A stretch of 35,066 nucleotides of DNA from an uncultured Eggerthellaceae bacterium (lineage in GTDB: Bacteria > Actinomycetota > Coriobacteriia > Coriobacteriales > Eggerthellaceae): contig CAIFEG010000023.1 in NCBI GenBank assembly GCA_903789415.1, positions 1 to 35,066 on the forward strand, written 5' to 3'. Positions 1 through 35,066 of the stretch are shown in pieces. The notes under the pieces are model-generated. The model was given only the letters and a program-made list of their open reading frames with translations, had not been told where the DNA came from and searched no databases. The translations under genes and the position numbers were made by a program. Position 1 is the stretch's first letter, and the number at the start of each line of letters is the position of its first letter.

Positions 1-52
1 AACGACCTCCGGGTTATGAGCCCGGCGAGCTACCAGACTGCTCCACCCCGCA
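1..52 (-). tRNA. tRNA-fMet (CAT), partial at window edge
   Basis: Read on the minus strand this is the 5' part of an initiator tRNA. The acceptor strand begins TGCGGGG, followed by the D arm and an anticodon stem with the CAT anticodon at positions 18-16 between GGGCT and AACCCG, including the GGG/CCC pairs typical of initiators. The T arm and 3' acceptor lie outside the window, so about 52 of roughly 77 nt are visible. The U at position 1 would be consistent with the unpaired 1:72 position of initiator tRNAs, but position 72 cannot be seen. Confidence 0.9.
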
Positions 53-83
53 ATATTGAGGCGCATTAATTGCGCAACTAAAT

Positions 84-112
84 ATTGTAATGTGGTTCCT
101 GATTTTTGCAAA
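84..112 (-). promoter_or_regulatory. possible promoter of tRNA-fMet
   Basis: On the minus strand TTTGCA (112-107) is followed after 17 bp by TACAAT (89-84), a reasonable sigma-70-type pair about 30 bp upstream of the tRNA 5' end. The expected leader contains a small inverted repeat, GCGCA-TTAAT-TGCGC (61-75). This is pattern matching only. Confidence 0.35.
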
Positions 113-176
113 TATTATGAACGGTTTATAACGCTTGCCATCATTTCTGCATATTTCTTTTATCTTGACTGATTAT

Positions 177-196
177 TGCTATACTCGTTCGAGTAT
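177..196 (+). promoter_or_regulatory. extended -10 promoter overlapping a perfect palindrome (candidate operator) upstream of the Mop gene
   Basis: TGCTATACT (177-185) is an extended -10 element with no convincing -35. It overlaps ATACTCG-TT-CGAGTAT (181-196), a perfect 7-bp inverted repeat with a 2-bp centre. A dyad covering the -10 and start site is a classic repressor position. It does not match the E. coli ModE box that I know, so the cognate regulator is unknown. Confidence 0.5.
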
Positions 197-228
197 GAAT
201 AACGTTCAATCAATGAAAGGACAAGTGC

Positions 229-654
229 ATGCTGAAAATTAGCGCACGTAACCAAATTAAAGGCACCGTCAAAACTGTTAATGAGGGTGCAGTAAACGCA
301 GTTGTAACTATTTGCCGTGGTCATCACAACCCAATCAAGGCTGACATCACCATGGAATCCGTAAAGGATCTTGGCCTTACTGAAGGCAAAGAGTGCTACG
401 CAGTTATCAAAGCAACCAACGTTATGTTCGCTACGGAAAAGATTCCTAACATTTCTGCTCGCAACCAGATTGAGGGCAAAGTTGTTAAGGTGAAGGAAGG
501 CGCCGTAAATGGCCATGTCACCATCGAAGATGAGTATGGTGTACGCGTGACTGGCTCCATCACCAACGAAGCTATCGAGCAGCTCGGTCTTAAAGAGGGC
601 AGCACTGCAGTAGCTGTTATTAAAGCAACCGATGTTATGGTAGCTGTTGACTAA
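229..654 (+). CDS. di-Mop (TOBE) molybdate/molybdopterin-binding protein
   Basis: A 141-residue soluble protein made of two tandem Mop/TOBE domains, roughly residues 1-69 and 73-141. Both halves start with ISARNQI and end with VIKAT-(N/D)-VM, so the gene arose by internal duplication. Mop proteins oligomerise and store or buffer molybdate/tungstate (family knowledge). The first domain differs from the second by a Cys/His-bearing loop (C-R-G-H-H). The start is well supported by GAAAGG at 215-220, 8 bp before the ATG. The gene is monocistronic: it has its own promoter with an operator-like palindrome at 181-196 and a strong terminator at 698-730. No modABC transporter genes are next to it in this window. 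Regulation by metal supply is an inference from the palindrome and family. Confidence 0.88.
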   Translation: MLKISARNQIKGTVKTVNEGAVNAVVTICRGHHNPIKADITMESVKDLGLTEGKECYAVIKATNVMFATEKIPNISARNQIEGKVVKVKEGAVNGHVTIEDEYGVRVTGSITNEAIEQLGLKEGSTAVAVIKATDVMVAVD

Positions 655-697
655 TAACAGTTGGCTCGCGTCTAACTGCGCAAACATATAATTAACG

Positions 698-730
698 AAG
701 AGGAATGAGCTAGCTCATTCCTCTTTTTTT
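698..730 (+). terminator. intrinsic terminator after the Mop gene
   Basis: A perfect 14-bp self-complementary stem (698-711 with 712-725, centred on GAGCTAGCTC) runs directly into a T-tract ending at 730. The loop nucleotides must come from the central bases. It lies 44 bp after the Mop stop codon. Confidence 0.9.
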
Positions 731-915
731 GGATTTTAATGAGATTTCAAATTGGTCTTCAATTCGTTAGCCACCGTTTTCATGCTCGTTTAATGAGAAT
801 TGCCTATTTAAAGAACAACGGAAGCGCAAAATCGCGTAGTATGCGGTCTTACAATTTTCGATAATTATTGTCTGCATTGAAATTCTGCATTATGTGCCAT
901 TAAAGAAGGGCTGCT

Positions 916-1275
916 ATGTCTATTGTTGTCACCATTCTTGCAACGCTTGTCGCGCTCGAATTCTTCTTCATTATGTATCTGGAAACATTTGCTACTACAT
1001 CAAAGAGAACATCCGAAGTGTTTGGGCTCGACATCCAAGAGCTCCAGCGCAAGTCGGTGAATACACTCTTCAAAAATCAGGGAATCTATAACGGATTGCT
1101 TGGTGTCCTTATCTTGATTACTGTTTTCGCATTTCAGAGCACTACAGCGGTCATGTTGTTAATGGGTTACATCATCCTGGTTGCCGCCTATGGCGCCATC
1201 ACGAGTGATAAGAAAATCATTCTCACCCAGGGTGGTCTCGCCATAATTACCTTGATCGTTTGTCTTATTGTATAA
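916..1275 (+). CDS. DUF1304-family small membrane protein
   Basis: A 119-residue, very hydrophobic protein with four predicted membrane segments: about residues 3-25, 54-74, 78-97 and 101-119. The conserved block N-Q-G-I-Y-N-G-L-L and the polar stretch before it are characteristic of DUF1304 proteins, whose function is not established. The length matches the family. AGAAGGG at 904-910 gives a good ribosome-binding site for the ATG at 916; a second ORF starting at 894 in another frame has no such support. The gene stands alone between the Mop terminator and the aldo/keto reductase promoter, on the same strand. No clear terminator follows it. Confidence 0.85.
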   Translation: MSIVVTILATLVALEFFFIMYLETFATTSKRTSEVFGLDIQELQRKSVNTLFKNQGIYNGLLGVLILITVFAFQSTTAVMLLMGYIILVAAYGAITSDKKIILTQGGLAIITLIVCLIV

Positions 1276-1350
1276 GCTTTAATAAAAAGACCGCGGTTCA
1301 GCAAGCACGGTAAAAAGACCAAAAAGTAGGCCCATCATAGCCCGAGCAGT

Positions 1351-1401
1351 ATACCTCTTCCTGTCTCATACCTCTTCCTGTCTCATACCTCTTCCTGTCT
1401 T
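1351..1401 (+). repeat. 3 x 17-bp tandem repeat upstream of the aldo/keto reductase gene
   Basis: Three head-to-tail copies of ATACCTCTTCCTGTCTC occupy 1351-1367, 1368-1384 and 1385-1401. The third copy differs only at its last base. The -35 position of the downstream promoter (about 1390-1395) falls in the last copy. Confidence 0.95.
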
Positions 1402-1412
1402 TCAGAATTAGC

Positions 1413-1418
1413 TATACT
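1413..1418 (+). promoter_or_regulatory. -10 element of the aldo/keto reductase promoter
   Basis: TATACT at 1413-1418 lies 33 bp before the start codon and matches the -10 of the Mop promoter exactly. The expected -35 hexamer (about 1390-1395, TCTTCC) is poor and sits inside the tandem repeat. Confidence 0.4.
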
Positions 1419-1450
1419 CTTTCAATAAATCCGAAAGAAAGGAACGTGAA

Positions 1451-2440
1451 ATGGAGAAACGTCAACTCGGCAAGACAGATCTCTATGTAAACCCGGTAGG
1501 GCTGGGTTGCATGGGGTTTTCTCATGCAAGCGGTGACCCAATGGATCGCGATACCGCAGTCAAGACAATACGAGCAGCCTATGACATCGGCTATGACTTC
1601 TTCGATACGGCGGAAGCCTACACAGGACTCTACCCGGACGGCTCTGTTTCTTATAACGAGGAGCTGGTAGGAGAGGCGCTAAAGGATATCCGCGACAAAG
1701 TTGTAATTGCGACGAAGATGGGTGTAGGCCATAACCCTGATCGCAGCCTCAGGCTTGATTCTTCTCCTGAAACCATACGCAAAAGTGTCGAAGGTTCGTT
1801 AAAAAAGCTCCAGACCGACCATATCGACCTGTATTATCAGCATCGCATCGACCCGAAGGTTGAGCCCGAAACGGTTGCGGAAACGATGGGGGATCTCATA
1901 CGCGAAGGTAAGATTCTGCATTGGGGCATCTCGGAAGCGAACGAGGATTATCTGCGTCGCGCTAATGCGGTTACGCCCGTCACCGCAATCGAAAACAGAT
2001 ATTCGATGATGGCGAGATGGCACGAGAATATGTTCCCCGTTTGTGAGGAGCTCGGTATCACCTATGTGGCGTTTTCGCCGATGGCAAATGGCTTTTTGAC
2101 TGGCAAGTATTCGGATAAGACGACCTTTGAGGGAAAGCAAGATTACCGCGCCGGCATGCCACAGTACACCAAGCAAGGATACGAAGATGCCAAGCCGCTT
2201 CTAGATCTCCTGCACGACCTCGCCGAGGAGCACCATGCAACCGATGCACAGATCAGCCTTGCCTGGATGATCTGCAAAAAGCCTTTTATCATCCCTATCC
2301 CGGGTTCGCGAAAGCTCTCTCGTTTGAAGGAAAACTTTGAGGCCGGGAATATCCAGCTGACCCCAGAGGAAATCGCAGGTATCGACAAGAAACTTGATGG
2401 TATGCACTTTGAGGTCTTTGGAGGGCATGCTGCCAAGTAG
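1451..2440 (+). CDS. aldo/keto reductase
   Basis: A 329-residue NADP-dependent oxidoreductase of the aldo/keto reductase superfamily, a cytoplasmic (alpha/beta)8 barrel reducing carbonyl compounds. The full catalytic tetrad is visible: D52 and Y57 in FFDTAEAY, K89 in IATKMG, and H131 in YYQHRID. The C-terminal cofactor-binding block IPIPGSRK (about 291-298) is also present. The N-terminal M-E-K-R-x-L-G-K-T resembles the YghZ/AKR13-type branch that acts on small aldehydes or oxo-compounds, but the substrate cannot be read from sequence. The start at 1451 has AAAGGA at 1438-1443. The gene is monocistronic, preceded by the 17-bp tandem repeat and followed by a terminator hairpin at 2496-2543. 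No redox partner or pathway neighbour is adjacent. Confidence 0.93.
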   Translation: MEKRQLGKTDLYVNPVGLGCMGFSHASGDPMDRDTAVKTIRAAYDIGYDFFDTAEAYTGLYPDGSVSYNEELVGEALKDIRDKVVIATKMGVGHNPDRSLRLDSSPETIRKSVEGSLKKLQTDHIDLYYQHRIDPKVEPETVAETMGDLIREGKILHWGISEANEDYLRRANAVTPVTAIENRYSMMARWHENMFPVCEELGITYVAFSPMANGFLTGKYSDKTTFEGKQDYRAGMPQYTKQGYEDAKPLLDLLHDLAEEHHATDAQISLAWMICKKPFIIPIPGSRKLSRLKENFEAGNIQLTPEEIAGIDKKLDGMHFEVFGGHAAK

Positions 2441-2479
2441 GTAACCAGGCCACACTGCCAAGTAGCCAAACAGAAAAAG

Positions 2480-2562
2480 AAGCCTGTACGAAGAGGGGAC
2501 CCGCAATCAAAGAGTGTGAATCGATGCGCGGGTCCCTTATTTTGTGCTTCTTCATCAGGCTT
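2480..2562. terminator. bidirectional terminator between convergent genes
   Basis: The core stem GGGACCCGC (2496-2504) pairs with GCGGGTCCC (2528-2536) and is followed by TTATTTTG, which would stop the aldo/keto reductase transcript. An outer arm AAGCCTG (2480-2486) pairs with CAGGCTT (2556-2562); read on the minus strand it is followed by CTTCTTTTTCTG, which suits termination of the convergent symporter transcript. Confidence 0.75.
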
Positions 2563-2589
2563 AACGTGTAAAACCTGGCTTGTCTCGCG

Positions 2590-4005
2590 CTAGCCTAACC
2601 CAATCCAGTTCGCCACAATGGGCACATATCCGCTGATCAACACGATAGCAATAAGAATCGGTAGCACATAGGTCATGTATACACGCGTCCACTTAGGGAA
2701 GTTAATACCTTTGCCTGCATCGGCTTCGGCAAGAAATGCTTTCCATCCCCAACCGCGCTTCGTCACGCAGAACAGCAGCAAGAACAAACTACCCAACGGC
2801 AAAATCGTATTTGAAACCAAGAAGTCCTCAAGGGATTGGATGTTTCCGATGCCCGGCACTTGAAAGCCAGACCAGATGTTGAATCCCAACACACAGGGTA
2901 GACAAAGTACCGCTAAAATCAGGCCATTGATCAGGCATGCCTTGCGACGAGGCGTGCCCCATTCATCCATGGAAAACGCGACGATATTTTCGAACACCGC
3001 AATCACCGTTGAAAGTGCGGCAAAGCTCAAAAACAGGAAGAATAACGCGCCCCAGAATTGTCCGCCGGGCATCTGCGTGAATACCGCCGGAAGTGTGATA
3101 AACACCAAACCAGGACCACTATCTGGAGATACACCAAATGCGGAACATGCGGGGAACACAATAAGTCCCGCCATAATCGCGACGAGCAGATCGAGCAGTG
3201 TCACATTTATGGCTTCACCGGTAAGCTTGCGTTCTTTACCAATGTAGCTTCCGAAAATCATCATGCCGCCCTGGCCAACCGACACCATGAAGAACGCTTG
3301 ACCCATGGCCGCAAGCACGGCGTTTGTAAAGTCGGTGCTGCTCGCGAAAATCTTACTGAAATCAGGCATCAGATAGAAGTTGATGCCTTCAGCAGCACCT
3401 GGAAGCGTGAGTGAGCGAATGCACAACAGGATCATCGCGACAAATAGCGCCGCCATCATGCCTTTGGTGATGCGTTCTACACCTTTTTGCACGCCACCTG
3501 CGGAAACTAAGACCCCAATGAGAACTGTGATAATTGCATACGCAGCGGATTCGACAGGATTCGCTAACAGCGCCTGGTAGATTTCGTTCGCGCCACCCGT
3601 ATCGATGCCATTAAATGCACCTTGCAGACTGAACACCATAAATGCAAGCATCCAACCGGTAATGACCACGTAGAACATGAGCAAGATATAATTTCCTGCT
3701 AAACCAACCCATTTGAAGCGATGCCATTTCCGCCCTTTTGGCTCCAGCACATCGTAGGCACGCGCAATCGATTTTTGACTTGCGCGCCCCACAGCAAATT
3801 CCATGACCAAAATGGGTAAAACAAAAACAATCAAGAAGAACGTAATCAACAGGACGAACGCCGCGCCGCCATATTGACCCACGATGTAGGGGAAGCGCCA
3901 CACATTTCCCAGTCCAATGGCGCATCCTGCGCTGATAAGAATGAAACCAAGTCGCGAGCCGAAATGTTCGCGCTCGCCGGAGCTCGCTTGTTCATTGCTT
4001 GCCAC
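2590..4005 (-). CDS. neurotransmitter:sodium symporter (NSS, LeuT-like) family transporter
   Basis: A 471-residue integral membrane protein with 11-12 predicted transmembrane helices. The N-terminus carries the family hallmark GLGNVWRFPY (33-40), the unwound part of TM1 that binds substrate and Na+. TM6 (around S-V-G-Q-G-G-M) and the long loops also match bacterial NSS proteins, which take up amino acids such as tryptophan, tyrosine or leucine with Na+. The exact substrate is not readable. Translation most likely starts at GTG (4005-4003), 8 bp after AAAGGAG. The gene is on its own, between the men cluster end (4163) and a bidirectional terminator. Amino-acid uptake would suit an asaccharolytic anaerobe (inference). 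The 157-bp upstream gap holds AT-rich sequence with a possible -10 TATAAA near 4050 but no clear -35. Confidence 0.92.
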   Translation of the reverse strand: MASNEQASSGEREHFGSRLGFILISAGCAIGLGNVWRFPYIVGQYGGAAFVLLITFFLIVFVLPILVMEFAVGRASQKSIARAYDVLEPKGRKWHRFKWVGLAGNYILLMFYVVITGWMLAFMVFSLQGAFNGIDTGGANEIYQALLANPVESAAYAIITVLIGVLVSAGGVQKGVERITKGMMAALFVAMILLCIRSLTLPGAAEGINFYLMPDFSKIFASSTDFTNAVLAAMGQAFFMVSVGQGGMMIFGSYIGKERKLTGEAINVTLLDLLVAIMAGLIVFPACSAFGVSPDSGPGLVFITLPAVFTQMPGGQFWGALFFLFLSFAALSTVIAVFENIVAFSMDEWGTPRRKACLINGLILAVLCLPCVLGFNIWSGFQVPGIGNIQSLEDFLVSNTILPLGSLFLLLFCVTKRGWGWKAFLAEADAGKGINFPKWTRVYMTYVLPILIAIVLISGYVPIVANWIGLG

Positions 4006-4162
4006 GGAGCGTTCTCCTTTCTTGAAAATCTGTTTTATGTTCGCCTATTTTATATAGTTATGCTTATCTGTACTTACATTTACCTGCGGTAATTCTCACC
4101 GTGTTTTCGTCAACTGCCGAAATGCAAGTAAACTGATTGTACAAAGCTCATATGCGCTTGCA

Positions 4163-7153
4163 CTACTCATTCGCCAAACAGCAGTGACATACCACAATCT
4201 TTTTGAGTTCTGAGTGATTGAGAGCGCGCCCAATTCCCAAACCGTGGCTTGTTTTTGGGGCGACAGGTAAGATGATTTGTCCGTTTGTATCAAAGGTAAA
4301 CGGAGGATCACAAATATCGTGAGCAAAGTACGTGCTCGAGTCGCTTAAATCTCCTGGTAGATCGATATGGGGAAGGGTGCTAAACGCCGCGTGGACCGAC
4401 TTGGAAATTCCGTAGTCGTACATGCCACCCACCCACATGCCGATGCCGTGTGCGCGTGCCCATACATAGAAATCGAGCGCAGGAGCAATGCCGCCGGATT
4501 TCGCAAGCTTCATCACCACGCCGCGCAAGTGGGGATGGAGTTCCAGCTGGCGACGCAGTTCACGCGCATCATACCAACTTTCATCAAGGAAAATCGTCAT
4601 ATGGGGAAGTTTTTGCTGAAGTGCATCAAGACGGTCGAAAAGAGATGGGCCTTGAGGTTTTCCACCTTGGCATTCTATCTCTTGGGATTCTGCATTGTGA
4701 TTCTCTATTTTGCGATTATGCGAGCTAACTTTCTCTGAGCCGAATTTCACCACGAGTGGCTCTTCAATGTACACAACTCCCAGATCATCAAGTGCTTGCA
4801 TGGCCGGCAAGCATGTTGGATCAGTCTCGTCATAACTTTGGTTTGCATCAACCACAAGGGTGATATTGGGGTATGCCTTACGCACTGCACGTACAATTTC
4901 AACATCATGGCCGGGGCGAATTTTAAGTTTCACGCGTGAATACCCAGACTTTACCGCCGCATCCACATCTTTAAGCGTTGCATCAATATCTTCAATGCCA
5001 ATAACAACGCCGCCGTACGCAACGTAGAAGGTTACGGAATCCGTATCATGTTTTTCGCCATATGGTTTGCTAGATGCGGGATCAGATTCAGCTGCCCTAC
5101 GCGCGTAATCCCCAACACGTCCATGCAGCTCACGCGCGAGAGATACGCCTTTGATCTTGCAGTACAAATCCCACATCGCATTTTCGATGGCAGCACGGGC
5201 GAGCGGCAGACCATCTGCCAGATGCTCCTCTTCAAAGCCGCGGGACACCTCATCGGGATTCACAAAAACATGCTTTAGCACATAGGGGATCAGCGTATCC
5301 TTCAGCGTCTGTTCATCTTCCTTGAGCGTCTCGGGAAGATACCAATCAGTCGAAAACGCGACATCTTCACCGAGCCCCGTGCGACCCTGTGCATCATGAA
5401 CTTGCACAATCAATGATTTTCGCGATCTAACCAGCGTTTTCGCTGTTTGCATGGGATGTTTCATAGGCTGCTCGACACACCACAGATCAACTTTTCGCAC
5501 ATCAAGACGATGCTCCCACATGCGTTTTAACGCATTACGATCCGTCTTCCCAATTCCTTGGCGCGGAAACTGGTTAAGCACAAAGATGTGCTCAGGCATA
5601 TTAAGTTTTGAAAGATGCCCCTGCAGTGCTTCACGAACTTGTGCAGAAGCTAATGACGATTCACTTTGGTTTCGTTGCGCTTCACCGTGGCTTTTTGGCG
5701 CTTCACTATGGCTTCCAGGCACTTCGCTGTGGCTTCCAGGCACTTCGCTGTGGCTTCGTGCCGCTTCAACAAATGCCACGGGGCGACGCCCCCATCTGGC
5801 ATCTTTCACCCCAAACACATACGCATCACGTGCATTGGTGTATTGCAAAATTGCCAGCCGAATTTCTTCGGGGTATACATTTTCGCCGCCAGAGACAAAC
5901 ATATCGCCCGTGCGTTCGGCGATCACGATCCCATCGTTGCTCTCGCGTGCGGTGTCGCCCGTAAGAAATCCACCATCATCGGTAAATTGCGCTTTTGCAT
6001 TCAGATATCCATCAAACACTCCGGGACCTTTTACACAAAGAGCGCCCAATCCCGTTTGCGTATCGGGATGCAAGATCTTCAGCTCGTATCCCGGCGTCGC
6101 TTGCAACGCCAATGACGCAAGATTTCCATCCGCATCCAGCGAAACGCAGCGCGATGCAACCTGGCTGCATGTCTCCGTCATTCCATAGCTTGTATACACG
6201 CGAAGTCCCTGCTCAGCAGCTCGTTTGAGTACAAAGGGATTCGGCGCGGCACCACCTAAAAGCAAGCAATGATACTGCTTCAGTACCCCAGATGTGTCCG
6301 CATCCATCAAGCGCTGAAGTGTTTCGTTAACCACCGAAACGTGGGTTGCGCCATATGCGCGCGCGTCCCGGAGGATTTGCTCAGCGTGAAACCTCGAATA
6401 CAGAATAAACGGATTGTTATTCAAGATTGAACGAAACGCGATCTCGAGTCCGCCTACATGAAACATTGGTAGGGACAGCTGCCATACACCTTTCCCGGGC
6501 TCGTTTAAATATGCATTTGAAGACGCTGCTGCCCCGAGAAGCGATCGCCAGGGGAGTGCCGCCGCTTTCGGCTTGCCGGTGGTGCCTGAAGTAAACATCA
6601 CTACGCCGAGTGCATTGAGATCAAACAGATCAGGATTCCCGATTTCAGCAGTATTTGCGACCTCATTGCGATCGCCGGGCTGCCTGTCTTCCGCCAGCAT
6701 CCGATCTATATCATCTGCGTGCAGAATAGGCATCGACTGGGCGTCTGACCAGGGAAGTTCAGAAAGCCTTCGCTGCTTTTCCTCGGTCGATAAACGCGTG
6801 TTAAGTGCTACGACACTAAATCCCCCGATGGCCGCCGCGCACATCAGATACAACATTTGCGCGCAGGTTCCCATGTCACTTGCGCAGTGACCACCGCGCC
6901 CCACGCCCAAACGAGCAAGCGCCCATGCAAGTTTGCACGAGCGCTTCCACACTTCTTCATTTGTTATGGTTTTGTATGTCTGGTTTAAATTTGCGTTTTC
7001 GGTGTCTCTGTGTTCTGCGTCCCGTTCTGCGTCCGCACAGCTTGCATCCCATGCGCAAACCCCATCAGAATTTTCCCGCGCATGATCACGCAATATTTCA
7101 ACTAAATTGTTCAACAATAACCGCTCAGACCCATCGCACATTGCACAGTTCAA
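4163..7153 (-). CDS. menE-menC: fused o-succinylbenzoate-CoA ligase (MenE) and o-succinylbenzoate synthase (MenC)
   Basis: A 996-residue bifunctional menaquinone enzyme. Residues about 15-550 are an acyl-adenylate ligase: P-loop FTSGTTGKPK (187-196), YGMTET (323-328), TGD (398-400) and catalytic K536 in GIGKTDRN. Residues about 553-980 are an enolase-superfamily synthase: KLK (742-744), D769 and N771 in VVDANQS, E798 in IEEP, D857 in LDES, and K882. MenC makes o-succinylbenzoate and MenE activates it, so consecutive steps are joined in reverse order of reaction. Low-complexity insertions interrupt both halves: a four-copy heptad repeat at 467-494 and a polar segment at about 804-836. The start is uncertain: TTG at 7153 or ATG at 7141, neither with a good ribosome-binding site. 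It is the last gene of the menD-menH-menB run, 75 bp after menB. Confidence 0.93.
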   Translation of the reverse strand: MNCAMCDGSERLLLNNLVEILRDHARENSDGVCAWDASCADAERDAEHRDTENANLNQTYKTITNEEVWKRSCKLAWALARLGVGRGGHCASDMGTCAQMLYLMCAAAIGGFSVVALNTRLSTEEKQRRLSELPWSDAQSMPILHADDIDRMLAEDRQPGDRNEVANTAEIGNPDLFDLNALGVVMFTSGTTGKPKAAALPWRSLLGAAASSNAYLNEPGKGVWQLSLPMFHVGGLEIAFRSILNNNPFILYSRFHAEQILRDARAYGATHVSVVNETLQRLMDADTSGVLKQYHCLLLGGAAPNPFVLKRAAEQGLRVYTSYGMTETCSQVASRCVSLDADGNLASLALQATPGYELKILHPDTQTGLGALCVKGPGVFDGYLNAKAQFTDDGGFLTGDTARESNDGIVIAERTGDMFVSGGENVYPEEIRLAILQYTNARDAYVFGVKDARWGRRPVAFVEAARSHSEVPGSHSEVPGSHSEAPKSHGEAQRNQSESSLASAQVREALQGHLSKLNMPEHIFVLNQFPRQGIGKTDRNALKRMWEHRLDVRKVDLWCVEQPMKHPMQTAKTLVRSRKSLIVQVHDAQGRTGLGEDVAFSTDWYLPETLKEDEQTLKDTLIPYVLKHVFVNPDEVSRGFEEEHLADGLPLARAAIENAMWDLYCKIKGVSLARELHGRVGDYARRAAESDPASSKPYGEKHDTDSVTFYVAYGGVVIGIEDIDATLKDVDAAVKSGYSRVKLKIRPGHDVEIVRAVRKAYPNITLVVDANQSYDETDPTCLPAMQALDDLGVVYIEEPLVVKFGSEKVSSHNRKIENHNAESQEIECQGGKPQGPSLFDRLDALQQKLPHMTIFLDESWYDARELRRQLELHPHLRGVVMKLAKSGGIAPALDFYVWARAHGIGMWVGGMYDYGISKSVHAAFSTLPHIDLPGDLSDSSTYFAHDICDPPFTFDTNGQIILPVAPKTSHGLGIGRALNHSELKKIVVCHCCLANE
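5672..5755 (-). repeat. 4 x 21-bp in-frame tandem repeat inside menE
   Basis: Four consecutive 21-bp units encode SHSEVPG, SHSEVPG, SHSEAPK and SHGEAQR (residues 467-494 of the fusion protein). The first two are nearly identical at the DNA level. The insert sits in the C-terminal lid region of the ligase domain, before QVREAL, where MenE enzymes normally have a short loop. Confidence 0.9.
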
Positions 7154-7228
7154 ATCAAATTTTTAAAACCAGATAGTCATAATTGCCATAATTTCCGGAA
7201 AGAAATTTCCGATCGAGATCGCTCAAGA

Positions 7229-8071
7229 TCATGGGAACTTAGGGAACTGCTTAAAGTCCGGATCGCGCTTTTCTTTAAACGCGTCGCGCCCTTCTTTTGC
7301 CTCATCGGTGGTGTAGAACAGCATCGTGGCATCGCCGCCGAGCTGCTGTAACCCAGCCAAGCCATCGGTTGCCGCATTCATGCTTGCTTTCATAAAGCGA
7401 AGCGCCGTTGGACTCCAACGCATAATTTGATGCGCCCAGTCCACACATTCGGCTTCCAGATCATCGAATGGGACTACTTTGTTCACGAGCCCCATGTCAC
7501 ATGCCTCTTGTGCAGTATATTGACGACACAAATACCAAATTTCGCGGGCCTTTTTCTGACCCACAACTGCCGCCAGATATCCTGCACCATACCCCGCGTC
7601 GAAACTGCCGACCTTAGGCCCGGTCTGGCCGAGCTTTGCCGTGTCAGCCGCAATCGAAAGATCGCAGATCAACTGCAGAATTTGTCCACCACCAATGGCA
7701 TAGCCGTTCACCATTGCAATGATAGGTTTGGGTACGATGCGCATTAGATGTTGCAGATCCAGCACATTGAGGCGGGCAATATTGTCCTCACCAACATAAC
7801 CGCCGTTACCCCGTTTTTTCTGGTCGCCGCCGCTACAGAACGCCTCGTCTTCGTGACGTCCACCATGATTCATGCCGGTCAGGATGATAACACCGATATC
7901 GGAATCATCGCGCGCGATTGAAAACGCATCAAACATTTCTTTTACCGTCAGTGGAGTAAAAGCGTTGCGCACTTGAGGACGATTAATGGTGATCTTTGCG
8001 ATGCCATCCATCGTCTCATAGACGATTTCCTTATATTCCTTCCCGCGCTTCCAGTTAAATTTTTCCGTCAT
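7229..8071 (-). CDS. menB: 1,4-dihydroxy-2-naphthoyl-CoA synthase
   Basis: A 280-residue crotonase-fold enzyme that cyclises o-succinylbenzoyl-CoA to DHNA-CoA in menaquinone synthesis. Diagnostic blocks are present and intact: [10 protein letters not shown] (79-88), the oxyanion-hole region GYAIGGGQ (123-130) and [12 protein letters not shown] (149-160), followed by [16 protein letters not shown]. This is MenB rather than a general enoyl-CoA hydratase. Length is normal. The ATG at 8071-8069 follows GGAGGAAAGG and overlaps the menH stop by 4 nt (ATGA), so the two are translationally coupled. It is followed after 75 bp by the menE-menC fusion, which uses its substrate pathway immediately upstream. 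Expression is presumably from a promoter upstream of menH or menD. Confidence 0.97.
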
Positions 8072-9087
8072 TCCCTTTCCTCCTGTTCCGCCGGCATGTC
8101 GTACGCATTCAAAAACGTACGCAAGCAGGCAACGTAGTCGTCGGGATTTTCCAGGTGCACATCATGACCACCTGCAATATACGAAACGCGAATTTTTGCA
8201 GCATGCGTTTCTGCTATTGATTGTGCCACACTCATATATTTCTGGTCAGACTTCCCCGCGATATAGCAAACAGGAACTCCCACCGATGCCAACAGCGCGC
8301 GATTTTCTGCTGCCGTTTTCATATGCTGAGCCCCTGCACTATCAACTGCCCACGATAGTTGTTGCTGATACGGCGCAAGCGAAAGGCGCGCTTGATGGAT
8401 TTCTTCGCGCATCTTTTGGGGAAGTGCACGCTGCGTCTGAAAGATGGGAAGTGCTTCCCAAAAATCGACAACATCGCTCATGGTTTCCGCATTGGCAATT
8501 CGAGCAGCAAACGTGCGATTGCGATCGGCATACGAGGAACGGTCTGCTTCGTTTTGAGGTCCCAGACCTGCACTTTCAAACGTAATCGTGGCTATATAGC
8601 GTGAAATCAGGCTGTTTTCTGGTGCACTTTTTACGCCCGCAGCATTCATGCTGGCCGCATTTGCGGTATCAGCGGCTGCCGCGGCTGTAGTGTTAGCGGG
8701 TGCCACATCGGTGGCATCCATGTCCTTCTCTTGTTTTCTCTGCAGACGATCCAACAGCGTAAGCACGATGCGTCCGCCCATCGAATAACCCACAAGATGT
8801 GGACGCAACAGCTCAGGCATTCGCATGTGCAACCACAAAAAGATCTCTCGAACACCGCGCGCGTAATCAATAAGCGCAGCATGCTCCTTGGACACCGGCA
8901 TCATGTTTGGCACCACAACCACGCGGCCATCAGATACAAGACTCTGCGCAACATTGTCCCAGCTATCAGCATCTTGCATAAAACCATGAAGTAAAATACA
9001 CGGACGCTTTTCAAGGCATGCTGTGGTAGGCATCCAGATACGCACATTCCATATGCCAATTTGCTTGTTAAACACCACAAAATCCAT
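8068..9087 (-). CDS. menH: 2-succinyl-6-hydroxy-2,4-cyclohexadiene-1-carboxylate synthase-like alpha/beta hydrolase
   Basis: A 339-residue alpha/beta-hydrolase that, by context, eliminates pyruvate from SEPHCHC, the MenD product. Visible elements are the oxyanion-hole LHGF (33-36), nucleophile elbow GYSMGG with S102, the acid D281 in GKSD, and H308 in [11 protein letters not shown] start at ATG 9087-9085 because GAAGGA lies 10 nt upstream; the ORF opens at ATG 9120, adding 11 residues, but that codon has only GTAGG abutting it. An Ala/Thr/Asn-rich insertion (about 123-157) sits after the first cap helix; canonical MenH proteins are 240-270 residues. The 3' end overlaps menB by 4 nt. It is 247 bp downstream of menD. 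MenH-type hydrolases are easily confused with other alpha/beta hydrolases, so the operon position carries much of the assignment. Confidence 0.85.
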
Positions 9088-9211
9088 GTCGTAGCTATCC
9101 TTCAGTTTTCTTTGACGCATCCTACGGTTGATAATGCGATCGAAGAATTGTGACTTTTTGTATTCATACCATCGTATACACCAAGCTCTTGCAAAGCACT
9201 TGATGTACGCG

Positions 9212-9233
9212 ACGATATCTATATTTATATCGT
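9212..9233. promoter_or_regulatory. inverted repeat in the menD-menH gap
   Basis: ACGATAT (9212-9218) and ATATCGT (9227-9233) form perfect 7-bp arms around CTATATTT. The dyad lies in the 247-bp gap between menD and menH. There is no obvious terminator after menD, so the gap may hold an internal promoter and operator; no clear -35/-10 pair could be assigned. Confidence 0.35.
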
Positions 9234-9334
9234 TTACTTTGTTTTTATTAATTCCCCTGAAAACTCTATTTTACGCGAATACTGAGATGATTTTTTAGCG
9301 TTTTGATGATTCGGAGTTTTACCAATACGGGGTT

Positions 9335-11215
9335 TTACTGATACGGCTTGTAACGGTCTTGAACTCCTTGAAGCGGAAGTTTAACCACTACCATATGGAT
9401 ACCGGGCTTCCCAAGCGTTTCGATATATGCGTTTTCAAAATTTTCAACGCTCTGAACATTCACCGCATCGACGTGATATCCCGCGGCAAGCGATACAAAA
9501 TCGGTATTTTGAGGCGTCAAAAACAGTCGCTCGAAATAGTCGTCGGCAGATTTCTGGGGGAGTATGTCGAAAATTGCGCCACCATCATTGTCCAAAAGCA
9601 CAATGCTTATTGAGGGCATCGCACAGCCGCGAGCTGCACGAATCTGCATTTCGTTTTGAAACGCGAGCCCGTTTGCGTCATGTTGCATTGCCAAATCGCC
9701 AATCAACAGCGTGGTTTGTTTAAAGTTTTGACCTGCACCAATCGCGCTTGAAACCGTTCCGTCTATCCCATTCAGGCCACGATTACACAACAAGGTGAAC
9801 TGCTTATTCGACTTTACATAAAACGTGTCCAACGCACGAATGGACATGCTGCTTGCGCTAAATAAAAGCGAGTGTTCGGGGATGAGTTCCAAAAGCTTAC
9901 GTACATAGGCACCTTCAAGCTCATTTTTGTTTGATGCGCCCGCAACCGAGATAATTTTTCCACGTTGCGCATCATTCGCTGAAATCCACTGCTGTGCAAA
10001 TGTTTTGTTTGCAACAGGCGCTTTGTTTGCGGCAGGTGCTTCGTTTACATCAAGCAAGCTGCCAACAAACCCCAGGCTCCTGCATCGAATGAATGCCGAA
10101 GTGCACGAATTCATATCGCGTGTATCCCGCATGTCGACCACGATTTCTTGCGCCCCACAAGCGCCAAGCTCAATTCCGCATCCTTTCGAAACGGGCCATC
10201 GTCCAAAACGAACAATGACCTGGGGGAGTAGTTCGGGATGTGACCCATCAAAAAGATTGTCGTAGTTGTCGATCACCAAAGGATCATCCACACAACGCAG
10301 CCCCGAAAGCGGATCTGCGAGTAGTGGGATCTGATACATCTGAGCAAATGCAACCATCTGCTGCGCTTGCTCTGCCGTTTCCGCACATCCTTCTCCGCAT
10401 ACGGCGAGCACCCGCTTGTCTGCGATTTCATTCAGAAACGAATGAACCGTGCCTTCAGAAAGCTTTGGTTCTGCCATAGAAATGGTTGGGAGTGTATTTG
10501 TCTGTGCTTCTTGATGGCGTGGGTTTTCGTTCCTTTCTTCTTCAGCCTTTCGCTTTTCGGAACTTTGATGCCCTCTGCCCATTGTTGGCTTGAGCGGATT
10601 ATCAAACGGAAAATTCGCATGTACCGGACCCGCATCACTGCTGCGAACCCCTGGAGCGCTTCCTTCGGCATTTATCACCAGCTCAAGGGCCATTTGGCGA
10701 GCATACGAAAGAATGGCGGGATTCGTGTCGGGAAGCGGCATCTGCACAAATTTTTTCACATGATCGCCGAATATCTTTAGTTGGTCACACGTTTGTGGCG
10801 CACCCACTCCTTGTAGGCGCGCGGGCCGATCACTCGAAAGAAAAATCAGTGGTACGCGGCTGCTCTCGGCTTCCAAAACCGCAGGCATCCAATTTCCCAC
10901 CGCTGTACCGCTTGTGCAGATCACGCAAACAGGTTTATTCTTCGCTTTTGCCAAACCGAGTGCAAAAAACGCGGCGCTGCGTTCGTCAACATCCACGTAG
11001 ACATCGCCAAACCGCTCAAAGGCCATCATTGAAAGGGATGTCGAACGCGATCCTGGACTCACTACTACATCGCACACACCACAAAGCTGAAGTTCTTCAA
11101 AAAATGCATCAAGAAATACCGCTGTGGCATCAGGAATCGAAACGCCTTGAGTATCGGTCGGTATATGCTCTTGCGTATCAGTGGGTAGCTGTTTATGCGA
11201 TGACGTTTCACTCAT
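9335..11215 (-). CDS. menD: 2-succinyl-5-enolpyruvyl-6-hydroxy-3-cyclohexene-1-carboxylate synthase
   Basis: A 626-residue thiamine-diphosphate enzyme that condenses 2-oxoglutarate with isochorismate, the committed step to menaquinone. Canonical motifs are intact: SPGSRST (53-59), the cofactor-activating E79 in DERSAAFFALGLAK, SGTA (102-105), SSDRP (127-131), a C-N-R-G-L-N-G-I-D-G block, the Mg/ThDP segment GDLAMQHDANG (506-516) and LDNDGG (541-546). The protein is somewhat longer than usual (about 560-590) because of an N-terminal tail with a duplicated PTDTQ and short polar inserts (about 213-240, 390-405). The ATG start has only a weak AGGT site. It is divergent from the GNAT gene and upstream of menH. 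A degenerate paralogue lies at 13253-16051. Confidence 0.96.
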   Translation of the reverse strand: MSETSSHKQLPTDTQEHIPTDTQGVSIPDATAVFLDAFFEELQLCGVCDVVVSPGSRSTSLSMMAFERFGDVYVDVDERSAAFFALGLAKAKNKPVCVICTSGTAVGNWMPAVLEAESSRVPLIFLSSDRPARLQGVGAPQTCDQLKIFGDHVKKFVQMPLPDTNPAILSYARQMALELVINAEGSAPGVRSSDAGPVHANFPFDNPLKPTMGRGHQSSEKRKAEEERNENPRHQEAQTNTLPTISMAEPKLSEGTVHSFLNEIADKRVLAVCGEGCAETAEQAQQMVAFAQMYQIPLLADPLSGLRCVDDPLVIDNYDNLFDGSHPELLPQVIVRFGRWPVSKGCGIELGACGAQEIVVDMRDTRDMNSCTSAFIRCRSLGFVGSLLDVNEAPAANKAPVANKTFAQQWISANDAQRGKIISVAGASNKNELEGAYVRKLLELIPEHSLLFSASSMSIRALDTFYVKSNKQFTLLCNRGLNGIDGTVSSAIGAGQNFKQTTLLIGDLAMQHDANGLAFQNEMQIRAARGCAMPSISIVLLDNDGGAIFDILPQKSADDYFERLFLTPQNTDFVSLAAGYHVDAVNVQSVENFENAYIETLGKPGIHMVVVKLPLQGVQDRYKPYQ

Positions 11216-11243
11216 TGTTTGACCTGCATTTTCATAACAGTGG

Positions 11244-11273
11244 TTGATATTATTTAAACGATTCTCTTATTAT
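11244..11273 (+). promoter_or_regulatory. promoter of the ElaA-like GNAT gene
   Basis: TTGATA (11244-11249) and TATTAT (11268-11273) are separated by 18 bp. The predicted start near 11281 leaves a leader of about 38 nt before the ATG at 11319. The promoter lies in the short divergent gap shared with menD. Confidence 0.55.
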
Positions 11274-11318
11274 GCTAAATAAGATTTGACCGAATACAAA
11301 GGTAAAAAGGTAGAAATT

Positions 11319-11795
11319 ATGTCGGACGAAACAGAACTTATGTGGTTGGATAAAACATTCGATGACTTATCGAACAGAAATATTTTCGACATGTATAAAT
11401 TACGAGCCACCGTATTTAACGGAGAGCAACAGACCACATATCCTGATCCCGATAATGAGGACCTTATTGCGCACCATGTTCTGGCGTACCAAGTTTCGGC
11501 TGATGGACACCAAAAAAAACTTGTTGCATATGCACGTTATTTTCAAACTGGCTCTGAGGTAACGCTTGGACGCGTTGTTATACCTGAAGATTTTCGGGGA
11601 AAGCAGCTCAGCAAGGTGTTAATTCGTCACATTTTGGATGGCATAAAAAGCACGTATCCTCACCGAAAAATCGTCATCCATTCGCAGTTTTATATCAGGA
11701 ATCTCTATAAGGAATTTGGATTCGTCGAGGTTGGAGATCCGTTTATAGAAGCGGAACGCAAGCATATTTTAATGGAGCATGAACCTCTTCAATAA
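11319..11795 (+). CDS. ElaA-family GNAT acetyltransferase
   Basis: A 158-residue acetyl-CoA-dependent N-acyltransferase. The ElaA signature is clear: V-F-N-G-E-Q-Q near 32-38, then Y-P-D-P-D-N-E-D (41-48), the acetyl-CoA pyrophosphate loop region LGRVVIPEDFRGKQL (83-97), and the C-terminal NLYKEFGF (128-135). ElaA substrates are not known. I start at ATG 11319 because AAAAGG lies 8-9 nt upstream; the open frame extends to TTG 11286 without support. The gene is transcribed against the men cluster and splits it in two, with its own promoter. Codon use and composition look like the neighbours. Nothing in the sequence ties it to menaquinone synthesis. No clear terminator was seen in the 177-bp gap after it. 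Confidence 0.88.
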   Translation: MSDETELMWLDKTFDDLSNRNIFDMYKLRATVFNGEQQTTYPDPDNEDLIAHHVLAYQVSADGHQKKLVAYARYFQTGSEVTLGRVVIPEDFRGKQLSKVLIRHILDGIKSTYPHRKIVIHSQFYIRNLYKEFGFVEVGDPFIEAERKHILMEHEPLQ

Positions 11796-11972
11796 AGTGA
11801 TATAGAGTAACCACGAGCTATTTCAATAGGGTATAAAGGGCATAACCAGAGCATAAACAGAAACAGCTATGCCCACACAGGTGTACCGACAGAGGTACAT
11901 CGAAAGAGGCAGACCTGCAGAAATTTTAATAGTCTATGATCTGGGTAAACGCGATCGTCTAAATAATTAAAT

Positions 11973-13244
11973 TCACGCTGTCGGTTCAAAACCGGAGAGT
12001 ATCGCTTCAAGCTTCATGTCGATTTCTTCATACTCTTCATCAGCAACACTACCGTCGACAATGCCACAACCTGCATAAACCCAGCCATCTTGACCGTCAA
12101 ACACACCGCTTCGAATCGCAACACTAAATTCGCCGTCACCATTTGAATCAACATACCCTGCAGGACCACCAAAGAATCCTCGGTTAAACGACTCCAGCCG
12201 GCGAATAAGCATCAACGATTCACCTACTGGCTGGCCCGAAAGAGCAGGCGTTGGATGTAGTTGATTGACGAGATCTTGCAACGTGTGCCCCTGCAATAAT
12301 TTCGCCGTGACTGGCGTGTATAAATGCTGCACATTTGAAAGACGTTTTATACGTGGCGTCGAGGGAACGTTGACGTTGTAGCATATACGTCCCAGATCCT
12401 GACGCATAAAGTTAGCCACAATCGCATGCTCATGACGATTCTTTTTATCATGGAGCAGATCGTTCGCTAAACGCGAACGTTCCTCTTCACTTGATCCCAC
12501 ACCGCATGTTCCCGCAAGGCACATCGTCTGCACGTTGTCCTGGTATTTTCTGACTAAAAGTTCCGGCGTACACCCGATAAAGAAAATATCATCATATCGG
12601 TACATAAACACGCAACCAACATCGGGACCTTCGATCAAATTGATCAGCATCTGCGTGCTCGTAAAGGGTTGCTGCGCATGGATCCTGCAACGACGCGCAA
12701 GAACAATTTTGTCCAGCTGACCAGCCTCTATTGCATGAAGGCCACCAGCAACGGCTTCTTTCCAAACATCTTTGGAATCGCGCGTAAGTGTATAGGGAAT
12801 ATCCTTGAGACTATAGCTTTTTTGGTTTTTAATACGAGCAACGAAACGTTCTACACGACCCGTATACACCGGACCTAAGCTGTTTACTTGCAGAAACGAT
12901 TTCCCGTCTTGTTCTATCAGCACAATCTCTGGGAACATTAACCCAAGTTTTGGAAACGCACGAAACAACTCATCAGCAGGTTTAGGATTGCTTGCATCAA
13001 AACGCTGAAAGCAAAACGAATATGCAGGAAAATCTATGAGTCCTTCAACTTCATAATCTAAGTCAGTTAAGTGTTGAACCGCAATACAACGTCCAAGCCC
13101 TATTAGACGAATTGGCTGCGTGACCTGGCTTAATGGTTGTTTCTCATAGAACACAAATTGGTCGGTAAATTCGTTTTGCAGCGAACAAAAAGCGTGCACA
13201 ATATCGCTGCCAATTTCTTGGGTGTATGTGTAGAGCTTTGCCAA
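11973..13244 (-). CDS. menF: isochorismate synthase
   Basis: A 423-residue chorismate-binding enzyme that isomerises chorismate to isochorismate, the first menaquinone step. Motifs include K179 in LDKIVLARR (the base that activates water), GCTPELLV (224-231), LAGTCGVG (243-250), the E272 region in NRHEHAIV, LHPTPALSGQPV (329-340), FFGGPAGY (357-364) and the Mg-binding acidic cluster A-D-E-E-Y-E-E (401-407). EntC/DhbC siderophore enzymes look similar; the men context decides. The start is TTG (13244-13242), with AGGTG 7 nt upstream. That site overlaps the end of the menD-like gene, whose stop is only 8 bp away, so translation is probably coupled. The gene is separated from menD by the divergent GNAT gene. 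Confidence 0.94.
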   Translation of the reverse strand: MAKLYTYTQEIGSDIVHAFCSLQNEFTDQFVFYEKQPLSQVTQPIRLIGLGRCIAVQHLTDLDYEVEGLIDFPAYSFCFQRFDASNPKPADELFRAFPKLGLMFPEIVLIEQDGKSFLQVNSLGPVYTGRVERFVARIKNQKSYSLKDIPYTLTRDSKDVWKEAVAGGLHAIEAGQLDKIVLARRCRIHAQQPFTSTQMLINLIEGPDVGCVFMYRYDDIFFIGCTPELLVRKYQDNVQTMCLAGTCGVGSSEEERSRLANDLLHDKKNRHEHAIVANFMRQDLGRICYNVNVPSTPRIKRLSNVQHLYTPVTAKLLQGHTLQDLVNQLHPTPALSGQPVGESLMLIRRLESFNRGFFGGPAGYVDSNGDGEFSVAIRSGVFDGQDGWVYAGCGIVDGSVADEEYEEIDMKLEAILSGFEPTA

Positions 13245-13252
13245 AATAACAC

Positions 13253-16051
13253 CTAAAACAATGGGGGATTTTTTGGCAAACGAATATCGATCACATGAAC
13301 CCCTGGTTCATGAGCAAACACCGGATACACACGATGTAATTCGTGATTTGTCATCACATGGCGATATGATGCTCCCATGCCAATGCATACGTGCTTTAAA
13401 TCAATACATGCACCTGAATCATTCATACGACCAGAATCGGTGTGAGGAACTCCTGGAAGGGAAGACACACGATCATCTCTGTCGAGACACACCACCACAA
13501 TCGATGGTACGGGCTTCTTATCACGATTTGCGCGTGCACTTATTTCAAGCTGAATCGCAATTGCATTCATATCCTGCGCAAACTGGTTCGCATCCAATAG
13601 CACCGTGGTATGCGCGGAGCATTGTGCAGCACCAAATGCCGTAGAAAGCGTTCCCGACTGCCCATCTAAGCCATGATTTGCAAGCACATCTAAACGGTGT
13701 TCACCACGTTCAAGCATTTCATCCATCATCTGTAGTGGCGTGCCCGATCCACAGAACAGCGTCGAATCGTCGGGAATAAGCTTTGCCAGAGTATCAACAT
13801 ATCCGAGCTCGAGATCATTGATATCATCACGTTCGCGGACGCCATGAAGTTCGATACGTTGTTCTTGATTCGCCTTCTGCCAGGCCTTCGCGTAGGCCTC
13901 ATCTGCAGCTTCTTTCGCCTGCACACTCGCCATGGTTGCAGCAAACACAACAGGGGTGCTACGAACAAAAATCTCGCGGGATGAACCTAAAACAGAGCCA
14001 GTCATTCCCACAACAATGCGGAATGCATTGGTTGAACGCAGACGACGACACGCCTCTTCTGAAACGGGCCGTTGTCCCATCTGGATAATCACATCAGGGT
14101 TTGCGACCGAATTTGATTCGAGTACCGCATTGTATGCATCGATGATCATGGGGTCGTCGATGTTACGCAGACCCGAAAGCGAATCAGCCAAAAGAGGCAC
14201 ATTACAACGGTGCGCAAACTCGATGATCGAATCGGCATCAGTCGGCGAGCTGCAAGTTCCTTCGCCGCAAAACGCGACGACACGAACACGATGCAAGATC
14301 GAGAAAAGGCCGTTCGCATTGCGGGGGACAAAACCTTGACCAGCAACAACGGTTGGTGGAAGCGAGCTTTCCGAGATCTTCGTCGATCTCATGCTCACAC
14401 CCATCGTATCCTTGAGGGTAAACTCAATATAGACGGGACCACCTGCACATGCGCGTGCACCTGGGATAAGTCCATGCGCCTGCACACATGCCTCAAGCGC
14501 CTTTTGTCGACCGATATCCTCAGATGCTTCTTTCGAAGGCAGCACGGGCATTGCAATAGAGTATTTCGCTACTTCACGGAGTAATTGCGCGTGCGTATTG
14601 ACGAACGCTGCAGTATGCCCGTCAATAGACGGACGGTTTGCTGCAATAAAAATCAGGGGCACGTGATCTGCAGATGCTTCAAGCATGGCGGGAATCCAAT
14701 TTGCCGCATCACCGTTTCCATCACAGATCACGACGACAGGATTCGCGGTGGTTTTCGCTAGCCCAAGCGCAAAAAATGCAGCGGAACGTTCATCGCTGAT
14801 TGCATAGGCATCACCAAAATGCTCGAGTGCTTTGACAACCAATGAATGACAAAGCGGACCGTCGCTGACCACTGCTTCAGTTACTCCACAACGCACAAGC
14901 TCAGAATAAAATGAGTCAATAAAAGTGGTCGTTGCACGAACATCGGGCTCCGATGCCCCACTGAGCGGAAGAAGATCGCGATCAAATGGACGCAGGCGCA
15001 TTTTTTCGTCGGGAAAGCCATCTCCGAAATGGGTAACCGCAGGTTGCGCACCTGTAGGTTGTAATTGTGATGCGGTAACCCGTGGTTGTGCTGCGGTAAC
15101 CCGCGGTGAAACGTTCGGCACGTGCGGATGTAATCCATTTTCCGCGCTATTTTCTAACGAGGTATGAGACGAAATACCTGATTTATTCCCATGTGCAGCA
15201 TGTGAGTTGCGCTTTTCATCCGTGGCTTGATATTTTGCACCGTTTGTTTTGACGTTGCTACTAACGTTGCTGGGTTTTGTTGTGACATTACGGGATTTTG
15301 AGCCGTTCACAAAAGCGGATTCCGAGTTGCTTGAGCTTCCCGGTGTTGCTTTGTAAGCATTTGCATCGCGGGTATCTTTATGTGTTGATGCATTTGGTAA
15401 CGAAGAAGCAGTGCTTACGTTCTGCTTTGATGCTTTCTGTTTGAGATGGTCCTTTGCAACATTGTCTTGAGAGCCCTGCGCAAACATTGCTACGGCGTCC
15501 TGATGAGACGATGCATGTTGGCGATGGGCAGAGTTAAAGATTTGCCGTGAGTCAATATCTTGTTTTTCACCGCTCTGAGAACCGGCATGATTTGAATGTG
15601 TAGACGGATTTTGTGCCGTCGTCGTGTTTGTATTTGTAGTGACTGGCTTAGATTCAGAAATGTTTCCTAAGGTGCTGTTCGCAGCCGATGCGTGGCTAAC
15701 AGCCTCAATAGGGTTTGTGGTTGCTGCATCATTGCCCACCGTTCCTACAGATGGGTGCACATCTTTGCTGATAGGTGATTCTTCCTGAGATGCCACAGGT
15801 GTAACATCGACGACATGTTCTTCGACAGAAGTGCGTTGTTTAGCTTGTTTCGCTTCGCGCTCTTCTTGAGCCTTTCGTGCAGCACGCCCCGCCGCCTTAA
15901 CTTCTTGGAGCGCTTCTTGTGCATCCATACTTTGTTGGACTCTTTCAGCTTGCTCTTTCTCACGTTGCTGTTCTTTTTCTTGTTCAGCCTGCAGGCGATT
16001 TGGCCCGCGCTTTGGCATGGGAACGGTTTCTTTTTTATGAATAGAAAACAT
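13253..16051 (-). CDS. MenD-like pseudoenzyme with long coiled-coil/disordered N-terminal extension
   Basis: A 932-residue protein. Residues about 372-932 align over their whole length with MenD, including DERSAAFFALGLAK (420-433, nearly identical to the true MenD), P-L-L-A-D-S-L-S-G-L-R and the H-G-L-D-G block (793-797). The catalytic signatures are gone: SPGSRST is SDGPLCHS (396-403), CTSGTA is CDGNGDA (443-449), GDLAMQHDAN is LDANQFAQDMN (815-825), and LDNDGG is LDRDDR (856-861). Mg/ThDP and isochorismate binding should therefore be lost. Residues 13-74 are a charged Gln/Glu/Lys/Arg helix, probably a coiled coil; 75-370 are Ser/Asn/Thr/His-rich and presumably disordered. I start at ATG 16051 because AGGA lies 9 nt upstream; the frame opens at 16093. 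The frame is intact, so it is not a decayed pseudogene. It is coupled to menF, 8 bp downstream. Confidence 0.85.
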   Translation of the reverse strand: MFSIHKKETVPMPKRGPNRLQAEQEKEQQREKEQAERVQQSMDAQEALQEVKAAGRAARKAQEEREAKQAKQRTSVEEHVVDVTPVASQEESPISKDVHPSVGTVGNDAATTNPIEAVSHASAANSTLGNISESKPVTTNTNTTTAQNPSTHSNHAGSQSGEKQDIDSRQIFNSAHRQHASSHQDAVAMFAQGSQDNVAKDHLKQKASKQNVSTASSLPNASTHKDTRDANAYKATPGSSSNSESAFVNGSKSRNVTTKPSNVSSNVKTNGAKYQATDEKRNSHAAHGNKSGISSHTSLENSAENGLHPHVPNVSPRVTAAQPRVTASQLQPTGAQPAVTHFGDGFPDEKMRLRPFDRDLLPLSGASEPDVRATTTFIDSFYSELVRCGVTEAVVSDGPLCHSLVVKALEHFGDAYAISDERSAAFFALGLAKTTANPVVVICDGNGDAANWIPAMLEASADHVPLIFIAANRPSIDGHTAAFVNTHAQLLREVAKYSIAMPVLPSKEASEDIGRQKALEACVQAHGLIPGARACAGGPVYIEFTLKDTMGVSMRSTKISESSLPPTVVAGQGFVPRNANGLFSILHRVRVVAFCGEGTCSSPTDADSIIEFAHRCNVPLLADSLSGLRNIDDPMIIDAYNAVLESNSVANPDVIIQMGQRPVSEEACRRLRSTNAFRIVVGMTGSVLGSSREIFVRSTPVVFAATMASVQAKEAADEAYAKAWQKANQEQRIELHGVRERDDINDLELGYVDTLAKLIPDDSTLFCGSGTPLQMMDEMLERGEHRLDVLANHGLDGQSGTLSTAFGAAQCSAHTTVLLDANQFAQDMNAIAIQLEISARANRDKKPVPSIVVVCLDRDDRVSSLPGVPHTDSGRMNDSGACIDLKHVCIGMGASYRHVMTNHELHRVYPVFAHEPGVHVIDIRLPKNPPLF

Positions 16052-16104
16052 AGCTGATTGTCCTGTTATCTGCTTAATTATTGATATATACATCTAACGC
16101 CGGC

Positions 16105-16121
16105 GTGTATTCCATATACAC
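16105..16121. promoter_or_regulatory. inverted repeat upstream of the menD-like gene
   Basis: GTGTAT (16105-16110) and ATACAC (16116-16121) are perfect 6-bp arms around a 5-bp spacer, 54 bp upstream of the chosen start codon. A second small palindrome, CGCCGGCG, abuts it. The position suits an operator for the menD-like/menF transcript, but no -35/-10 pair is convincing. Confidence 0.35.
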
Positions 16122-16158
16122 CTAAGCATATTTCTTACACAGTATTATCAAGCAATTT

Positions 16159-17376
16159 TTAATCTGTGGGCGTGAGAACTGGTGTCGATTCATCACCCTC
16201 ACGGATTGCTTGTTCACTACTGCTCACACCAACATCAGGAACAACGGTTGATGGATCACCACCATCATCGACTACTTGCATCATTTGTTTAAGGGTCGGC
16301 ACATCGCATTGGACATACGAAACACCATCAACGTCCACCATAGATGAAGGCAGCATAGCGGAGTATGTCGTTACATCACTATCCTGGAAATCCCGCGCAT
16401 AGGAAAGAATATCTGAGGCCGACATATCGGTCTGCACGTATTTCGCAACATTATCTACCGCCTGCGCTAACTGAGGAGCAGAGGTCGACTGTAATTTCGT
16501 AACGAGCGCTTCCATAAGCAACCGTTGGTCCTCTGTACGCTGGAAATCGCCATTCGCAAATGAACGCGAGCGTGCAAAAATCAGCGCTTGCTCGCCATTG
16601 AGATGTTGCATGCCTTGTGGAACCTGCCCGCCTGCATTGGCATCATTGATTGCCATCGGCACATCTACATCAACTCCACCAAGCGAATCAACCAGTTCAA
16701 CCGTTGCATCAAAGTCAATTGATGCATAGTGTGAAATATGGATGCCTAAAAGCTCATCGGCAGCCTTTACCGCACCAGCTGCACCATCAAATTGGTATGC
16801 CGCATTGAACTTCTGAACGCCATACCCAGGGATTTCAATAGCGGTATCACGAGGAATAGAAATGAAGGTAAGTTGTTTTGAATTCGGATCAACGCGAACA
16901 ACGATATTCGTATCTGAACGCCCCTGGTCATCACCGCGAGAATCTGATCCAATAAGCATGACATAAAAGGGTTGATCATTTTGAACTGGTTCAAGGGCTT
17001 GTTGAAGCTCTTGTTGCTGTTCAGGGTCTTGAATTGTCATCTTCGAATTTAGATCATTCATATACCAAGCATATGCGGCCACAGCGCAAACGACTAAGCA
17101 TAATAAAATAATAAGAACGATAAGGATTATTCGTCTTGCGCGATGATGTTTACGATCATGCCTGTTGGTATATTTCGCATTATTGCGCGAGCATGATACT
17201 AATTCGGAACTCGCCGCGCTTGCAGAATGTGAGTTTTGATGAGATGAGTTAACAGAAGAAGAGACACTCCCAGAGCTTGCAGGAATAAACCCACCAACTT
17301 GCGTTTGTTTATCCTGTTTTTCAGCGTTCGAAGCATGTGCGCCATGTGAAGTTCGATTACGCTTGCCCAAGGCCAT
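16159..17376 (-). CDS. LytR-CpsA-Psr (LCP) family cell-wall polymer ligase
   Basis: A 405-residue membrane-anchored enzyme. The layout is a Ser/His/Asn-rich cytoplasmic tail (1-80), one transmembrane helix (about 82-104), and an extracellular LCP domain. The LCP domain shows IGSDSRGDDQGRSDT (142-156), ISIPRDT (172-178), K-F-N-A-A-Y (189-194) and ARSRSFANGDFQRTEDQR (268-285), the conserved Arg/Asp residues that bind the polyprenyl-pyrophosphate substrate. LCP proteins attach teichoic acids, polysaccharides or glycoproteins to peptidoglycan or proteins. A Ser/Asp/Thr-rich tail follows. The start is ATG 17376, directly after AAGGAGG with ideal spacing; an upstream in-frame ATG at 17433 lacks support. 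It is monocistronic: its own promoter lies near 17400, and the menD-like gene downstream is separated by 107 bp. Confidence 0.93.
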   Translation of the reverse strand: MALGKRNRTSHGAHASNAEKQDKQTQVGGFIPASSGSVSSSVNSSHQNSHSASAASSELVSCSRNNAKYTNRHDRKHHRARRIILIVLIILLCLVVCAVAAYAWYMNDLNSKMTIQDPEQQQELQQALEPVQNDQPFYVMLIGSDSRGDDQGRSDTNIVVRVDPNSKQLTFISIPRDTAIEIPGYGVQKFNAAYQFDGAAGAVKAADELLGIHISHYASIDFDATVELVDSLGGVDVDVPMAINDANAGGQVPQGMQHLNGEQALIFARSRSFANGDFQRTEDQRLLMEALVTKLQSTSAPQLAQAVDNVAKYVQTDMSASDILSYARDFQDSDVTTYSAMLPSSMVDVDGVSYVQCDVPTLKQMMQVVDDGGDPSTVVPDVGVSSSEQAIREGDESTPVLTPTD

Positions 17377-17398
17377 ATGCCCTCCTTGAATTTCACTT

Positions 17399-17407
17399 AT
17401 TGTAGCA
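17399..17407 (-). promoter_or_regulatory. extended -10 promoter of the LCP gene
   Basis: On the minus strand TGCTACAAT (17407-17399) matches an extended -10 (TGnTAtAAT) and lies 22 bp before the LCP start codon. No good -35 is visible, as is usual with extended -10 promoters. Confidence 0.45.
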
Positions 17408-17516
17408 TCAGTAAGATTTGATGTTCTTTCCAAACATGTCTCATCTTGTGCAAAACAAAACCATATTCGATTTTAATTAGATCTCTTGTTTTGCTATAAG
17501 TGAAAATTATTGTACA

Positions 17517-17591
17517 TGGAGCGGGTGACGGGACTCGAACCCGCGAATGCAAGCTTGGGAAGCTTGTGCCTTACCACTTGGCGACACCCGC
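17517..17591 (-). tRNA. tRNA-Gly (CCC), with encoded CCA
   Basis: Read on the minus strand, the acceptor GCGGGTG pairs with CACCCGC. The D arm is GCCAAGTGGTAAGGC. The anticodon arm is CAAGC-TTCCCAA-GCTTG, giving anticodon CCC. The T arm is GCGGG-TTCGAGT-CCCGT. A T discriminator at 17520 is followed by an encoded CCA (17519-17517). All arms pair. It lies between the zinc-ribbon gene and the LCP gene on the same strand. Confidence 0.96.
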
Positions 17592-17601
17592 AAAATACGG
17601 C

Positions 17602-17639
17602 GCTTGTATAAATATACCGATATATATGAGTATACAAGC
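17602..17639. repeat. inverted repeat just upstream of tRNA-Gly
   Basis: GCTTGTATA (17602-17610) and TATACAAGC (17631-17639) are perfect 9-bp arms around a 20-bp AT-rich loop, 11 bp from the tRNA 5' end. On a transcript reading from the zinc-ribbon gene into the tRNA it would form a hairpin. Whether it is a processing site, a weak terminator or part of the tRNA promoter cannot be told. Confidence 0.6.
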
Positions 17640-17714
17640 ACCAAAATTATACTTAACACGTAAATGCAACCATTGTTTCGGCAAAATCCATCAACAAGGC
17701 CACACCTATAAATA

Positions 17715-17876
17715 CTATTTTACAGCACCAATACGGCAAATAGTGCTTCCACAATCAGGGCATTTGCCCTTTACAATGGGTTTGCCATTTTTGGTAGTAC
17801 CTTGGACAGGATCCACCATTACTTTCTTAGACTTGCATTTAACACAATAAGCCTCAACCTTTGATGTAATTGCCAT
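17715..17876 (-). CDS. DUF5679-type zinc-ribbon small protein
   Basis: A 53-residue protein read by eye. It begins M-A-I-T-S-K-V-E-A-Y and contains two Cys pairs, CVKC (11-14) and CPDC (39-42), followed by GSTICRIGAVK. This pattern (V-E-A-Y-C-V-K-C ... C-P-x-C-G-x-x-x-x-R-I-G) matches the DUF5679 zinc-ribbon family, small proteins common in Actinobacteria whose role is unknown. The two CxxC knuckles should bind one zinc. The start is very well supported by GGAGGAG 3-4 nt before the ATG at 17876-17874. A perfect -10 (TATAAT) lies 60 bp upstream. It precedes tRNA-Gly on the same strand. Being under 60 codons, it is easily missed. Confidence 0.9.
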   Translation of the reverse strand: MAITSKVEAYCVKCKSKKVMVDPVQGTTKNGKPIVKGKCPDCGSTICRIGAVK

Positions 17877-17935
17877 TCGCTCCTCCAATCCTAAAAATTA
17901 GTGTACAGACTTTTTATCAGCATAAATGCAATGGA

Positions 17936-17941
17936 ATTATA
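17936..17941 (-). promoter_or_regulatory. -10 element of the zinc-ribbon gene
   Basis: A perfect TATAAT on the minus strand (17941-17936), 60 bp upstream of the start codon. No consensus -35 is present 16-18 bp upstream (the best is TTCAGC at 18 bp). Confidence 0.45.
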
Positions 17942-17986
17942 CTCTAACCAATGCATATTGCTGAACTAAACCATCATTCCACATAC

Positions 17987-18018
17987 AACAAGCGTTGGTA
18001 TTTTTACCAACGCTTGTT
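17987..18018 (-). terminator. perfect 14-bp hairpin after the giant M28-like gene
   Basis: AACAAGCGTTGGTA (17987-18000) and TACCAACGCTTGTT (18005-18018) pair perfectly around a TTTT loop. It lies 62 bp past the stop codon of the M28-like gene and before the zinc-ribbon promoter, so a terminator role is likely by position. Neither strand has a real T-tract after the stem, so it is atypical. Confidence 0.5.
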
Positions 18019-18079
18019 CATACGTGTATGGCTCCATTTAGACTATTGATTCTTACGAATTATTCTTGAAAGATAGCAC

Positions 18080-21000
18080 TTAAATACTTCTTATGAGACC
18101 AGCGATGAATTTGACAGCTTGGTTCATCTTCGAAGGAGAGACATTTTCTTGAGTATCATCAGCCTCACCCATAAGCGCGGGTTTACCATGCTCCATTCCG
18201 ACTAGGCTCATGCCTTGCAAATGATATTTGTGTGCGATTGAAACAATACTATTCTTCCAGGTCAATTTACCTTGATGCGTAATGTTGACTCCGCTGTCCT
18301 GTGCTGCTTTGCTCACGAGACGCTTCATTCGAGAAGAAGCCTTAACAGAAGAAATTGCACCCTCTTCATCAATGTACGTTAACTCACCGGCACCAAGCGC
18401 TTCGAGATTGACAATAATTGATCCACGCAGCTCATCAGCGTGGCGAGCTAAAAACGCTTTAGAACCACTATTGTTTGAAAGCTCACTTCCAAGTGCCACA
18501 AACCAAACTTCCGTATTCAGGGAAGGGCGCATTTGATAAATGTCTTCCTGCTCTTCGTTTTTAATACGCTGGATATCGTCTTCGACTTTTTGCTCATCTT
18601 CCTGAAGAACTTTGTCATTCAACTCATTATCAACAGGAATATTTTGTTGGTCTTGTTCTTGATGGGTTTGCTGACTTCCTTGGTCGTTTGCTTCACGATT
18701 TACATTTGCTCTGTCAGATTGAGGACCCTTCTGAATAGGCATTCGTCCGGTTGGATCATAGTTGCCTTCGGATTGGGGAATATATTGAGACATGGGCTCG
18801 GTAGAATCTGCTATATGAGCATCGTCATAATCTGCATGTTCGTTTGAATATGCACCACCATTCCATGAGTCAGCCTCATGTTTTCCTTTGGTCTGTTTTT
18901 TATTCGTTCGGGAATCCGGATTGTCATATTCCGTTGATGTTTGATCTTCCTCATAACCATCAGACAAATCATCAGGACGGAAGCTTTCCCAGCCACCACG
19001 CTCGGCCCCAACTTTAGTGGGGTTGTAATCTTCGTCTACATCGAGCCACTTATCTGCAGAAACTTCTTCTTCCTCTTCCCGTTTTTGCTCTCTCCGCTGT
19101 CTTAGTTTGCTGAACAACCCTTTATGTTCTTTAGGGATATTCATATACCCAGCTCCAGCATAGGCACCTGTTTCGGTGGTGTTTTCTTCAAAGGTTGATT
19201 CATCCGCATCATCAACATACATTTCTGTTGGTTTCATACCTTTTACCAAATCATCAGTAACAGGTTTAAACGCGCCCGTTGATCCTACGGCTTGGAATGA
19301 ACCAGTCAGGCTTACTTTCTCATTTGAGCCTGCCGTATCTTGTGAATTAGTCTTTTGAGAGGTCACAGAAGGCACATTAATTGATGGTCTGCTTTCTGGC
19401 TGAGCTTGTGATGATTGTGCTGCTGTTGTGTTATGTGCTGAAGGAATATCAGTAACTGATTTTTCGTTAGTAATTCTGCCACTCATTGTTGGTAAATTTG
19501 CTAAATTGGTTGGTTCAATTTTCGCAACATGTATTGCTGGAGAATTTCTTCTTGACGATTGTTGTGAAGACGCCTGAGAAGCTCCTGACCGTGCAATAGT
19601 CCTATTTGGTTGATTTGCGTTTGCAGCTGCCGAATTATCCGTAGTATTCAGACTTATTTTTGGAATAGCTCCGGATTCTAAAGGCGTATGACGTTGGGAA
19701 ACATTGCCTCCATTTTGCATATCACTAATAGGTGCACGTTGTTTATAAGACTCGGGACGATCGTAGCCTGTAGATTGCGCATTGGCGCTTGGTGTTGACT
19801 CAACAATTTTCCTTACCGTTGCGCGTGCTTCTTCTTGAGTCAATGTAGTTTTTGCCTTTGCGGCTGCTGCGTTATTTGCGGGGTAGTTTTTTTGATTTTG
19901 GCGAGAAGAATTAATCCGTGCATTCGGTTGCGTTTTTTCCTGGCCATCTACTTCCGATACGCGTGGAATTACTTTACCAATATTGGAATGAATTTCAGGT
20001 TTATTCGAGACAGGCATACCCATAGTGCTCTGGTTTTCCGACTGTTCAATTTCATCTTCTTGTCTTGAAACTGGTGTATTGGTTTCATCAAACACCACCC
20101 GATTGCTGGTCTGCTGAGGCGCATGGTGCAACTCTCTCGATGGCCGACTTTGTAACTTGCGTGCCTCGGCATTTGCATCATTTTCAACAGAGTAATTTGT
20201 CACTTTTTCACTCACGTCAATGTGTGGCATTGCTACGGTTGCATCACGGTTTGCAGGTTCTGAGCTTGTTCCTTCTTCCGCATCCTCTTCTGCAATAGGC
20301 ATTCCTGTGAATGCATCACGTGGTGAAGAGTCCTTCGAGACGTAGTCCATTGACTGAGTTTCCTCATTATCCTCTTCTGAAAGATTATTTAATTCCTCAT
20401 CGTTAAATGCATCATAGTCACCATTGCCACCGTTATTTCTATGTGACAGACCAGATAATCTCTTTTTTATTGACTTGAATGGATGTACCGATGCGACTTT
20501 GTGCGAGATATTTGAAACTTCATCCGTAAAGGTATTGCTTTGGGTCGCATCCATATCTTCGTATGAATCGTACATATCGCTACGATTCTGATCTTCTTGC
20601 TCTAATTGAGTAGGCTGATTTATGGATGCCGAAGCATTCTGATAGGAAGAGGTTTGTACCGTAGATGATTGAGTTTGTGAAGCTTGAGGTTGCCTCGAAA
20701 CTTTACCTTGTTGGTTTTGCTGCGGAGTTGGCGAGCCCTGCAATATTTCGGTTTCACGATCGCGGTCTGCCTTTAACTGGTCATTAAGATATTGACTTCT
20801 TAATGTATCCACAGGAGTTCCGTCTTGGTTTACATGAAAATCACGATTAGTAGCAGGCTGCTGGCCCAATGTTTCACGTGAAACATTTGAGTCTTGAGAG
20901 CCATTAATTACGGATGTATTTTGTGTTGATGTTTCACGTGAAACATTCTGAGATTGTCTGCGAGAATCTGTGTCCAAAGGCACATTGTGGTTAGAGGGGT

Positions 21001-22858
21001 GCGTAGTTTGCCGTTCTGGTTTATATTCAGGACGTTTGCGAGGTTTGAAGCCGTACTTTTCTAAGCGTCTGCGAGATTCTTCCGCAGCATTAATCATAGG
21101 CTCTTCTTCTTGAGCATCTTGATTCTTCTGCGTCTGCTCAGATTTCTCCTGGACCTGAGTTGTCCCTTGGCTGTGGACATGCTCGTTCGCACCCTGTGAC
21201 TCTGATGTTGTTGCCTCAAACTTTTTTTCATTTTGCGTCGTTGTCACAGATTGCTCTGATACATGATTGCTGCTTTGGCTGTTAGTATGCGCAGTTTGCG
21301 ACGCAGATAATTCGGTCTGCGAATTCTGGTGAGACCGTGCAGCCAACTTTTGTTTTGCATCAAGAATCTCAGAAGCATCCGGATGAACAGATTTTTGAAC
21401 TTTATTAACGGAAGCAGAGGGAACGAATTTAGGGTGATTTGTCTGTGCTGTACGTTCTGCTGCGTCTAATGCATCTGCATATCTGCTGCGACGCACACGT
21501 GAATGACCATTGGATGCAATTGGAGTTTTGCCATTGCTGCCTGCCTTGCGTTGCGCCTCAGCAAACCAACTTGGTACAACATCACCATCAGAAGTGCGTA
21601 CCATACCCTCAGGTACTGCTTCTTGAGACACTTGTTCGGAAGACTCATCTTGTTTGTCTTCTTTTACCGTATCCTGGGCAGACCCAGACGTGTTCTTTGA
21701 TGCTCTCGTATTGGAACGAGTTGTTTTTGTACTTGTTTGAGAAGTAGTCTCTGGTTTTCTATTACCGTTATTTTCCATTATTTGTGTACGATCATTTTGA
21801 TCATCGCTTGAAGCTGAAGCATGAGAGTTGTTATTTTGCGCATCTGAAGGATGCACGGTGTTGTGCCGGCTTAGTTCTTGATTTGCACCACGTACAGGTT
21901 TTTGACGGCGAGCGGGTTTAACAAATTCACTCATTTTTTGGCCGGGCTTGATTCCGTCGACTTCTTTACCTGTCAAATTTGCAACGGCAGCCTTTGCCGC
22001 ATTCAGTTGCGCTTCTTCATCTTGGCTATCATCATAAGAAAGAGTAGCACCTTCTGGAACGACACCCGCAGCACGTGCTTCATCGCCCCCATGGATAATG
22101 GTTCCGTCAATATCCTCTTGGGGTTTTGGCTTATCTACAATTTCCCCATTTGCAATTTGGCGAGCAACTTCCATCATTACCGCAACACTAGAAGCATTGT
22201 CATTTGCACCATTGTTATAGTCAGATGTCATATGCATGATGGATATCACAACAGGAATTGCAAGCAGGATCGCAACGATAATCGTCACGATGTTCCAGGC
22301 CATAGATGAAGCAGAGACACCTGCGATCATACGAATGAGCCAAATAATTGGCATAACCACAAGAGCGGCAAGACATAATTTTTGAACTATTGGAAGTGCC
22401 GGAATAAACGAAGGACTTAGTTCGGGGTGCACTTTTGCGCTGTCATAGTTGGCCACCAGAACTACTTTACGAGAACGAACTCGCGAACTATCGGGCTTAT
22501 ATTTCGCAACAACATTTTGCGTAAGCCCACGAGTAAACGGACGTGAGAGCACAGGAATATCCAGAATTTCCAAGACATACAACACAGCAGCAGCAAGGGT
22601 CACAATAAACGCGGGTATCGTAAGTGCGTGTACAAACATCGCAAGAATCGCAAACAGCAGTGACGCACCAAAGCAAATTAAGGGAACAAGGTCAGGACGA
22701 GGACTTGATGCAAATTCCTCTGTACTTGTTTCAAATTTTTTGTTTGCCTCAAATTGTCTCTGAATATATAAACCAGCTTGGTTTTCTTCTTCAGTACCTG
22801 CAGGACGTGCGCCTGTAGTTTCAGATAAATATGAAAGGTCGTCTTGGATCTGAGACAT
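18080..22858 (-). CDS. M28-peptidase-like membrane protein split by a giant disordered insertion
   Basis: A 1,592-residue protein. Residues 1-240 hold an N-terminal M28-like segment and four predicted transmembrane helices (about 57-78, 80-100, 159-180, 188-208). Residues about 241-1437 are a Ser/Gln/Asn/Thr/Glu-rich, presumably disordered region. Residues 1438-1592 supply the rest of the M28 fold. Expected zinc motifs are altered: the usual H-x-D block reads VANYDSA (135-141, His replaced by Asn). GANDNASS (217-224) keeps its Asp. The E-E pair is GSEL (1457-1460), N-L-D is NLEA (1484-1487), and the final His region reads MGEADDT (1563-1569). Peptidase activity is therefore doubtful. The ATG at 22858 follows GGAAGG. 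The insert contains two parS sites. A perfect hairpin follows the gene; dinG lies 163 bp upstream on the same strand. Confidence 0.75.
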   Translation of the reverse strand: MSQIQDDLSYLSETTGARPAGTEEENQAGLYIQRQFEANKKFETSTEEFASSPRPDLVPLICFGASLLFAILAMFVHALTIPAFIVTLAAAVLYVLEILDIPVLSRPFTRGLTQNVVAKYKPDSSRVRSRKVVLVANYDSAKVHPELSPSFIPALPIVQKLCLAALVVMPIIWLIRMIAGVSASSMAWNIVTIIVAILLAIPVVISIMHMTSDYNNGANDNASSVAVMMEVARQIANGEIVDKPKPQEDIDGTIIHGGDEARAAGVVPEGATLSYDDSQDEEAQLNAAKAAVANLTGKEVDGIKPGQKMSEFVKPARRQKPVRGANQELSRHNTVHPSDAQNNNSHASASSDDQNDRTQIMENNGNRKPETTSQTSTKTTRSNTRASKNTSGSAQDTVKEDKQDESSEQVSQEAVPEGMVRTSDGDVVPSWFAEAQRKAGSNGKTPIASNGHSRVRRSRYADALDAAERTAQTNHPKFVPSASVNKVQKSVHPDASEILDAKQKLAARSHQNSQTELSASQTAHTNSQSSNHVSEQSVTTTQNEKKFEATTSESQGANEHVHSQGTTQVQEKSEQTQKNQDAQEEEPMINAAEESRRRLEKYGFKPRKRPEYKPERQTTHPSNHNVPLDTDSRRQSQNVSRETSTQNTSVINGSQDSNVSRETLGQQPATNRDFHVNQDGTPVDTLRSQYLNDQLKADRDRETEILQGSPTPQQNQQGKVSRQPQASQTQSSTVQTSSYQNASASINQPTQLEQEDQNRSDMYDSYEDMDATQSNTFTDEVSNISHKVASVHPFKSIKKRLSGLSHRNNGGNGDYDAFNDEELNNLSEEDNEETQSMDYVSKDSSPRDAFTGMPIAEEDAEEGTSSEPANRDATVAMPHIDVSEKVTNYSVENDANAEARKLQSRPSRELHHAPQQTSNRVVFDETNTPVSRQEDEIEQSENQSTMGMPVSNKPEIHSNIGKVIPRVSEVDGQEKTQPNARINSSRQNQKNYPANNAAAAKAKTTLTQEEARATVRKIVESTPSANAQSTGYDRPESYKQRAPISDMQNGGNVSQRHTPLESGAIPKISLNTTDNSAAANANQPNRTIARSGASQASSQQSSRRNSPAIHVAKIEPTNLANLPTMSGRITNEKSVTDIPSAHNTTAAQSSQAQPESRPSINVPSVTSQKTNSQDTAGSNEKVSLTGSFQAVGSTGAFKPVTDDLVKGMKPTEMYVDDADESTFEENTTETGAYAGAGYMNIPKEHKGLFSKLRQRREQKREEEEEVSADKWLDVDEDYNPTKVGAERGGWESFRPDDLSDGYEEDQTSTEYDNPDSRTNKKQTKGKHEADSWNGGAYSNEHADYDDAHIADSTEPMSQYIPQSEGNYDPTGRMPIQKGPQSDRANVNREANDQGSQQTHQEQDQQNIPVDNELNDKVLQEDEQKVEDDIQRIKNEEQEDIYQMRPSLNTEVWFVALGSELSNNSGSKAFLARHADELRGSIIVNLEALGAGELTYIDEEGAISSVKASSRMKRLVSKAAQDSGVNITHQGKLTWKNSIVSIAHKYHLQGMSLVGMEHGKPALMGEADDTQENVSPSKMNQAVKFIAGLIRSI
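20870..20885. other. parS centromere site inside the M28-like gene
   Basis: TGTTTCACGTGAAACA, identical to the consensus ParB-binding palindrome; with flanks it is a 20-bp perfect palindrome (20868-20887). It is in frame as NVSRET in the disordered insert. The parAB genes are about 9-10 kb to the right. Confidence 0.93.
20930..20945. other. second parS site inside the M28-like gene
   Basis: A second perfect TGTTTCACGTGAAACA, 60 bp from the first, also in frame and also read as NVSRET. The two sites are separated by 44 bp of non-identical coding sequence. Confidence 0.93.
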
Positions 22859-23021
22859 TCTGAATGCCTTCCGTTATGTTTACTTATTTGCAAATAGTTG
22901 GAAAGTGGTAAGACTTTTCCATTTAATAGAAAAGTATACGACATATACAAGCGCGGCACTAAGAAGAGCACACATCAAATATCTAAGAAAAAGCGCTCAC
23001 AAGCGAATTGTTGAACTGGAA

Positions 23022-26000
23022 TTATTCCTTTTCATATTCTGTATGTGAAGCAATATCATCAATCGCTTCACGTGCCGTAACTTTTTTCACATTTTTACTT
23101 GGAAGCGATGCGATGAATATCTTTCCATACCACTTATCAGTGATGCGACGGTCATATAAAACGAGGTTGCCGGTATCGACAGAACTACGGATGAGTCGAC
23201 CCGCCGCTTGTTTGATCTCAATAATCGAACGGGGCAACGTATATTCACTCCACGCATTACCACTATTAGCATTCAGTTCCCTATATAGAGGATCTGTTGG
23301 TCGCGTGAATGGAAGTTTTGGAATAACTACTGTTTTGAGTGTTGCACCAGGAGCATCAAAACCCTCCCAAAAACTTTTCAGAGCAAACAAAGAAAGGTGT
23401 TCGTCTTCAATAAATTGATCACGCAAACCTTTAATAGAAAGGCCGTATTTTTGGCATACCACATGCAATCCGTTATCACTTACCACAGGTTCTACAGTCT
23501 CAAAGCATTTTTCCATTTCACGTCTATTAGTAAACAGTGTTAACGTTGCCCCATTTTGTGCAATATGGAGTCGTGATAAGAAATCTGATAAATCGCCAAT
23601 ATATCCGCGCGTATTAGGAGCGGGAGCATCGGTAATGACATACACCGTCATGTTGTGATCAAAATCATATCCAGAAGGAATTTGCACCGATTTACTGGAA
23701 GATTCTTCATCCTCATTTAATCCCATGGCGTGGTTAAATGCGTCAAAGTCTTGATTTGTCGTAAGTGTTGCTGAAGTAAAAACGACCGAATGCGTATGCG
23801 CATAGAGCGTTTCATTTAACTCGTGGCCAACATTGAGCATTTGCGCTTCAAGATAATCTCTCGCGTGATCATTTTTATTCAGATGAACTGAATATGCGTA
23901 GGTATTTGTTGGGTGAAATAAAATGATCTCACAATTATCTAAAAGATCTTTAAGGCTTGAAACACAAATTGCGAGCTCGCGTTGTAAATTTGCCGCACCT
24001 TTTGCCTGATCAAGAAGCGATACGAGATTTGTAGCTGGTTTCAGTAGTCGTTCTGCAGCTTCACACATGTGCTTTCCGGATTCAACAAACTCTTGAAAAA
24101 CGGAATGTGCACGCATTTCTTCATTGATCCAGATATCCTGCTGGCTATAATTTTTCGAGCCTTGATCTCCAAAGATACTCAGTTTACGAATATTTGCCGC
24201 AAAAACCTGCAGCGCTTCACTAAATTTGATAGAGGTGGCACGGGCTTTGGTCACATTTGCGCGAACCAATGTATCTCCGCTCTTGGCAACTTGTGAGTCG
24301 GAGTTATTCGAGCCTTCTGTATCTGAATCCTCTACAGCTAAAGAAGGAATATCTTCTTCAGGAATAGAAACACTTCCTACAAGTGCTCGTTCAATCTTTC
24401 CAAATAGATCTGTATTTCCTGATCCCGCAATATTTCTCGATAGGCGGAGTAATTCGTTGATATCTATCTTTTTTGAAAATGCTCGACGAGCTTCATCTTC
24501 GGCACCATGTGCCTCATCGATTACCCAATAGCGAATTGGAGGGAGGATACCGCCATCTGTTTTTAGGTCGCAGAATAACAGTGTTTGATTCGTAACGAGA
24601 ATATCTGACGCTTCCGCCCGTTGTCGAGCCCCATACACATAACAATCTTTACCAAAATAAGGGCACCGATTATGCAGACAGTTTTCTCCCTTAATTGAAA
24701 CTTCATATCGCGGAATAGCTCTTCTATCCCAGTTCAACGCATCAATATCTTCGTAATCGCTCTGGTCTACAAACGAGACTAACCCCGCTAGCGCAGGCGC
24801 AGTTGATACACTTCGATTATCTTCAATCTTAATTTGTGCGCCTTTTTTTACTAATTGTTCGAGCTCTAATAAACACAGATAATGCTGTGTTCCCTTAAGA
24901 ACTGAATAATCTATGTCAACTCCTGCTCTTTTAATCGCAGGTAGTTCATGATTTGCCAATTGATCGAGGAGTGCATTGGTCTTTGTTGCAACACCCACAG
25001 TGATGTTATTTTTCTTTGCGGTTTTGATCGCCGGAACAAGATATGCGAGAGATTTTCCCACGCCTGTTCCTGCTTCGACCGCTAAATTTGTTGAATTTGC
25101 AAATACACTATTAACCTCTTGTGCCATCTGGACCTGTTCTGGGCGTGCTTCATAATGAGGATACATACGTCCCGCCAGCCCATCTTTTTCGAATTCATCT
25201 GCGATTTCGTCATTTGACGCAAAATGCAAGCCTGCTTGAGGATTTCTGGATAACTGTTCCGCATCTACTCGATTAGTAAGGTTTTGAGTATGAATATTTT
25301 GCGCGCGAAGCAGTCGAAGACTAAACGGATTTGAGGTGGGCGAGTCAAAATGTTTAAAAACTTTCCCTGCAGGCCACTCCTCAACAGAGGCTAAATTCGC
25401 AATGTAGTGGACAACTTCTTCGGGCATTTGAGTAATGGCCGCAAGCATTATGCGATATACCGCAGCTAAAGAACGAACATCGGCATCTGCGCGATGTGTT
25501 GATGCAACCACATCAAATGCTTTTGTCAAATCGATCAGACGGTGTGATTTCATCTGGGGAAGAGCAATTCTTGCAACATCAAGCGAATCGATCCAGACAT
25601 TTTGTTGGAGTGGCGCACCGCTTTTTGCCTTTGTACAGAATGTTTTATCGAAATTTGCATTATGCGCAATGACATCATCATCACCAACAAATTCGACAAG
25701 TTGAGCAGTCGCATCTTCTGGGTTCGGAGCGTCCGCAACGTCTTCGTCATGTATGTGGGTAAGACGAACAATCTCTTCGGGAATTGGTTTCCCTGGGTTT
25801 ACAAACGTAATGAACCAATCCGCTATTTTTCCATTTCGCACACGCGCCGCCGCAATTTGCGTAAGGTTGTCGTGTTTAAAAGAAACTCCGGTACATTCCG
25901 TATCTAAAACAATACAATTATCAAGCTCACCAAAATCAGAATCTGCGGCAATTTGTTTAAGCGACGCATAGCGATTCACAATTCTATCAGGCGCATTTTC

Positions 26001-26075
26001 ATGAATTGCTGCACGAAGATATGCGGGAATTGATTGTTTTTGAATTGATTCAGTCGGACTTGTCTCGTTATTCAC
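23022..26075 (-). CDS. dinG: DinG-family ATP-dependent helicase fused to a DnaQ-like 3'-5' exonuclease
   Basis: A 1,017-residue DNA repair/recombination enzyme. Residues about 48-215 are a DEDD exonuclease: VLDTECT (D58, E60), AHNANFD (D143) and HRADADV (H194, D199), all catalytic residues present. Residues about 300-1000 are an XPD/DinG superfamily 2 helicase: Walker A AGTGVGKS (335-342), DEAH (520-523) and QAAGRLIRS near the C-terminus. Four cysteines between these (C401, C466, C471, C478) fit the iron-sulfur cluster. A polar Ser/Asp/Asn insert lies near residues 585-610. The architecture matches the DnaQ-DinG fusions of Gram-positive bacteria. The start is GTG (26075-26073), 6 nt after AAAGGAG. 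It is divergent from the tail-anchored gene at 26208 and is followed by the M28-like gene. Confidence 0.93.
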   Translation of the reverse strand: MNNETSPTESIQKQSIPAYLRAAIHENAPDRIVNRYASLKQIAADSDFGELDNCIVLDTECTGVSFKHDNLTQIAAARVRNGKIADWFITFVNPGKPIPEEIVRLTHIHDEDVADAPNPEDATAQLVEFVGDDDVIAHNANFDKTFCTKAKSGAPLQQNVWIDSLDVARIALPQMKSHRLIDLTKAFDVVASTHRADADVRSLAAVYRIMLAAITQMPEEVVHYIANLASVEEWPAGKVFKHFDSPTSNPFSLRLLRAQNIHTQNLTNRVDAEQLSRNPQAGLHFASNDEIADEFEKDGLAGRMYPHYEARPEQVQMAQEVNSVFANSTNLAVEAGTGVGKSLAYLVPAIKTAKKNNITVGVATKTNALLDQLANHELPAIKRAGVDIDYSVLKGTQHYLCLLELEQLVKKGAQIKIEDNRSVSTAPALAGLVSFVDQSDYEDIDALNWDRRAIPRYEVSIKGENCLHNRCPYFGKDCYVYGARQRAEASDILVTNQTLLFCDLKTDGGILPPIRYWVIDEAHGAEDEARRAFSKKIDINELLRLSRNIAGSGNTDLFGKIERALVGSVSIPEEDIPSLAVEDSDTEGSNNSDSQVAKSGDTLVRANVTKARATSIKFSEALQVFAANIRKLSIFGDQGSKNYSQQDIWINEEMRAHSVFQEFVESGKHMCEAAERLLKPATNLVSLLDQAKGAANLQRELAICVSSLKDLLDNCEIILFHPTNTYAYSVHLNKNDHARDYLEAQMLNVGHELNETLYAHTHSVVFTSATLTTNQDFDAFNHAMGLNEDEESSSKSVQIPSGYDFDHNMTVYVITDAPAPNTRGYIGDLSDFLSRLHIAQNGATLTLFTNRREMEKCFETVEPVVSDNGLHVVCQKYGLSIKGLRDQFIEDEHLSLFALKSFWEGFDAPGATLKTVVIPKLPFTRPTDPLYRELNANSGNAWSEYTLPRSIIEIKQAAGRLIRSSVDTGNLVLYDRRITDKWYGKIFIASLPSKNVKKVTAREAIDDIASHTEYEKE

Positions 26076-26207
26076 GAAGACTCCTTTATGAGTAAACGAC
26101 TAATACAGGCGTACAATGTCACTTAAATTACCATTATTAATATTAAACCGTTTTAAACTGTTCGAATGTATACCCGATGAAATTCCTCGAAGCAAAAGGA
26201 GAAACCC

Positions 26208-26858
26208 GTGTCTTCTTCACGTTATTACGCAACATATGCTCGTTTTTCAACAAAAGACAAAACCGCAGGGTCTTTTCTAACTAATGCTGACAATGTTATC
26301 GGGGATGTATATACGGTTGATTTTCGTAAATCAGACGATGAAAACCACCCTGATGAAGTTGCATGGCTGGTGAATCGTTTTGGGAAAGATGTGGGGTATT
26401 TCGATACGGATATTTCGCGCCAACTTCAAGTCTGCCGTGCTCAAGGGTGGAATATCTACGCTTTATTGGCTTCTGTTTGGTTTACTGAGAATCCGAAGCC
26501 GGGGATTTTTTGGGGTGAAATGGTCATTATGTGCTATTCACCCTCAATTGCGGACTCATTTGATGTCTTTCGACAAGGAATATCTCAGATGCTCGCAGAT
26601 GGGGTTCGCCCAAATGTGCTCTTGGATTCTGATACCATGCAAAAAGTGATCGATTCTAAAGGTAAATGGAAGCCTGCTGATCGCGTAGAACCTATAAAGA
26701 AAACGAAAGGGACAGCGCTTCTAAAAGATCACGCAACACATGAGGAAAAAGTTATCGATCAAGCACGTGTCCATAGAGTAGGATGCACCGTTGTAGCTTG
26801 GGTAGTTGTTATTGCAATTGTTGTGGTTATTCTCTTAATTATGCGGAGTTGTTCATAA
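26208..26858 (+). CDS. tail-anchored protein of unknown function, possibly HIRAN-like
   Basis: A 216-residue protein I do not recognise with certainty. Residues 1-150 look globular and end in a charged linker (about 150-190). Residues about 193-212 are one strongly hydrophobic helix followed by MRSCS, so the protein should be C-terminally anchored with its bulk in the cytoplasm. The core (G-D-V-Y at 32-35, then N-H-P-D-E-V-A-W-L-V-N-R-F-G-K-D-V-G-Y) loosely resembles a HIRAN domain, where a gene-to-gene N-x-x-D-x-x-A-V pattern precedes VGY; this is a weak inference. The start is GTG 26208 with AAAGGAG 6 nt upstream. It is divergent from the dinG fusion. Its TAA stop touches the stop codon of the convergent ddl gene with no base between. 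Confidence 0.8.
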   Translation: MSSSRYYATYARFSTKDKTAGSFLTNADNVIGDVYTVDFRKSDDENHPDEVAWLVNRFGKDVGYFDTDISRQLQVCRAQGWNIYALLASVWFTENPKPGIFWGEMVIMCYSPSIADSFDVFRQGISQMLADGVRPNVLLDSDTMQKVIDSKGKWKPADRVEPIKKTKGTALLKDHATHEEKVIDQARVHRVGCTVVAWVVVIAIVVVILLIMRSCS

Positions 26859-27812
26859 TTATTTATCTTCTAATGCATATTCAATCAGCCTAGTACATAG
26901 TTCAGGAAAATCTATACCAGCAGCACGGCCTGCATCTGGTAATAGAGAAGTTGCGGTCATTCCCGGAATCGTGTTAGTTTCTAACACCCAAGGTATATTT
27001 TGCTCATCAAGAATCATATCTGTCCGGGACATTCCACGACATTCAAGGATCGTGTGGACCTTTTCTGCAGTCTTTTTTATAAGATTTGTTGTTTCTTCAT
27101 CAAAAGGAGCAGGACAAATATGTTGTGCGCCACCTTGTGCATACTTTGAATGGAAGTCATAAAAACTATCTTCAGGAACAATCTCGATAATTGGTAACGC
27201 ATGAGGGGTTTTATTGCCAAGGACCGCAACGGTTAATTCTGTTCCCGATACGAATTGCTCAATTAATACTTCATGAGATGATGAAAAAGCTTCCGTAAGT
27301 GCCTGGTCAATACCATCTGCATTATGAATAATGCTTACGCCAAGTGCACTACCCTCATCAGCAGGCTTAATAACGATATCTTGGCCAAGTTTTTCAACAA
27401 TCTGCTCCGAAGTAAGTTCGTCTTTACTATGTAACGTTATAGATTGCGGGGTATGAATACCTGCAAGTTCATAAAAGACTTTTGATTTTGATTTATCCAT
27501 AGCCGTTGCACTCGACCAAATTCCAGGCCCAGTATACGGAATACCCAAGATTTCAAGTAAACCTTGAATCGAACCATCTTCACCGCCCTTGCCATGGAGG
27601 CATAAAAATGCAACGTCATAATGACCATTTACAAGGGTAATCAGGTCATCGTGGTCTGCGGGGTCGAGTGTCGTAACAGAAAACCCTGCTTCTTTTAAAG
27701 CAGCTTCAGCACCTTTTCCTGATTCAATTGAAATTTCTCGCTCACCACTCGTGCCTCCAGAAAGAAGCACGACATTTGTTTCAGAAGGCACAACTTTTTT
27801 CTGTGCACTCAT
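26859..27812 (-). CDS. ddl: D-alanine--D-alanine ligase
   Basis: A 317-residue ATP-grasp ligase making D-Ala-D-Ala for peptidoglycan. The N-terminal domain shows LSGGTSGEREIS (17-28) and LHGKGGEDG (72-80), followed by IPYTGPG. The ATP-grasp part has VIKPADEGSALGVS (146-159) and the Mg-binding ETNTIPGMT near residue 277. The IPYTGPG tyrosine indicates the D-Ala-D-Ala type rather than D-Ala-D-Lac (family knowledge). Length is normal. The ATG at 27812-27810 follows AAGGAG at good spacing. It is convergent with the tail-anchored gene (stop codons abut) and divergent from rlmN, with a 58-bp gap. No terminator fits between the convergent stops, so the two transcripts may overlap. Confidence 0.96.
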   Translation of the reverse strand: MSAQKKVVPSETNVVLLSGGTSGEREISIESGKGAEAALKEAGFSVTTLDPADHDDLITLVNGHYDVAFLCLHGKGGEDGSIQGLLEILGIPYTGPGIWSSATAMDKSKSKVFYELAGIHTPQSITLHSKDELTSEQIVEKLGQDIVIKPADEGSALGVSIIHNADGIDQALTEAFSSSHEVLIEQFVSGTELTVAVLGNKTPHALPIIEIVPEDSFYDFHSKYAQGGAQHICPAPFDEETTNLIKKTAEKVHTILECRGMSRTDMILDEQNIPWVLETNTIPGMTATSLLPDAGRAAGIDFPELCTRLIEYALEDK

Positions 27813-27848
27813 AGAAACTCCTTGATCTCGAGTATGTATTGATATCGT

Positions 27849-27854
27849 TATAAT
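27849..27854 (+). promoter_or_regulatory. -10 element of the rlmN promoter
   Basis: A perfect TATAAT at 27849-27854 in the rlmN/ddl divergent gap. No good -35 lies at 16-18 bp. Transcription would start near 27861, leaving only about 10 nt before the first ATG. Confidence 0.45.
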
Positions 27855-27870
27855 TTAGGCTTTAAGCCGA

Positions 27871-28989
27871 ATGCAGTATAACAAACAAGCAGAAAACACA
27901 CACGTAAGAAAGCTGTCTCCAATGACACCTCTATCACAAAGTTTTGAAGCATATGGAATTCAGGATCTTCAAGAATTACTTTCATCACTTAAGCAGCCAA
28001 AGTTCCGTACGAAACAAATTTTAGAGTGGGTGTATAAACGTGGTGCCAACTCATATGAAGAAATGTCTAACATTCCCGCTTCTTTGCGAAAAGAACTTAC
28101 CGAATGTGCTCCTCTCCATATCCCAGAAATTAAAACAAAAGAGACTTCTATAGACGGAACACGAAAATATTTACTCTGTTTAGCAGACGGAAATCTTATT
28201 GAAACCGTGGGAATCCCCTCAGAAACAGAAGAAAATAAATCAATAAATCAGAACAAACGATTAACGGTATGCTTTTCAACACAAGTTGGTTGCGCAATGC
28301 AATGCGCATTTTGTGCAACGGGACAGCAGGGATTTACCCGCAACTTACTTCCTGGAGAAATAGCCCAACAATTATGTATTGTTCAGAAAGATTTTGGTAT
28401 TCGAGTCTCTAATGCTGTTGCCATGGGGCAAGGCGAGCCTTTTCTTAATTTCGATAACCTCGTAAAGGCGCTTGAGTTAATTAACTCAGATGAAGGTTTG
28501 GGTCTTGGTGCGCGTCGTATAACGGTTTCAACATGCGGAATTACTAAAGGAATTAAGGATTTTGGGCATATTCCGGAACAGTACACGCTCGCTTTATCAC
28601 TTCATTCTGCAATACAAAGCACGAGAGATCGTATTATGCCCGGATGCAAAAATATCTCCTTAACCAAGATCCGTGATGCTTTAGAAGATTATTATTCACA
28701 TTCTCACAGAAGAATTAGTATCGAGTATCTCTTAATTAAGGGAGTTAATGATTCAAATAAAGACATCCGAGCCTTAGAAGACTTTTGCCGAGGATTGCAT
28801 GTTCACATCAATCTCATCATGCTTAACAATGTGCCTGATTCACCGTTTAAGCCTGTGAGCGAAAAAACCGCAGCAAATATTTCTCATCAACTAAAACAAT
28901 TCGGGATTGAGACAACTCTTCGTAATTCCAGAGGCAGCGATATCAACGGTGCCTGTGGACAACTTAAATCCGCTGTTACACACATATAA
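27871..28989 (+). CDS. rlmN: 23S rRNA (adenine-2503-C2) methyltransferase
   Basis: A 372-residue radical-SAM enzyme that methylates A2503 of 23S rRNA (and A37 of some tRNAs). The iron-sulfur motif is C141-x3-C145-x2-C148 (CAMQCAFC). The methyl-carrying cysteines are C362 in NGACGQL and C134 in TVCFSTQVGC. The SAM-binding GEP reads MGQGEP (185-190). The N-terminal helical domain (about 20-75) is normal. The start is unsettled: ATG 27871 has no ribosome-binding site and would have a very short leader, while ATG 27922 (17 residues in) has only a weak AAGAAAG. It is monocistronic and convergent with parB across a 265-bp gap that holds a possible bidirectional terminator and nothing else recognisable. 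Confidence 0.95.
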   Translation: MQYNKQAENTHVRKLSPMTPLSQSFEAYGIQDLQELLSSLKQPKFRTKQILEWVYKRGANSYEEMSNIPASLRKELTECAPLHIPEIKTKETSIDGTRKYLLCLADGNLIETVGIPSETEENKSINQNKRLTVCFSTQVGCAMQCAFCATGQQGFTRNLLPGEIAQQLCIVQKDFGIRVSNAVAMGQGEPFLNFDNLVKALELINSDEGLGLGARRITVSTCGITKGIKDFGHIPEQYTLALSLHSAIQSTRDRIMPGCKNISLTKIRDALEDYYSHSHRRISIEYLLIKGVNDSNKDIRALEDFCRGLHVHINLIMLNNVPDSPFKPVSEKTAANISHQLKQFGIETTLRNSRGSDINGACGQLKSAVTHI

Positions 28990-29147
28990 AATCACCTTAT
29001 CAAGACAAGCGTTACCAGCGATTACTATTTAAATAATCTTTCATTGCTCACAAAAATAGTTTGCTTCACTGGGTTTACGTTATCTCACTACATTTAGGCC
29101 GCCTCATATTTTCTAACCATAGAGAGTCTTTTATTTAGATATAAAAG

Positions 29148-29180
29148 GCCTCCTACTTCTTAGGTAAAGAAATAAGAGGC
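29148..29180. terminator. possible bidirectional terminator between rlmN and parB
   Basis: GCCTC (29148-29152) pairs with GAGGC (29176-29180) and TTCTT (29157-29161) with AAGAA (29167-29171), with a 4+4 internal loop. On the minus strand the stem is followed by CTTTTAT, which would suit the end of the parAB transcript. The stem is imperfect. Confidence 0.4.
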
Positions 29181-29254
29181 TCTTAAGTGTGTACTCGTTG
29201 ATACGTATTATTTTGTATTGCAATTAAACTTGCGAGATTTTTGTAGTAATAATT

Positions 29255-30460
29255 CTACTTATTTGCAGCTTCAACCGATGCAGATGGAGTTTCTTTTTCT
29301 CTTTCATTTGTTATAAGAGAAAAAATACGTTGCAAATCATCTTCATCTTTAAATTCAATTTCAATCTTGTTTTTACCTTTGGAACTACTCATTCGCACTT
29401 TTGTATGAAGAATTCCACGCAGTTCTTTTGCAGCCTTTTTAAAATACGACGGCATAGGAGCACGCTGAGTGGAAACTGTTTTTCCTGATTCACGTGCAGC
29501 CATTAAGCGTGCAATTGATTCAGCTTGGCGCACATTTAAATGTTCATCCAGGATCTTTTGCGTAAGATTTTTTTGTCCCTCTACACTTGGCACTTGCAGA
29601 ATTGCAACTGCATGTCCGGTAGTAATTTTATTGTCAAACAGGGCTTCTTGCGCTTCTTCTGGTAAATCTAAAAGACGTAATTTATTTGCGATAGTTGAAC
29701 GACCCTTAGATACCGCTTGTGCAACTTGTGTTTGAGTCATTCCCAAACGTTCCATTAACCGTTTATATCCGTAGGCTTCTTCAATGGGGTTTAAATCAGT
29801 ACGTTGAACATTTTCAACCAATGCAAGTTGGAGAGCTTTATCATCATTTGCTTCCATAATGCGAACAGGCACGGTCTTCATATGAAGCTGTTCACAAGCC
29901 TGCCAACGTCTTTCTCCGGCAATTATTTGATATGTGGTGCGACCATCTTCGTCAGTACCGTCTTCACGAATAACAATCGGCTGAAGAAGTCCTTCTTTTT
30001 TTATTGAAGCAGCAAGTTCTCGAATTTGGTCATTATCAAAGTATGTACGTGGCTGATCGGGATTCGGATGAATGAGTTCAATAGCTATCGTAAGTTCTTT
30101 TTTCTTGTCTTCATCCGACACTTTTTCAGAATCTTTTGGTCTAGATACTTCTCTTGAAGTTACTTGCCCTTGCGCCGACTTTTTAATTTGGGGCGGTGTT
30201 TGATTTTGTGATGCACTCTGTTGAGAATGCGGAATGGGACGCTCTTTTACGACTGCATTTTCAGCTTCTTGTTCAGTAATAACAACGTTTTTATCTTGTT
30301 CTTTACGAACATCAGGAGTTTCAGGGGCGTGTTTTGTTGGCTCTTCATGGTTTGAATTCGATACTTCTTTTGAAATATCTCCACCTGTTTCGGTTTCATT
30401 CATAGTTTCACCGAAAAGAGCATTTAAACCTCTCCCAAGGCCTCTTTTTTTCTTAGCCAC
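29255..30460 (-). CDS. parB: chromosome-partitioning protein ParB (Spo0J)
   Basis: A 401-residue CTP-dependent DNA clamp that loads at parS and organises the origin region. It starts with the ParA-activating basic peptide KKKRGLGRGLNALF, then a long charged Glu/Gln/Lys linker (about 18-120) that is longer than usual. The CTPase/N-terminal domain (about 122-222) contains GERR (182-185) and ENVQR (216-220). The helix-turn-helix (about 240-262, T-Q-x-x-V-A-Q-A-V-S-K-G-R-S) reads parS. The C-terminal dimerisation part follows. I choose GTG 30460-30458, giving the canonical MAKKK start; the frame opens at TTG 30466. It overlaps the parA stop by 8 nt. Four perfect parS sites lie in this window. Confidence 0.96.
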   Translation of the reverse strand: MAKKKRGLGRGLNALFGETMNETETGGDISKEVSNSNHEEPTKHAPETPDVRKEQDKNVVITEQEAENAVVKERPIPHSQQSASQNQTPPQIKKSAQGQVTSREVSRPKDSEKVSDEDKKKELTIAIELIHPNPDQPRTYFDNDQIRELAASIKKEGLLQPIVIREDGTDEDGRTTYQIIAGERRWQACEQLHMKTVPVRIMEANDDKALQLALVENVQRTDLNPIEEAYGYKRLMERLGMTQTQVAQAVSKGRSTIANKLRLLDLPEEAQEALFDNKITTGHAVAILQVPSVEGQKNLTQKILDEHLNVRQAESIARLMAARESGKTVSTQRAPMPSYFKKAAKELRGILHTKVRMSSSKGKNKIEIEFKDEDDLQRIFSLITNEREKETPSASVEAANK

Positions 30461-31574
30461 GAGCAATCACTTCTTTCGCAAGTGCATCATATGCTTGGCA
30501 TCCTTTTCCATTAGGATCATAAACATTAATTGGTTGACCATAACTTGGAGCTTCCGATAATTTAACCGTGCGTGGAATCACTGTTTTAAAAACGGTTTGC
30601 TTGAAGAACTTCCGAACCTCGTCTGCCACCTGATGTGAAAGGGTAGTTCGAGAATCATACATAGTCAGAAGGACTCCGAAAATAGTAAGACTTGAATTAA
30701 TGCGTTTTTTGACACGATTCATTGAACCGAGAAGTTTTGTCACACCTTCCAAGGCATAAAATTCACACTGAATTGGAATAAGCAGAGAATCCGAAGCAAC
30801 TAATGCATTGACAGTTAACAAACCCAACGAAGGCGGGCAGTCAATAAAAATATAATCGTATTTTCCTCTAAGAGTTCCGATTGCATCTTTAAGACGATTT
30901 TCGCGAGCCATTTCATTAACAAGCACAACTTCTGCATCAGCTAAATTAATAGTTGCAGGAATAAGGTCTAACCCTTCATATATGTCAGGAATAATAACAT
31001 CTTCAGGATCTGCATTTCCTAAAAGCAGGTCGTATACATCAGTTTCAATTTCACCTTTATCGATACCAAGTCCACTTGTCGCATTTCCTTGCGGATCAAG
31101 GTCTACCAATAAAACTGATTTATTGCGTGCTCCTAAGGCGGCAGAAAGATTTACTGCAGTTGTGGATTTTCCTACTCCGCCTTTTTGATTAATAATCGCA
31201 ATTATTTTTGTTTGACCAATTGCATGAGTAATAGGCTTTTTTTGAGCATATGAACGAGGATGTTTTATATCAGCTTCATCTTCGAGAACATCATCAGTAA
31301 TTTTGTCGTACTCAATAGACGGTACAGGAATTTTAGGAGTATCGGAAACTGGTTGCGATGACTTTTTATTTTGCTTATCGGTAATTACTTGGGAGGTCTG
31401 CTGTGCTTCATCTACCTCTTGTGTATGTTCAGTTTCCTTAGCTTGTTCTTTGTTTAATTCTTCTTGTTCACGCTTAGCTCTTTTTTCCTCACGCTTACTA
31501 CTTTTTTTGCCCTTATCTTTATTGACAGTCGATTCTTCGTTTTTGTTGTGTCTGAGACTATCAAAAAATCCCAT
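30453..31574 (-). CDS. parA: chromosome-partitioning ATPase ParA (Soj)
   Basis: A 373-residue deviant-Walker ATPase. The catalytic part starts at about residue 122 and shows KGGVGKST (131-138), VDLDPQGNAT near 157-166, and FIDCPPSLGLLT. ParA dimerises on nucleoid DNA with ATP and moves ParB-parS complexes. Residues 1-118 form an unusual extension: a highly charged Lys/Glu/Arg/Gln stretch (about 10-75), then a polar linker. Most chromosomal Soj proteins lack this and are about 255-275 residues long. The start is well supported: GGAAGGAGG 5 nt before ATG 31574. It overlaps parB. The 230-bp upstream region contains two parS sites and a possible TTGATA-17-AATAAT promoter. Confidence 0.96.
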   Translation of the reverse strand: MGFFDSLRHNKNEESTVNKDKGKKSSKREEKRAKREQEELNKEQAKETEHTQEVDEAQQTSQVITDKQNKKSSQPVSDTPKIPVPSIEYDKITDDVLEDEADIKHPRSYAQKKPITHAIGQTKIIAIINQKGGVGKSTTAVNLSAALGARNKSVLLVDLDPQGNATSGLGIDKGEIETDVYDLLLGNADPEDVIIPDIYEGLDLIPATINLADAEVVLVNEMARENRLKDAIGTLRGKYDYIFIDCPPSLGLLTVNALVASDSLLIPIQCEFYALEGVTKLLGSMNRVKKRINSSLTIFGVLLTMYDSRTTLSHQVADEVRKFFKQTVFKTVIPRTVKLSEAPSYGQPINVYDPNGKGCQAYDALAKEVIARG

Positions 31575-31655
31575 GAGGGCCTCCTTCCAAAACCACTATC
31601 TTTGAGCCGCATTTAATTATTTTTAATTTCTTCTTTTATATCAACAAAACCGAGA

Positions 31656-31671
31656 TGTTTCACGTGAAACA
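31656..31671. other. parS site between parA and rsmG
   Basis: TGTTTCACGTGAAACA, a perfect match, extended to a 20-bp palindrome (31654-31673). It lies 82 bp upstream of the parA start, so ParB binding here could also influence parAB transcription. Confidence 0.95.
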
Positions 31672-31772
31672 TCTTTCTATTAAGTTATCTATTAGCATGA
31701 CATAAAAAGCTTACCAAAACCTTGCAGATTCTATGTCTGATCGCCTGGATTTCTATTTCTTTTGAAATTTAA

Positions 31773-31788
31773 TGTTTCACGTGAAACA
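31773..31788. other. parS site next to the 3' end of rsmG
   Basis: A perfect TGTTTCACGTGAAACA within a 20-bp palindrome (31771-31790), 16 bp past the rsmG stop codon. Confidence 0.95.
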
Positions 31789-31804
31789 TTTACCGAATAC
31801 CGGT

Positions 31805-32470
31805 TTATTTATATGGTCTTTTTTGAGCCATCCCCGGTCTACGAGGTAGTGTCACTTCCGGTTCACTTATTTTTTGAAACAAAAGCAGAGAACGCTTTGT
31901 TTTGTTGTCGCTTAATACATAATCATGGCGTTCAATAAAATCCATACCTACTTTTTTTGATATCGATAGTGCCTGTTCCAATTCTTCGTTTATTTGATCA
32001 CTTTTATATGCTAAGAAATAACCTTGTATTCTTAACAACGGAGAAGCTAATTCTAAAAGACTTGGTAATGACGAGAGGGCGCGGGCCGTCGCTATTTCAA
32101 AATCAGGATGAGAAAGAGCGAGCTCTTCGGTTCTACCAGAATATATTTGAAGATTCGAAAGAGATAGTTCTTCCGCAAATTCTTCAAGGATATGAGCTTT
32201 TTTCTTAACCGATTCTATTAACGTAACATCTCTTGTTGTACAAATAGCGATGGGTATACCAGGAAAACCTGCACCGGATCCCATATCACATAAAGATCCT
32301 TCAGGTAATTTGTTAATTAATGGAATACCAGCTAATGAGTCTTCAATATGAAGTAGTTGACCTTCTTGGAAATTTTGAATTCTCGTTATATTAACTTTTT
32401 TATTTTTATCTATGACAAGTTGGAGATGTTTATTGAGTAACTTTTGCTCTTTTTGATTAATTTGATACAT
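31805..32470 (-). CDS. rsmG: 16S rRNA (guanine-527-N7) methyltransferase
   Basis: A 221-residue SAM-dependent methyltransferase (formerly GidB) modifying G527 of 16S rRNA. The SAM-binding loop CDMGSGAGFPGIP (61-73) is diagnostic, as is the N-terminal K-x-N-I-T-R (25-30) and the H-I-x-D-S (41-45) block. Motif T-A-R-A-L (128-132) follows. Length is normal. The ATG at 32470 has only a short AGGT in front. It sits in the conserved origin-proximal order jag-rsmG-parA-parB. A terminator at 32573-32596 separates it from jag, so it probably has its own promoter in the 100-bp gap; TGTTATAGC there may be an extended -10. Confidence 0.96.
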   Translation of the reverse strand: MYQINQKEQKLLNKHLQLVIDKNKKVNITRIQNFQEGQLLHIEDSLAGIPLINKLPEGSLCDMGSGAGFPGIPIAICTTRDVTLIESVKKKAHILEEFAEELSLSNLQIYSGRTEELALSHPDFEIATARALSSLPSLLELASPLLRIQGYFLAYKSDQINEELEQALSISKKVGMDFIERHDYVLSDNKTKRSLLLFQKISEPEVTLPRRPGMAQKRPYK

Positions 32471-32572
32471 ATACCTAACCTGGTCACAATCGAAAATGGA
32501 TGGACTTTCATTAAGCTATAACATTTTGAGGCTTCAAGCATGAAACCAATATTGATTATATATTCACCATAA

Positions 32573-32596
32573 AAAAGGGAGCCTAAGCTCCCTTTT
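32573..32596 (-). terminator. intrinsic terminator of the rpmH-jag operon
   Basis: AAGGGAGC (32575-32582) and GCTCCCTT (32587-32594) pair around CTAA. Read on the minus strand the stem runs into TTTTTT. It lies about 50 bp after the jag stop codon. Confidence 0.88.
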
Positions 32597-32644
32597 GCTT
32601 CTTTCAAATATTTTTTAGTGTCTCGAAACCAAATAAGTAAAAAT

Positions 32645-33280
32645 TTATTCAGTTTCTTCTTTATGATCAACGAATACTACAACATGACGATTTGTGCCTT
32701 GTCCCTCCGACTGTGTATACACACCATCATAATCACGGAGAGCAATATGAACTAACCGACGCTCGTAAGGATTCATTGGATGTAGTTTAATATTTCTGTC
32801 TTGTTCGATAGCTTTATCTGCTGCACGATATGCAATTTTTTCGAGCTTTGTTCTTTGTCGATCTTTATAACCTTCTACATCAACAACAACAGGGAATCGA
32901 TAGCCTAGTTGACGAGATGTAAGGCTCGAAACAAGGAATTGCAATGCATCTAATGTGCGTCCATGTCGACCAATAAGAATAGCGAGGTCATCACCAGTGA
33001 TATCAAGAATTAACTCGCCTTCATCGCCTTCATATTCATCAATGGTCGTTTCACCAAGATTGAAATATTGAAGGATACTATCGAGAATATCTATTGCAAT
33101 ATCAGCAACATGATCAAGTTTTTCATCTTCTTCTTTTTCTTCTAAAGTTTCATCTTGATCAGCACTATCTGTTGACTCTTCATCAAATTCATCGGATATA
33201 TTATTTATAGTGTCTTCAGATTCTTGAGAGTTTACATCTGATTGTTCTTGATTATCAGTATCTTGAGAATTTAATTCCAT
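32645..33280 (-). CDS. jag: KH-R3H RNA-binding protein Jag (KhpB/EloR)
   Basis: A 211-residue cytoplasmic RNA-binding protein implicated in cell elongation and division control in Gram-positives (family knowledge). Residues 1-58 are a very acidic tail in place of the usual Jag_N domain. The KH domain (about 60-137) has the GRHG loop (104-107) in LIGRHGRTLDALQ. The R3H domain (about 145-207) has PMNPYERRLVH (168-178). The ATG at 33280 has GAGGTGAT just upstream. It is the last gene of the rpmH-rnpA-yidD-yidC-jag run, 57 bp after yidC, with a strong terminator at its end. The absence of Jag_N is common in Actinobacteria. Confidence 0.95.
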   Translation of the reverse strand: MELNSQDTDNQEQSDVNSQESEDTINNISDEFDEESTDSADQDETLEEKEEDEKLDHVADIAIDILDSILQYFNLGETTIDEYEGDEGELILDITGDDLAILIGRHGRTLDALQFLVSSLTSRQLGYRFPVVVDVEGYKDRQRTKLEKIAYRAADKAIEQDRNIKLHPMNPYERRLVHIALRDYDGVYTQSEGQGTNRHVVVFVDHKEETE

Positions 33281-33337
33281 TACCTATCACCTCATAAAAT
33301 AATGGTTCCTGTAGATACAGGAACCAGAAATAAATAC

Positions 33338-34114
33338 TTAATGTTTCTTAGTTGGGCGTTTCTTATGCTCACGACGTACAACATCAACTTCGACTGGTTT
33401 GTCTTCAATAATAGCTTCTTTTTCAGCGTCTAAACGCTTCATACGGCGAGTACCAGTTTGTGTTTGGATTAGACCAAGAATAGAAGATGTGCTCCAAAAT
33501 AAAAGTACTCCGGCAGGAGAGCCCCAACCAATCCATAGCATAAACAGGGACATAATGAGGGTCATAATAAGAGTTTGTTTTCTTTGCTGCTCATTTGCAG
33601 TTCCACGCTGCATTATGAGCGTAGGTAGGAATGTCGTAAACGCAAAGATAAGAAGCAAAATAATATAAGGAAGAAATATTAATATTCCTTGAGAAAAAGT
33701 GGAAGCTGGAGAAAGCGTTAAATCAGGGATTAAATGGTAGAACTCATAGTTTGTTCCACTTGTTCGATCTCCCATTTGTTGAAGTACTTGAAATAATGCA
33801 ATAAAGATAGGCATCTGTAAAAGTAACGGCAAACATCCAGAAATAGGATTAAAGTGAGCCTCAGCATAAATCTTTTGCATCTCTTGTTGCATACGCTGAG
33901 GATCATCAGCGTATTTCGTTTGTACCTCTTGCATAAGAGGCTGCATTTTTTGCATTTGATAGGAAGATTTTACTTGGCTATTCATTAACGGCCAGATGAT
34001 GAGCCTGAAGAGAATGGTTACGAGAACAATAGCCATACCCCAGTCGCCAATGACGTTATAAACTACGTCTATACCCCAGAAGATAAAATCTTGAAACGCG
34101 GTCCAAATGCTCAT
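33338..34114 (-). CDS. yidC: membrane protein insertase YidC/OxaI
   Basis: A 258-residue inner-membrane insertase that helps nascent proteins enter or fold in the bilayer. Five predicted membrane segments are spread over about residues 10-225. The conserved W-G-x-A-I-V-L-V-T-I-L-F-R places R37 in the hydrophilic groove of the first core helix, followed by the cytoplasmic helical hairpin (about 50-88, Gln/Met-rich: M-Q-K-M-Q-P-L). G-C-L-P-L-L-L-Q-M-P-I-F (93-104) is the next core helix. The tail is basic (KKRPTKKH), as in ribosome-binding YidC proteins. There is no lipoprotein signal, unlike Bacillus SpoIIIJ. The ATG at 34114 has AAAGGA about 11 nt upstream. It is 27 bp after yidD. Confidence 0.97.
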   Translation of the reverse strand: MSIWTAFQDFIFWGIDVVYNVIGDWGMAIVLVTILFRLIIWPLMNSQVKSSYQMQKMQPLMQEVQTKYADDPQRMQQEMQKIYAEAHFNPISGCLPLLLQMPIFIALFQVLQQMGDRTSGTNYEFYHLIPDLTLSPASTFSQGILIFLPYIILLLIFAFTTFLPTLIMQRGTANEQQRKQTLIMTLIMSLFMLWIGWGSPAGVLLFWSTSSILGLIQTQTGTRRMKRLDAEKEAIIEDKPVEVDVVRREHKKRPTKKH

Positions 34115-34141
34115 TTAAGGGCAATTCCTTTCGCTTTTTAC

Positions 34142-34381
34142 TTACGGAACTGGGTCATATCCATATCCACCGCCTGGGCGGCAGCGAAGGACACGTTTTA
34201 CTGTAAGCACTAACCCTTTACAAAAACCATAACGTTCAAATGCGATTCTTCCATATTCAGAACACGTAGGCGTAAAACGACAACATGAAGGAAAAAAAGG
34301 AGATATCGCATGTTGATAAAAGAAAATTAATCCTAATGCTATGTACTTAGGACAATTCTTTACAATTTTCAATATTTTCAT
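34142..34381 (-). CDS. yidD: membrane protein insertion efficiency factor YidD
   Basis: A small (79-residue) amphipathic membrane-associated protein that assists YidC-dependent insertion. The family core is clear: F-Y-Q-x-x-I-S-P, the cysteines of C-C-R-F-x-P-T-C-S-E-Y, and the tail R-C-R-P-G-G-x-G-x-D-P-V-P. I choose ATG 34381 because it gives the usual N-terminus (MKILKI) and length; the frame opens at TTG 34405 and no start has a clear ribosome-binding site. It lies between rnpA (51 bp) and yidC (27 bp) in the standard order. Confidence 0.93.
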   Translation of the reverse strand: MKILKIVKNCPKYIALGLIFFYQHAISPFFPSCCRFTPTCSEYGRIAFERYGFCKGLVLTVKRVLRCRPGGGYGYDPVP

Positions 34382-34432
34382 CGAAATCGCCACGTTAAAT
34401 TGCAAGTATTTTAACTTACTTATTCAATGAGT

Positions 34433-34756
34433 TTAAAGCCTTTTAATCTGGTTTTGAATAGAAGCAAGCACCCGCTGATATGGGGCACTTAGAATATTCA
34501 TTCTCGCAACAAATAAAACGTCATATCCATCCCAGTCATTATGTAAATCATGACAAATAGCACGCATACGACGTTTCGCTCCATTGCGCCAAACAGCATT
34601 GCCTAAGCGTTTGCCTGCAATAAAAGCGACACGACCATATTGGCCATGCCGCTTTTGATCGCGATTAACAATTAACATCACATATGGTCCATGGATTCTT
34701 CTTCCAGTTTGGAACAGGTGTGATATCTGTGTATTGGATTTAATTATTTCCAACAC
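34433..34756 (-). CDS. rnpA: ribonuclease P protein component
   Basis: A 107-residue basic protein that binds the catalytic RNase P RNA for 5' maturation of tRNAs. The RNR signature KRLGNAVWRNGAKRRMR (49-65) is present, along with an N-terminal FQTGRR (15-20). Size is normal. The start appears to be GTG (34756-34754), 10 bp after the rpmH stop; it has no clear Shine-Dalgarno sequence, so coupling to rpmH translation is likely. The RNase P RNA gene itself is not in this window. Confidence 0.95.
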   Translation of the reverse strand: MLEIIKSNTQISHLFQTGRRIHGPYVMLIVNRDQKRHGQYGRVAFIAGKRLGNAVWRNGAKRRMRAICHDLHNDWDGYDVLFVARMNILSAPYQRVLASIQNQIKRL

Positions 34757-34766
34757 AATTGCTTAC

Positions 34767-34901
34767 TTAGACAGTAAGGCTCTTACGGCCTTTAGCACGA
34801 CGAGCGGCTAAAACTTTACGGCCACCTTTTGTAGCCATACGAGCACGAAAGCCATGTGTGGTAACACGCTTATGCTTATTAGGTTGATATGTGCGCTTCA
34901 T
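34767..34901 (-). CDS. rpmH: 50S ribosomal protein L34
   Basis: A 44-residue, very basic ribosomal protein read by eye. It begins [12 protein letters not shown] and ends [12 protein letters not shown], the almost invariant L34 sequence, with GFRARM in the middle. The ATG (34901-34899) has AAAGGG about 10 nt upstream. It is the first gene of the rpmH-rnpA-yidD-yidC-jag operon and is preceded by a good promoter at 34939-34967. It is too short to appear in ordinary ORF lists. In most bacteria dnaA and oriC lie just beyond it. Confidence 0.98.
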
Positions 34902-34938
34902 TTCCTGAATCCCTTTCTACATTTTGAGTAGCCTATAA

Positions 34939-34967
34939 AGTGTATTTATCTGCCTTTTTAAAGTCAA
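34939..34967 (-). promoter_or_regulatory. promoter of the rpmH operon
   Basis: On the minus strand TTGACT (34967-34962) and TACACT (34944-34939) are separated by exactly 17 bp. The start codon of rpmH is 37 bp downstream of the -10. The remaining 99 bp to the window end hold only an imperfect DnaA-box-like TTCTACACA near 34990, so no origin can be called. Confidence 0.7.
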
Positions 34968-35066
34968 CGTATACTCTCATTTCTACACAGGGAAACATAT
35001 AAGTTTTCAATATATTTGATTCCTAACTTCAACAATACAGCAAAGAATCCCTCTCACACTCAGCTG

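Follow-up and report, generated by a model that had tools for sequence, protein, structure and literature searches.

A menaquinone (men) gene cluster in an uncultured Eggerthellaceae bacterium carries, in addition to a menD with intact catalytic motifs, a second MenD-like gene in which these motifs are replaced (Table 1), and this raises the question of what, if anything, the second protein does. The cluster lies in a window of 35,066 nucleotides, by which we mean the whole stretch of DNA analyzed (contig CAIFEG010000023.1). Counted from its first ATG, the MenD-like ORF spans 13253-16093 on the minus strand (946 codons). The ATG at 16051 is the likelier start because AGGA sits 9 nt upstream of it, while nothing comparable is suitably spaced before 16093. 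This start agrees with the end coordinate in the initial annotation, and the 932-codon frame is intact as described there, with no stops or frameshifts of the kind expected in a pseudogene. GC by codon position resembles that of neighboring genes. The protein comprises a 364-residue low-complexity tail and a 568-residue MenD homolog; this core, already recognized as MenD-related in the initial annotation, shares 203 of 597 aligned positions with the window's true MenD (34% identity; BLASTP E 2e-92). Using the TIGR00173 menD model, the MenD-like protein scored 201.4 bits, under the curated cut-off of 244.2, and true MenD 370.5.

Table 1. Features of the men cluster and of the MenD-like gene in the window
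Feature	Position	Strand	Remarks
MenD-like gene	13253..16051	-	932 codons, ATG start at 16051
N-terminal low-complexity tail	14960..16051	-	364 residues, 39% S/T/N/Q/H
T-V-P-M	16016..16027	-	T-x-P-[I/M/L] start motif common to relatives' MenD tails
PYR-like domain, eroded	14390..14959	-	Core residues 1-190, boundary approximate
SDGPLCHS	14843..14866	-	Replaces SPGSRSTx (substrate loop); alignment
Retained Glu435 (946-residue frame)	14789..14791	-	Glu54 of B. subtilis MenD, in identical stretch DERSAAFFALGLAK
TH3-like central domain	13835..14389	-	Core residues 191-375, boundary approximate; divergence not above that in true MenD
PP-like domain, most eroded	13253..13834	-	Core residues 376-568
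LDANQFAQDMN	13565..13597	-	Replaces GD...N Mg/ThDP segment, Asp457 to Ala; alignment
LDRDDR	13469..13486	-	Replaces NNxGG loop (Mg ligand); alignment
menF (isochorismate synthase)	11973..13244	-	TIGR00543 288.7 bits, above cut-off
GNAT acetyltransferase gene	11286..11795	+	Splits men cluster
True menD	9335..11215	-	Catalytic motifs intact, no long tail; TIGR00173 370.5 bits
menH	8068..9120	-	TIGR03695 120.9 bits, under cut-off 208.55
menB	7229..8071	-	TIGR01929 above cut-off
menE-menC fusion	4163..7153	-	TIGR01923 268.8 bits (under cut-off 330.15); TIGR01928 243.7 bits (above cut-off)

As the reference for catalytic residues, we used 30 true MenDs, i.e., those of 29 relatives and that of the window, which keeps all invariant residues by construction. 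The MenD-like protein keeps 3 of the 17 cofactor- or substrate-binding residues that are invariant in this set versus 51 of the 80 other invariant residues (Fisher p 8e-4). All three motif replacements listed in the initial annotation read as stated, and in the alignment check proposed there the substitutions occurred in 0 of the 30 aligned true MenDs. In B. subtilis numbering, Asp457 and Ile433 at the Mg/ThDP site are changed to Ala and Gln, respectively; Asn484 is replaced by Leu or Arg and Gly486 by Arg or Asp, the choice being alignment-dependent, and both Mg side-chain ligands are lost. Among the substrate residues, Arg106 is kept, while Arg32, Arg409, and Arg428 are replaced by Leu, Gln, and His, respectively. 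The PYR half is also changed: Ser31 is Pro, the mobile-loop Gln is gone, and TSGT reads DGNG. The catalytic Glu54 is retained as Glu435, and the stretch around it, described initially as almost identical to true MenD, is identical over 14 residues. Judged by these residues, the MenD-like protein is no ordinary MenD.

The active sites of MenD, a dimer of dimers, are described as forming between two subunits (PMC2914249), and the initial annotation had suggested that the retained PYR Glu might complete a site in a heterodimer with true MenD. The identical helix DERSAAFFALGLAK and the kept equivalents of Glu54 and Arg106 are consistent with such a mixed site. However, the same PYR half, whose partner would be an intact PP half of true MenD, lacks Ser31, Arg32, the mobile-loop Gln, and TSGT, and alanine mutants of Arg32 and Arg106 in B. 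subtilis MenD are reported to raise the Km for isochorismate 40-50 fold and to lower kcat (PMC2914249). In the opposite pairing, the MenD-like PP half would bring neither Mg side-chain ligand and none of Ile433, Arg409, and Arg428. These losses on both sides weaken the suggestion, and we regard a working mixed site as quite improbable.

The AF2 model of the MenD-like protein (pLDDT 87.9, pTM 0.91) has three domains arranged as in the MenD structures 2x7j, 3lq1, 9e9b, and 7tin, against which VIA Z scores were 31.8-39.6, with 39.6 for 3lq1 (L. monocytogenes) and 37.1 for 2x7j (B. subtilis). The whole three-domain MenD fold is thus predicted to be kept in the core, although the MenD alignment underlying the model favors this fold. 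Around the active site, the mobile and closing loops have a low pLDDT (65, 70, 57, and 61 for blocks 111-120 and 491-520); the model of the window's own true MenD (89.5/0.92) has the same loops at 83-85. A shell of this type could run a different chemistry without ThDP, as the long intact ORF and the strongly diverged PP domain would allow, but this single sequence gives no recognizable new conserved residues and its closing loops are of low confidence in the model, making a different catalyst improbable.

The gene is known from one genome, the only one available for its genus. The nearest full-length relatives of its product are at most 41% identical, and synonymous sites must be saturated. 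Following the initial proposal to look for the paralog in related genomes, we found neither an intact nor a broken copy, and no frameshifted remnant was seen. Specifically, a second dead copy was not found in the family (138 genomes), in the order (395 genomes) among the matches listed, in a phylum sample (396 genomes) at E 1e-50 or better, or in a class sample (396 genomes) at E 1e-80 or better; these sets overlap, and far-diverged copies would escape the E limits of the last two. There was also none among the matches listed in a named genome collection (best 80 of 549 relatives; near genomes may be missing). In these searches, motifs were read in the MenDs of the 29 relatives and in the window's own, the remaining MenDs were judged by score alone, MenDs present only in pieces in four genomes were left out, and completeness is only 70-76% for three genomes among the ten nearest. 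Ten second MenD-family proteins from eight genomes of the order were examined. They resemble MenD in sequence (~23-38% to the window's MenDs over local stretches) and keep DERS, but, unlike in the MenD-like protein, the GD...N segment and the Mg-loop NN are present in all ten, and no other men gene lies in the flanks examined; they were rejected as dead copies and read as other ThDP enzymes.

The ten nearest relatives have intact MenDs with N-terminal tails of 46-315 residues starting with T-x-P-[I/M/L]. This motif occurs within 45 residues in 9/9 independent relatives (0.21 expected); it was defined after the tails were inspected, and the case for homology of the tails consists of this one short motif together with their position and composition. 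In the genome studied here, the dead copy has the tail and the motif, while the live MenD has neither, and the start of a relative's tail used as query gave no match in this genome. Both copies were placed within the tail-bearing clade, the position of the dead copy being unsure given its long branch; a sister relation of the two was neither shown nor rejected (p-AU 0.214). Going by sequence, the MenD-like gene traces back to a MenD of this clade. The acceleration of true MenD was discarded as evidence for co-evolution, because long branches are seen in this genome for MenF and for the concatenated men genes as well. More speculatively, T-x-P-[I/M/L] could be a phospho-threonine site and FHA target; FHA proteins are present in the genome, and nothing connects them to the tail.

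A domain-by-domain comparison of the two copies gave an observation new to this analysis: at the level of sequence, the cofactor-binding PYR and PP domains are eroded, while TH3 has not diverged further than its counterpart in true MenD. The difference in identity to nine clade MenDs (true minus dead copy) is +0.28 [0.21, 0.35] for PYR, +0.004 [-0.06, 0.06] for TH3, and +0.23 [0.15, 0.30] for PP, and this pattern repeats against 46 distant MenDs. Similarly, the dead and true copies keep 60 and 101 of 109 clade-conserved columns in PYR, 39 and 43 of 57 in TH3 (p 0.53), and 35 and 72 of 80 in PP, and the mean path to the clade for PP is 10.7 in the MenD-like protein versus 1.4 in true MenD. TH3 is not untouched: its loop 319-328 keeps 0/5 clade-conserved residues, and by non-catalytic columns invariant in the 30 MenDs it fares no better (10/19) than PYR (25/37) and PP (16/24). 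Clade-conserved residues are kept in helices 57-71 (11/12), 143-162 (8/8), 437-447 (5/5), and 464-479 (5/5) and are all lost in segments 116-130 (0/6) and 457-462 (0/5). At the contact corresponding to the B. subtilis dimer-of-dimers interface, true MenD of the window has diverged. Losses in the two copies were not significantly complementary (true MenD has lost 30 clade-conserved residues, of which the dead copy retains 19; p 0.25).

In simulations of neutral evolution to the divergence of the MenD-like gene, 0 of 200 sequences were stop-free (9 stops at the least, 20 on average), which excludes long neutral decay. The simulations together with the domain pattern support the initial idea that selection maintains the gene. 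A decaying remnant without function would account for the missing catalytic motifs, the occurrence in one species only, and the low-complexity tail, and recent loss of a role would fit both the simulations and the domain pattern; set against the absence of stop-free simulations, a TH3 whose divergence does not exceed that in true MenD, and the neighbor-like codon-position GC, we find a remnant scarcely credible. The protein is very probably maintained and unable to catalyze on its own.

The genomic context bears on its possible partners. True menD is in the same cluster, as noted in the initial annotation, but does not directly adjoin the MenD-like gene. Because menF and the opposite-strand GNAT gene separate the two, the men genes around the MenD-like gene likely form two transcription units. 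The TAG stop of the MenD-like gene overlaps a Shine-Dalgarno-like AGGTG, and the menF start (TTG, 13244) follows this stop by 8 nt, suggesting that the two genes are coupled as initially claimed. A promoter/terminator scan of 11000-16300 gave 3 promoter-like sites versus 8.8 in shuffles. The single match to a MenA-type prenyltransferase (62.3 bits) is under the family cut-off, and the final part of the pathway is thus not proven. The MenD-like protein might act alone, with TH3 and the shell reused for binding a partner, for instance MenF, or a metabolite, and the active site discarded. The coupling to menF and not menD, the relative preservation of TH3, and the extreme divergence of PP are in agreement with this possibility, but the helices that flank the cofactor cleft in PYR and PP are conserved (11/12, 5/5, and 5/5) and resemble a kept subunit interface, and we found no new conserved pocket or motif. 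A homodimer would account for these helices too. We consider an independent role unlikely, though worth retaining.

The favored reading is the regulatory or scaffolding partner that the initial annotation named as its alternative; that this partner is a non-catalytic subunit of MenD, in a complex that we infer, has about an even chance of being correct. After duplication, the roles would have split, one copy retaining catalysis and the other the tail and a scaffold. The MenD-like protein would be made together with MenF via translational coupling, would join true MenD in a mixed dimer or dimer of dimers without catalyzing, and would supply in trans the N-terminal tail that relatives carry on MenD itself; this tail would either receive a signal or anchor the MenD/MenF step to some other component. 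At the S. aureus DHNA feedback pocket positions (Arg98, Lys283, and Lys309; numbering as in PMC9835592), the MenD-like protein has His, Gln, and Ser in an alignment read by eye, and true MenD of the window Arg, Arg, and Thr; conservation of this pocket is generally poor, and L. monocytogenes MenD, with Gln at the first position, is described as weakly inhibited (PMC12312563). The full picture is a tentative possibility: MenD here would be a hetero-oligomer in which a dead MenD accompanies the catalytic one, gives a disordered regulatory tail in trans, and, lacking the DHNA pocket, may set feedback sensitivity. MenD is described as the committed step of the menaquinone pathway, with DHNA feedback control under study and interest as a drug target (PMC9835592; PMC12421875). 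If true, a dead MenD subunit would be a second way of controlling MenD and a natural example of how duplication turns a homo-oligomeric ThDP enzyme into a hetero-oligomer, two domains having lost constraint and the third having largely retained it. We found no description of a dead MenD paralog among the open-license papers listed for MenD, menaquinone, and ThDP pseudoenzymes.

Compared with MenD itself (SEPHCHC synthase; TIGR00173; 2x7j, 3lq1, 9e9b, and 7tin), the MenD-like protein shows sequence homology (E 2e-43 to 2x7j) and shares the predicted three-domain fold over the 568-residue core and the catalytic Glu, but lacks the Mg ligand side chains, Arg32/409/428, and Ile433, scores under the family cut-off, and carries a 364-residue tail. 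The MenDs of the ten nearest relatives resemble it in identity (36-41%; one partial stretch 45%) and in having a disordered N-terminal tail with T-x-P-[I/M/L]; in contrast to the situation here, each of these genomes has a single MenD above the family cut-off, with an intact active site and directly downstream of menF. The closest functional parallels are the trypanosome AdoMetDC prozyme (PMC5201418) and the deoxyhypusine synthase paralog DHSp (PMC3663545), described as catalytically dead paralogs that activate their partner. As in these oligomeric enzymes, a dead duplicate stands beside a live enzyme: catalytic residues are lost, the fold is predicted to be kept, the gene is kept by selection, and the same genome encodes a paralog (9335-11215) that is active by motif only. 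The present case, with a putative complex and putative activation, differs in being bacterial, in belonging to the ThDP family, in its coupling to another gene of the pathway, and in its disordered tail.

The final 568 residues of the product of the 932-codon MenD-like gene match MenD over their whole length, with 34% identity to the true MenD encoded in the window and an E value of 2e-43 against Bacillus subtilis MenD. The TIGR00173 score of 201.4 bits is below the cut-off of 244.2. On both window proteins, we mapped the B. subtilis MenD residues named in PMC2914249, with a few further sites selected from papers on the Staphylococcus aureus (PMC9835592) and Listeria monocytogenes (PMC12312563) enzymes. 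By this mapping, the MenD-like protein retains Glu54, Arg106, and Leu493. Replaced residues are Ser31 (Pro), Arg32 (Leu), Lys299 (Glu), Ser405 (Gly), Met406 (Thr), Arg409 (Gln), Arg428 (His), Asn431 (Asp), Ile433 (Gln), Asp457 (Ala), Leu458 (Asn), and Ser459 (Gln). Asn484, Gly486, Ile489, and Phe490 are also absent, the replacing residues being alignment-dependent, while mobile-loop Gln117 has no counterpart in one alignment and lies opposite Phe in another. True MenD retains every mapped site except Ser459 (Ala). Among alignment columns without variation in 30 true MenDs of the family, the MenD-like protein preserves 3 of 17 catalytic-type sites, compared with 51 of the 80 remaining ones (Fisher p 8e-4); looser invariance thresholds give p 0.002-0.004. 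The initial annotation of 13253-16051 as a degenerate MenD paralogue with replaced active-site residues was thus correct.

Men genes and neighbors of the MenD-like gene
Feature	Position	Strand	Context
LCP gene	17433-16159	-	upstream of MenD-like gene
MenD-like gene	16051-13253	-	between LCP gene and menF
menF	13244-11973	-	after MenD-like gene
GNAT gene	11286-11795	+	between menF and true menD
True menD	11215-9335	-	beyond GNAT gene, followed by menH and menB
menE-menC fusion	4163-7153	-	one gene, ending at 4163; last of the men genes after menH and menB

The putative translation signals of the MenD-like gene and menF are an AGGA 9 nt upstream of the MenD-like start and an AGGTG that overlaps the MenD-like TAG stop and ends 5 nt before the menF TTG start. 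The menE-menC fusion is common to most relatives' loci, while one genome (G375, locus L065) has separate genes. Elsewhere in the window, 18080-22858 (-) encodes a 1,592-residue protein with an M28 peptidase match (PF04389); both ends match relatives, the approximately 900 residues between them appear to be of low complexity, and the corresponding ORFs of relatives are likewise very long.

When the true menD gene was evolved neutrally in 200 simulations down to 34% identity, stops averaged 20 (minimum, 9) and none of the runs was stop-free; at 80% and 90% identity, 1 and 6 of 200 were. Long neutral decay is therefore excluded, while a recent loss of role is compatible with the simulation. The codon-position GC contents (0.62, 0.45, and 0.44) are similar to those of true menD and menF.

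The sharpest evidence on selection is the domain-wise pattern. Mean identity to nine MenDs of the tail-bearing clade, to which the MenDs of the ten nearest relatives belong, was 0.41 for the MenD-like protein versus 0.69 for true MenD in PYR (core residues ~1-190), 0.38 versus 0.385 in TH3 (191-375), and 0.33 versus 0.55 in PP (376-568); the column-bootstrap interval of the difference excluded zero for PYR and PP and included it for TH3. The pattern recurred against 46 distant MenDs, and tree paths were 3.2 versus 0.7 (PYR), 2.4 versus 2.9 (TH3), and 10.7 versus 1.4 (PP). Clade-conserved columns were retained at 60 versus 101 of 109 in PYR, 39 versus 43 of 57 in TH3 (p 0.53; 27 versus 33 of 39 for columns identical across the nine, p 0.18), and 35 versus 72 of 80 in PP. 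Against this pattern, at non-catalytic columns invariant in the 30 MenDs, which include the true MenD itself, TH3 (10/19) fared no better than PYR (25/37) or PP (16/24), and TH3 loop 319-328 keeps none of five clade-conserved residues. Thus, TH3 has suffered some loss, yet its overall divergence does not exceed that of the working enzyme, while PYR and PP, which build the active site, are clearly more diverged than in true MenD. Within PYR and PP, segments 116-130 (0/6), 457-462 (0/5), and 407-415 (1/6) lost conserved residues, helices 57-71 (11/12), 143-162 (8/8), 437-447 (5/5), and 464-479 (5/5) kept them, and the remaining segments were intermediate. As against long neutral decay, the proposed selective maintenance is borne out by the stop counts and by TH3.

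The AF2 model of the MenD-like protein (48-sequence alignment; pLDDT 87.9, pTM 0.91) is comparable to that of true MenD (89.5 and 0.92). Confidence drops at 111-120 (65) and 491-520 (70, 57, and 61), which correspond to the mobile loop and the closing region of the active site; true MenD has 83-85 there. Both models are also weak at the linker between domains I and II and in two further loops. Foldseek and VIA rank MenD structures first (VIA against 3lq1: Z 39.6, 2.4 A, 507 residues). These data support, rather than prove, a full MenD fold, because the MenD alignment used favors it.

No counterpart was found in 138 genomes of the family, among the matches listed for 395 genomes of the order, or in the 396 class and 396 phylum genomes sampled (matches at E 1e-80 and 1e-50 or better, respectively; the sets overlap). 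The source genome (1.88 Mb, 96% complete) is the sole one of its genus in the set compared. Ten other second MenD-family proteins of the order were rejected as dead copies: their cofactor motifs are intact, and they represent other enzymes. Two 961-residue ORFs (L056 and L057, in G281 and G283) encode MenD-family ThDP enzymes with intact cofactor motifs and no other men gene in the flanks examined; approximately 380 residues without a Pfam match precede the enzyme part (checked in L057).

In trees, both copies fall within the tail-bearing clade, the MenD-like branch being very long, and the trees are compatible with the two copies being sisters or not (p-AU 0.214). In a TH3-only tree, the MenD-like protein groups with relatives' MenDs L034, L035, L037-L039, and L041 (69/83) and true MenD with L040, L042, and L043 (91/89). 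Given these groupings, the two copies may stem from an old duplication or from a transfer within the clade.

Each of the ten relatives (three of whose genomes, G031, G033, and G036, are 70-76% complete) has one MenD above the family cut-off, with intact motifs and encoded directly after menF. Their N-termini are disordered tails, 46-315 residues long, that carry T-x-P-[I/M/L], a possible phospho-threonine site, near the start. Excluding near-duplicate L036, which also has it, the motif lies within 45 residues of the start in 9 of 9 independent relatives and within 25 in 8 of 9 (0.21 and 0.11 expected from shuffled tails), odds that are optimistic because the pattern was defined after inspection of the tails. 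The MenD-like protein, whose tail has the motif as T-V-P-M, begins with MFSIHKKETVPM; true MenD has approximately 30 residues ahead of the core, without the motif. Several relatives' tails additionally contain a helix, IDQxIIEAAxxAIARER, not visibly present in the MenD-like protein. Searching seven genomes with the tail start of the G050 MenD gave matches in four (G050 and three others), all on MenD except one at chance level (E 0.44, with a stop), and nothing in the source genome, G047, or G111. As a separate observation, a small zinc-ribbon FHA protein (L068, contig C16) has a TTQEFKPI segment resembling the GarA/OdhI phospho-motif; the adjoining gene is indolepyruvate oxidoreductase-like.

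MenD is a dimer of dimers in which two subunits together build each active site (PMC2914249). Helices beside the cofactor cleft lie at the subunit interface in ThDP enzymes generally. As the MenD-like protein retains these helices and an ordinarily diverged TH3, pairing with true MenD is plausible. The suggestion that the retained Glu completes a working mixed site is unlikely to hold, since one site of a mixed dimer would have the dead PP, without Mg ligands, and the other the damaged PYR, without Arg32 and the loop Gln. Positions of the pocket for the feedback inhibitor DHNA (S. aureus Arg98, Lys283, and Lys309, numbered as in PMC9835592) are His, Gln, and Ser in the MenD-like protein, so feedback of a mixed oligomer could differ from that of MenD.

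Altogether, the most likely reading of the MenD-like protein is that of a pseudoenzyme maintained by selection; the best single explanation, to which we give about an even chance, is a hetero-oligomer with true MenD. New in this analysis are the domain-wise divergence and the division of labor between the two genes, one having the tail and the other catalysis. In such an oligomer, the MenD-like protein would contribute in trans the tail that the relatives' MenDs carry in cis.
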